From an uncultured Bacteroidales bacterium (GTDB taxonomy: Bacteria; Bacteroidota; Bacteroidia; Bacteroidales; Bacteroidaceae): a DNA stretch of 43,965 nt. The translations under genes were made by a program, and so were the position numbers. Each line of letters starts with the position of its first letter. Positions within the stretch are counted from its first letter, which is position 1. The stretch covers positions 1-43,965 of the forward strand of contig CADAGO010000024.1 in the NCBI GenBank assembly GCA_902787555.1, written 5' to 3'. Below are positions 1 through 43,965 of this stretch, one piece after another. The notes beneath the pieces are model-generated. The model was given only the letters and a program-made list of their open reading frames with translations, was not told where the DNA came from and made no database searches.

Positions 1-2
1 CT

Positions 3-77
3 GCGTATTGCTTCTTCCCCAAGAAACCGTGCATCACATGTGAAAGAGTGTGGGACAACCAATTAGCACTATTCTGA
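3..77 (+). other. Possible 3' end of an upstream gene (unresolved edge)
   Basis: Frame 3 is open from the window edge to a TGA at 75-77 and would encode about 24 residues, including a CITCERVW stretch with a Cys-x-x-Cys pair. The opposite strand is also open from about 88 to the edge. Both readings look protein-like, so the coding strand cannot be chosen. I recognise no family. The rest of 78-184 is AT-rich, with repeated TTTTTACATT words and no convincing terminator. Confidence 0.2.
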
Positions 78-184
78 ATTCGTCGAACTCACGTTATTTT
101 AACACTTACATTTTTACATTATTGTATTTTTACATTTTTCCTCACTTTCGAGGTGCATTTTGTCACATGAAGTCTTATGTTAGT

Positions 185-1099
185 CTATCTCGATCCGATA
201 AATAGGAACAACATTGAAAGCAACACAAGAGCAAGGTCGAACAACTTAGCCTTGAGATTCTTTTCATGGAAGAACATCGCACCACACAGGAACGACACGA
301 CGACACTACTTCGACGTATCATGCTGACAATACTGATCATTGCTTCGTCCTGACTCAGGGCATAGAAATAAACGAAATCGGCAGCCGAAAGGAACACAGA
401 GATGAGGATGATGCACCAATCCCAATGAAACGGTGTAGTCTTCTTGCGACGAGGATACCAAAGCACCAACAGCATGATGCCCATCATGAAAAACTGATAG
501 ATGTTGTACCACGACTGAACAGCCATCTTGTCCAACCCCACTCCAACCCCAACGGGAGCCATCAGGTAGCGGTCGTACAATCCGCTGATGGCACCAAACA
601 CATTTGCCAGCACCACCAGTGCAATCCATTTGTTGTGCTTGAAATCTATTCCTTCTTTCTTCCCGCTCCGACTCATCAGGTAGAACGATATGATGGCGAT
701 AGTGACACCAACCCATTGCCACAAGTTGAGTTGTTCGCCCATGAATGTCAGTGCTCCAATGAGCACCATCACTGGACGCGTTGCATTGATGGGACCAACA
801 ATCGTGATGGGCAGATTCTTCATGCCGAAATAGCCACACAACCACGAACTGAGTACGATGACCGATTTCAGCAGGATATACCGATGTTCAGCCCAACCAT
901 AGCTGTGAGTATAAAACAGGTTGTCTTCACCCAACCACCCTTGTGCCGAAATCAGGATGAAAGGCAGAAAGATGAGGCTGGAAAAAAGGGTGTTGAGAAA
1001 CAATACAGGAATCACTGCGTTGCCACGCAGCGAACGCTTCTTAAACACATCATAGAACCCCAGCAGAACAGCCGACAGGAATGCCAACAATAACCACAT
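185..1099 (-). CDS. EamA/DMT-superfamily membrane transporter
   Basis: This is a polytopic inner-membrane protein of about 304 residues, with roughly ten hydrophobic segments arranged as two EamA-like halves, the usual layout and length of drug/metabolite transporters. The first half contains the typical 'PINATRPVMVLIGALTFMGE' stretch ahead of a hydrophobic helix. The second half repeats the pattern and ends with a helix followed by GSR. The substrate cannot be read from sequence. I use the ATG at 1099; an in-frame GTG lies one codon upstream. It follows the MATE-PAP2 gene on the same strand after about 47 bp, so co-transcription is possible. The family call is secure and the substrate is unknown. 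Confidence 0.85.
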   Translation of the reverse strand: MWLLLAFLSAVLLGFYDVFKKRSLRGNAVIPVLFLNTLFSSLIFLPFILISAQGWLGEDNLFYTHSYGWAEHRYILLKSVIVLSSWLCGYFGMKNLPITIVGPINATRPVMVLIGALTFMGEQLNLWQWVGVTIAIISFYLMSRSGKKEGIDFKHNKWIALVVLANVFGAISGLYDRYLMAPVGVGVGLDKMAVQSWYNIYQFFMMGIMLLVLWYPRRKKTTPFHWDWCIILISVFLSAADFVYFYALSQDEAMISIVSMIRRSSVVVSFLCGAMFFHEKNLKAKLFDLALVLLSMLFLFIGSR

Positions 1100-1146
1100 C
1101 ACTTCAATTACTTAATATCTAACGCCTAAAAACTAACGTATAAAGT

Positions 1147-3678
1147 CTACAACAATATCTTCCACTGCATGTTGATTACCCAACGATTGGTGAACCAGTC
1201 TGAAAAAGTATGATTGTAGTCACACCCAACTCCCACTAAGTATTTCGTACGTCGCATAAAGTCAACTTGAATACCACCACCAATCTCTGGCTTTAACTCT
1301 TTATCTAATTGTAACAATTGATTATCCACATAGCGTCCGCCCGCATAGAACCGCAGGGCGAAACGTGAACTTGCTTTGTTGGGTATCGAAAACTTGACAC
1401 CTGCGTCAAGATGTATCATATCCAGATTATCAGTCGCCACACCATCGTCAATACTGCATGTTGCTACCCTGCATATTGCTTCAACTGCCCAGATAGGGTC
1501 GAAGAAATAGCTGTATTCCAATCCGGCATCCATCACTGTGCTGCTACTAACCTTATCTTCCGTACCTGCCTCAAATCCTGAAATCAGCGTGAGCGAAGTA
1601 GGCTGTGAAGAATATTTGAGGGCTTGCATCACATCACCCATTTTCAACTTTGGCTTATTGAAACCATTCACGCCAAAGATTTTGTCTGTGATGAAATACG
1701 CAAAATTCGTTGCTACAGCACCAATACCTGCACCCACATAGGTGTCAGTCAACCAATGCTCATTACGGCGTACCCTCATAAACTGGGTAGCAGTTGCAGT
1801 TGCATAACCGCCGACACTCAGCCAAGGACTGATATGTCCGTATTCACGATGAAGAATCGTTGCACTTGCAAAGGCCATAGCTGCATGTCCGGAGGGCATA
1901 CTCTTTTGATCTACCCCATTGGGACGCAACTCGTCAGTTACTTGTTTCCATGTGTGAGTAATCCCGAATGTCAATCCGTATGCCAGCGCATTAGCTACCA
2001 ACATCCGTTGGGTCTTACTCCTTGATTCAACACCTGCTGCTTTCAGTCCCCACGTCAATGCAAGAGGTGAAAAGGCAATGCCGTAGTCCAACACATCTGC
2101 ATCATGTTGCTTCATAGGAGTCGACAGCTGATTGCGGAATTTCCGGTCTTTGTTCAAACTCAATATCCCCCTCAGCAACAGGTTGATGCCGTCTGTATGG
2201 AACGACTTCTCCTTCAGCGTCAGTTTGTCTTCATAGTCGTCTATCACCCCAATGATCTGCTTGGCTTTTTCCTCAGCCATCAATTTCTCAATACGTTCCC
2301 AGAAAGTCGAATCGACTTCTACCTGATAGAGTGAGTCTGTCTGGGCATGCATCGGCACTACGGTCAATAGCAGCAATAATACAGGAATACAACGTCTCAG
2401 CACCTTCTTCCATCTGATAGATAAATATAATGTGCGCACTAGCAGATGGACGAAATAGCCCACATAGACTGCCTGTACACCAAGGAACCTGAACAAGCCC
2501 AAATACGACAGTACAAATCCAAGTGCGGCAAATAACATGCAGTCGCGCACCTGACGACCAGCAGTGGCACCAATGAAGATGCCGTCCCACATGAAAGCTG
2601 CACAACTCACAAAGGGCATCAGCACCAGCCAAAACAAGAATGGGCGTGAGCCCTCAATCACCGTACGGTCAGAGGTCATCACACCAACCATCTGCTCGCC
2701 ACCTATCAAATATACTAATGTAAATACGAGTCCTACACCCAGTGTCCACTGAAACAAACGAGTGACAGCCAAACGTGTCTGCTGCCTGTCCTGCTCACCT
2801 ATATACCGTCCTACCAACGCCTCGCCTGCATAGGCAAATCCGTCAACGAAATAACTGAATACCATGAAGAGTTTCATCATGATGGCACCTACCGCCAACA
2901 CATCGTCTCCATACTCTGAGGTCAGAGCTGTGAATCCCACATAGACCACCATAAATCCCAACGAACGCAGGATGAGGTTACCATTCAGCGCCAGCATCTG
3001 TCTCAGTCGCTCACCTTCATCCTTCGCCCAAAGTCTGATATACCGGAAGAACCGTCGGTAGCCAACTCCCATCAGCACCATTGCAGTCAGCAAGCCCGTA
3101 TATTGCGCAATCAGGGTTCCGTATGCTACACCAATAGCCCCTAATGGAGTATAGACTGCCAAACAGAAACTCGCAGCCATATTCACTACATTCACGGTAA
3201 TATCACAAATCATGGGGTACACAGTATTCTGCATCCCGATGAACCAACCCTTGAACACCATCAGCGACAAAGTAGCAGGTGCCGCCCATATACGAATCCA
3301 AAAATACTGACGGGCAAACATCTCCACTTCATGAGAACACGGCACACACCTCATCACCAAATCGACAAACGGCCATCCAATAGCCCATACCAACAAGGCA
3401 CCCGCCAACGATAGTGTGATGCTCCCAGAGAAGATATCCATGATTGCCTGACGGTCCCTTCGCCCATAGGCTTGAGCCGTCATACCGCCTGTTCCGACAC
3501 GCAGAAATCCGAAGTTCCAATACAACAGGTCAAACAACATCGTACCTATGGCTATGCCGCCAATTGCCGATGCATTTGCAATATGACCTGCGATGGCAAC
3601 ATCCACTATTCCTACAATGGGTACAGTGATATTTGCTAATATACTGGGAATGGCAAGACGAAGAATCTCTTTGTTCAT
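1147..3678 (-). CDS. MATE-family transporter fused to an exported PAP2 phosphatase
   Basis: One uninterrupted frame of 843 codons holds two complete proteins. Residues 1 to about 423 are a twelve-helix MATE (DinF-like) transporter, the usual length of that family. Residues about 426-445 look like a signal peptide: RRCIP, a run of leucines, then PMHA before a Gln. The rest is a PAP2 acid-phosphatase domain with all three motifs: K578-x6-RP, PSGH at 595-598, and R635-x5-H641-x3-D645. The C-terminal ~170 residues are rich in alternating beta strands and may form an outer-membrane barrel. A GTG at 2401-2403 (Val426), preceded by a purine-rich GGAAGAAG, could start a separate PAP2 protein. The start is set at ATG 3678, because the codon before it is TTG. 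Each domain call is strong; whether the cell makes one polypeptide or two is inferred. Confidence 0.85.
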   Translation of the reverse strand: MNKEILRLAIPSILANITVPIVGIVDVAIAGHIANASAIGGIAIGTMLFDLLYWNFGFLRVGTGGMTAQAYGRRDRQAIMDIFSGSITLSLAGALLVWAIGWPFVDLVMRCVPCSHEVEMFARQYFWIRIWAAPATLSLMVFKGWFIGMQNTVYPMICDITVNVVNMAASFCLAVYTPLGAIGVAYGTLIAQYTGLLTAMVLMGVGYRRFFRYIRLWAKDEGERLRQMLALNGNLILRSLGFMVVYVGFTALTSEYGDDVLAVGAIMMKLFMVFSYFVDGFAYAGEALVGRYIGEQDRQQTRLAVTRLFQWTLGVGLVFTLVYLIGGEQMVGVMTSDRTVIEGSRPFLFWLVLMPFVSCAAFMWDGIFIGATAGRQVRDCMLFAALGFVLSYLGLFRFLGVQAVYVGYFVHLLVRTLYLSIRWKKVLRRCIPVLLLLLTVVPMHAQTDSLYQVEVDSTFWERIEKLMAEEKAKQIIGVIDDYEDKLTLKEKSFHTDGINLLLRGILSLNKDRKFRNQLSTPMKQHDADVLDYGIAFSPLALTWGLKAAGVESRSKTQRMLVANALAYGLTFGITHTWKQVTDELRPNGVDQKSMPSGHAAMAFASATILHREYGHISPWLSVGGYATATATQFMRVRRNEHWLTDTYVGAGIGAVATNFAYFITDKIFGVNGFNKPKLKMGDVMQALKYSSQPTSLTLISGFEAGTEDKVSSSTVMDAGLEYSYFFDPIWAVEAICRVATCSIDDGVATDNLDMIHLDAGVKFSIPNKASSRFALRFYAGGRYVDNQLLQLDKELKPEIGGGIQVDFMRRTKYLVGVGCDYNHTFSDWFTNRWVINMQWKILL

Positions 3679-3698
3679 CAATCATTCATAATTTGGTG

Positions 3699-3706
3699 CA
3701 AAGGTA
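3699..3706 (-). promoter_or_regulatory. Bacteroidetes -7 box for the MATE-PAP2 gene
   Basis: Read on the minus strand this is TACCTTTG, a full match to the Bacteroidetes TAnnTTTG -7 element, 21 bp upstream of the ATG. The matching -33 position falls inside the AATTCAT heptamer array, and no clear TTTG is seen there. Confidence 0.55.
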
Positions 3707-3713
3707 CAAAAAT

Positions 3714-3741
3714 AATTCATAATTCATAATTCATAATTCAT
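3714..3741. repeat. Four AATTCAT heptamers between divergent promoters
   Basis: Four perfect copies of AATTCAT lie head to tail, between the minus-strand -7 box (3699-3706) and the plus-strand promoter (about 3746-3777). The array occupies the expected -33 region of the MATE-PAP2 promoter. A change in copy number would therefore alter that promoter's upstream contacts. Confidence 0.75.
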
Positions 3742-3745
3742 AATA

Positions 3746-3777
3746 ATTGGCTATTTCCGTTTTTTTTCGTACATTTG
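3746..3777 (+). promoter_or_regulatory. Promoter of the DUF3256-flippase pair
   Basis: ATTG at 3746-3749, 20 bp, then TACATTTG at 3770-3777. This fits the Bacteroidetes arrangement of a TTTG-like -33 box, about 19-21 bp, and TAnnTTTG. The ATG at 3797 follows closely, giving a short leader. Confidence 0.6.
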
Positions 3778-3796
3778 CGCCAAATTGTGCATAGAC

Positions 3797-4354
3797 ATGA
3801 AGAAGAGCATCATCATCATCGCTATTTGGTCGCTGTTCAGTGGTCTCAACGCTCAGACCATGAAGCAGATATTCCAGACACTCCCCGATACCATCCTGCC
3901 GTCGCTCACTAAAAACGACAGGCTCGATCTTATCGACCTCATCGAAAACAACATGCAGAACGAAGTGACCAATCAGCTCAAAGGGAAATCACGCATGACA
4001 CTCCTCACGCCCAATCTCACCAAAATCCGTCTCTCTGAGTTGGTCGAGGTACAACTGTGCAAGCTCCCTACCCCCACCAGCTACTTCATCTGCTACATCC
4101 ATTCCGTCAAGACTGACACATGGGACAGCACAATACGGTTCTATAACCACGACTGGACACTTGTGGCCAACCAACAAACGCTCTTCACGAACGCCCAACC
4201 CTCACCCGACTTCCAGCACCTAGACTTCAACGACGACACTACCCTCACCCTTACCTCTTCGCATTTCAAAAGCGAATCAGGGCAGTTGTCGCTAGAGTCA
4301 AAAGGTAGCACCACCGTCCACTGGGATTCCACCCAATCCCGTTTCGTCCGCTAA
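3797..4354 (+). CDS. DUF3256-family exported protein
   Basis: This is a protein of about 185 residues. It starts with a clear signal peptide (MKKS, a hydrophobic core, then LNAQ), so it should be exported to the periplasm or outer membrane. The mature part opens with a helical LPDTILPSLTKNDRLDLID segment followed by beta-rich sequence, a pattern I associate with DUF3256, found mainly in Bacteroidales. No catalytic motif is visible. The start is the ATG at 3797: the frame also has an upstream TTG at 3785, but that would put MCID-like residues in front of a normal signal peptide. It is followed by the flippase gene on the same strand with no promoter box seen in the 77-bp CT-rich gap, so the two are probably co-transcribed. 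Confidence 0.7.
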   Translation: MKKSIIIIAIWSLFSGLNAQTMKQIFQTLPDTILPSLTKNDRLDLIDLIENNMQNEVTNQLKGKSRMTLLTPNLTKIRLSELVEVQLCKLPTPTSYFICYIHSVKTDTWDSTIRFYNHDWTLVANQQTLFTNAQPSPDFQHLDFNDDTTLTLTSSHFKSESGQLSLESKGSTTVHWDSTQSRFVR

Positions 4355-4431
4355 CTTCTTCTCTTCTCTAACTTCTATAACTCCTTTAACTCCTTATAAT
4401 AACTCCTTTAACTTCTATATCACCCTCCCCC
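4355..4431. repeat. CT-rich low-complexity spacer with TTTAACTCC-type words
   Basis: The gap between the DUF3256 and flippase genes is made almost entirely of TAACTTC/TAACTCC words repeated with small variations. It resembles other AACT-type simple repeats in this window's spacers. No promoter or terminator is apparent. Confidence 0.5.
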
Positions 4432-5952
4432 ATGTCCCACAGCCGCATTGCTCGCAACACCCTCTATCTCTACGGTCAGCAGATCGTACAGATGGTTGTG
4501 GGTCTCATCACCACCCGCATCCTTATCAAGTCGTTAGGAGAGGTCGACTATGGATTGTTCAGTGTGTTGGGAGGCGTTATGTCAGTTTTCGTCGTACTCA
4601 ATGCCCTCGAGGCAGCCACCATGCGATTCATCACCTTCGAGCAGGGACAAGGAAGTGATACCGAACGCATGCATGTCGTTTTCAGCACAGCACAGCATGT
4701 CCATTTCGCCATTGCAGGCATCGTGCTCTTACTGGCAGAGACAGCCGGTATGTACTATGTGTGCAACTTTCTTGTCATGCCACCCGAGCGACTCACGGCA
4801 GCCATCATCGTATTCCAAATCTATATCATCACATCCATCTTCGGCATCATCTGTGCACCCTTCGATGCCCTTATCGTGGCATACGAAAAAATGGGTGTGT
4901 TTGCCTCCATCAGCATTTACAACACCATCATCAATCTCCTCATCGTACTGATTGTGAAATATGCCGATACCGACCGCCTTATCCTCTATGCCTCACTCAT
5001 CATGCTCCTGCAGATCAGTCTGCGACTCATCTACGGGTGGTACTGCAACCGTCATTTCCCTGAGACCCGAGGCCGTTGGGTGTTCGACCGCAAGCTGTTT
5101 TCTCAGATGTTCCGTTTCGGCATCTGGTCGTTCAACGGGACCCTTGCCACTATCGGCTACACACAAGGCATCAACCTCCTGCTCAACTATTTCTACAACC
5201 CAGTGATGAATACCGCCTTTTCGCTGGCAAACTCCGTCTATTCGAAGTTGTATAGCTTTGCAGAGAACTTCCTCATCGCGGTCAAGCCACAGTTGGTCAA
5301 GAACTACGCAGCAGGAAATATTGACTATATGCACCGTCTGATGATAACCTCCTCACAACTGGGAGTCTATCTGATGTTCATCCTTTCGTTGCCCGTGATG
5401 CTCGAAACCCACTTCATCTATTATATTTGGATAGGCGACATACCCGATCACACCGTATGGTTCCTGCGCATTGCCCTACTCTCCATTGGTGTAAACACCC
5501 TTGGCAATATCATGACCATGAGCATACAAGCCACAGGGCGCATCGCCAAGTATCAGGTCATCGAAGGCAACCTGTTGCTGCTCACAGTGCCCCTCGCCTG
5601 GTTCTGTCTGTGGAAAGGGCTGCCACCAGAATCCGTATTCTGCGCCCAACTGCTCATGTTTGTCATTACACAAGTTGCCCGTATGCTCATTGTGTGTCCT
5701 GCGCTCCAGTTGTCCATTTGGCTCTATATTCGTAAAGTAATCATCCGTCCCGTTGTAGTCATCATCGTAGGAAGTATCCTCCCCGTTCTGGTTCACAACT
5801 ATGGAGGACTGTCCGAGCACCCCATCACCCAGGTGTGCATTGTCACCTTCGTCAGTCTCATCTCCTCATGTCTCTCCGTTTACTACATCGGATGCACAAA
5901 CTCACAACGTCTATTCGTCCTGCAAAAACTGCGCACTATCATCCATCGATGA
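4432..5952 (+). CDS. Polysaccharide / lipid-linked oligosaccharide flippase (MOP superfamily, Wzx-like)
   Basis: This integral membrane protein of 506 residues has about 12-14 hydrophobic segments. The N-terminus (SRIARNTLYLYGQQIVQMVV, then TTRILIKSLGEVDYGLFSVL) is typical of O-antigen and capsule flippases of the MOP superfamily: a first helix, then an 'LG..DYG' turn into helix two. Such proteins move lipid-linked sugar repeats across the inner membrane. No glycosyltransferases are adjacent, so the substrate is unknown and it may act away from a capsule locus. The coding strand is strikingly C-rich compared with the minus-strand genes nearby. The start is the ATG at 4432. Distant relation to MATE transporters explains any local similarity to the gene at 1147-3678. 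Confidence 0.82.
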   Translation: MSHSRIARNTLYLYGQQIVQMVVGLITTRILIKSLGEVDYGLFSVLGGVMSVFVVLNALEAATMRFITFEQGQGSDTERMHVVFSTAQHVHFAIAGIVLLLAETAGMYYVCNFLVMPPERLTAAIIVFQIYIITSIFGIICAPFDALIVAYEKMGVFASISIYNTIINLLIVLIVKYADTDRLILYASLIMLLQISLRLIYGWYCNRHFPETRGRWVFDRKLFSQMFRFGIWSFNGTLATIGYTQGINLLLNYFYNPVMNTAFSLANSVYSKLYSFAENFLIAVKPQLVKNYAAGNIDYMHRLMITSSQLGVYLMFILSLPVMLETHFIYYIWIGDIPDHTVWFLRIALLSIGVNTLGNIMTMSIQATGRIAKYQVIEGNLLLLTVPLAWFCLWKGLPPESVFCAQLLMFVITQVARMLIVCPALQLSIWLYIRKVIIRPVVVIIVGSILPVLVHNYGGLSEHPITQVCIVTFVSLISSCLSVYYIGCTNSQRLFVLQKLRTIIHR

Positions 5953-6006
5953 CAGACACAAATCTCACAGCCAGCCTGTAGTTGCTAAGACTAGATAAAT
6001 AAAAAA

Positions 6007-6252
6007 AGGGACAAGTGGGACAAGGGGACAACAAAAATCTACGGTGTACCCCTTTTTTTATACCTTATTATATACTAATAGTTATTCTATATTAATAGAT
6101 AGTAATTACACTTAATATCAGAATATAATTGAGGGATGTATATAATATTATAATTTAGTCAATTACAATGATAAGTTATGACAGCCCGACATATAAAACA
6201 TGGGAGGGGAGGCCAGAAATTGCTTGTCCCCCTGTCCCCTTGTCCCCCACTT
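6007..6252. repeat. MITE-like element with GGGACAAG inverted ends
   Basis: GGGACAAGTGGGACAAGG followed by GGACAA (from about 6007) is mirrored by TTGTCCCCCTGTCCCC followed by TTGTCCCCC (about 6223-6252). The imperfect inverted ends are about 26-29 bp and enclose about 190 bp of AT-rich DNA. No transposase is inside. It could be a miniature mobile-element remnant, or two protein-binding arrays facing each other. Confidence 0.45.
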
Positions 6253-6373
6253 CTTTTGTAGGGTAATAGCGAGGGGGAGACATGGCGTAGAAAGGACAAA
6301 ACAACGACGTGGAATGCTCATAATAACGGCGTTTCAAAGGCACATTATAGGGGGAATTTATACTGTCAGAAAT

Positions 6374-6431
6374 TTGAATCGATTCAACTCATCCATTGAA
6401 TCGATTCAATCGATCGAATGAATCGATTCAA
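6374..6431. promoter_or_regulatory. Three 14-bp palindromes at 22-bp period (operator-like array)
   Basis: TTGAATCGATTCAA is a perfect palindrome at 6374-6387 and again at 6396-6409. A third copy with one changed base (ATGAATCGATTCAA) lies at 6418-6431. The starts are exactly 22 bp apart, about two helical turns, placing all copies on one DNA face. The array sits about 155 bp before the -7 box of the outer-membrane barrel gene, a suitable place for a dimeric regulator, but no regulator gene is adjacent. Confidence 0.55.
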
Positions 6432-6583
6432 GTTTTGAACACCTATATTTAAAAGTTTCAACTAAAGTCTAAAGTTTTAGAAATCAAGTGCAAAAATATG
6501 CAAATTTACTTTGTTTTTATGCATTTTTACTATAGAAACATCAAAAATGGGCAGATAATATATGCGCTACAATTAATTTTTGC

Positions 6584-6591
6584 TATATTTG
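6584..6591 (+). promoter_or_regulatory. -7 box for the outer-membrane barrel gene
   Basis: TATATTTG matches TAnnTTTG exactly and lies 40 bp before the ATG at 6632. No good -33 TTTG is seen at the right distance, which may indicate activator dependence. Confidence 0.55.
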
Positions 6592-6631
6592 CACTCGAGA
6601 TATTATTATTAACTATAAATTAAGGTGTACA

Positions 6632-7432
6632 ATGAAGAAATTATTTGTAATTGCACTTGTTGCTTTTAGTGCTTCCCAGAGTCTGCGTGCTCAGGATGAC
6701 ATTGAATTCGGCTATTTTAACCACATGAGTGTCGGTGTGTCTGTTGGAACTGATGGTATAGGTTTCGACTTGGCTGCTCCTATCAGCGATTATGCTGCTG
6801 TTCGTGGCGGATTCTCATTCATGCCAACCATCAAGGTTGACAAAACGATTCATTTCACAAGAGACGTAAACACTTATTATCAAGACATCAAAGTCCAAGG
6901 AAAGAGTAAAATCTTCGATGGTAAACTGTTGGTGGATTTCTATCCATTCAAGACGAGTTCGTTCCACCTGACTGCGGGAGCCTTCTTTGGAAGTGAAGAG
7001 TTTGGTAATATCGTTAACAAATCGCCTATCTTGAAGCATCCTTCTGACTATGGAACGCTTGGTCTGATTGTGGGTACTGCTCCAAAACCAGAATATGAAG
7101 TCGTTACAGACTTGAAGGGTAATGCAAAAATCAAACTGAAATCAAACGGCTTCAAACCTTATGTAGGTATCGGTTTCGGTCGCGCCGTGCAAAAGAACAG
7201 CCGCTTAGGTTTTTCATTCGATGCTGGTGTTAAGTTCTGGGGCAAGCCAGGAGTGTATGCAAAAGCAAAGGACCACAACAATCCATTAGCTCAATGGGAA
7301 GATAATCATCATTTCAGACACAGCGACTTAGGTGACGATGATGATGAGGAACTGAAAGATGCTTTCAAAACGATTGAGAACCTTACAGTCTATCCTGTGT
7401 TGAACCTGAGACTGACTTATAGGCTATTCTAA
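6632..7432 (+). CDS. Outer-membrane beta-barrel protein (family not recognised)
   Basis: This is a protein of 266 residues with a clear signal peptide (MKKLFVIALVAFSAS, cleavage after LRAQ). The body alternates short amphipathic strands with polar turns, for example SVGVSVGTDGIGFDLAAPIS, and a GKLLVDFYPF strand followed by FHLTAGAFFG. It ends in LNLRLTYRLF, a terminal aromatic strand of the type recognised by the BAM complex. An acidic loop rich in Asp and Glu (DLGDDDDEELKD) lies near the C-terminus. The fold is therefore probably a small outer-membrane barrel; the function is unknown. The surface lipoprotein gene follows after 77 bp on the same strand, so the two may form an outer-surface pair under the palindrome array upstream. 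Confidence 0.65.
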   Translation: MKKLFVIALVAFSASQSLRAQDDIEFGYFNHMSVGVSVGTDGIGFDLAAPISDYAAVRGGFSFMPTIKVDKTIHFTRDVNTYYQDIKVQGKSKIFDGKLLVDFYPFKTSSFHLTAGAFFGSEEFGNIVNKSPILKHPSDYGTLGLIVGTAPKPEYEVVTDLKGNAKIKLKSNGFKPYVGIGFGRAVQKNSRLGFSFDAGVKFWGKPGVYAKAKDHNNPLAQWEDNHHFRHSDLGDDDDEELKDAFKTIENLTVYPVLNLRLTYRLF

Positions 7433-7439
7433 AAACTGA

Positions 7440-7470
7440 TTCCCCTACCCCTTCCTCTATGGAAGGAAGC
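7440..7470. repeat. CCCCTTCC-type hairpin between barrel and lipoprotein genes
   Basis: CCTTCC at 7450-7455 pairs with GGAAGG at 7461-7466 across a TCTAT loop. The flanking TCCCCTACCCC makes the unit resemble the C-rich element at 43697-43765. It lacks a T-run, so it is more likely a dispersed repeat or an RNA-stabilising hairpin than a terminator. Confidence 0.4.
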
Positions 7471-7509
7471 ATACGGAAAGATAAAGTTATTATTATTCAA
7501 ATAGAAACT

Positions 7510-8412
7510 ATGGTAAAGAAATTTATTTATTTAGCAATGGTTGCTCTGGCAGCAACTACCTTCGTCGCTTGTGGCGATGACGATGACGACAACCCTAGCG
7601 ACGGACCAAAGCCCAATACTGAAGTGCAACTTGTCACTCCTCCTTTCAAGAACGAGGCAAAGGTGGTGAATATCACAGACAATGAAGCCAACATCAAGCA
7701 GTTGCGCATTATGGGGAACGGTTCGTACATGATGGCACTTGAAAGAGAAGCCAATGAGAATTGGGAATGCGGAACCCGTGCAGACTTAACTGACTACATC
7801 TATGAGTTCGGTACATTCACTTACGAAAACGGTGTGTTCGTATTCAGCAACGGTATGAAAATTGCTTTCAAGACTACTGATAACAAGAACTATGACATCA
7901 CTATCACGTGGAAAGAAGGCACTACAATCAAGACTACAGGCACTATTGACACCTCGAAGGCTGTAGCAAGTGGTGTGAATACCGACAATCTCTGCAGTCG
8001 TGCATGGAAGGTTGACAACCTTTACGCCATCGGCTTGTTAGGCAATGCGAAACCATTCAAGACATTCAAGGGGGCTACCAACCTTTATGAAGTAAAGAAT
8101 TGGTTTGAGGATAATTTCGGTCCATTGAAAGACCAGTTCGAAGCTGGAACAATCATCGAAGGTATTTATTTTGACGCTCAAGGCCTGTTCGCCATCAACT
8201 ATCAGAACCGCAAGGCAGACGTAGGTGTATGGCGCTGGACAGACATCAATGCAGGCAAACTTGCCTACTCATGGAACGACCCTGCTTCTGCCATCAGCCT
8301 CTTCACGGGCGATGCCACTGTGGTATTCTCAAAGAACCCTGACACTTGTTTGCTTACTCTCAAAGGTAAAGTTGACAACATCGACTTAGAGTTCAGATTT
8401 ACGCTGAAGTAA
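7510..8412 (+). CDS. Surface-exposed lipoprotein, unknown function
   Basis: This is a lipoprotein of about 300 residues. From the ATG at 7510 it begins MVKKFIYLAMVAL and reaches a lipobox ending FVAC. The Cys is followed at once by GDDDDDN, an acidic stretch matching the Bacteroidetes lipoprotein export signal that sends lipoproteins to the outside of the outer membrane. The mature region is beta-rich, has no cysteine pairs or catalytic motif I can name, and contains conserved-looking YTWKEG and TDINAGKLAYSW-type segments, suggesting a ligand-binding or structural domain. An in-frame ATG at 7459 would add 17 residues before the signal peptide and is rejected. It is probably co-transcribed with the barrel gene and ends at a strong hairpin shared with secA. 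Confidence 0.65.
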   Translation: MVKKFIYLAMVALAATTFVACGDDDDDNPSDGPKPNTEVQLVTPPFKNEAKVVNITDNEANIKQLRIMGNGSYMMALEREANENWECGTRADLTDYIYEFGTFTYENGVFVFSNGMKIAFKTTDNKNYDITITWKEGTTIKTTGTIDTSKAVASGVNTDNLCSRAWKVDNLYAIGLLGNAKPFKTFKGATNLYEVKNWFEDNFGPLKDQFEAGTIIEGIYFDAQGLFAINYQNRKADVGVWRWTDINAGKLAYSWNDPASAISLFTGDATVVFSKNPDTCLLTLKGKVDNIDLEFRFTLK

Positions 8413-8460
8413 GATTGCAGACGGCATCGGCATAAGAAATCATTATGCAATCAACCGCAA

Positions 8461-8500
8461 AAAAGAATCCGCCAACCAAGTGGTTGACGGATTTCTTTTT
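8461..8500. terminator. Bidirectional rho-independent terminator
   Basis: AAAAGAATCCGCCAACC (8461-8477) pairs with GGTTGACGGATTTCTTTT (8482-8499) over a 4-base loop, with one mismatch in the GC-rich core. It has A-runs on one side and T-runs on the other, so it works in both directions, between the convergent lipoprotein gene and secA. Confidence 0.85.
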
Positions 8501-8519
8501 ATATATCAGGAACCTGAAC

Positions 8520-11500
8520 TTACAGTCCTCTACCGTGACAATTCTTGAATTTCTTACCTGAACCGCATGGACATGGATCGTTACGGCCAATCTTCGGTCC
8601 TTCGTTGCGGATGGTCTGAACAACCTGCTGACGTGAGCGGGTGTCACCGCTGGCTGCCTGTTGCATGCCTCGCTGTGTCTCCGAAGGCTCGCTGAGGTCT
8701 TGCTTCGACTCTACGTAGCGACGCTGTGGCTCACGCTGCTGAGCAGGTGCCTGACGAACCTCCTCTGGGTTGGCAACTGGCAAGCTACAACGCATAAGGA
8801 CAGAGATGGTGCCGTCGTTGATTTCGTTAATCATATTGTCGAACAGGTTGACCGACTCAAGTTTGAAGATGAGCAACGGGTCTTTCTGCTCGTAGCTGGC
8901 ATTCTGAACAGAATGCTTGAGTTCATCAAGCAGACGGAGATTCTCCTGCCATGCTTCATCGATGGTGTGAAGCAGGATAAGTTTCTCGAACACCATGAAG
9001 ATGTTGGTTGCCTGTTGGTCATAAGCCTCCTTGAGCGGTACAGAAATCTGATAGCCACGATGTCCGTCGGTGAGAGGGATGAGGATGTTTTCATACATAT
9101 TTCCCTTCTCTTCATAGACATTCTTAATAACAGGCCAAGCAGTGTTCGCCAAACGCTCAGCACGTTTCTTGAAGTTATCGAGTACGGTGTCGTAAGCAGT
9201 ATCGATACAACGCTCGCGACTATCCTCGAACTGCTCTGCCGTGAATGGGAACTCCATAGCGAAGAGACGGAAGAAGCTTTCCTTACAACCATCGTAGTCA
9301 TTTTCCATGATGACCTTATTGACACGGTCCCAGATAATGTTTGAGATATCCATACCGATACGCTCACCCATCAAAGCATGACGGCGACGTTCGTATATAA
9401 CCTTACGCTGCTTGTTCATTACGTCATCATATTCGAGCAGACGCTTACGGATACCAAAGTTGTTCTCCTCGACTTTCTTCTGTGCACGTTCGATGGACTT
9501 GTTGATCATCGGATGCTCAATCATCTCACCCTCTTCAAATCCCATACGGTCCATAATCTTGGAAATACGGTCGGATGCGAACAGTCGCATCAGTTTATCT
9601 TCAAGACTGACATAGAAAACTGATGAACCTGGGTCACCTTGACGTCCGGCACGACCACGTAACTGACGGTCGACACGACGGCTCTCATGACGCTCTGTAC
9701 CGATAATGGCAAGACCGCCGGCAGCACGTACTTCTGGTGAAAGCTTGATATCGGTACCACGACCTGCCATGTTGGTAGCGATCGTGACACGACTGGTCTG
9801 ACCTGCATCTTTCACGATGTCGGCTTCACGTGCATGAAGTTTCGCATTGAGGACGTTATGTGGTATCTTGCGCATGTTGAGCATCTTACTCAACATCTCA
9901 GATATTTCAACAGAAGTTGTACCTACGAGGACTGGACGTCCAGCTGCAACAAGTTTTTCGATTTCTTCGATGACAGCTTTGTATTTCTCACGATTGGTTT
10001 TATAGACACGGTCGTTCTGGTCGTCACGGATAACTGGTACGTTAGTAGGAATCTCAACAACATCGAGTTTATAAATATCCCAGAACTCGCCTGCCTCGGT
10101 AATAGCAGTACCAGTCATACCTGCCAACTTGTGATACATACGGAAGTAGTTCTGCAGGGTGATAGTAGCATAGGTCTGTGTAGCAGCCTCAACCTTTACA
10201 TGTTCCTTTGCCTCTACTGCCTGATGGAGACCATCTGACCAACGACGACCTTCCATGATACGGCCTGTCTGCTCATCGACAATCTTCACTTCTCCATCCA
10301 TCACTACGTAGTCATCGTCAATCTCAAACATAGTATATGCCTTGAGGAGCTGCTGCATTGTATGTACACGCTCGCTCTTGACAGCATAGTCCTGCATCAA
10401 CTCGTCTTTCTTCGTAATATACTCCTCTTCAGGCAGATGCTGTGCCTCGAGTTCTGAAAGCTGAGAGGTGATATCGGGTAGCACGAAGAAGGAGTCATCC
10501 TTCACAATGTCGGCAATGAGTTGGTTTCCCTTATCCGTCATCTCAACCGACTTCTGCTTCTCGTCACAAACAAAATAGAGTGGTTCAACAGCTTCTGGCA
10601 TACGGCGGTTGTTGTTCTCCATGTAGATCTCTTCGGTCTTCAAGAGTCCTGTCTTGATTCCAGGCTCAGAGAGATACTTGATGAGAGCCTTATTCTTAGG
10701 AAGTGACTTATAAGCACGGAAGAGAGAAAGAAATCCTGCCTCGATATCCTTCTGGTCATCGCTATCAATCAGTTTCTTTGCTTCGGAAAGGTATTGAGTA
10801 GTTTGACGGCGCTGCACCTCAACAAGTTTTTCGATATACGGACAGAACTCATCAAACATCTGGTCGTCACCTTTTGGTACAGGACCAGAGATGATAAGTG
10901 GCGTACGGGCATCATCAATGAGCACAGAGTCGACCTCATCGACAATCGCATAGTTGTGTGAACGCTGAACGAGATCCTCTGGACGCATGGCCATATTGTC
11001 ACGCAAGTAGTCGAAACCAAACTCGTTGTTAGTTCCGTAAGTGACTTCTGCCTGATATGCCTTACGACGAGCGGCAGAGTTGGGCTGATGCTTGTCAATA
11101 CAATCAACATTCATCTGGTGGAAGAGGAAAACCGGTGAGTTCCATTCAGAGTCACGCTTAGCCAGATAGTCGTTGACTGTTACCACATGCACACCATTAC
11201 CTGTAAGAGCATTGAGGAAAACTGGAAGAATAGACGTAAGGGTTTTACCTTCACCCGTCATCATCTCGGCAATCTTACCTTGGTGAAGTACCACGCCACC
11301 AAAGAGCTGACAATCGTATGGTATCCAGATATTGGGCGCACCGTCGTAGACCTCATGAATGAGTACCTTATCATCGACAATCTCGACAACTCCTGGATAG
11401 CGCATCACAGCCTCGCGGTCGAAATCTGTAGGTGTGAGTGCTAAGTCCTCAATGGACTTCGCCTCACGGAAACGACGACAGGTATCTTTCACAATAGCAT

Positions 11501-11831
11501 AGACGGTAGGCAAGATTTCGTCCAGTTTATGATCGTAAACCTCAAGAATCTGCGCTTCGAGCTTATCAATTTTCTCAAAGAGTGGTGCACGATCTTGTAT
11601 TTCTGTCTTTTCAATCTGTGCCTTGATATCGTCGATTTCCTTTCGCAAATCTGCTGCAGAAGCTTGAATCTCTTGCTTCAACACTTGTGTCTTGGCACGC
11701 AATTCATCATTTGACAAAGCTGCCATCTGCGGGTAAATCTTGTTGATTTGCTCGACAAACGGACGGATTGCCTTGATATCTCTTTGGGCCTTATTGCCAA
11801 AGAGTTTGGTCATGAAGTCATTAAATCCCAT
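8520..11831 (-). CDS. secA: SecA preprotein translocase ATPase
   Basis: SecA is the motor that pushes unfolded preproteins through SecYEG. All landmarks are present: Walker A in [10 protein letters not shown], the [12 protein letters not shown] segment, the DEAD-type [15 protein letters not shown], the motif-V/VI region [14 protein letters not shown] with [10 protein letters not shown], and a C-terminal zinc tail [17 protein letters not shown] that normally binds SecB or ribosomes. At 1103 residues it is longer than the roughly 900 residues of E. coli SecA, which is normal for Bacteroidetes, where extra length sits in inserted segments. The start is ATG 11831. The gene has its own -7 box inside the 3' end of the upstream DUF4105 gene and ends at a bidirectional terminator. 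Confidence 0.98.
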
Positions 11832-11852
11832 TATTCTTATTTATGTTTATTT

Positions 11853-13124
11853 TTATTCTTTACGTTTTTGAGAGTGCAAAGATAGTGATTTATTATGATT
11901 TATGAAAATATTTACGATAACTCTTAACAACAAAGTGGATACCAAAGGCCAAATTGCGGCATCAAAGCACTGCCGGACAGCAATGGCAGCAATTATAAAG
12001 ATGATGAACTCTGCCAAAATTACATAACTCACCACACGAATCTTACGCATGATAATGAATGGAATCCACACAAATGCCAACGGGTTGAAAAGGATTACCA
12101 ATATATTGGTACTGACTCCTGCATGTTCGGAAAAAAAGAAGAGGAAAGAGACCAACAATCCTGCAAGGCCTACCAAGACTGACAATGTGACATCGAGCCA
12201 CTTAAAGGTACGCTTTCGACGCAACTCGATGACACATACTACCACAACAGATACGAACAGAAGAATGAATGTCAGCATCGGAGTATTGAAATCGGGCATC
12301 CGCTGTTGAGAGGTCTGCTCTAAAGGGTGACGTGTCTCGCGTACCAAAGAAATAGCTTGGCCATCAGGTCGAAAAATGGTTGCACTATCTACATCGGCAG
12401 CATAGAACGAAGGAATGAACATCTGCTGACGTTTAGACAACGTACGATCGAGTTCGTATCCCAAAATGAAATTCTCACCAAATTCCATCCAACGGTCAAC
12501 AACATTGAACTGATGCAGGATTGACCTGGCGGACATTTGAGGGTCGATAGCATGATAGCAAACATCACCTTGTACTGCTCTCTCTATCATATCGCGTGCA
12601 CGTGTAGTGCAGTTGTCATACAACCAATTATAACGATAGATACAATTTTCGGGCCGCAGGTTTTCCATCAATAGTGCATTTAGCTTATTGCATTCTTGTT
12701 GCGAAAGATTGAGCACCTGTTCCAAGATACCTGCCCCCTCGTCTTTGTAACGGCCGAAAAAACCTACGGCATATTCTGCGCCGAGGATGTAATCAGTTTC
12801 TCCCTTTACGAACTTAAACACAAAATTGTCCTCATGATAGTCGAAAACACCATAATTGAACACTAAATCCAAATTGGTGGTGAAGTTATGGACACGAAGT
12901 GCCGAGTGACCATACATGGAATAAGCGACAGGTCCTGGTGTACAAGTGAGCAATGATATTTCCAAAGAATCAGTTGGTTGTTCATTTGTGAACTGTTGGT
13001 CTTGTGCCTTCATCACAACAAAAGAAATAAGACAAATGACAAAAAACTTTAGTCTTAAGCCAAATGTTTTTTTATTGCATGAAGTGAGTAATACCAAGTA
13101 CTTATCGTGTATTTCTTCTTTCAT
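11853..13124 (-). CDS. DUF4105 (Lnb-type N-terminal) membrane-anchored protein
   Basis: This protein has about 423 residues. The N-terminus carries a hydrophobic export segment (LKFFVICLISFVVMKAQ). The mature part holds the DUF4105 signature: SLLTCTPGPVAYSMYGHSALRV, FNYGVFDYHEDNF, and YRYNWLYDNCTTRARDM. The conserved His in YGHSALR and the Cys in DNCTTR suggest a papain-like (NlpC/P60-related) peptidase or amidase fold; that is inferred. The C-terminal quarter has about four transmembrane helices, so the catalytic part probably hangs in the periplasm. I place the start at ATG 13124 (MKEEIHDK). The longer frame to 13232 would translate the repeat-rich 3' end of the TPR gene in another frame. 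It overlaps the TPR gene by 23 bp, indicating translational coupling. Confidence 0.75.
   Translation of the reverse strand: MKEEIHDKYLVLLTSCNKKTFGLRLKFFVICLISFVVMKAQDQQFTNEQPTDSLEISLLTCTPGPVAYSMYGHSALRVHNFTTNLDLVFNYGVFDYHEDNFVFKFVKGETDYILGAEYAVGFFGRYKDEGAGILEQVLNLSQQECNKLNALLMENLRPENCIYRYNWLYDNCTTRARDMIERAVQGDVCYHAIDPQMSARSILHQFNVVDRWMEFGENFILGYELDRTLSKRQQMFIPSFYAADVDSATIFRPDGQAISLVRETRHPLEQTSQQRMPDFNTPMLTFILLFVSVVVVCVIELRRKRTFKWLDVTLSVLVGLAGLLVSFLFFFSEHAGVSTNILVILFNPLAFVWIPFIIMRKIRVVSYVILAEFIIFIIAAIAVRQCFDAAIWPLVSTLLLRVIVNIFINHNKSLSLHSQKRKE
11877..11884 (-). promoter_or_regulatory. -7 box for secA
   Basis: The minus-strand sequence TATCTTTG matches TAnnTTTG and lies about 45 bp before the secA ATG. 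It falls inside the last codons of the upstream DUF4105 gene, so secA can be transcribed independently of it. The -33 box is weak. Confidence 0.55.
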
Positions 13125-14457
13125 TTCTCTTTGTATTTGCAGGTTCTGCTTTTTCGTTTGAATGAGAGGATTCTGCTTTTTCGTTTGGATTGGAAGATTC
13201 AGATTTCGGATCCGAGGCAGGAGTTGCTGCAAGTGTTTCCAACTCTTTCAGTTCCTTGCCGAGGTTCAACTTGAAATATGCCTCCATTAATCCATCGTGC
13301 CATAATGTCTCGTCATTGGGAGCATATTTACGGGCATTCTCGAGTGCTGACTTAGCCTTTTCATATATTTGGCTTTGTTGTTTCTTTACGCGAGTAAATG
13401 CCGGGGTACCAGGCTGGAAGTTGCTGATATCATACACCTCACGTGCTTTATCGATATAGATGCCACCAATACTGCTATACGACAGAGCATCGTCAGGCTG
13501 ACATTCTATTGCCTTCTGATAGCATTCAATTGCGAGGTCAACACTATCGATACATTGCTCACACTTTCCTTTCACAAACCATAACAGGCGCTTCTGAGGT
13601 TCAACTTCCAACTGTTTGTCGATAATATCGATAGCTTTACTGTATTCTTCATGTTCTACATGATAATCGATGAGGTGTACATAAAAGAACTCTTGCAGAG
13701 GATCGGCCTCCCATCCTTTATGGAGATAATCTAGTGCTTGAATCGTATCCTTCATGGTCATCAACGAAGTACTGCCAATCTGACACAAAAGTGCATAGTC
13801 AACTGTGTCTTTCATTGCCATTGGAAGATACTTCATCACATTGGGGTGTTTCGCTGCATTATATGCAGAGAAGACCGCTAAACGAGCAATGGACAGCGTA
13901 TCATCGTCAACCTTGTAGTCCTTTGCTGCTGTGATGAGCGGATGATGAAGTGTGGAGAGATACAGGTCGAAAAAACGATAGGCATCGTCATATTGATTCT
14001 TCTTATAATAGTACTTTCCTCCACTCTTGATGTTGTTTCGATACGAAGCCAGCATGTTTACTATAGAAGATGTATAGGATGGCCGGACCATACCCTTTTC
14101 ATTAGGCAAACGGTCAAGACTATCACAAGAAAAACCATACTCATAGATACGGTTGATATATGTAAAATACTTAGCGGTGTCGGGGCGGGTATTCAGAAAC
14201 ATATTACGGTTTTCTGCTGTAGCCAACCCACGCAATGCCTGAAGACGCAGATAATGAAATTCAGGTTTAGACTTAGCTTCTTTATGTTCATTCATTGCCT
14301 TATTCAATATGTCTTCGGCCTGCTGATATTTCTCTGCCTTGAGCTGTGCCTTCACCTCTTTGAGTGTTCTCTTAGGGTTATAGTTCTCTTGTGCTTCCAT
14401 AGCCCCTGCTATGAAAAGCACTAATAAAAGTATCAATATGTGTTTCATGCATTTCAT
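13102..14457 (-). CDS. Exported tetratricopeptide-repeat protein
   Basis: This protein has about 451 residues, or 448 if the second ATG at 14448 (MKHILI) is used. A signal peptide (HILILLLVLFIAGAMEAQ) leads into a helical protein with several TPR-like pairs, for example KYQQAEDILNKAMNEHKEA near the N-terminus and DLAIECYQKAIECQPDDALSY near residue 310. It should be a periplasmic protein-interaction scaffold. The last ~30 residues are low complexity, with a nine-residue repeat built on NEKAE, encoded by a 17-bp word (13144-13160 and 13171-13187) repeated 27 bp apart. It lies between DUF5686 and DUF4105 genes on one strand, which suggests a shared cell-envelope role. Confidence 0.75.
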   Translation of the reverse strand: MKCMKHILILLLVLFIAGAMEAQENYNPKRTLKEVKAQLKAEKYQQAEDILNKAMNEHKEAKSKPEFHYLRLQALRGLATAENRNMFLNTRPDTAKYFTYINRIYEYGFSCDSLDRLPNEKGMVRPSYTSSIVNMLASYRNNIKSGGKYYYKKNQYDDAYRFFDLYLSTLHHPLITAAKDYKVDDDTLSIARLAVFSAYNAAKHPNVMKYLPMAMKDTVDYALLCQIGSTSLMTMKDTIQALDYLHKGWEADPLQEFFYVHLIDYHVEHEEYSKAIDIIDKQLEVEPQKRLLWFVKGKCEQCIDSVDLAIECYQKAIECQPDDALSYSSIGGIYIDKAREVYDISNFQPGTPAFTRVKKQQSQIYEKAKSALENARKYAPNDETLWHDGLMEAYFKLNLGKELKELETLAATPASDPKSESSNPNEKAESSHSNEKAEPANTKRNERRNTR

Positions 14458-14487
14458 GTTCTATCACTTTTACTTCACTTTCAATAA

Positions 14488-17091
14488 TTAAAAACTCATG
14501 CGCACCTTACCCCTAATACCCCAGCGGTTGATGCCGGGATTGTCAAGATAAGTGAGGCGGCGTACATATTCAATATGTATCAATTTAAAGATGTTGTGCA
14601 CACCCAGTAATAACTCGATATATGGTGTCTTTTGGTCCATGACAACAGTATTGCATTCATAAGTCCCGTCTGATAGGAAATGTCCAGGGAAATAGAACAG
14701 ACCACTCACGTCGTTTGTCTTTGCAGGGTTGTTCTTGTCTGTAAGCGTGCCCCACAGTACATTCACGCCAATGTGTTCCCTCCACTTCAGTTTCTTCAGT
14801 AAAGGAATACGGTTGAAAAGCTTTCCGTTCAAATCCCATTCGTACATCAGCGACAGATAGCGGTCATTCAGGAACTCAAGGTTGCTAATCAGTGAGAAGG
14901 TATTGTCTTCAAGAATGTACGACTGATTGGCAGCAGGATGGATGAGTAACGGGAATGGTACTTTGTTCCACTGAATACCTCCCTGTATCAGGAAGTCCAT
15001 TTTTCCAAAACTATTTGGAATCCAAACACGCTTGTAAATAGATCCTTCTGTTACATTATATTCATACTCACCACCCAATAACTTATTGAAACCAATAGTG
15101 TGGCTTACGGTAATAATCGGAGCCTCCTTATTGATTTTGATTCGACGCTGTTTTGTATTGACGTACGCGGCACCTGGTTCGAACGAGATAGTACCCTTTG
15201 CTTCTGCTGTTGTCATGCTGCGCTTCCACATTGTAGGATCATTGACTGGCGCTCCCACACCATCGAGAGGCTGATAGAACATCGCATCGACAGGTTTGTT
15301 CTTGGTGTGCGTAAATGAAGCACTGAATTTCAAGCCGTTCAAGAATTCACGATCATAAGCGACTTTCACTTCCTTAGTTCGGTTAAACTGATCCACGCTG
15401 ACCGCCTTGAGCGCAAGGAACATATTATCCTTATCTGTCGGAATGAACTTATCAAACGGACTCACCACATCGTTCAGGTAACTGACAGAGAGATTGTTCA
15501 TAGGGAACTCACGAGGTAAATACGCCTTTTTATTGAATGAATAGACAAGCTGCGCCTTTCCATACACATTATGAGTTCTGGTGCCGTAAGCCACATACCC
15601 ACTCATGAAGAAATGGGGACAGAGGTTCGCGTTGGTCAAGGCTGATACACGGAAACGCCATTTGTCATAATGGTTGCTGGTGATGATAGTGTTGACAGGC
15701 CCTATATCGACATAATTAGGATGTACAGAGTCACCTGTCTCTACAAAGTTCTCTACCAAAGCCTTAAAACCAAAGATCACATATTTGAATCCTTTCACAT
15801 GCTGCAATCGATCAAGGAAGGTATCCATTTGACTCTCACTTTGCGTCAGTTCTACCTCCCGGTACTCATTCCAATAGGCATCGTCTTGCATTTCGGCATC
15901 AGGTTCTTTGAACACTGTTCCCTTGATATGTTTGAACACCTTATCAGAAATTTCATCGAACGAAAAGTTGTTGTTACGAATCACTCGTTGAACTTGCAGT
16001 TTATTCAAGAATGAAGCCAGTTTCAGTTCCACCAACATATCATTGCATACAGCCACCCGTTCGCCTGTAGGCAGTTCCTCGAAGTCTTGGGTAATAACCA
16101 TATTCTCCACAAAATTCACATCGCTGCGCGTCGGAATATTCAGCACTACCTTACGCACCTGATAACCGGAGTCAGCCATCACAAAGAGAGTACCAGAAAA
16201 TCCGAAATCCTGTGGGTTATTGGGGGTAAATTCCACCTGAATGACCTTATCTTTGTCAATTATCACAGTGTCTTCAATGTAGTATCTGTAGAACGAAATG
16301 GCACTATTGGCAATCGGGCTTTTAAACGGATGTTGGAACAGGCGGCACTCATTCTCATAGATATTGACATCCGTGAAGATGTCTTTCATCACTCCTGTGA
16401 GAATATCGCCCGTATTGACCAACTCATTCACACCTTTGCTGCTTTGGGCTTTGATTACCGTCTTTTCCGTATGCGGACTCTTACGATACAAGTTTTCAGA
16501 GATGGTCTCATCAACAGTAAGAGGCAGAATCAGCTTTCCCGTTTCCGGACAACGCTCCACATGGTCTTTAAGGAAAGCGAAACGTTTCATTTCGTTTTCC
16601 TCAAACACCTTTTCTGTGAACTCATTCAAAGCGAACACCATCTTTTCGTATTTCGAATATGTGTAGTAGTCTTTTTGTCTTAGGTCGTACGACTTCTTGT
16701 TGGCAATCACCTTCCTCATCAGTTCCACAGCAGGATTCTCGCGTCTGCTGTAACGACTGCGACGTGCTTCTACAGTTACCTCCTGTATTTGTCGGGGCGA
16801 ACTGACAAGCAAAATTTTCAAACTTTTCTTCTTGCCTGGGATGAGTCTTACTATTTGAGTTTCATATCCCATCGTCGATACTGTCAATTCGTTCCTATTG
16901 TCATCTTCTTTAATGGAGAAGCGTCCCTTAGAGTCGGTCATTCCCCCTGTCGTAGTTCCTGCATAGAATACATTGGCATAATCAATCGGCTGACGGGTCT
17001 TGGAATCAATAACCACACCTGTCACCTGGGCATATGCACCAAGCGACAGGAACAGCATCACGATTATATTTAATATCCAACGATTTCTCAA
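14488..17091 (-). CDS. DUF5686 / carboxypeptidase-regulatory-like outer-membrane protein
   Basis: This protein has 867 residues. After a signal peptide (NIIVMLFLSLGAYAQ) comes a CarboxypepD_reg-like beta-sandwich (about residues 22-105: VTGVVIDSKTRQPIDYANV, then TVSTMGYETQ). That domain is common at the N-terminus of Bacteroidetes TonB-dependent receptors. There is no TonB plug here; the remaining ~750 residues fit DUF5686, with a periplasmic part followed by a C-terminal strand-rich region ending in RGKVRMSF, an outer-membrane signal. Function is unknown. The start codon is TTG at 17089-17091: an in-frame TAG lies three codons upstream, and the next Met would truncate the signal peptide. It heads the DUF5686-TPR-DUF4105 run. 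Confidence 0.8.
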   Translation of the reverse strand: MRNRWILNIIVMLFLSLGAYAQVTGVVIDSKTRQPIDYANVFYAGTTTGGMTDSKGRFSIKEDDNRNELTVSTMGYETQIVRLIPGKKKSLKILLVSSPRQIQEVTVEARRSRYSRRENPAVELMRKVIANKKSYDLRQKDYYTYSKYEKMVFALNEFTEKVFEENEMKRFAFLKDHVERCPETGKLILPLTVDETISENLYRKSPHTEKTVIKAQSSKGVNELVNTGDILTGVMKDIFTDVNIYENECRLFQHPFKSPIANSAISFYRYYIEDTVIIDKDKVIQVEFTPNNPQDFGFSGTLFVMADSGYQVRKVVLNIPTRSDVNFVENMVITQDFEELPTGERVAVCNDMLVELKLASFLNKLQVQRVIRNNNFSFDEISDKVFKHIKGTVFKEPDAEMQDDAYWNEYREVELTQSESQMDTFLDRLQHVKGFKYVIFGFKALVENFVETGDSVHPNYVDIGPVNTIITSNHYDKWRFRVSALTNANLCPHFFMSGYVAYGTRTHNVYGKAQLVYSFNKKAYLPREFPMNNLSVSYLNDVVSPFDKFIPTDKDNMFLALKAVSVDQFNRTKEVKVAYDREFLNGLKFSASFTHTKNKPVDAMFYQPLDGVGAPVNDPTMWKRSMTTAEAKGTISFEPGAAYVNTKQRRIKINKEAPIITVSHTIGFNKLLGGEYEYNVTEGSIYKRVWIPNSFGKMDFLIQGGIQWNKVPFPLLIHPAANQSYILEDNTFSLISNLEFLNDRYLSLMYEWDLNGKLFNRIPLLKKLKWREHIGVNVLWGTLTDKNNPAKTNDVSGLFYFPGHFLSDGTYECNTVVMDQKTPYIELLLGVHNIFKLIHIEYVRRLTYLDNPGINRWGIRGKVRMSF

Positions 17092-17179
17092 ACTTATCTA
17101 TTTCAATTCACCAACCCCATCCCTAACTTCTCCAACTCTTTTAATCGCTAGTCTAGGGTCTATAAAGTCTTAACTCCTC

Positions 17180-18487
17180 CTAATCAATTTCCTCATCTGC
17201 CTCGTAACCACCCATCTCACGCAATGCATTTTTCAGCATTACATACTGTTGGAACAAGTGATTAACAGGCACTTCGTCCTTTGTAAAGTCATGCATTGGA
17301 CTCTTCAGATAGAAACTGAGGAATCGCTGAATACCGAAACGTCCAGCACGAGCTGCAAGGTCGCTTAGCAAACAGAGATCGAGCAACAATGGTGCTGCAA
17401 GGATAGAGTCACGGCACAGGAAATTGATTTTGATTTGCATCGGGTACCCCATCCATCCGAAGATGTCGATATTGTCCCATCCTTCCTTATTATCGTTGCG
17501 AGGAGGATAGTAGTTGATACGCACCTTGTGATAATAGTCCGTGTAGAGGTCGGGCTGTTTTTCTGGAACAAGAATCGACTCCAACGTAGATAACTTGCTG
17601 ACTTCCTTCGTATGGAAGTTTGCAGGTTCGTCGAGTACCAGACCATCCCGGTTCCCTAAGATGTTAGTAGAGAACCAACCACTCAGACCTAAACAGCGTG
17701 TACCGATGATAGGAGCAAAACCACTCTTCACCAATGTCTGCCCGGTCTTGAAATCCTTACCAGCGATAGGCATCCTCGTCTTCTCAGCCAATTCCCACAT
17801 GGCAGGAATATCGACCGTGGTGTTAGGAGCACCCATGATGAACGGAGCACCTTCAGTCAGAGCAGCATAGGCGTAGCACATCGATGGAGCAATATGTTCT
17901 TTATCATCAGCTTTCATCGCTGCCTCAAGAGCAGCAAGCGAGCCGTGTACCGGTTCAAAATAAGGCACATATATTTCGGTTGATGCAGCCCATGCAACTA
18001 CGATACGGGAACAGCCGTTCTTCTGTTTGAATGTGCGGATGTCGTTACGGAGTTGTTCCACCATCTCCCAACGAGTCTTACCTGTCATCACATTGTCGCC
18101 ATCGAGTCGTTTCGCAAAATTCTTGTCGAACGCAGCCTTCATCGGAACGATTTGCTCTAGTTCGTCTTTTACAGGCTCGATGTCCTTTTCTTTGAGCACC
18201 TCTGCATACATCGCACTGCGGTATGCATCAGCAGGGTAAACATCCCATGCGCCAAAGACAATATCTTTCAGCTCCGCAATCGGAACGATTTCCCTATATG
18301 AAAGGTATTTCTTTTCGTTTCCTTTTCCCACTCGGATTTTGTCGTACTCAATCATTGAACCGACAGGTTTTGACAATCCCTTGCGTACCATGAGTACGCC
18401 AGTCATAAATGTAGAAGTGACGGCACCCAGTCCAACGACCATGATGCCTAATTTACCATCTGCTGGTTTTACAGTTTGGTTAGCCAT
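17180..18487 (-). CDS. myo-Inositol-1(3)-phosphate synthase
   Basis: This enzyme converts glucose-6-phosphate to inositol-phosphate using bound NAD. The 435-residue protein begins with a Rossmann motif (LGIMVVGLGAVTSTFMTGV) and carries family segments SGWFSTNILGNRDGLVL, KTGQTLVKSGFAP and QIKINFLCRDSILAAPLLLDL. The length suits the compact prokaryotic branch. ATG 18487 is chosen because the frame's upstream codons run through the promoter box. It has its own promoter and lies just downstream of the HAD, CDP-alcohol phosphatidyltransferase, ATP-grasp and nucleotidyltransferase genes, all on the same strand. From established work on Bacteroides, MIPS of this type feeds inositol-lipid synthesis; the cluster here is consistent with that. 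Confidence 0.93.
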   Translation of the reverse strand: MANQTVKPADGKLGIMVVGLGAVTSTFMTGVLMVRKGLSKPVGSMIEYDKIRVGKGNEKKYLSYREIVPIAELKDIVFGAWDVYPADAYRSAMYAEVLKEKDIEPVKDELEQIVPMKAAFDKNFAKRLDGDNVMTGKTRWEMVEQLRNDIRTFKQKNGCSRIVVAWAASTEIYVPYFEPVHGSLAALEAAMKADDKEHIAPSMCYAYAALTEGAPFIMGAPNTTVDIPAMWELAEKTRMPIAGKDFKTGQTLVKSGFAPIIGTRCLGLSGWFSTNILGNRDGLVLDEPANFHTKEVSKLSTLESILVPEKQPDLYTDYYHKVRINYYPPRNDNKEGWDNIDIFGWMGYPMQIKINFLCRDSILAAPLLLDLCLLSDLAARAGRFGIQRFLSFYLKSPMHDFTKDEVPVNHLFQQYVMLKNALREMGGYEADEEID

Positions 18488-18526
18488 TTTATCTATATTA
18501 TTTGTTATCTTTTTATTAATTTTCTG

Positions 18527-18534
18527 CAAAGATA
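18527..18534 (-). promoter_or_regulatory. -7 box for the inositol-phosphate synthase gene
   Basis: The minus-strand sequence TATCTTTG lies 40 bp before the ATG at 18487. TTTG- and ATTG-like words are found 18-22 bp further upstream (18553-18560) and may be the -33 box. This implies that MIPS can be expressed apart from the upstream operon. Confidence 0.6.
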
Positions 18535-18681
18535 CATATTTTTTATGGGCAACAATCAAATTTGAAGTCTAAATATACATCCTTTTGAGATTTATTAACT
18601 ACTTTCACACGATTTAACGCCTATTAGATGACAGCATCAAGTAACAAATGTGACAACAAAAGAGGAGAGCACTGAAGGTTA

Positions 18682-19404
18682 TTATAACACTTGTTCTGGT
18701 AAAATGGCAATATCTGTTAGGACGAGTGACGGCAAGGATTCGTCAAACTGCTCATTCCCCCACCCTGCACCTTTGAGCCAGACGGTCTGACAGCCAAGCT
18801 GACGGGCGGGCAGGATATCCTTGGAGAAGGAATCACCTATCACCAAGGTCTCTTCTGGGTGTAATCCAAGGGCTTCGATCCCCATGCGAAAGATAGCGGG
18901 GTCGGGCTTCCGCACTCCTACTGCTGACGACTCTATGATTTTCTGGAAATACTCTAATTGGAATTCTTGAAGGATGGTGGGCATATTGCCATAGAAGTTG
19001 CTCACCAGCACCATAGGAAAATGAGTAGAGAGTTTCTTCAGTACAGAACGGCTTACGTTCACCACTTGGCATACCCGCTGATAACTGCGTAGCATAATAT
19101 GCTCTGTACAAGTGCGACGGGTCAGTTCACCGACATCCCAAAGACGATGTTCTAACAGATAGAGTGTCTCGATGTCAATCTTTGTACGCAACAAGTCCAT
19201 GAAGGTGTGCTCGGGACGGATGAGTGGTTGTCGTGCTAACTCACGTTCGGCATACACATAGCTCTCACGGAACTGCTCTTTCGTGACAGCTACCTGTTCT
19301 TTCTGATACATCTCCCACAACACCTCTGACCAATGTGTGCTGTTGGTGTCGAGCGTTCCTCCGTAGTCGAAGATGAGTCCTTTAATACTTTCCTTCTTCA
19401 ACAT
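18682..19404 (-). CDS. HAD-superfamily hydrolase in inositol-lipid cluster
   Basis: This protein has 240 residues with a Rossmannoid HAD core and an alpha-helical cap (subfamily IA type). Motif I reads FDYGGTLD with nucleophile Asp13. Motif II is VLVSN, motif III is the Lys in VRKPDPAIF, and motif IV is GDSFSKD. The usual second Asp of motif I (DxD) is Gly15, seen in some active HAD phosphatases but worth noting. By position it is the best candidate to dephosphorylate an inositol-phosphate lipid or inositol-phosphate; this is inferred from context. It overlaps the CDP-alcohol phosphatidyltransferase gene by 23 bp and ends about 195 bp before the MIPS start. Confidence 0.82.
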   Translation of the reverse strand: MLKKESIKGLIFDYGGTLDTNSTHWSEVLWEMYQKEQVAVTKEQFRESYVYAERELARQPLIRPEHTFMDLLRTKIDIETLYLLEHRLWDVGELTRRTCTEHIMLRSYQRVCQVVNVSRSVLKKLSTHFPMVLVSNFYGNMPTILQEFQLEYFQKIIESSAVGVRKPDPAIFRMGIEALGLHPEETLVIGDSFSKDILPARQLGCQTVWLKGAGWGNEQFDESLPSLVLTDIAILPEQVL

Positions 19405-20335
19405 TTTGGCGCAATTGGTTACAGAACTTTTCGTGAGAATGACGCATATAGAAATACATTCCCATCAGGACGGTCATCTCAAACAGAGGGTAGATGTAAG
19501 GCTTGTCGATCAAGCAACTGACATATAGCACGATGGCACGTGTATTGAATGACAACATGTTCACATATTTAATCAATGACAGACTATGCTGACGGAAATC
19601 ATCACGGAGTGACTGTGGTATGACTTCGGGATAATGCTGCTTCACGCTTGCCATCAACCGTTGGAACTGAGGTGTTTGGGACTCTTGTGCCTTGGTATAA
19701 GGGACATAGGTGAACAGGAAAAACTTCCAAATGACATCATCACTCCACTTCGTCTTGTCGTACAAAGCCTTTTGCTGTTTGTAGTTGTCGAGTTCACTAT
19801 TAGCTGCACCCTTTTGAAAGAAAAGGTGCGCCTGACGGTAATAATCTGCCAAATTACATTGACGACTGTGACAACATACACCGGAAAAAGTCATCAATGC
19901 AAAAGCCCACAACCCCCATTGTATATCAGTAAAGGGGATGTTTTGGGGGAACAGACGTAGAGCCAAAGAAAAATAGATGCAAAAGAACCAAATGTCGCCT
20001 GCTGCTCCGTCGAGAATACGTCCTAAACGTGTTTTCTTTCCTGAGAGACGTGCCAGTTGCCCATCAGTACTGTCGTAGATATTGGCCCACATCACCAGCA
20101 GGATGCCAATGATGTTGTAGATGAATCCTTCAGTGGTATTCGCCCTATGGACGAAAAATAGACCTGAGGCTGCACCTATTATCATTGACAACACGGTAAC
20201 TGTATTGGGATGAACATTCATCTTGTCGAACAATATAGCCCAATAGTATCCCAAAGGGCGCACAATCTTCAGGTCGAGCCACTCTTCGATATCGTTTGAC
20301 TTGAGAGTGGATTGCAATTTTGTTTTATTTGTCAT
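19382..20335 (-). CDS. CDP-alcohol phosphatidyltransferase-family enzyme
   Basis: This membrane enzyme of about 317 residues has several hydrophobic helices. The family motif is present: D88-x2-D91-G92-x2-A95-R96-x8-G105-x3-D109. In the family the motif ends with D-x3-D, but here residue 113 is Gly and the Asp is at 114 (LDGAAGD), one residue later. Such enzymes join a CDP-activated group to an alcohol. In this cluster the expected product is an inositol-phosphate lipid. The start is ATG 20335, because the longer frame begins at TTG 20347. It overlaps the ATP-grasp gene by 11 bp and the HAD gene by 23 bp, so the genes are translationally coupled. Confidence 0.85.
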   Translation of the reverse strand: MTNKTKLQSTLKSNDIEEWLDLKIVRPLGYYWAILFDKMNVHPNTVTVLSMIIGAASGLFFVHRANTTEGFIYNIIGILLVMWANIYDSTDGQLARLSGKKTRLGRILDGAAGDIWFFCIYFSLALRLFPQNIPFTDIQWGLWAFALMTFSGVCCHSRQCNLADYYRQAHLFFQKGAANSELDNYKQQKALYDKTKWSDDVIWKFFLFTYVPYTKAQESQTPQFQRLMASVKQHYPEVIPQSLRDDFRQHSLSLIKYVNMLSFNTRAIVLYVSCLIDKPYIYPLFEMTVLMGMYFYMRHSHEKFCNQLRQNVEEGKY

Positions 20336-21155
20336 TTTGTATCGCAATATTTGTTATCATTTCGGCAGCTTGTTCCCTGCAACGGGAAAAACTTGGCCAA
20401 TCATTTATATCAATCAGTTGTATCATTCCGTTTTCTTTTACCACACAATCACCTCCATACACATCTAATCCTATCACGGATGCAGCATGGTTACAAATAT
20501 CACATAGCTGTTGTTCAGAGAATGGATAATGATGTGAAGCACCATTAACGGTTTCATTGCCAAACTTGCTATGTCCGTCGGATGCATAGTACCATTCGAA
20601 GAAAGGTGTACCACGCACTCCATAGAATTTGATGAGATCGCCTTCGAGATGTTGTGACACTACTATGATGCTGATACCTCGTTGGCGCATGCAATCTGCA
20701 TAAGCTGCCAACCGCTCCGCATTCTGAACATAGACTACATCCTCAGCCACTTCTGCATACCCCTCCCCTTTTTTCAACCAACAGGGGAACACATTCCAAC
20801 TAACAGGGTCGTTTGACGGAAATAAACGGCTGAGCGCAAACGGGACATCCTCGTCCATTAGAATCTGTGTGAACAACTTTCGTTCGCTATTTCGCACAGA
20901 GACCGGAGTATTGATGACCTTAACCCCTTCACTTTCTAACGCTTGAAGGCAGTCTATCGTATGGGGTAATCGTCCCATCGTGAGAACGACATCTGCAGCC
21001 TTCATATCTGATAGAGTGAGCTGTTCCTCATGCACGCATGATACCATATGTCCGGCCTGCTGCACACGGCTTGCAACCGCATTCATAATTGCTGTGTCAC
21101 AATCCTCCATGTTAGGGGAAAAACAGCTTGCTCGATAGATACAGACAATGTTCAT
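20325..21155 (-). CDS. ATP-grasp-like protein in inositol-lipid cluster
   Basis: This is a soluble protein of 276 residues with ATP-grasp character. It has an N-terminal Rossmann-like preATP-grasp region (MNIVCIYRASCFSPN; AADVVLTMGRLPHT), a central phosphate-binding stretch (WLKKGEGYAEVAEDV), a QHLEGDLIKFYGV strand, and a C-terminal metal site in LDVYGGDCVVKENG followed by LIDINDWPSF, where Asp and Asn would bind Mg. ATP-grasp enzymes ligate carboxylates or, in the ITPK branch, phosphorylate inositol phosphates. Which applies here is not readable. It overlaps its neighbours by 4 and 11 bp. No ATP-dependent step is required by the simple inositol-phospholipid route, so this gene points to an extra modification. 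Confidence 0.7.
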   Translation of the reverse strand: MNIVCIYRASCFSPNMEDCDTAIMNAVASRVQQAGHMVSCVHEEQLTLSDMKAADVVLTMGRLPHTIDCLQALESEGVKVINTPVSVRNSERKLFTQILMDEDVPFALSRLFPSNDPVSWNVFPCWLKKGEGYAEVAEDVVYVQNAERLAAYADCMRQRGISIIVVSQHLEGDLIKFYGVRGTPFFEWYYASDGHSKFGNETVNGASHHYPFSEQQLCDICNHAASVIGLDVYGGDCVVKENGMIQLIDINDWPSFSRCREQAAEMITNIAIQNDK

Positions 21156-21847
21156 CTCAGAAAGCCCTCCGCTTTTTTAATATCAGCCGCATGGTCCACA
21201 TCGAAAATCTTGGAAAACCGATACGCCTGAAGTTTTAATCCGTCACAGACCATCTGACGCTGGAAATTACGCATTCTCGACTGCCCCTCACCGACACAAC
21301 GCTTGAGGGTTGCGAACGACTTATCAGTCAGACAATAGATCCCTCCAGAGATAAAACGAGTATCTTCGTGCGGCTCATCATAAAAACCTTTGATACACAT
21401 CTGCTCGTCTGTAGCAATAAATAAGGGGCTTTCATCGTCCACATAATCGGTAACCGCCATAAGGCCATCAACATCCATATCCTTAAATGTCCGGATATAC
21501 TGCTTGAACTCGTCTTCACGGAAAACTGTATCTACTGTAGTCAGACAGAATCTACCGCTCCCCAAAAGAGAATGCAGTTCATAGAAACTATGCATCGAAC
21601 TGGGTGTTGTCTTGACAATCAGCTTGATGCGGGCATCGTGCTGTTGCAAATCACGGATATGCTGTTGTGTAAGCGGAGTCAGGTTGTTTGTTATGATGGC
21701 TATCTGTTCTGCATCATTTTCGCTGAAGATGCGAATGAGACGATCTATCATCGCCTCACCGTTGAGTACCACTAATGGCTTGGGAACCAGGATTCCCTCT
21801 TTAACCATTCTTGACCCTTCACCTGCTGCTAATATTCCATACTTCAT
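21152..21847 (-). CDS. NTP-transferase (sugar/inositol-phosphate nucleotidyltransferase-like)
   Basis: This protein has 231 residues with the glycosyltransferase-A-type nucleotidyltransferase fold: N-terminal ILAAGEGSRM with a downstream PKPLVVL lysine, a TTVDT metal-binding Asp near residue 104, and a C-terminal FDVDHAADIKKAE, the usual 'DVD..ED...AE' ending. Family members attach NMP to sugar phosphates or phospho-alcohols. In archaea and some thermophiles a related enzyme makes CDP-inositol from inositol-1-phosphate for a CDP-alcohol phosphatidyltransferase. MIPS and a CDP-alcohol phosphatidyltransferase are both nearby, so the same is a reasonable hypothesis here but is not proven. It overlaps both neighbours by 4 bp (ATGA). 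Confidence 0.8.
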   Translation of the reverse strand: MKYGILAAGEGSRMVKEGILVPKPLVVLNGEAMIDRLIRIFSENDAEQIAIITNNLTPLTQQHIRDLQQHDARIKLIVKTTPSSMHSFYELHSLLGSGRFCLTTVDTVFREDEFKQYIRTFKDMDVDGLMAVTDYVDDESPLFIATDEQMCIKGFYDEPHEDTRFISGGIYCLTDKSFATLKRCVGEGQSRMRNFQRQMVCDGLKLQAYRFSKIFDVDHAADIKKAEGFLR

Positions 21848-22935
21848 TGCTCTTCAACCATACTTGATTTCTGTTGTGAGGTGACAGGAGAAATATTCCC
21901 TTTCACTTTTGTTCCTATCTTCATCAACAGCATACCTATACATGTCCAGACCAATTCACGCAACCTACATATAATCGAGATGAATACAGCTATCGTCATA
22001 GCCTCCTTTAACGTCAGAAGCGCTCCTGAGGCTCCCACCATCTTCATCTGAACGGTCGACATCGCAAAGCCGCCCTCACGTCCTCCTAACTGTAACGGCA
22101 TGAAGAATAGCAGATTGGCGAACAGGGATGTAAATGCCAGTATGACAAACGAATACATAAACAGTTGCGGCATCGTGCCTTGAACGTTTACCAAGCGCAA
22201 CATGAAGAAGATTTCGAACGACTGCATCACTCTGCCAACATATTCAAGACAGAACGATGCATAGAAGCTATGCTTGTTCTGACCATGTAGCTGGGCTATC
22301 TGGCAATCAATGTTTCTGAGTTCTTCTGCATGCTTCTCCATAAAACGCCTGCACCAATTACGGCATCCTGGCAACTTGCTGAGAAACTTAATGATGGTCA
22401 TCACCATCCCGCGCTTATAACCCCTCACAAACATATAAATACCGCTCAGAGCAAAGAGTGCTATGAGAGGTAGGATGATAGCCATTCTCGTATCGATCGG
22501 GACAAAAAGCACATAGAGTACGACAGCTGTGAGCCAATACCAAAAATGAGCAAAGATATGCGTCATCGCAAACAACAACACAGATGACGTTGCACGCTCA
22601 CGTCCGACATAAGGCGTCAGCTCCATAATCTTATATGGCTCTCCACCCATCAATCCGGCTGGGGTAGCATAGTTCAATGCAAACCCTGTGATAGTTATCT
22701 TATAGAGTTTCCAAAAGGGAACGGGACAGTCTCCGCTTCCCTTGATGATGATGCGCCACGTCCAGGCATTCATGAAATACAACAAAACCCACATGCCCAA
22801 AACCGCAAAGATCCAGTATCCTGCATGACGGACATGATTCCACATCTCAACGAAACTGACCTTGAAAGTCAGAATCATGATGATGATGGCAACAATTCCA
22901 AAGAGAAAAAATATGTTACGAGTCTTGTTCTTCAC
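21844..22935 (-). CDS. Flippase-like membrane protein (LPG_synthase_TM / AglD-MprF type)
   Basis: This protein of about 363 residues has seven or eight transmembrane helices and the hallmarks of the lysylphosphatidylglycerol-synthase membrane domain family: a first helix pair, NAWTWRIIIKG, TGFALNYATPAGLMGGEPYK, and PLQLGGREGGFAMS in a later helix. The MprF-type catalytic domain is absent, so it is the stand-alone membrane form, often linked to lipid or glycolipid handling. In this cluster a role in moving or accommodating inositol lipids is plausible but inferred. The start is GTG at 22933-22935, six bases after the pdxA stop. It ends with a 4-bp overlap with the nucleotidyltransferase gene. 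Confidence 0.8.
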   Translation of the reverse strand: MKNKTRNIFFLFGIVAIIIMILTFKVSFVEMWNHVRHAGYWIFAVLGMWVLLYFMNAWTWRIIIKGSGDCPVPFWKLYKITITGFALNYATPAGLMGGEPYKIMELTPYVGRERATSSVLLFAMTHIFAHFWYWLTAVVLYVLFVPIDTRMAIILPLIALFALSGIYMFVRGYKRGMVMTIIKFLSKLPGCRNWCRRFMEKHAEELRNIDCQIAQLHGQNKHSFYASFCLEYVGRVMQSFEIFFMLRLVNVQGTMPQLFMYSFVILAFTSLFANLLFFMPLQLGGREGGFAMSTVQMKMVGASGALLTLKEAMTIAVFISIICRLRELVWTCIGMLLMKIGTKVKGNISPVTSQQKSSMVEEQ

Positions 22936-22941
22936 TGTCGC

Positions 22942-24057
22942 CTACAATTCCATTCCCATATCGTTATCGTCGGAAGTATCCTGATCGAGTTTCAGTTTGT
23001 CACTATCATCCTTCTTCTCATAATACTGCTTCTTCAAGGGATGGGCATGTGCGACATCATAGGTGTGGCGATTACGTACCACGTCAATAGCTGTATATAT
23101 TGCTTTGCGGAACGAAGCCTCATTAGCAACTCCTTGTCCTGCGATATCGTACGCGGTTCCATGATCGGGTGACGTACGTACGATAGGCAGACCTGCCGTG
23201 TAGTTCACACCATCATCCATGGCTAATGCCTTGAATGGTGCCAACCCTTGATCATGATACATAGCCAATATTGCATCGAAATGTGTATAATTGCCTGAGC
23301 CAAAGAATCCGTCAGCCGCATAGGGACCAAAACACTTGATACCCTCTGTAAACAGTTGCTCGACAGTTGGTGTGATGATATCACGTTCCTCTGTGCCAAT
23401 AAGCCCTCCGTCGCCACAGTGCGGATTAAGCGACAATACGGCAATACGTGGATTGTCTATCAGGAAATCACGTTTGAGTGTGCGGTCCAGTATCCGCAAC
23501 TTTTCTTCAATGAGATTTTTTGTGATTGATTCGGCAACCATACTGATAGGAAGGTGGGTGGTAGCAAGTGCTACTTTCAATGTGTCGTTCATCAAAATCA
23601 TCAGTGCCTTTTGACCGTCTCCCACTTTTTCTTCGATATACTCAGTATGACCTGGAAAATGGAAATTGTCAGACTGAATATTGTTCTTGTTGATAGGTGC
23701 AGTTACCAACACATCGATGTCACCTTTACGATAGTCTTCCAACGCATGCTCGATGGAGACGAGTGCAGCACGACCTGCTTCAGACGTAGATTTACCAAAA
23801 TCTATCTTGATTTCTTCTTCGCCAAAGCAGTTGACTATATTCAACGAATTATCATCAGCCTCACGCGCACTGTTCTTCACAATAAAATTGGTGGCACACT
23901 CAAATGACTTGCGGTGATAAGTTGCAGTCTTTGGAGAGCCATATACGATTGGAGTACACAATTCCAACATTTCAGGATTCTCGAATGTTTTCAGGATAAC
24001 CTCGTATCCTACTCCATTGATATCCCCATGTGTGATTCCTACTTTTATCTTTCTCAT
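22942..24057 (-). CDS. pdxA: 4-Hydroxythreonine-4-phosphate dehydrogenase
   Basis: PdxA oxidises 4-phospho-hydroxy-threonine in the DXP-dependent pathway to pyridoxal phosphate. The 371-residue protein carries the family motifs: GITHGDINGVGYEVI at the start, TAPINKNNIQ, FPGHTEYI with the metal-binding His, LNPHCGDGGLIGTEE, YHDQGLAPFKAL, and RTSPDHGTAYDIAG with another metal-binding His. The C-terminus has an unusual acidic tail (KKDDSDKLKLDQDTSDDND) beyond the normal core. It is in a run with rlmN and a DUF4837 gene upstream (10 bp and 4 bp gaps) and the inositol-lipid genes downstream. Neighbouring glyA and rlmN include PLP-using metabolism, a loose functional link at most. Confidence 0.95.
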   Translation of the reverse strand: MRKIKVGITHGDINGVGYEVILKTFENPEMLELCTPIVYGSPKTATYHRKSFECATNFIVKNSAREADDNSLNIVNCFGEEEIKIDFGKSTSEAGRAALVSIEHALEDYRKGDIDVLVTAPINKNNIQSDNFHFPGHTEYIEEKVGDGQKALMILMNDTLKVALATTHLPISMVAESITKNLIEEKLRILDRTLKRDFLIDNPRIAVLSLNPHCGDGGLIGTEERDIITPTVEQLFTEGIKCFGPYAADGFFGSGNYTHFDAILAMYHDQGLAPFKALAMDDGVNYTAGLPIVRTSPDHGTAYDIAGQGVANEASFRKAIYTAIDVVRNRHTYDVAHAHPLKKQYYEKKDDSDKLKLDQDTSDDNDMGMEL

Positions 24058-24067
24058 ATTACTAACC

Positions 24068-25126
24068 TTAATTCTGTATTTTCGATTCTGACCCGTCTTG
24101 CTCCACCTTCTCTTTTGGTAATCTCAAGGTGTACAATGCTGCTTCGAGTCGACGTATCATCGTTCGCTTCATTTTCTCGGGAGCATATACAAATCCCTCT
24201 ACAACGATGATACGATTGTTGACAGTATCTACAGATGAATGCGACACAAAGGGTCCACCCATCATATCATTCTTCATCTCCCAAAAGCCTCGTGCTTCCA
24301 TCACATAGCGTCCCATGATTGACTTAGCAGTAGTCAATACATAATCGTGATTGGTTGTCATATACTGATTGGGCTGCTCACCAGGAATATTCTCTTTCAT
24401 AAAACGATCGCGCAACTTGATGTAGTTGTCGTGCGTAAATACTTTCTCCGAAACATACGGATAGCTGTACACAACTATATTCTGAATGGTGGACAAGCCG
24501 TCGTTCGATGCCCATAGAAAGTCTTTACCTGCCTTCATCTTCAACAGGTCCTGCGGAATGAACAGTTCGCAACCAAACATTTCCTTGCACTTTTTGTAGA
24601 AGGCGATATTGTAATCATCCTCCAGAAGCATCGCATTCCTGTTTATCTCTTCTGCTGTCAGATTTTGGGTGATAGTACGAGTCTGCTCAGTAATATACGA
24701 CGATAGTTCATTGGACGAAGGTCCTTGTATGGTCATTATCAACTGCGGTGAAGAATGCACATCACGCTCAATACTGATTTTAGGCTTGGTGGTGAATTCA
24801 CTGGTCTGCAGAATAATAATGTTACGGAAAATGTTAGTTATGCGATTGAAATTTGATGGTACGATATGACTTACGTGGAACATCGGCTCGCGCTGAGGCA
24901 ACATTGGTACATCCTTATTGAGCACCACCCTCAATGCTTTTCCAGCATAGCCGTTCCACATCGAGTCTTCAGTCACGACCAACACTTCGTAGGGATTGCC
25001 GCTTGCTGCCGGAACCAACAGCGGACGCTTGTGATGCCTCCGCTTTGGAACATCAGGATTGGCAGAACAGGATGCAAGTACGATGACCGCCAACGTCATC
25101 ATCAGAATATTGACAAATCGTTTCAT
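24068..25126 (-). CDS. DUF4837-family lipoprotein
   Basis: This lipoprotein of 352 residues has a lipobox ending VLASC after a hydrophobic core (ILMMTLAVIVLA). It is followed by SANPDVPKRRHHKR, without an acidic stretch, so it is likely to face the periplasm rather than the surface. The body matches my recollection of DUF4837 (conserved EVLVVTEDSMWNGYAGKALR, FRNIIILQTSEFT and MGGPFVSHSSVDT-like segments), a Bacteroidetes family of unknown function commonly found beside rlmN and pdxA. No catalytic residue set is evident. It lies 4 bp after rlmN and 10 bp before pdxA, so it is co-transcribed. Confidence 0.75.
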   Translation of the reverse strand: MKRFVNILMMTLAVIVLASCSANPDVPKRRHHKRPLLVPAASGNPYEVLVVTEDSMWNGYAGKALRVVLNKDVPMLPQREPMFHVSHIVPSNFNRITNIFRNIIILQTSEFTTKPKISIERDVHSSPQLIMTIQGPSSNELSSYITEQTRTITQNLTAEEINRNAMLLEDDYNIAFYKKCKEMFGCELFIPQDLLKMKAGKDFLWASNDGLSTIQNIVVYSYPYVSEKVFTHDNYIKLRDRFMKENIPGEQPNQYMTTNHDYVLTTAKSIMGRYVMEARGFWEMKNDMMGGPFVSHSSVDTVNNRIIVVEGFVYAPEKMKRTMIRRLEAALYTLRLPKEKVEQDGSESKIQN

Positions 25127-25130
25127 AAAC

Positions 25131-26147
25131 TTATTCTTTTGTTATTAGCATACCGCAGGCAGCCTCAATGTCCTGCCCTCTTGATGTACGAATGGTGGTG
25201 TATACATTATGCTTGGTGAGGTAGTCACGAAAGGCTGTCATCTTTGGCATCGGAGTATCGTTCAACTCCACGTTGGGAATACGATGATAACGAATCAGGT
25301 TCACTCTGCAGTCGAGACTCTTGAGCAGACGAACGATTTCTTTGGCAAAAATCATCGAATCGTTCACACCTTCGAACATCGTATATTCAAATGAGAGGCG
25401 TCGCTGATGACTCCAATCATACTGGCTCAGCAATTCCACTATTTCCTCGATACCATACTGACGTTCTGCCGGCATGAATTGTAATCGGGTTTCATGAAAC
25501 GGGAAGTGCATACTCACAGCCAGGTGGCACTCGCTTTCCTCCACAAACCGTTTCAAGTTTTTCTTTAATCCCACCGTCGATACGGTAATACGACGAGGGC
25601 TCCAAGCCCAACCCTCCTCAGAGGTCAACAGCCCGATGGCTTTCATCACATTGTCATAGTTGTCAAGCGGTTCACCCTGACCCATGAATACGATGTTTGT
25701 CAAGCTATCGGGACGGTCGATGGAGTAAATCTGATTCAGGATATCTGCTGCTGTGAGGTTGCCCTGAAAGCCCTGCTTTCCTGTCTGGCAGAACAAACAG
25801 TTCATCTTGCAACCCACCTGCGAAGACACACACAGCGTCGCTCTGTCGTTCTCAGGGATATATACCGTCTCAACCGATTGTCCGTCCTCTGTGGGGAACA
25901 GATACTTCACCGTTCCGTCCTTAGAGGTTTGCTTGTCTGTTGCAGGCATACGTCCCACCACAAAGTGAGCGTCCAGCAGTTCGCGATGTTTCTTCGAGAT
26001 ATTGGTCATCTCATCAAATGTTGTTGCTCCTTTCTGATATACCCACTGTGAGATCTGCTTAGCAGTAAACTTAGGCATACCAAGCTCCAGGATTCGCTCC
26101 TGAAGCTCGGCTGTTGTCATACCTAATATCCTCGTTTTTACTTCCAT
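25131..26147 (-). CDS. rlmN: Dual-specificity 23S rRNA / tRNA (adenine-C2) methyltransferase RlmN
   Basis: RlmN is a radical-SAM enzyme that methylates A2503 of 23S rRNA and A37 of some tRNAs at C2. The protein has 338 residues. The radical-SAM cluster motif is C-x3-C-x2-C in CKMNCLFC. The GQGEPLDNYDNV loop and the VSTVGL strand bind SAM. The second, substrate-methylating cysteine is in IEAACGML near the C-terminus. All of these match active RlmN. It overlaps nothing and is 68 bp from glyA, with no promoter box seen in that gap. It opens the run that includes DUF4837, pdxA and the inositol-lipid genes. Confidence 0.96.
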   Translation of the reverse strand: MEVKTRILGMTTAELQERILELGMPKFTAKQISQWVYQKGATTFDEMTNISKKHRELLDAHFVVGRMPATDKQTSKDGTVKYLFPTEDGQSVETVYIPENDRATLCVSSQVGCKMNCLFCQTGKQGFQGNLTAADILNQIYSIDRPDSLTNIVFMGQGEPLDNYDNVMKAIGLLTSEEGWAWSPRRITVSTVGLKKNLKRFVEESECHLAVSMHFPFHETRLQFMPAERQYGIEEIVELLSQYDWSHQRRLSFEYTMFEGVNDSMIFAKEIVRLLKSLDCRVNLIRYHRIPNVELNDTPMPKMTAFRDYLTKHNVYTTIRTSRGQDIEAACGMLITKE

Positions 26148-26215
26148 TGACTCTTTTAAAGATCAAGATTAAAAGTCACATTCAATAACCTTTAACCCTT
26201 ACCCAATAACCATTA

Positions 26216-27514
26216 TCACCACGCAAACATTGGATAATCCTTCATGATGTCGTTCACATGAGCACGAACCGATGCGATGACCTTCTCGTCCTCAGGTGCA
26301 TTGAGCACAGTCTCAATCATGTCGGCAATCTCGTACATCAAGTCTTCCTTTGCGCCACGAGTTGTGATAGCAGGCGTACCCAGACGGATACCAGAGGTCT
26401 GGAATGCACTGCGGCTGTCGAATGGAACCATGTTCTTATTGGCAGTAATATCGGCTGCTACCAACGCCTTCTCGGCTACCTTACCCGTGAGGTCTGGATA
26501 CTTCGTACGGAGGTCAACCAACATACTGTGATTATCAGTACCGCCAGAACAGATATAGAATCCCTTATCAATCAGGGCTTGAGCCAATACGGCTGCATTT
26601 TTCTTCACCTGCTGCTGATATACCTTGAATTCAGGAGTGAGTGCTTCACCGAAGGCAACAGCCTTAGCTGCGATGACGTGCTCTAACGGACCGCCCTGCT
26701 GTCCTGGGAATACGGCTGAGTTAATCAACTGTGACATCATCTTCACTTCACCCTTCGGAGTAGTGAGACCCCAAGGATTCTCGAAATCTTTTCCCAGCAA
26801 AATGATACCGCCACGAGGACCGCGAAGAGTCTTGTGAGTAGTAGAGGTAACGATGTGAGCATATTTCAACGGATTGTCAAGCAGACCGGCTGCAATCAGT
26901 CCTGCAGGGTGAGCCATATCAATCATCAAGAGTGCGCCAACCTCGTCGGCAATCTTACGCATACGCGCATAGTCCCATTCACGGCTATAGGCAGAACCGC
27001 CACCGATAATAAGCTTTGGCTTGTGCTCGAGAGCCAGTCGCTCCATCTCGTCATAGTCAACACGACAAGTCTCAGGGTTGAGGTTATAACCGACAGGATT
27101 ATAAAGGATACCGCTTGTGTTTACATGGCTTCCGTGTGAGAGGTGACCTCCGTGATCGAGATTCAGTCCCATGAACGTATCACCTGGTTTCAAAACCGTC
27201 AGCAGCACAGCTGCATTAGCCTGAGCACCTGAGTGAGGCTGTACGTTTGCATATTCGGCACCAAACAACTTGCAGACGCGGTCGATAGCCGTTTGTTCTA
27301 CGATGTCAACTACTTCACATCCTCCATAATAGCGCTTACCGGGATAGCCCTCAGCATACTTATTCGTGAGGCATGAACCCATTGCCTGCATCACTTGGTC
27401 ACTCACAAAGTTTTCCGACGCAATCAGCTCAATACCCTTTTGCTGGCGCTGATGTTCGCGTTCAATCAAAGAGAAGATCTCGTTGTCTCTTTCCATAATT
27501 TTACTATTTGACAT
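26216..27514 (-). CDS. glyA: Serine hydroxymethyltransferase
   Basis: GlyA interconverts serine and glycine while charging tetrahydrofolate with a one-carbon unit. The 432-residue protein has the family's start [17 protein letters not shown], the folate- and PLP-site segments HGGHLSHG and [13 protein letters not shown], and the PLP lysine in [13 protein letters not shown]. The length fits bacterial GlyA. Two ATGs are possible, 27514 and 27496; the second (MERDNEIF) would give a typical N-terminus. A -7 box precedes it. It is the first gene of the minus-strand run reaching to the HAD gene, though a separate transcript for rlmN onwards cannot be excluded. Confidence 0.97.
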
Positions 27515-27558
27515 TTAACTATTGACTATTCTTCAAACAATTCTAAAGAATTCGGCTG

Positions 27559-27566
27559 CAAAGTTA
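27559..27566 (-). promoter_or_regulatory. -7 box for glyA
   Basis: The minus-strand sequence TAACTTTG matches TAnnTTTG and lies 45 bp before the first possible ATG. Candidate -33 words exist at 27583-27592, but their spacing is 16 or 23 bp, so the upstream box is uncertain. Confidence 0.55.
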
Positions 27567-28227
27567 ATAAAAAAGTTGCACACAACCATCAATTTTTGAA
27601 GAAACTATTGGTTCGACATAGCATTTCCAGTCGAAAAGACAATATTTCATCACTTTATGCATTTTGAATAATCATACCGATTCCTTCAGTTACCACTAAA
27701 GCGGTTGCGCCATTCGACTGAAATTAAGTTGCGTCGTTCGTGCCTCGTGAGGGACTGGTCACCCTTACTTCATTGAGACTATCTCTTTGCCTCATTTATT
27801 GATGTCACTTCTCGAATTTGTCGAGAACATGCTTGCCATGAGCCTGTCTCTCCAGAACCTTCCGAATTGGCCAAACGGGCATACAGAATGTCCGAATTGT
27901 CCGAATGAGACAAACTGAAGCTTTAGTGCTCTGCTAACCTAGTATCCATGAGCTATTATCGAAGACTCTATTAAGCTTCGCTAGGTGCTCGGTGTGTGCT
28001 CGGTAGGTGCTCGGTAAGTGCTCGGCACTTGCGGGTTTTTCCGACTGTTTAGAACACTATAAAGTTATGAAAAAAAAATCCATATACAACAGTATTAAAA
28101 CACATTTTTTTCGTTTCTTTTGCTATTTGATATCATGAAGTCTGATTTGCTATGTAGAGTTTACAATGCAACTAACAATTTTTGTATGAAAAACACATAC
28201 ACTTTTGCAGATATAATAAGATAAAAA
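27567..28227. other. Gene-free region upstream of glyA with simple repeats
   Basis: About 660 bp with no credible gene on either strand. It holds three TCCGAAT words around 27866-27910, the 11-bp repeat array (27985-28028), an A-rich patch near 28068 and AT-rich DNA towards the alkaline-phosphatase terminator. I see no tRNA or known structured RNA. Confidence 0.6.
27985..28030. repeat. Four 11-bp direct repeats of GTGCTCGG
   Basis: GTGCTCGG occurs at 27985, 27996, 28007 and 28018, exactly 11 bp apart, with variable 3-bp spacers (TGT, TAG, TAA, CAC). The last copy is part of a hairpin, AAGTGC-TCG-GCACTT at 28016-28030, followed shortly by a T-run (28035-28039). The period of one helical turn suggests stacked protein binding or a slippage-prone repeat. 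Confidence 0.75.
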
Positions 28228-28266
28228 CATCAATAAAAAGAGCCTATTCGACTCTTTTTATTGATG
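28228..28266 (-). terminator. Perfect 15-bp terminator hairpin after alkaline phosphatase
   Basis: CATCAATAAAAAGAG (28228-28242) pairs perfectly with CTCTTTTTATTGATG (28252-28266) around a 9-base loop. It lies 24 bp past the alkaline-phosphatase stop codon on the minus strand. Confidence 0.8.
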
Positions 28267-28289
28267 GGAAGTTTTATGAATTGAAACGC

Positions 28290-30152
28290 TTATTTCGCCT
28301 GTTGGGATTGTACCAACGAGAGGATGTTGCGAGGGATATAGAAAGTCTCGTTCTTGTCGACATATACAACAACGGTCTTCATATCAATCATCTGCATATC
28401 GGTCATTTTTCCTTTCTTGACATTGATTTCTGCCACATTCGAGGTACTCTTCAATATAATATTTCCCGACTTAGTTGTGATGGTTAATTGCATCACTTCT
28501 GGTATGACAGGACGCATAAATCCGCCACCACCTGGGAAACCGCCAAAGCCGCCTCCGGGGAATCCGCCACCTGGGAAACCACCACCCGGGAAGCCGCCGA
28601 AACCGCCTCCGCCACCATTACCTGTCTTGGGTGCCGGAGCTTCGAGTTTAATCTTTTCCATCTTGTAGGTAACACCTGCTACGCCATCCAGTACTTCTTT
28701 ATGTGGTGCAAAGAATTGGTTGGTCAGTTCATCGAGTGTTTCACGATTGATACCAATCAGCGAGCAGAGATAGCCGTTGAACTTCACATTCGACCATTCG
28801 CCTACAGGGCGCCACTGAGGGTCGGGATGATAGCCTGCCAGGATTACATCTTCGCCTGTATGTCCGTTAGTCGTGAAAGCCAATCCGGTACGTTCTGTCA
28901 TAAACTGAGCCACAGTACGTGTGAGCCCGGTCTTGTAGTACTTACGTGACTCCTGCTTGCGCTGCTCTTTCTCGATAGGACTGCTCTTATACTCTTCGCA
29001 GTTCTTAAGGAAGTCGAGTTCTTCGTTCGACAGTTCAAATCCACACCATTCCTTAAAGATGCTTTGTGCTTGCTCAAATGGTGCGTTATTCAATTTGTTT
29101 CCGATTTCTTCAGCCGTAGCCTTATAATCAGACAACTTGCCGAAAATGCGGCTCTTGGGTGTACGTGCATAATTCCCCTGGTCTCTGCGACCAATGCTCA
29201 ATCCGCTATTACCATGATCGGAAAGTACGAGCACAGCTGTTTGTCCATCTTTCTTAGCAAATTCGATTGCTTCAGCACATGCTGCATCGAATGCCAGATA
29301 GTCGTGAATCATAGCTGGAAGGTCGTTGTTGTGAGCGGCATAGTCGACCTTGCTGCCTTCTACCATCAGGAAGAATCCTTTCTGATTGGCTGAGAGTTTC
29401 TTGATGGCCGTACTGGTCATCTCTGCTAATGATGGATAGCGGTTAGCATCGCGGTCTAACTCATAAGGCATGTCGTCGCGACCGAACAATGCCCACATAT
29501 TATTATTCTCGCACGCACGCATTGCATTGAGGTCGTCTTTGATAACGTCCCATCCTGCATTCTTCAGGTATGCCTCACCTTCTGCGGTGATTCTGCCCAC
29601 ACCTCCACCAATAATGACATTGATGCGATTGTGTGCCTGCTGACTTGCTATCTCGTCGTACTTGTCACGATTGTAGCAGTGTGCAGAGCAATCGGCAGGT
29701 GTGGCATGTGGGAAATAACAAGTGCAAACCAAGCCTGTGGATTTACCCAACATCTTTGCAGCCTCCAACACAGTTGTAAGTGGCTGGTAGGCGCGCTTGG
29801 GATCTACGGGATATATGTCGTTATCGGGGTCAGCCGTAGGATAGGTGCTCACCCATCCTGCCCTACTGTTGTAGCCTGTCATGTAGCAGGAAGTCGTTGG
29901 GGCAGAATCGCCAATAGGGGCATTAGAGCATGTTGTCCTGACCGTACCACAGATATATGGGTCGATAGCCAAGTTTTCTTTTTCAGGATTGTTCATCCAC
30001 TGATACCAACGGGCAGTACTGATGGTTGCCAATGAGCAGCCGTCGGGTATCATCACAATCACGTTTTTCACTTGCTGCGCATACATCATGATGCCTGCAC
30101 CAATTACAAACAGCATCTGAATCAGCACAAATCGTAATAAAACTTTTTTCAT
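28290..30152 (-). CDS. PhoA-type alkaline phosphatase with Gly-Phe-Pro linker
   Basis: This exported phosphomonoesterase has 620 residues. After a signal peptide (IQMLFVIGAGIMMYAQ) come the metal-binding Asp in MIPDGCS (about residue 37) and the nucleophile Ser in GDSAPTTS (Ser83), so it is the Ser-type PhoA family rather than the Thr-type PafA. Further ligand motifs are VEGSKVDYAAHNND, VLVLSDHGNSG and TTNGHTGEDV. Near residues 508-545 there is a low-complexity GGFPGG/GGGF linker, followed by a short strand-rich C-terminal domain of about 75 residues. This tail is not part of a normal PhoA. The gene stands alone between two hairpins and no PHO-like operator is visible. Confidence 0.9.
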   Translation of the reverse strand: MKKVLLRFVLIQMLFVIGAGIMMYAQQVKNVIVMIPDGCSLATISTARWYQWMNNPEKENLAIDPYICGTVRTTCSNAPIGDSAPTTSCYMTGYNSRAGWVSTYPTADPDNDIYPVDPKRAYQPLTTVLEAAKMLGKSTGLVCTCYFPHATPADCSAHCYNRDKYDEIASQQAHNRINVIIGGGVGRITAEGEAYLKNAGWDVIKDDLNAMRACENNNMWALFGRDDMPYELDRDANRYPSLAEMTSTAIKKLSANQKGFFLMVEGSKVDYAAHNNDLPAMIHDYLAFDAACAEAIEFAKKDGQTAVLVLSDHGNSGLSIGRRDQGNYARTPKSRIFGKLSDYKATAEEIGNKLNNAPFEQAQSIFKEWCGFELSNEELDFLKNCEEYKSSPIEKEQRKQESRKYYKTGLTRTVAQFMTERTGLAFTTNGHTGEDVILAGYHPDPQWRPVGEWSNVKFNGYLCSLIGINRETLDELTNQFFAPHKEVLDGVAGVTYKMEKIKLEAPAPKTGNGGGGGFGGFPGGGFPGGGFPGGGFGGFPGGGGFMRPVIPEVMQLTITTKSGNIILKSTSNVAEINVKKGKMTDMQMIDMKTVVVYVDKNETFYIPRNILSLVQSQQAK

Positions 30153-30241
30153 AATTTAAAAAGGATTTAATATTGTTATTGTTAAGTATTAATTGATTGT
30201 TATTAGGTATCCATGTTTCATCTATGAAAAAGAAACAACAG

Positions 30242-30265
30242 AAGCCGAAGGGTGTCCTTCGGCTT
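30242..30265 (-). terminator. Hairpin after the coiled-coil gene
   Basis: AAGCCGAAGG (30242-30251) pairs with CCTTCGGCTT (30256-30265) over a GTGT loop, 18 bp beyond the stop of the coiled-coil gene on the minus strand. A T-rich run follows on that strand. Confidence 0.75.
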
Positions 30266-30283
30266 TTGAAACATTGACAGAAA

Positions 30284-30676
30284 TTAGCGAAGCTCAGAAG
30301 CGGCTTTTGCAGCTTTCTCTGCTTCTTCTTTAGCCTTACGGGCCTTATCTGCAGCCTTCTCTGCCTTTTCCTTGGTCTTGATAGCTTTATCTACAGTCTT
30401 TTTCTTCTTCTTGAGTTCTTTGAGTTCAGACTGCTGCTGTTTCAGTCTCATCTTTACTGCATAAGAACTTTCACCTGGATTCTGACCTTGTTTTTCAGCA
30501 AACTTAGCTTGCTTGAGATCGACTTTCACTTGCTTGATGTCGATTTGCTTCTGTGCGATGTCCTTTGCATACTGAGCACTGAGTTCCTTGTCTGACATAC
30601 GAGAGTAGTCTTGAGCCGAAACAGCTGTGCTAACGCATACGAGGGCAACAAATGCAATAACTTTTGTAAATTTCAT
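30284..30676 (-). CDS. Exported Lys/Ala/Glu-rich coiled-coil protein
   Basis: This protein has about 130 residues. A signal peptide (VIAFVALVCVSTAVSAQ) is followed by a highly charged, proline-poor helix. Segments such as KQIDIKQVKVDLKQAKF and a C-terminal KAEKAADKARKAKEEAEKA show heptad-like spacing of Ala and Leu and predict a long coiled coil. Overall charge is strongly basic. The function is unknown; a periplasmic spacer or cell-wall-associated helix is possible. The ATG at 30676 is chosen over the upstream one at 30715, which lies within the preceding gene's terminator and would put extra hydrophobic residues before a complete signal peptide. It follows the histone-like gene but is separated from it by a terminator. 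Confidence 0.65.
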   Translation of the reverse strand: MKFTKVIAFVALVCVSTAVSAQDYSRMSDKELSAQYAKDIAQKQIDIKQVKVDLKQAKFAEKQGQNPGESSYAVKMRLKQQQSELKELKKKKKTVDKAIKTKEKAEKAADKARKAKEEAEKAAKAASELR

Positions 30677-30713
30677 AATGCTATATATAATTAAAATAAT
30701 GTGTTTCAACAGC

Positions 30714-30742
30714 ATAAAGAGCCATCCGAGATGACTCTTTAT
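30714..30742 (-). terminator. Terminator of the histone-H1-like gene
   Basis: ATAAAGAG plus CATC (30714-30726) pairs with GATG plus CTCTTTAT (30730-30742) with one mismatch and a 3-base loop. It lies 21 bp beyond the TAA at 30763-30765 on the minus strand. Confidence 0.7.
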
Positions 30743-30762
30743 ATGGGGCTTTGGAAGTGAGA

Positions 30763-30933
30763 TTACTTCTTTGCAGCAGCGATTGATGCCTTACGGAACT
30801 CCTTACCAACTTTTTCAAGATCGAGAGTTGCCTTACGAACACGTGCAGCAGCAGCCTTGTTGGTTTCTGACTTGTCGATGTCAGCCTTGATTGCATCAAC
30901 GAGAGCGTTGATCTGGTCGATTAATTTTTTCAT
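30763..30933 (-). CDS. Histone H1-like (Hc1-type) small basic protein
   Basis: A 56-residue open frame runs from ATG 30933 to TAA 30763-30765. The protein starts MKKLIDQINALVDAIKADID, continues TNKAAAARVRKATLDLEKVG and ends FRKASIAAAKK. It is Lys/Ala-rich, with a helical N-terminal half and an RVRKATLDLEK core that I associate with the short histone H1/Hc1-like proteins annotated in Bacteroides and Prevotella. Such proteins are assumed to bind DNA or RNA; the role here is inferred. A well-formed promoter lies 52-82 bp upstream and a terminator hairpin follows, so it is a single-gene unit, probably strongly expressed. Confidence 0.8.
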   Translation of the reverse strand: MKKLIDQINALVDAIKADIDKSETNKAAAARVRKATLDLEKVGKEFRKASIAAAKK

Positions 30934-30984
30934 TTTTAACAATTGTTTAAAAGTTAATTAATAACATTTGCTTTAAAGCATGGG

Positions 30985-31015
30985 CAAAGATAAGCATTGT
31001 CTTGAAATAGACAAA
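30985..31015 (-). promoter_or_regulatory. Complete Bacteroidetes promoter for the histone-like gene
   Basis: On the minus strand TTTG (31015-31012), 19 bp, then TATCTTTG (30992-30985). This is the best match in the window to the TTTG-N19-TAnnTTTG consensus. Transcription would start about 45 bases before the ATG at 30933. Confidence 0.75.
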
Positions 31016-31099
31016 ATGTTTATGCGTTTTTTTTTGATTTTTCTTTAAATAATGCGTTCTAAGTGGGTATTTTGCACTTTTTAAGGAACGATATTGATG

Positions 31100-32227
31100 C
31101 TAAATACGTGATTTGAACTCTTCGTAGCCAAAGCGTTTCCAAGGGGTCATTTCGCCAGAATAGCGGATGTAGATAGCTGGCAGGGGCATTCCGTTGAACG
31201 TGTTGGTCTTCACCATAGAATAAATCGCCATATCTCCAAAAACAATTTCATCTCCCTCGTGAATCAGCTGATCGAAATGATAAGTGCCAATGATATCGCC
31301 CGAAAGACATGTCGGACCTCCCAAACGACAGGCATACTGTCCGTCGCCATTCGACGGAGACAGTATTGGTGGCGTGTATGGCATCTCTATGACATCAGGC
31401 ATATGACAGGCAGCCGATGTGTCAACAATGACGTTCGTGACCCCATCATCGCCTTTGGGCTGTACTTCAAGTACATGGCAATGAAGTTCACCTGCATTGA
31501 GTGCTACAGCCTCTCCTGGCTCAATATAGACGGAGAGCCCGTACTGCTCTTGCATGTGACGGATGCAGCGCTCTAGACGCTCAATATCGTAATCAGAACG
31601 GGTGATATGATGTCCACCTCCAAAGTTTATCCACTTCATTCGGCTCAAATAGCTGCCGAACTGTTCCTCTACTGCGTTGAGGGTGGTTTCCAAATCATCG
31701 GAGTTTTGTTCACAAAGGGTATGAAAATGCAAGCCATCAATCAACTCCAACTGATGGGACGTCATCTGCCGGAATTCACTCAGTCGTGTCCCAAGCCTTG
31801 AACCTGGTGCACAGGGGTCGTAAATGGCGTGTCCTTCCTGCGTGGAACACTCTGGATTGATGCGCAACCCTACTTCAAGTCCTGCAGCCTTAGCTCGCTC
31901 TCCATACAACGACAGCTGACGGGGAGAATTGAAGACGATGTGATCGCAAATACGGAGTATCTCATCCATATCTGCCTCCTGAAATGCGGGCGAGAAGATA
32001 TGATTCTCAGCATCAGGCATCTCTTCATGACACAATCGCGCCTCATAAAGTCCCGATGCTGTAGCACCGTTGAGATAGCGGGCAATCAACGGATAGAGCG
32101 CATAGCAACTGAAACACTTCTGCGCAAGAAGTATTTTGCATCCAGTGCGGTCAATCACCCCTCGAAGCACTTTGAGATTGGCTTCGAGAAGGTCTGCATC
32201 GATGACGAAATAAGGACTTGAAATCAT
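31100..32227 (-). CDS. nspC: Carboxynorspermidine/carboxyspermidine decarboxylase
   Basis: NspC is a PLP enzyme of the alanine-racemase fold that decarboxylates carboxyspermidine to spermidine, the last step of the alternative spermidine pathway. The 375-residue protein shows the PLP lysine in LLAQKCF (Lys37), the FHTLCEQN loop, the phosphate-binding NFGGGHHIT, YIEPGEAVAL, and the catalytic Cys in GPTCLSGD near residue 300. All look intact. It overlaps the upstream dehydrogenase gene by 4 bp (ATGA), which couples the two enzymes that act in sequence. It is the last gene of the five-gene polyamine operon; no clear terminator hairpin follows. Confidence 0.95.
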   Translation of the reverse strand: MISSPYFVIDADLLEANLKVLRGVIDRTGCKILLAQKCFSCYALYPLIARYLNGATASGLYEARLCHEEMPDAENHIFSPAFQEADMDEILRICDHIVFNSPRQLSLYGERAKAAGLEVGLRINPECSTQEGHAIYDPCAPGSRLGTRLSEFRQMTSHQLELIDGLHFHTLCEQNSDDLETTLNAVEEQFGSYLSRMKWINFGGGHHITRSDYDIERLERCIRHMQEQYGLSVYIEPGEAVALNAGELHCHVLEVQPKGDDGVTNVIVDTSAACHMPDVIEMPYTPPILSPSNGDGQYACRLGGPTCLSGDIIGTYHFDQLIHEGDEIVFGDMAIYSMVKTNTFNGMPLPAIYIRYSGEMTPWKRFGYEEFKSRI

Positions 32228-33483
32228 GGAACCAATACAGGATTCTCATCAACCTTCCAGGGAAGTCCCCACTTGTTGAGAGCTTCCATATATGGATCAG
32301 GGTCGAATTCTTCTACGGTAAACACACCTGGGCGCTTCCACAATCCTTGCAGCACCATAGCAGTACCAATCATAGCAGGCACACCTGTTGTATAGGAAAT
32401 AGCTTGCGATTCTACTTCACGATAGCATTCCTGATGGTCGCATACATTATAAATATATAAGGTGCGTTCTTTACCGTCCTTGATACCTGTGAAGATACAG
32501 CCGATATTGGTCTTTCCTACAGTACGAGGACCAAGCGATGCCGGATCGGGCAAAAGACGACGCAAGAACTGAATAGGAACAATCTGATGACCTTCGAACT
32601 CTACCGGCTCTGTGCCGAGCATACCTACATTTTCCAAACATTTCATGTGGGTAAGATAGCTTTGACCAAACGTCATGAAGAAACGGATACGCTTCACGTG
32701 CGGTATATTCTGCGCCAAAGATTCGATTTCCTCATGGTGGAGCAGATACATGTCTTTCTCCCCCACTCCATCGAAATTATAAGTGCGATGAATCTCCATT
32801 GGCTTGGTTTCCACCCAGTGGCCATTTTCCCAGTAGGAACCATTTGCGCTCACTTCGCGCAGATTGATTTCAGGATTAAAGTTCGTTGCAAACGGATAGC
32901 CGTGATCGCCACCATTACAGTCAAGGATGTCGATTGTATGGATTTCGTCAAAGTAATGCTTTTGGGCGTATGCAGTGAAGACACTGGTCACGCCTGGGTC
33001 GAATCCCGTTCCTAAAAGGGCTGTGATGCCTGCCTGTTCAAAACGCTCACGATAAGCCCATTGCCAAGAATAGTCAAAGTAGGCAGTAAAGCCCTTCTCC
33101 TTGCAGCGCTTCTCGTAAATGGCACGCCACTCTGGGTCATTTGTATCCTCACATTCGTAGTTTGCTGTATCTACATAATCTACCTTTGTCTTCAGACAAG
33201 CCTCCATGATGGTGAGGTCCTGATATGGTAAGGCAAGATTGAGCACAATATCCGGCTTCACTTCGTTGATTAATGCCACAAGCTGATCTACATTGTCAGC
33301 ATCAACTTGCGCAGTAGTGATGACAGACTTTGTCTTTCCTTCGAGTTTCTGCTTCAGTGCGTCACATTTACTCTTCGTACGGCTGGCGATACAGATTTCA
33401 CCAAACACATCTGAGTTTTGGGCACATTTGCGGATAGCAACTCCTGCCACTCCGCCACATCCGATGACTAATACTTTCTTCAT
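32224..33483 (-). CDS. Carboxyspermidine dehydrogenase (saccharopine-dehydrogenase fold)
   Basis: This 419-residue enzyme begins with a Rossmann NAD(P)H site (VLVIGCGGVAG) and has the saccharopine-dehydrogenase-type segments SRTKSKCDALK, DIVLNLALPYQDLTIMEACL, VDTANYE and GTGFDPGVTSVF. In this operon it should condense putrescine with aspartate semialdehyde and reduce the product to carboxyspermidine. Close relatives use the same fold in lysine metabolism, but the 4-bp overlap with nspC and the polyamine context favour the CASDH role. The gap to the agmatinase gene upstream is 9 bp. Confidence 0.92.
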   Translation of the reverse strand: MKKVLVIGCGGVAGVAIRKCAQNSDVFGEICIASRTKSKCDALKQKLEGKTKSVITTAQVDADNVDQLVALINEVKPDIVLNLALPYQDLTIMEACLKTKVDYVDTANYECEDTNDPEWRAIYEKRCKEKGFTAYFDYSWQWAYRERFEQAGITALLGTGFDPGVTSVFTAYAQKHYFDEIHTIDILDCNGGDHGYPFATNFNPEINLREVSANGSYWENGHWVETKPMEIHRTYNFDGVGEKDMYLLHHEEIESLAQNIPHVKRIRFFMTFGQSYLTHMKCLENVGMLGTEPVEFEGHQIVPIQFLRRLLPDPASLGPRTVGKTNIGCIFTGIKDGKERTLYIYNVCDHQECYREVESQAISYTTGVPAMIGTAMVLQGLWKRPGVFTVEEFDPDPYMEALNKWGLPWKVDENPVLVP

Positions 33484-33492
33484 ATTGTTTCG

Positions 33493-34353
33493 TTATTGGT
33501 TGATTGCTAATAATAATTCGCGTACCACTTTCCCTGCTACAGCGGTAGAAACACCTGAGGGGTCAAGGGTGGGAGCCAGTTCGGTAACATCAAGTGCCAC
33601 AACGTTCACAGTCTGACATACCTTCGTCAAGGCTTTTCGCAGTTGGTCAAAGCTTACGCCTCCTGCTTCAGGAGTACCTGTTCCTGGGAAGACTGACGGA
33701 TCGAGCACATCAAGATCGATAGTGAAATAGACAGGCACCCGACTACTTGCCAAATCATCGGCAACACTATCCAGTCCTTCGAGCGAGAATGGATGGAGGT
33801 CTGTATGACCAGCTCGTGCAAACCCGAACTCTGCCCGTTCGCCTGAACGGATGCCAAACTGGTGGATGCGTCCGTCACCCAAGATATCGTGACAACGACG
33901 AAGCACGCATGCATGCGATAGTTTTACGCCTAAATAGTCGTCACGGAGGTCGGCATGAGCATCGAAATGTATGATATGCAAATCGGGATATTTCTTAGCA
34001 ACCTCACGCACTGTTCCAAGCGTCACCAAATGTTCACCTCCAAGCATGAAGGGTATTTTTCCAGCATTGAGAATCTCAGAAGTACACGCTGATATTGCAT
34101 CGAGCGTCATTTCTGCCGATCCCATAGGCAACTCCAGGTCGCCTGCATCATAGACATTAAGATCCTCGAGGTCGCAATTCAAGTATGGAGAGTATGTTTC
34201 CAACCCATACGATTCGTGGCGGATAGCAGCACTTCCAAAACGTGCACCGGGACGATAGCTGGTGGTAGAATCGAAAGGTGCTCCAAAGATGACCACTTTG
34301 GCATCCTCGTATTCCGCATCGCATGCGATGAATGTCTCTATATTCTTTTTCAT
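33493..34353 (-). CDS. speB: Agmatinase (ureohydrolase)
   Basis: Agmatinase splits agmatine into putrescine and urea using two Mn ions. The protein has about 286 residues and all ureohydrolase metal motifs: GGEH, HFDAHADLRDDY, and FTIDLDVLDPSVFPGTGTPEAGG with its two Asp residues. The N-terminal GAPFDSTTSYRPGARFGSAAIR is typical of the agmatinase branch. I use ATG 34353: the longer frame starts with TTG at 34368, five codons earlier, so either could be right. The SpeE-like gene ends just upstream and the dehydrogenase gene starts 9 bp downstream. The agmatine supply would come from the decarboxylase two genes upstream. Confidence 0.94.
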   Translation of the reverse strand: MKKNIETFIACDAEYEDAKVVIFGAPFDSTTSYRPGARFGSAAIRHESYGLETYSPYLNCDLEDLNVYDAGDLELPMGSAEMTLDAISACTSEILNAGKIPFMLGGEHLVTLGTVREVAKKYPDLHIIHFDAHADLRDDYLGVKLSHACVLRRCHDILGDGRIHQFGIRSGERAEFGFARAGHTDLHPFSLEGLDSVADDLASSRVPVYFTIDLDVLDPSVFPGTGTPEAGGVSFDQLRKALTKVCQTVNVVALDVTELAPTLDPSGVSTAVAGKVVRELLLAINQ

Positions 34354-34371
34354 ATCGTCAGGTCTCAATGG

Positions 34372-35232
34372 TCATCGAATCGTTTCTACTTTCGACAGCA
34401 TCTTCTCCACATAGGCAGGCAGCGCAAAGCAGCCTTTGTGCAAATTTGTGGTATAGTAGTTGGTTTCGATGCCCAGTTTGTTCCATCGGTTGGCATCAAG
34501 GTCGTCCACAGGGTGGTATTTCTTCGACGCATAACCAAAGAGCCAATAGCCAGATGGGTAGGTAGGAATATGTGCCTGATAGACACGACTGATAGGGAAG
34601 CACTCCACGATACGTTTATGGGCTTTCTGCGTCTCTGTACGGTCGTCGGCATAGAACGGCGACTGATGCTGGTTAACCATAATGCCGTCTTCTTTCAGCG
34701 CCTTATAGCACGAGCCGTAAAACTCTCGTGACAGAAGACTCTCGCCTGGTCCGTAGAATCCTGCCGAGTCGACAATGATGACATCGTAATCGCCTACAAT
34801 ATGGCGCACATAGCGCAATGCGTTCTGTGTATAAATGGTCACCTTGGGGCTATCCAACCCACTTGCTGAGAACGGTAGGTATTTCTTTGCAGCCTCAACC
34901 ACACCAACATTCACTTCAACCATATCGATGCGCTCCACATCAGGATATTTCAGCAACTCACGCACCACACCTCCATCACCTGCTCCGAATACAAGTATCT
35001 TACGAGGATTAGGATGTACAGCCATCGGGATGTGGGTCATCATCTCGTGGTAGATGAACTCGTCGCGCTCAGTCATGACGATATATCCGTCGGCAGTGAG
35101 CACACGTCCGTATTCGGGCGACTCAAAGATGTCGATACGATTGTGGTCGTTTTCCTCCGAGAAGATGTGCTTGTTGACCTTGATTGACAACTTCACATTC
35201 TCAGTATGCAGTTCTGAAAACCAAAATTCCAT
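34372..35232 (-). CDS. SpeE-like polyamine aminopropyltransferase homologue with altered active site
   Basis: This 286-residue protein has the spermidine-synthase fold. The conserved parts are VMTERDEFIYHEMMTHIP, the SAM-type site FGAGDGGVVREL with VEVN, the NQHQSPFY strand, and YPSGYWLFGYASK. The usual D-S-(S/T)-D-P motif that grips the amine substrate reads D155-S-A-G158-F159, so the first Asp is kept but the second Asp and the Pro are lost. The DNA at 34741-34800 gives no sign of a frameshift. A standard spermidine synthase is therefore doubtful, particularly as the operon already has a full alternative spermidine route and no speD (decarboxylated-SAM supply) is seen in the window. It may use a different acceptor or be a non-catalytic partner. 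Confidence 0.75.
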   Translation of the reverse strand: MEFWFSELHTENVKLSIKVNKHIFSEENDHNRIDIFESPEYGRVLTADGYIVMTERDEFIYHEMMTHIPMAVHPNPRKILVFGAGDGGVVRELLKYPDVERIDMVEVNVGVVEAAKKYLPFSASGLDSPKVTIYTQNALRYVRHIVGDYDVIIVDSAGFYGPGESLLSREFYGSCYKALKEDGIMVNQHQSPFYADDRTETQKAHKRIVECFPISRVYQAHIPTYPSGYWLFGYASKKYHPVDDLDANRWNKLGIETNYYTTNLHKGCFALPAYVEKMLSKVETIR

Positions 35233-35264
35233 CTAACTATAAACTTTTTACTATCAACTTTCAA

Positions 35265-36725
35265 CTAATAAATCGTTGCTTCCTTAATCACATTCAGATA
35301 TTCAATCTTGGGGTCTTCAGGACCTGTCATCGAGCATCCTTTCTCTTTTGCATAGAGGATGTAGTCGATGATTTCCTGCGTGATACGCTCTCCTGGTGCA
35401 AGAATTGGAATGCCTGGAGGATAGCTCATCACGAATTCAGTACAGATACGTCCGTTTGTTTCCTTGATCGGGATCATTTCCTCTTTAGGTGCATAGAATG
35501 CTTCCTGCGGACTCATCACAACTGACGGATTGATGTATTCATGGTCGAACAGACCTGTACGGTCGCGCTTGAATCTACGTCGGATATCATACAGTGCACT
35601 CACAAGTCGTTCTATTTCACGCATGCGGTCACCTATAGAGATGTATGCCAGTGTGTTACCGATGTCTCCCAGTTCCATTTGGATATCATACTCATCACGC
35701 AACAGGTCATATACTTCGATACCTGCCAATCCCACATCGAGGGTAAAGACTGTCAGTTTCGTCTTGTCGAAGTCGTAGATGGAGTCACCATTAATCAACT
35801 CAGAACCGTATGCGTAGTAGTCACCTATCTTATTGATTTCAGTTCGCGCATATTCAGCCATATCCACCACTTCAGCAAAGGCTTCCTTGCCACGAAGGGC
35901 AAGATTGCGACGAGAGATATCAAGCGAAGCAAGCAACAGGTACGAAGCGCTGGTGGTTTGGGTCAAGTTGATGACCTGACGCACATAGCCAGGACCGACC
36001 GTCGAATTGGTCAACAGGATGCTGCTCTGTGTCAGGCTTCCGCCCGATTTATGCATCGACACACACGACATGTCTGCACCTGCTGCCATTGCTGAAAGCG
36101 GCATGTCTTCACCGAAGTAGAAGTGAGTACCATGTGCCTCATCTACCAGCACCAGCATATTGTGCTCATGTGCCAGTTCAACGATGCGTTTCAGGTTTGA
36201 GCATATACCGTAGTACGACGGATTGTTCACCAAGATGGCTACTGCGTCGGGATTCTCCTCGATAGCCTTCTCCACCTGTGAAATCTTCATGCCCAAAGCG
36301 ATACCCAGACGGTTATCGACATCAGGATTCACGTAGATTGGCGTGGCACCATTGATAACCAACGCATTGATGACACTACGGTGCACGTTACGCGGCAGGA
36401 TGATTTTCTCACCCTTTTTCGAGGCTGTGAGCACCATTGTCTGAACTGCAGACGTCGTGCCTCCCACCATCAGGAAGGCATGAGCGGCACCAAAAGCCTC
36501 AGCAGCCAGGTCTTCTGCTTCCTTGATGACAGAAATAGGATGACACAGGTTGTCCAATGGTTTCATGGAGTTCACATCCAGTTCCACACATTGTTTGCCC
36601 AATAGCTTCACCAACTCAGGATTGCCACGACCACGCTTGTGGCCTGGCACGTCAAAGGGAACCACTCTGTTCCTTCTGAACTCTACAAGTGCCTCGTATA
36701 TCGGGGCGAATGACTGATTATCCAA
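35265..36725 (-). CDS. speA: PLP-dependent arginine decarboxylase (aspartate-aminotransferase fold)
   Basis: This 486-residue protein belongs to the Orn/Lys/Arg decarboxylase class I fold, like the short SpeA of Bacillus rather than the larger E. coli enzyme. The evidence is FDVPGHKRGRGNPE near the N-terminus, MVGGTTSAVQTMVLTA, VLVDEAHGTHFYFGE with the cofactor-binding Asp and His, and the PLP lysine in SMHKSGGSLTQSS. Arginine is the likely substrate because agmatinase is encoded two genes away, but lysine or ornithine cannot be ruled out by sequence alone. The start is TTG at 36723-36725: no in-frame ATG exists nearby upstream and the next Met is deep in the protein. The -7 box lies 28 bp upstream. 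It is the first gene of the polyamine operon. Confidence 0.9.
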   Translation of the reverse strand: MDNQSFAPIYEALVEFRRNRVVPFDVPGHKRGRGNPELVKLLGKQCVELDVNSMKPLDNLCHPISVIKEAEDLAAEAFGAAHAFLMVGGTTSAVQTMVLTASKKGEKIILPRNVHRSVINALVINGATPIYVNPDVDNRLGIALGMKISQVEKAIEENPDAVAILVNNPSYYGICSNLKRIVELAHEHNMLVLVDEAHGTHFYFGEDMPLSAMAAGADMSCVSMHKSGGSLTQSSILLTNSTVGPGYVRQVINLTQTTSASYLLLASLDISRRNLALRGKEAFAEVVDMAEYARTEINKIGDYYAYGSELINGDSIYDFDKTKLTVFTLDVGLAGIEVYDLLRDEYDIQMELGDIGNTLAYISIGDRMREIERLVSALYDIRRRFKRDRTGLFDHEYINPSVVMSPQEAFYAPKEEMIPIKETNGRICTEFVMSYPPGIPILAPGERITQEIIDYILYAKEKGCSMTGPEDPKIEYLNVIKEATIY

Positions 36726-36753
36726 TGTCGTTATGTTGATTAAATGTGAGCTG

Positions 36754-36761
36754 CAAAGTTA
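36754..36761 (-). promoter_or_regulatory. -7 box for the polyamine operon
   Basis: The minus-strand sequence TAACTTTG matches TAnnTTTG. It lies 28 bp before the TTG start of speA. The -33 region carries only a weak TGTG word. Confidence 0.5.
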
Positions 36762-36820
36762 GTAAATAATTTAGAATACATCACACATTATTCATAATTA
36801 TTTGCAAAAAGAGATAAAAA

Positions 36821-36850
36821 ATGGATGCGAGACACACGCATCGCATCCAT
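36821..36850 (-). terminator. Terminator after the GH97 gene
   Basis: ATGGATGCGA (36821-36830) pairs perfectly with TCGCATCCAT (36841-36850) around a 10-base loop, and on the minus strand it runs into TTTTTTATC. It ends the GH97 transcript before the polyamine promoter. Confidence 0.85.
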
Positions 36851-36855
36851 AATGA

Positions 36856-38811
36856 TTATTTCACGATAACGAATCCACCGTCTTTCAGCATGTGGAGCTT
36901 CACCTTCTTAGGGTCTTTTACCTTCAGCTGAGTGCATTGTGGTTCGCGCTGGGCATCATCACTATAGAGGGTCACGACATCGCCTTTCTGTACAAACTGA
37001 GAGAGGTCGAAAACCTTGTCGCACTCTGCTTCTGCATTGTTGCCTGCGATATACCATGTGTCACCACTCTTGCGGGCAAGCACACAGAAACGGCCTGGAT
37101 AGCCATCGATGAACTGAGTATCGTCCCAAGTGGTAGGAACCATACGCATGAAGTCGAGGCTGACCTGTGGTGCCCCACCCTCGCTGAACGGACGCAGGTT
37201 CTCTGGTGTAAGGGCAAAGTTCTGAATAGGATTCTGGAACAGTACTGCCTGAGCCATCTCATGACAATCGGTAGTACGACGGGTATTTCCGCCTTCATTG
37301 CCCTTGTGAATATGACGGTTGAGGAACGAGCCTCCGAATTCCATACAGCCAATGGTGTTGCGGATGAATGGATGGGTCGATGTATCTTTTGCTTCCTTAT
37401 CAGCTGCTCCCTGGCCGAAATAGATGTTCTCGGATGCCAACACAGCCTCACTGCCTACATAGTTAGGATACATGCGCTCCCAACCACGTGGGATGGTACA
37501 TCCGTGGAAGATACACATCAGGCCGTTGTCGTCAGCATCGCTCAGGATGGCCTCATAGAGGCGCATAGTCTCTTGCTTGTCACCTCCGAAGAAATCGACT
37601 TTGATGCCTTTCACGCCCAGTTGATTCATCCAACGCATCACTTTCTTACGCTGGATGGGATTGTCCATGCGATGAATAGGTCCTTGCTCTATATCGTTCC
37701 AATAGCCGCTCGAACTCCACCATAGGAACACATCGACACCTTGGCTCTGGGCATACTTCACAAAGCGTTCCATACCGTCGAATCCGAAGTTTGTATCCCA
37801 CCAGTTATCAACAAGGATATACTTATACCCCATTGCTTTTGCCAAAGCCACATACTTTACCTGATCGTCGTAGTTGATAGAATTGTCCTGCCATACGATC
37901 CAACTCCACACGCCCTTGCCGAACTGATAGTTATGAGTTGTTTCATAAAGGGGTTCTACATTGTCCCAAGGAGCAGTCGTCTCGACAATCGGTTCGAGGG
38001 TTGCTCCCACGGTAATGGTACGCCAGGCTGTGCTGCCAGGAAGCGAGAAAGCAGGAGCAACGGTTCCGTTTCCATTGTTCTCGCCCTCCATCGGGAATTC
38101 AATGGTATAGAGTCCGTCACCCTTCATATCAGAGATGCGACAACCACAATACTTGCTGTCCACACCCGTTTCGCTCAGGAGCACCCATCCATCGTTGCCT
38201 ATACGGAACAGACATGGGAAGGTGTATCCGTGACGATACTGCGACACGTTGGTCATTGGGGCGTCATAGCCGTATCCCTCCTCATAGCTGGGCTTCGTAC
38301 GCTTCCATCCTATCATCGGATTGCTCTGAGGGGTGAGGAAAGTCGTCGTTTGCGAGGGGAAATCGAATCCTGTTGCTTCAGAACGGATCACCACACTGGC
38401 AGTCTCGCCGAATTTCGGCAGGTTGTAGCGGAAAGCAATGTCGTTGTTGCTCACACGGAACTCTACCACAATGGTATGACGTCCTTTCTGCAGGTTGACC
38501 TTCAGCTGGTTTGCCTCATAGTGTACCTTCGACACCTTACTGCGGTTGAGTGTATAGTCTTTGCTGATTTTCGATGCATCCGCCGATGTAAATGTCAGCT
38601 GTTGCGAATAATCACCCACATTTGCCACAAATCCCAATGGAGAATCGTCGAGCATCTGTTTCCCATCATAAAAGACTGCATAGACAGGACGTCCGTCCTT
38701 CATGTCCACATTCACCTTAAGACGTCCGTCAGGACTGCTCACCGTCGCCACTTGAGCAACTGTAGCCAAAGATTGTAAAGCAGCAATAGCTGCGATCATC
38801 ATTTTTTTCAT
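36856..38811 (-). CDS. Glycoside hydrolase family 97 enzyme (retaining-branch type)
   Basis: This exported glycosidase has 651 residues. The signal peptide (MKKMMIAAIAALQSLATVAQ) is followed by a GH97 N-terminal beta-sandwich (VSSPDGRLKVNV, YEEGYGYDAPMTNVS), a (beta/alpha)8 barrel (SWIVWQDNSINYDDQ, YILVDNWWDTNFG, VFLWWSSSGYW, GIKVDFFGGD), and a C-terminal sandwich. In GH97 the inverting SusB-type enzymes use glutamates as base, while retaining alpha-galactosidase-type members carry a nucleophile Asp on the strand here reading KVDFF (Asp406). The Asp is present, favouring the retaining branch. The substrate is probably an alpha-galactoside or alpha-glucoside. No SusC/D pair is adjacent, so this is a lone enzyme and not an obvious utilisation locus. 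Confidence 0.92.
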   Translation of the reverse strand: MKKMMIAAIAALQSLATVAQVATVSSPDGRLKVNVDMKDGRPVYAVFYDGKQMLDDSPLGFVANVGDYSQQLTFTSADASKISKDYTLNRSKVSKVHYEANQLKVNLQKGRHTIVVEFRVSNNDIAFRYNLPKFGETASVVIRSEATGFDFPSQTTTFLTPQSNPMIGWKRTKPSYEEGYGYDAPMTNVSQYRHGYTFPCLFRIGNDGWVLLSETGVDSKYCGCRISDMKGDGLYTIEFPMEGENNGNGTVAPAFSLPGSTAWRTITVGATLEPIVETTAPWDNVEPLYETTHNYQFGKGVWSWIVWQDNSINYDDQVKYVALAKAMGYKYILVDNWWDTNFGFDGMERFVKYAQSQGVDVFLWWSSSGYWNDIEQGPIHRMDNPIQRKKVMRWMNQLGVKGIKVDFFGGDKQETMRLYEAILSDADDNGLMCIFHGCTIPRGWERMYPNYVGSEAVLASENIYFGQGAADKEAKDTSTHPFIRNTIGCMEFGGSFLNRHIHKGNEGGNTRRTTDCHEMAQAVLFQNPIQNFALTPENLRPFSEGGAPQVSLDFMRMVPTTWDDTQFIDGYPGRFCVLARKSGDTWYIAGNNAEAECDKVFDLSQFVQKGDVVTLYSDDAQREPQCTQLKVKDPKKVKLHMLKDGGFVIVK

Positions 38812-38823
38812 AATCGGATTATA

Positions 38824-39858
38824 TTATTTTAGTATTTCTGAATATGCCTCTAAAGCCTTCTTTGCTATCTCTACAGCATCGTCCATAGACATATTATGCA
38901 GTTGTCCGCCTGCTGCATTGAGGTGTCCGCCTCCATTGAAGAAGTCGGCTGCCATTTTGTTGGCAGGGAAGTCGTCGACAGAGCGGAGTGACACAAAGAT
39001 ACGCGGTCGCTCATTATCCTCTCGCATATACAACGACAGTTTCGTGCCTTTGATTTCGAGCGGCATGTTCACAACTCCCTCCGTATCACCTTTTATATAT
39101 GAGAAGCGGCTCAGTTCGTCGCGTGTCAGGGTGAACAGTGTTGCGTGCAACTCAGGGAACACCTGCAATTTCTCAGATAGGATGTATCCCAGCAGACGGA
39201 ATCGCGCCTCTGTATAGTTATTATAAATCTGTCGGTTGATACGGTCTTTATCAATTCCTTTCTTCAAGAGTTCTGAGAGTATGACGTAGATGTCAGGGTC
39301 GTTGGCGTTGTAAGAGAACTTTCCTGTGTCTGTACACATACCCGCATACAAATCCTCAGCACCTGCTTTGGTGAGTGCCGACGTTCCTCCTATGGCATCA
39401 ATCACACGGAACACCAGTTCGCTGGTGCTGCTGGCATCAGGATAAGAGATGGTCAGGTCGCAGAACTTCTGTGGATGGAGATGGTGGTCAATCATGATTT
39501 TCTTGGCTCTCGACTGCGTGATGGGGATTGCCAGTTCTTCCATTCGTGACGGTTCGTTGAGGTCGAGCACCACGATGAGGTCGGCAGCGGTGATATAGGT
39601 CTTGGCCATAGCCCGATGGCGGTCGTACAGAATGATGCGGTCGGCAGCAGTCATCCATTTCAGAAAGTCAGGATAGTAGTTCGGCACGATGACCGTCGCC
39701 TGCTTCCCCTTCTTCTTCATATATTCATACATACCCAGCGAAGAGCCGATGGCATCTCCATCAGCCGATACGTGTGACACAATCACCACATTGCGACACT
39801 GTTCAAACATACGTTTGGCTTCCGCTATCTCGGTATACGATATTTTTTGTGATAGCAT
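38824..39858 (-). CDS. DHH-family phosphoesterase (NrnA-like nanoRNase / pAp phosphatase)
   Basis: This 344-residue protein has the two-domain DHH/DHHA1 architecture. The N-terminal part carries the metal motifs: SHVSADGDAIGSS (DHH motif I), VVLDLNEPSRMEEL (motif II Asp), and IMIDHHLHP (the DHH triad). The C-terminal DHHA1 domain ends with the nucleotide-binding GGGHLNAAGG. NrnA-type enzymes degrade 2-5-mer RNAs and hydrolyse 3'-phosphoadenosine 5'-phosphate; a role in c-di-AMP breakdown is also possible for relatives. It lies 12 bp from the GH97 gene on the same strand and probably shares its transcript. A -7 box precedes it. Confidence 0.9.
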   Translation of the reverse strand: MLSQKISYTEIAEAKRMFEQCRNVVIVSHVSADGDAIGSSLGMYEYMKKKGKQATVIVPNYYPDFLKWMTAADRIILYDRHRAMAKTYITAADLIVVLDLNEPSRMEELAIPITQSRAKKIMIDHHLHPQKFCDLTISYPDASSTSELVFRVIDAIGGTSALTKAGAEDLYAGMCTDTGKFSYNANDPDIYVILSELLKKGIDKDRINRQIYNNYTEARFRLLGYILSEKLQVFPELHATLFTLTRDELSRFSYIKGDTEGVVNMPLEIKGTKLSLYMREDNERPRIFVSLRSVDDFPANKMAADFFNGGGHLNAAGGQLHNMSMDDAVEIAKKALEAYSEILK

Positions 39859-39881
39859 GTTACTTTTACTTGTTTTCGATG

Positions 39882-39889
39882 CAAAGTTA
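39882..39889 (-). promoter_or_regulatory. -7 box for the DHH phosphoesterase (and GH97) transcript
   Basis: The minus-strand sequence TAACTTTG matches TAnnTTTG and lies 24 bp before ATG 39858. It is divergent from the rpe promoter box about 85 bp away; the AT-rich DNA between them has no clear -33 words. Confidence 0.5.
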
Positions 39890-39974
39890 GGAAATAATTA
39901 ATAATTAAGAGTTAAGAGTGATGAAAAATACATTATTTTCACTTTTTCAATTATCAATTTTCAATTATTTTTAC

Positions 39975-39982
39975 TAACTTTG
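39975..39982 (+). promoter_or_regulatory. -7 box for rpe
   Basis: TAACTTTG matches TAnnTTTG exactly and lies 50 bp before ATG 40033, giving a leader of about 45 bases. No good -33 TTTG is found. Confidence 0.55.
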
Positions 39983-40032
39983 CACTTTAAAATGACGAAT
40001 TATTACGGATTATTGTTAAAACTTCACGCAGA

Positions 40033-40683
40033 ATGATTGTATCTCCATCACTGCTTGCAGCCGATTTTACATGTCTGAACAAAGAGATAGACATGATAAA
40101 CCGCAGTGAAGCCGACTGGCTCCACCTCGACATCATGGACGGTGTGTTCGTACCGAACATCAGTTTCGGATTCTCCGTACTCGATGCTGTGGCACCCATC
40201 TGTCAGAAACCACTCGACGTACACCTCATGATTGTCGAACCCGAGAAGTTCACCGATCGTCTGGCACGACTCGGAGCCTCTATCATGAATGTACACTACG
40301 AAGCATGTACTCACCTCCATCGTGTAGTCCAGCAAATCCACGATGCTGGCATGAAGGCTGCTGTGACCCTCAATCCCTCCACACCTGTATGTATGCTCGA
40401 AGACATCATTCAGGATGTCGATATGGTGCTCCTCATGACCGTAAACCCAGGGTTCGGAGGTCAAAAGTTCATTGAGCACTCGCTCGACAAGGTGCGCACC
40501 CTCAAGGCCATGATCCAGCAAAGCGGGTCACACGCCCTGATTGAGGTCGACGGAGGCGTCAACGCACGTACTGCCCCACTCCTTGCTGCCGCAGGTGTCG
40601 ATGTGATGGTAGCAGGAAGTTATGTATTCGGAGCCGAGAACCCCGAAGAAAGAATTCTGGAATTAAAGCACATAAAAGCATGA
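40033..40683 (+). CDS. rpe: Ribulose-phosphate 3-epimerase
   Basis: Rpe interconverts ribulose-5-phosphate and xylulose-5-phosphate in the pentose-phosphate pathway. The 216-residue TIM-barrel protein carries the full set of family motifs: SPSLLAADF at the N-terminus, WLHLDIMDGVFVPN with the metal-binding His and Asp, DVHLMI, LLMTVNPGFGGQKF, and IEVDGGVN with the second catalytic Asp. The length is standard. It overlaps the downstream DUF4827 gene by 4 bp (ATGA), so they are translationally coupled, and it starts a plus-strand run with glmM and a nitroreductase. Confidence 0.97.
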   Translation: MIVSPSLLAADFTCLNKEIDMINRSEADWLHLDIMDGVFVPNISFGFSVLDAVAPICQKPLDVHLMIVEPEKFTDRLARLGASIMNVHYEACTHLHRVVQQIHDAGMKAAVTLNPSTPVCMLEDIIQDVDMVLLMTVNPGFGGQKFIEHSLDKVRTLKAMIQQSGSHALIEVDGGVNARTAPLLAAAGVDVMVAGSYVFGAENPEERILELKHIKA

Positions 40684-41342
40684 AACAAATCGTATGGACG
40701 TTTGCGGCACTCATGTGTCTCACCACACTCTTCAGTTGCGACAACGGTGAGACCTATGCCGATATGAAAGAAAAGGAGAAGAAAGCCATTGACCGCTTTA
40801 TACAAGACAATGAGTTCACTGGTCCCATCAAGGTAATCAGTCAGGAACAGTTCGAGGCACAAGACTCTACTACCAATGTGGACGAAAACGAGTTTGTACT
40901 CTTCAACGAAGACGGTATCTACATGCAGATCGTCTCTCGAGGTGAAGGAAAGTCGCTCGTAGAGTTCGCCAAAGAACAGTCGACCGACAGCACCATCAGC
41001 AAGACCATACTCTGCCGCTTCCTTGAATACGACATCGAAGCAGGCGAGTATACCATCGAAAATATCTACTCATCCAGCATCGTCGACAAGATGCTCGTGA
41101 AGTACATCCACCGCAGCCGACGCTATCAGGCATCGTTCACAGAAGGAAAGATGGTAGGCAAGTACAAGAGTTCTGTCGTTCCACAAGGATGGATCAAGCC
41201 ACTCGACTACATCCGCCTGACCCGCAACTCAGGACGAATAGCCAAGATACGCATCATCGTACCACATTCATCAGGTACAGCCAACGCATCGGGCTATGTA
41301 CTGCCTATGTATTACGAAATCAGCTATCAGTTGGGAATCTGA
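40680..41342 (+). CDS. DUF4827-family lipoprotein
   Basis: This protein has 220 residues with a lipoprotein signal peptide (LMCLTTLFSC). The residues after the Cys are DNGETYADM, moderately acidic but without the dense Asp stretch of the other lipoprotein, so the side of the membrane is uncertain. The mature domain starts with a helical KEKEKKAIDRFIQDNEFTG segment and ends with beta strands near YYEISYQLGI, features I associate with DUF4827. Such proteins resemble FKBP-like domains in overall layout, but I see no catalytic residues to claim activity. It is coupled to rpe by a 4-bp overlap, and a 125-bp AT-rich spacer separates it from glmM. Confidence 0.7.
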   Translation: MKQIVWTFAALMCLTTLFSCDNGETYADMKEKEKKAIDRFIQDNEFTGPIKVISQEQFEAQDSTTNVDENEFVLFNEDGIYMQIVSRGEGKSLVEFAKEQSTDSTISKTILCRFLEYDIEAGEYTIENIYSSSIVDKMLVKYIHRSRRYQASFTEGKMVGKYKSSVVPQGWIKPLDYIRLTRNSGRIAKIRIIVPHSSGTANASGYVLPMYYEISYQLGI

Positions 41343-41355
41343 GCCCGGAGGGGAC

Positions 41356-41467
41356 AATTAAAAATTAAAAAATTAAAAAATTAAAAGAAATCGTAAATAG
41401 CTAAATCGCAAATAGCTAAATTGATAATAAATCGTAAATAGTAAATAGTCAAATAGTAAATAAAATA
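41356..41467. repeat. AT-rich spacer with ATTAAAA and AAATAGT simple repeats
   Basis: Repeats of ATTAAAA (41356-41383 approximately) are followed by TCGTAAATAGCTAAA-like 15-bp units and TAAATAG heptamers up to the glmM start. No TAnnTTTG box is visible, so glmM probably depends on upstream transcription or an unrecognised promoter. Confidence 0.5.
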
Positions 41468-42862
41468 ATGAGTCTCATAAAGTCAATTTCAGGCATCCGT
41501 GGAACCATTGGAGGCCAGGTAGGAGAAGGATTGAATCCACTCGACATCGTTAAGTTCACATCCGCATACGCAACCCTCATACGTCGCACCACCACTGTGA
41601 CGACCAACCGAATCGTAGTAGGACGCGATGCACGCATATCGGGCGAGATGGTGAAGAACGTGGTGTGCGGTACACTCATGGGTATGGGATTCGATGTAGT
41701 CAACATCGGACTTGCTTCCACCCCAACCACCGAACTTGCCGTTACGATGGAAGGAGCATGCGGCGGTATCATCATCACAGCCAGCCACAACCCACGCCAT
41801 TGGAACGCACTCAAACTGCTCAACCATCGTGGTGAGTTTCTCAATGCAGCCGAAGGCAACGAAGTGCTTGCCATTGCTGCCCGCGAAGACTTCGAATATG
41901 CCGACGTAGACCATCTGGGACACTATAGCGAGAACGACACCTACAATCAGCGACACATAGACCTCGTGCTCAACCTGCCGCTCGTCGATGTAGATGCCAT
42001 CCGCAATGCACAGTTCCGCGTAGCATTCGATGCAGTCAATTCCGTAGGAGGAATCATCCTACCCATGCTGCTCGAACAACTCGGCGTCGAGACCATCACC
42101 CCACTCTATGCAGAACCAACAGGCAACTTCCAACACAACCCCGAACCACTCGAGAAGAACCTCAGCGACATCATGAACCTCATGAAGCAAGGCGAACACG
42201 ATGTGGCATTCGTAGTCGACCCCGACGTAGATCGCCTCGCAATGATTTGCGAAGACGGACACATGTACGGAGAAGAATACACCCTTGTCACCGTAGCCGA
42301 CTATGTGCTTAGCCTCACACCAGGCAACACCGTCAGCAACCTCTCATCCACACGTGCCCTGCGCGATGTAACCAGCAGGTACGGCAAGCAATACAACGCC
42401 GCAGCGGTGGGCGAAGTCAATGTAGTGGCAAAGATGAAAGAGACCAACGCCATCATCGGCGGAGAAGGCAACGGAGGAGTCATCTACCCACAAGCACACT
42501 ACGGACGTGATGCACTCGTAGGCATCGCACTCTTCCTCTCACACCTCGCACACAAAGGATGCACCGTCAGCGAACTGCGCAAGCAGTATCCCGAATACCA
42601 GATAGCCAAGAACCGTATCGACCTCGACCCCACAACCGACGTAGATGCCATCCTCATGAAAGTCAAGACAATGTTTGCAGCCGACCCCGATGTACAGGTC
42701 AACGATATCGACGGCGTAAAACTCGACTTCCCCGACAAGTGGGTACACCTGCGCAAATCAAACACAGAACCCATCATACGCGTCTATAGCGAGGCAGAAA
42801 CCATCCAAGATGCCGACGACCTCGGCAAGCGCATCATGGACATCGTCTATTCCATGAAATAA
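41468..42862 (+). CDS. glmM: Phosphoglucosamine mutase (alpha-D-phosphohexomutase family)
   Basis: This 464-residue protein interconverts glucosamine-6-phosphate and glucosamine-1-phosphate, feeding peptidoglycan and lipopolysaccharide. It has the four-domain hexomutase layout: ISGIRGTIGG near the start, the active-site serine in ITASHNP (about residue 101), the Mg-binding DPDVDR, the sugar-recognition GEGNGGV, and the phosphate-binding KSNTEPIIRVYSEA. Related phosphomannomutases share these motifs, so the exact sugar is inferred from family, length and gene context. The start is ATG 41468. The nitroreductase gene follows after 28 bp with no promoter box, suggesting co-transcription. Confidence 0.88.
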   Translation: MSLIKSISGIRGTIGGQVGEGLNPLDIVKFTSAYATLIRRTTTVTTNRIVVGRDARISGEMVKNVVCGTLMGMGFDVVNIGLASTPTTELAVTMEGACGGIIITASHNPRHWNALKLLNHRGEFLNAAEGNEVLAIAAREDFEYADVDHLGHYSENDTYNQRHIDLVLNLPLVDVDAIRNAQFRVAFDAVNSVGGIILPMLLEQLGVETITPLYAEPTGNFQHNPEPLEKNLSDIMNLMKQGEHDVAFVVDPDVDRLAMICEDGHMYGEEYTLVTVADYVLSLTPGNTVSNLSSTRALRDVTSRYGKQYNAAAVGEVNVVAKMKETNAIIGGEGNGGVIYPQAHYGRDALVGIALFLSHLAHKGCTVSELRKQYPEYQIAKNRIDLDPTTDVDAILMKVKTMFAADPDVQVNDIDGVKLDFPDKWVHLRKSNTEPIIRVYSEAETIQDADDLGKRIMDIVYSMK

Positions 42863-42890
42863 AATACAGACCCTAAAACATCAATCAAAC

Positions 42891-43538
42891 ATGAAGCAAA
42901 TAACAAAAATCGCAGTCACACTCGCCATCATGGCAGGACTCACAATGAATCTTATGGCACAGAACCAACGCGGACAAGGACAACGTCAGCCAGGCAACCG
43001 TAACCGAGGCGGAAGAGCCGTCGTCGAAAACATCATGACACGTACCAGCATACGTTCATACACCTCACAGGCCATCCCAGCCGACACCATCGAGATACTG
43101 CTCAAAGCAGGAATGGCAGCACCGACAGCCGTCAACGCACAACCCTGGCACTTCATCGCCATCAACAGCAAAGAAAAACTGGCAGAACTAGCCGGCACAA
43201 ACCCCAATGCAGGAATGCTCAGACAAGCACCACTCGCCATCGCCGTATGCGGCAACATGAACAAAGCCATGCAAGGCAAAGCACGCGAATACTGGGTGCA
43301 AGACTGCTCAGCAGCCACCGAAAACATCCTTCTGGCAGCACACGCCATGGGACTCGGAGCCGTATGGACAGGAGTATATCCCACCGACGAACGAGTAGCA
43401 GCAGTCAGCAAAGTACTGAAACTGCCCGAGAACATCATCCCACTCTGCGTCATCGTGATAGGACATCCAGCCGAACGGCCACAACCCAAAGACAAATGGA
43501 AACCCGAAAACGTCTCATACAACGAATACGGCAAATAA
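42891..43538 (+). CDS. Exported nitroreductase-family flavoprotein
   Basis: This protein has 215 residues. The nitroreductase domain begins at about residue 45 with the FMN-binding RTSIRSYTSQ, then AAPTAVNAQPWHF, QDCSAATENILLAAHAMGLGAVWTG, and ends with HPAERPQPKDKW-type residues. It is preceded by a signal peptide (IAVTLAIMAGLTMNLMAQ) and an Arg-Gly-Gln-rich linker (NQRGQGQRQPGNRNRGGR). Cytoplasmic nitroreductases lack such a leader, so this one is probably periplasmic. FMN is usually acquired in the cytosol, which raises the question of how the cofactor is loaded. The substrate is unknown. It ends at a strong hairpin. Confidence 0.88.
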   Translation: MKQITKIAVTLAIMAGLTMNLMAQNQRGQGQRQPGNRNRGGRAVVENIMTRTSIRSYTSQAIPADTIEILLKAGMAAPTAVNAQPWHFIAINSKEKLAELAGTNPNAGMLRQAPLAIAVCGNMNKAMQGKAREYWVQDCSAATENILLAAHAMGLGAVWTGVYPTDERVAAVSKVLKLPENIIPLCVIVIGHPAERPQPKDKWKPENVSYNEYGK

Positions 43539-43570
43539 CACCCCGACAAAAGGATATACCATCAGAAACA

Positions 43571-43604
43571 AACCCCGAAAGCCACAAACTCTCGGGGTTT
43601 TACT
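43571..43604 (+). terminator. Terminator after the nitroreductase gene
   Basis: AACCCCGA (43571-43578) pairs with TCGGGGTT (43592-43599) over a 13-base loop and is followed by TTTTACTTT. It lies 33 bp past the stop codon and is read on the plus strand. Confidence 0.85.
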
Positions 43605-43625
43605 TTACACACAGACACTTCTCTC

Positions 43626-43695
43626 AACTCTAAACTCTAAACTCTAAACCCTCAACTCTAAACTCTAAACCCTCAACTCTAAACTCTAAACTCAA
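43626..43695. repeat. Ten AACTCTA-type heptamers
   Basis: Seventy bases are built from consecutive heptamers: AACTCTA three times, AACCCTC, AACTCTA twice, AACCCTC, AACTCTA twice, then a diverged AACTCAA. The period is exactly 7 throughout. It follows the nitroreductase terminator and precedes the G-rich element. Confidence 0.8.
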
Positions 43696-43696
43696 A

Positions 43697-43765
43697 TCCC
43701 CTCCCCTCATGGAGGAAGGGAGGAGGCTGCTTTTCCTCCCCCTTGAGGGGGGACAGGAGGGGGGC
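43697..43765. repeat. C/G-rich hairpin element
   Basis: TCCCCTCCCCTCATGGAGG, then GGAAGGGAGGAGG, then CCTCCCCC-TTGA-GGGGGG. The last part is a perfect 5-bp G/C stem (43738-43742 with 43747-43751), and GG runs could also form a G-quadruplex on the plus strand. A shorter relative lies at 7440-7470, so this looks like a dispersed intergenic repeat. Confidence 0.55.
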
Positions 43766-43769
43766 TTGG

Positions 43770-43965
43770 TTAGTTCTGGTCCGTGGTGCTACCGTCGTTG
43801 CCACCGCCATCACCGCCCGGGGTGTCAGGATTGGTAGGAGTGGTTCCGCCCTGGTTCTGGTCTCCGCCTCCTTGGGACGGGTTAGAGGATGTTCCGCCTG
43901 GAGTGTCACCCTTTGCCTCCGCAATCTCAGCCTTGGTCTTGTCGGTCCATGCCAGCTTCACGTCC
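43770..43965 (-). CDS. 3' end of a protein with a Gly/Thr/Asn-rich tail (partial)
   Basis: The frame is open to the right edge and ends with TAA at 43770-43772. About 64 residues are visible. They start with DVKLAWTDKTKAEIAEAKGD and continue as a disordered tail of repeated TPGG, GGGD, NQGG and TTDQN-like words. Tails of this type occur on Bacteroidetes HU-like DNA-binding proteins and on some surface proteins; with only the tail visible I cannot choose. A GTG inside the frame at 43959-43961 is not the true start, because the frame continues to the edge. Confidence 0.6.
   Translation of the reverse strand, partial: DVKLAWTDKTKAEIAEAKGDTPGGTSSNPSQGGGDQNQGGTTPTNPDTPGGDGGGNDGSTTDQN

Follow-up and report, generated by a model that had tools for sequence, protein, structure and literature searches.

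The window, the whole stretch of 43,965 nucleotides analysed here (contig CADAGO010000024.1 of an uncultured Bacteroidales bacterium), carries a six-gene operon, entirely on the minus strand, at positions 17180..22935. Read in the direction of transcription, it comprises genes for an LPG_synthase_TM / YbhN integral membrane protein (21844..22935; PF03706, 71.3 bits against a cut-off of 33.4), a nucleotidyltransferase (NTP transferase; 21152..21847; PF00483, 45.7 bits, over cut-off), an ATP-grasp-fold protein (20325..21155), a CDP-alcohol phosphatidyltransferase (CDPOH; 19382..20347, with a likely start at the internal ATG at 20335; PF01066, 36.8 bits against a cut-off of 22), a HAD-superfamily hydrolase (18682..19404; PF00702, 57.8 bits, over cut-off), and myo-inositol-phosphate synthase (MIPS; ORF 17180..18559, likely start ATG at 18487; PF07994, 332 bits, and PF01658, 103 bits, both over cut-off). 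The first five genes overlap by 4, 4, 11, and 23 bp, the third value applying to the ATG start of CDPOH and rising to 23 with the TTG. This gene content and these overlaps agree with the original prediction, with Pfam identifying five of the products and conserved residues plus sub-threshold family matches identifying the ATP-grasp protein. The accompanying claim that all the genes are joined holds for the five overlapping genes but not for MIPS, whose ORF starts 122 bp past the HAD gene, uncoupled from the others. A TATCTTTG element (18527..18534, minus strand; read from the sequence) ahead of the likely MIPS start resembles the Bacteroidota -7 promoter element.

The flanking genes lie on the same strand. 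Upstream, PdxA (22942..24057; TIGR00557, 373.6 bits) neighbours the cluster in 51 of 80 named loci and is probably a housekeeping neighbour, not counted in the pathway. On the other side, a DUF5686 / carboxypeptidase-regulatory-like protein of the BT_1527 type (14488..17091, assigned by Pfam) recurs near the cluster in 19 of the 80, and a BT_1527-type gene also lies near the B. thetaiotaomicron (BT)-type cluster (PMC9246714, main text). The genome of the window also encodes a serine palmitoyltransferase (NF047600, 677.5 bits, cut-off 640).

With MIPS, NTP transferase, CDPOH, and HAD genes adjacent and BT_1521- and BT_1527-type neighbours present, the operon is an instance of the alternative inositol-lipid cluster that Heaver et al. 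2022 reported from B. vulgatus and Prevotella and named as the commoner type in the latter; an LPG-synthase-like protein and a CDP-inositol route are likewise part of that description (PMC9246714, main text). The CDP-inositol idea is therefore not new: it was proposed there, as yet experimentally unconfirmed, and repeated in the review PMC10191378 (excerpt). Two species assigned to the alternative cluster, B. vulgatus and P. veroralis, are reported to contain PI-DHC. In B. vulgatus, the locus tags given for the NTP transferase (RS13095), Ptrans (RS13105), and HAD (RS13115) leave a one-gene gap after each, and the order NTP transferase, ATP-grasp, CDPOH, YbhN, HAD in seven named Phocaeicola loci fits these gaps. 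The main text of PMC9246714 contains no match for 'ATP-grasp' or BVU_RS13100. What is new here is an ATP-dependent enzyme, previously overlooked, that accompanies the alternative cluster in every family genome carrying both its NTP transferase and CDPOH genes (78 of 78).

Conservation of the gene set

The gene set, its conservation, its fusions, and its catalytic residues are shown here. Among 121 genomes of the family, the ATP-grasp gene occurs in 78, and the NTP transferase gene in all of these 78 and in one of the 43 others, so that presence or absence of the two genes coincides in 120 of 121 genomes (both in 78, neither in 42), far beyond chance. CDPOH accompanies ATP-grasp in 78/78 genomes and HAD in 77/78, the locus without HAD (G051) being truncated by a contig end. 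MIPS is present in 71/78 compared with 0/14 genomes possessing CDPOH but no ATP-grasp. The expectation that the gene set would be conserved together in relatives is thus borne out. These counts leave out weak rows for ATP-grasp (G027, 8e-6, and G007, 3e-4; both 490-aa frames, G007 being RLAN-RimK by Pfam), NTP transferase (G045, G071, G096, and G116; 1e-4 or weaker), and CDPOH (G005, G006, G026, G045, G057, and G080; 1e-5 or weaker); the thresholds for PfkB and HAD were 1e-40 and 1e-20. A BT_1523-type PIP synthase, for which matches weaker than 1e-70 were left out, occurs in 15/121 genomes, only one of them with ATP-grasp, and the 82%-complete genome of the window has weak matches only, the best (1.8e-6) being the cluster's own CDPOH.

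Across the 80 named loci, the NTP transferase gene is present in 75, always within 400 bp of the ATP-grasp start (75/75), CDPOH in 79, 72 of them within 500 bp of the ATP-grasp end, HAD in 77, and YbhN/LPG_synthase_TM in 28. In five of these loci, AUR1-like and PIP-synthase-like genes accompany ATP-grasp, CDPOH, and HAD, and the retrieved stretch contains no NTP transferase gene. Outside the family, all 12 loci contain NTP transferase, ATP-grasp, CDPOH, and HAD genes, 11 include YbhN, and eight also encode an aminotransferase together with a Gfo/Idh oxidoreductase. A phylum-wide search gave ATP-grasp matches in 22 of 392 genomes, 15 strong and seven weak (frames of 484-563 aa); three of the weak ones were taken in (L216-L218), of which L217, scanned with Pfam, is RLAN-RimK. 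NTP transferase and ATP-grasp are fused in 9 of 182 scanned loci, and a FastTree tree calls for at least five changes of state, gains or losses. The fusion partner of HAD differs between lineages (CDPOH, YbhN in five loci, or ATP-grasp), and this variety of partners means that the fusions do not fix its step in the pathway order.

Predicted roles of the enzymes and competing explanations

The ATP-grasp protein has no Pfam match over cut-off, and its family matches are sub-threshold (MptN, 35 bits; rimK_fam, 28.4 bits, TIGR00768 cut-off 143.4), the assignment being backed by the conserved ATP-grasp residues K128, D236, D249, and N251. K128, K176, D236, and the metal motif D249-x-N251 are invariant in all 134 family members. 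General family searches place the protein nearer to RimK-like ligases than to inositol-tetrakisphosphate kinases (ITPKs): at E ≤ 0.1, rimK_fam matches 63/66 members (best 2.5e-10) and LysX 52/66, and at E ≤ 1, Pfam RimK matches 6/66 (best 0.0014), while the ITPK family PF05770 matches 2/66 (best 0.19), far from its threshold. The protein scores under both the ITPK cut-off and that of the RimK-like alpha-L-glutamate ligases (TIGR00768), and it is not classed as an ITPK. Against the PDB, profile A1 has ITPK4 as its top match (6e-4) and ITPKs as six of nine matches with E < 0.01, and four of these ITPK entries are constructs named inositol-tetrakisphosphate 1-kinase; with the larger profile A2, ITPK matches drop to 0.02-0.08 and 7drm, which we take to be a peptide ligase, comes first. 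In these alignments, the protein shares with eukaryotic ITPKs the D-x-N motif and, after it, a P and a short conserved segment; at 276 aa, it is shorter than the solved ITPK chains (324-490 aa). The RimK-like 7qys, 3vpb, and 7drm have E-x-N instead, with R aligned to K176 in 7qys and 7drm; five longer relatives likewise have E-x-N (5/5) and an arginine in the K176 strand, and the two scanned with Pfam are both RLAN-RimK. An R62-to-Q change in copies outside the family was considered as a marker of the aminotransferase, but the association was inconsistent and was not used. Judged from these motifs and weak profile matches, the overlooked ATP-using enzyme could represent a bacterial inositol-phosphate kinase of a new kind.

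The strongest competitor, unlikely but deserving real weight, is that this protein is a ligase adding an amino acid or another carboxylate to inositol or its lipid. The widespread rimK_fam matches and the first rank of 7drm for profile A2 speak for such a role, and the aminotransferase and oxidoreductase of the eight clusters outside the family could supply an amino-inositol. However, where the ligases examined have E-x-N and R, this protein has D-x-N and K176, the core cluster contains no gene activating an amino acid, and PI-DHC is what B. vulgatus and P. veroralis are reported to contain (PMC9246714, main text).

In the HAD protein, D13, T17, K166, and D191 are conserved in 126/126 sequences, yet the acid/base Asp at +2 of the nucleophile is absent from all 126 (0/126) and replaced by Gly (126/126), which makes a phosphatase role uncertain; removal of a 3-phosphate is proposed for it here. 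In the PDB, its profile matches HAD-type hydrolases and designs derived from one of these, none of them resembling the membrane enzyme AUR1. This bears on the published route, in which the NTP transferase uses the MIPS product directly, CDPOH yields PI-DAG, HAD acts as an IPC synthase-like enzyme producing PI-DHC (PMC9246714, main text), and ATP-grasp would be accessory. That route is in print, and 4mnd, matched by the NTP transferase and CDPOH profiles, is annotated for L-myo-inositol-1-phosphate (= Ins3P), but it leaves ATP-grasp without a role despite 78 of 78 genomes with NTP transferase and CDPOH and nine NTP transferase fusions, and assigns to HAD a function unlike that of any of its structural matches. 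We consider it improbable.

A further possibility concerns the order of steps, with HAD first dephosphorylating Ins3P and ATP-grasp then phosphorylating free inositol at position 1. It accounts for the same gene set, and the NTP transferase-ATP-grasp fusions resemble sugar kinase/nucleotidyltransferase enzymes. The genomes without MIPS are informative in this respect. Incomplete assemblies could largely explain the seven of 78 ATP-grasp genomes that lack MIPS, in two of which the cluster (L078 and L080) is cut by a contig end inside HAD or directly behind it. A kinase with TM0415 as its best PDB match is nevertheless present in 9 of 10 inositol-lipid genomes without MIPS (all except G066) versus 18 of 82 with it (p = 4e-5), which makes MIPS losses credible. 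NTP transferase, ATP-grasp, CDPOH, and HAD are all present in six of the nine as well; ATP-grasp is thus not superfluous where a dedicated inositol kinase exists. Since the MIPS-less genomes entered the count through an ATP-grasp or BT_1523 gene, ATP-grasp retention is partly a matter of selection, and the independent point is that none of the 121 family genomes has NTP transferase and CDPOH without ATP-grasp. The notion that the MIPS-less genomes prove ATP-grasp to be a free-inositol kinase was dropped, as the TM0415-like kinase in 9/10 of them points away from it. TM0415 is a myo-inositol kinase whose product is Ins(1)P (PMC5931981); if the Bacteroidales kinase also made Ins(1)P, a phosphate swap would be needless in genomes using it. 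A pyrophosphate-dependent kinase was rejected because only two of five TM0415 PPi-signature residues are kept in one Bacteroidota sequence (K171 and F221; A, C, and I at 229, 232, and 266), making ATP the likelier donor. In the six MIPS-less genomes with both this kinase and the complete cluster, dephosphorylation by HAD and rephosphorylation by ATP-grasp would form a futile cycle with the TM0415-like kinase, and free inositol is no substrate of known inositol-phosphate kinase families (PMC8024741, excerpt), which renders this order of steps quite improbable.

The NTP transferase conserves D106, D216, and D218 in 118/118 sequences and is proposed to be a cytidylyltransferase making CDP-inositol or CDP-inositol phosphate. 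As to whether it stands closest to sugar-phosphate enzymes, which the original prediction had named as a counter-indication, the result is mixed: its top PDB match is a sugar-1-phosphate enzyme (5e-9), with inositol-phosphate-labelled enzymes next (7e-5 and 4e-4). The predicted CDP-inositol route finds support in 4mnd, a known bifunctional CDP-inositol enzyme matched by both the NTP transferase and CDPOH profiles, and in NF041135 (bifunctional inositol-P cytidylyltransferase, Thermococcales), which both proteins match far under its cut-off (42.8 bits for the NTP transferase against 580). CDPOH, whose PDB matches are AF2299, 4mnd, and cholinephosphotransferase, scores over the PF01066 cut-off and carries the class motif D-x2-DG-x2-AR ... 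G-x3-D-x3-D, with D92-x2-D95-G96-x2-A99-R100, G109, and D113 in 145/145 sequences and the last Asp in 118/145; it is proposed to transfer inositol phosphate from a CDP-activated form to ceramide or diacylglycerol. In 12/12 genomes examined (of the 14 where CDPOH occurs without ATP-grasp), a second CDPOH class adjoins an IspD/TarI-like cytidylyltransferase, an arrangement that points to CDP-head groups as donors in this transferase family. The best PDB matches of the NTP transferase and the second CDPOH class might be taken to mean that another sugar or polyol phosphate is the substrate of this enzyme and that the product of the cluster has a different head group; this is very improbable given the distribution of MIPS (71/78 versus 0/14) and the PI-DHC reported from species assigned to the alternative cluster (PMC9246714, main text).

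A proposed phosphate-exchange route to inositol lipids

It is probable that many gut bacteria attach inositol to membrane lipids with this conserved gene set. The best explanation, held tentatively and with somewhat less than an even chance of being right, is that inositol phospholipids and/or inositol phosphoceramide are the products of the operon, built from a CTP-activated head group with a phosphate exchange by ATP-grasp and HAD. Each reaction and all ring positions are inferred. MIPS would convert glucose 6-phosphate to Ins3P, ATP-grasp, as an inositol-3-phosphate 1-kinase, would phosphorylate position 1 to give Ins(1,3)P2, and the NTP transferase would activate the 1-phosphate with CTP, so that the head group and not the lipid is activated. 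CDPOH would then transfer the activated head group to ceramide or diacylglycerol, and HAD would remove the 3-phosphate from a soluble intermediate or from the finished lipid; in the last step, the YbhN-type protein would perhaps move the lipid across the membrane. Through kinase and phosphatase, the 3-phosphate would be swapped for a 1-phosphate, giving a D-1-linked inositol lipid, whereas direct CTP activation of Ins3P would lead to a position-3 (L-1) linkage rather than the usual D-1. A comparable phosphate exchange is carried out by a kinase/HAD pair in ADP-heptose synthesis. The main text of PMC9246714 has no word starting with 'stereo' or 'enantiomer'.

More specifically, it is conceivable, if rather likelier to be wrong than right, that Bacteroidota have a soluble ATP-grasp kinase converting Ins3P to Ins(1,3)P2 and that, together with HAD, it exchanges the 3- and 1-phosphates before or after CTP activation, yielding a D-1 lipid like that of the eukaryotic and BT pathways. 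MIPS produces Ins3P (PMC8791184, excerpt), and ITPK1 accepts it (PMC8024741, excerpt). The original prediction of an ATP-dependent head-group modification is only half upheld: ATP-grasp is a regular part of the cluster, but the reported lipid is PI-DHC, and a transient kinase step before CTP activation would fit this better than a lasting decoration.

Known systems share parts of this scheme. The CDP-inositol enzymes IPCT/DIPPS (2xme, 4mnd) likewise combine a soluble cytidylyltransferase with a CDP-alcohol transferase, and a CDP-inositol lipid route in Rhodothermus marinus was reportedly described by Jorge, Borges and Santos. Both use L-myo-inositol-1-phosphate directly, and to our knowledge neither has an ATP-grasp or HAD partner. 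The B. thetaiotaomicron cluster BT_1522-1526 also starts from MIPS and Ins3P and ends in PI-DHC (PMC9246714, main text; PMC8791184, excerpt) but differs in that the lipid is activated (CDP-diacylglycerol), PIP is made, and a PGP-type phosphatase and an AUR1-like synthase are employed. In that species, inositol lipids affect the capsule, antimicrobial-peptide resistance, and fitness in mice (PMC9246714, main text).

Given the constant company of ATP-grasp, an attempt to rebuild the pathway from just the NTP transferase, CDPOH, and HAD could be unsuccessful or yield the wrong isomer. If ATP-grasp is an inositol-phosphate kinase, common gut bacteria would possess a soluble activity of this kind and make their own inositol bisphosphates, the stereochemistry of their lipids would be directly testable, and separate lineages would have exchanged MIPS for inositol uptake and a TM0415-like kinase.

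The inositol-lipid operon and its four-gene module

The gene cluster of the original prediction is borne out, as are its overlap lengths: six genes occupy the minus strand between 22935 and 17180, encoding, in order, an LPG_synthase_TM protein (YbhN), an NTP transferase, an ATP-grasp-like protein, a CDP-alcohol transferase, a HAD hydrolase and myo-inositol-phosphate synthase (MIPS). All six products except the ATP-grasp protein exceed curated Pfam cut-offs. MIPS, whose start is probably ATG 18487, is preceded by a TATCTTTG element and separated from the rest of the operon by at least 122 bp; PdxA is encoded upstream of the operon and a DUF5686 protein downstream. The G+C content (0.44-0.45) is not distinct within the window, the source genome is 2.69 Mb and 82%-complete, and the named relatives of the locus are nearly all Bacteroidales. 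Two other minus-strand features of the window are an alkaline phosphatase family gene (PF00245) near the operon, at 28290-30152, and a polyamine operon at 31100-36725, encoding an Orn/Lys/Arg decarboxylase, a spermidine synthase, an arginase-family protein, a saccharopine-dehydrogenase-like protein and a PLP decarboxylase, domains that we take to be consistent with the carboxyspermidine route of spermidine synthesis.

Co-occurrence was counted across 121 Bacteroidaceae genomes, using an identical genome draw for every search and leaving weak matches out. The ATP-grasp gene is present in 78 of these genomes, all of which also carry the NTP transferase and the CDP-alcohol transferase, compared with 1 and 14, respectively, of the 43 genomes lacking it. 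The HAD hydrolase is found in 77 of the 78 versus 0 of the 43, and in the sole exception (G051) a contig ends inside the CDP-alcohol transferase gene. The BT_1523-type PIP synthase of the classical B. thetaiotaomicron route occurs in 15 of the 121 genomes, together with the ATP-grasp gene in a single one (G118). Among 80 named loci, the best 80 of at least 562 confirmed candidates, the NTP transferase is present in 75, the CDP-alcohol transferase in 79 and the HAD hydrolase in 77; in 75 loci no more than 400 bp separate the end of the NTP transferase gene from the start of the ATP-grasp gene, and in 72 the CDP-alcohol transferase gene begins no more than 500 bp from the ATP-grasp end. Outside the family, the four genes occur together in 12 of 12 loci (11 from other classes, 1 from the same class).

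In five of the best 80 of at least 562 candidates (L112, L134, L140, L158 and L159), the other three genes are present and the NTP transferase was not found within the locus stretch examined. All five adjoin B. thetaiotaomicron-type genes for an AUR1-like protein and a second CDP-alcohol transferase; a PgpA-like gene is also present in four of them. In genus g13, the NTP transferase lies on another contig in 9 of 9 genomes with the ATP-grasp gene, the cluster neighbourhood having been inspected in four (L085, L086, L088 and L089).

The clusters outside the family also contain inserted genes: those of MlaE/MlaF/MlaD-type lipid transport in 8 of 12 (L204-L213 set), those of a class-III aminotransferase and a Gfo/Idh oxidoreductase in 8, and both groups in 7, with Pfam identification covering L205 only, MlaF excepted. 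An amino-inositol lipid is a conceivable product of such clusters. Tandem ATP-grasp copies are found in four of them (L204, L205, L206 and L208).

CDP-inositol as a proposed head-group donor

The main idea of the original prediction, a CDP-inositol route, was already in print, since it had been proposed by Heaver et al. in 2022 (PMC9246714). That paper describes the alternative cluster in B. vulgatus and Prevotella, assigns CDP-inositol formation to the NTP transferase, PI-DAG formation to the CDP-alcohol transferase and PI-DHC formation to the HAD hydrolase, and calls these gene functions unconfirmed; the same proposal is restated in a 2023 review (PMC10191378). In a PDB search, the profiles of the NTP transferase (4e-4) and the CDP-alcohol transferase (8e-4) both match 4mnd, a bifunctional L-myo-inositol-1-phosphate cytidylyltransferase/CDP-inositol transferase, and both proteins match NCBIfam NF041135, far under its cut-off. 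The top matches of the NTP transferase profile are sugar-1-phosphate enzymes (5e-9).

MIPS is present in 0 of the 14 genomes that carry the CDP-alcohol transferase without the ATP-grasp gene, and an IspD/TarI-like cytidylyltransferase, so identified by family searches of three of these enzymes, adjoins the transferase in 12 of 12 examined (L057-L064, L066, L068, L069 and L070). Two further transferase copies, in two of these 12 genomes (L065 and L067), have no such neighbour, and a copy of this second transferase class is also found in a genome with the ATP-grasp module (L075). The second class may serve a lipid with a different CDP-activated polyol head group. Given the IspD/TarI-like pairing, the CDP-alcohol transferase family appears generally to have soluble cytidylyltransferases as partners, and CDP-head-group donors are therefore favoured. 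Serine palmitoyltransferase scores over the cut-off in the window's genome, which makes ceramide a plausible lipid acceptor.

The ATP-grasp protein and its probable place of action

A D-x-N metal motif and a strand lysine, K176, are present in 134 of 134 ATP-grasp family members, the only exception among 135 sequences being an RLAN-RimK protein. Five longer relatives have E-x-N and an arginine in the K176 strand, and the two of them scanned with Pfam are both RLAN-RimK. In PDB alignments, D-x-N is found in ITPK enzymes and E-x-N in 7qys, 3vpb and 7drm, with arginine aligned to K176 in 7qys and 7drm. The smaller of two ATP-grasp profiles has ITPK4 as its top match (6e-4), and six of its nine matches with E below 0.01 are ITPKs, including four constructs of a single enzyme type. 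These residues and matches would count for a kinase. Counting against it are the NCBIfam matches to rimK_fam in 63 of the 66 members and to LysX in 52, in a collection of prokaryotic families from which an ITPK model may be absent; the Pfam matches, with both models available, to RimK in 6 of 66 (best 0.0014) and to ITPK in 2 of 66 (best 0.19); and the larger profile, whose top match is 7drm, presumably a peptide ligase, with ITPKs at 0.02-0.08. Judged by sequence comparison, the protein seems to form a separate family within the superfamily, combining kinase-like active-site letters with ligase-like overall similarity.

CTP activation of Ins3P itself would yield a lipid linked through D-3. 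This linkage would be corrected if the ATP-grasp protein acted as a 1-kinase on Ins3P and the HAD hydrolase as a 3-phosphatase, giving a D-1-linked lipid. ADP-heptose synthesis follows the same logic of kinase, HAD phosphatase and nucleotidyltransferase. Ins3P is the product of MIPS (PMC8791184) and is accepted by ITPK1, free inositol being no substrate of that family (PMC8024741).

Evidence on the place of action comes from genomes without MIPS. In G310, where MIPS was not found in the genome, a PfkB-family kinase lies at the cluster end, and its best PDB match (4e-26) is TM0415, which phosphorylates myo-inositol (PMC5931981). Relatives of this kinase (E<=1e-40) occur in 27 of the 121 genomes and are confined to the 92 that carry the ATP-grasp gene or BT_1523, where they are found in 9 of 10 genomes without MIPS versus 18 of 82 with it (p=4e-5). 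Fifteen TM0415-like loci were compared (L215:4114-5049, L082, L107, L109, L115, L118, L124, L131, L137, L142, L166, L230, L232, L234 and L235), and an MFS transporter gene lies near the kinase in all but L215 and L235 (13 of 15). Three of these transporters, when family-searched, are FucP-like MFS proteins, the L235 neighbour is a peptidase by the same kind of search, and in several Phocaeicola loci the kinase-MFS pair sits between the HAD hydrolase and MIPS. Because of this enrichment and the nearby transporter, the kinase probably replaces MIPS after inositol uptake in some inositol-lipid genomes. The complete four-gene alternative cluster is kept in 6 of the 9 MIPS-less genomes with the kinase, so the ATP-grasp protein and the HAD hydrolase probably come into play once the first inositol monophosphate has been made.

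Timing of the HAD step and relation to earlier proposals

Gene fusions among 182 scanned loci bear on the order of steps. Fusions of the HAD hydrolase with the CDP-alcohol transferase (five loci and a sixth, partial) and with YbhN (five loci) better match a hydrolase acting on the lipid. The basic residues R191 (115 of 118), R193 (118 of 118) and R197 (111 of 118) of the NTP transferase could hold a second phosphate, which would also fit the lipid stage better; the aligned stretch of 4jd0 ('Nucleotidyl transferase'), which we take to be an inositol-1-phosphate cytidylyltransferase, has no arginine at these positions. Action before the NTP transferase is what the single HAD-ATP-grasp fusion fits (L152:7566-9491, one open frame with both domains). 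We lean slightly towards the lipid stage. The Asp+2 position of the HAD hydrolase is Gly in 126 of 126 sequences, so that the details of its catalysis are putative. The NTP transferase and the ATP-grasp protein are fused into one polypeptide at 9 of the 182 scanned loci, a state requiring at least five changes, gain or loss, on a FastTree tree built from 135 sequences.

Neither the term 'ATP-grasp' nor BVU_RS13100, the tag between the NTP transferase and transferase genes, occurs in the main text of Heaver et al. (PMC9246714), and titles and abstract starts in the open-licence literature give no apparent description of a pathway of this kind with an ATP-grasp or inositol-bisphosphate step. The pathway class was already predicted in 2022; what this analysis adds is a regularly present ATP-grasp step, together with evidence suggesting where it acts.
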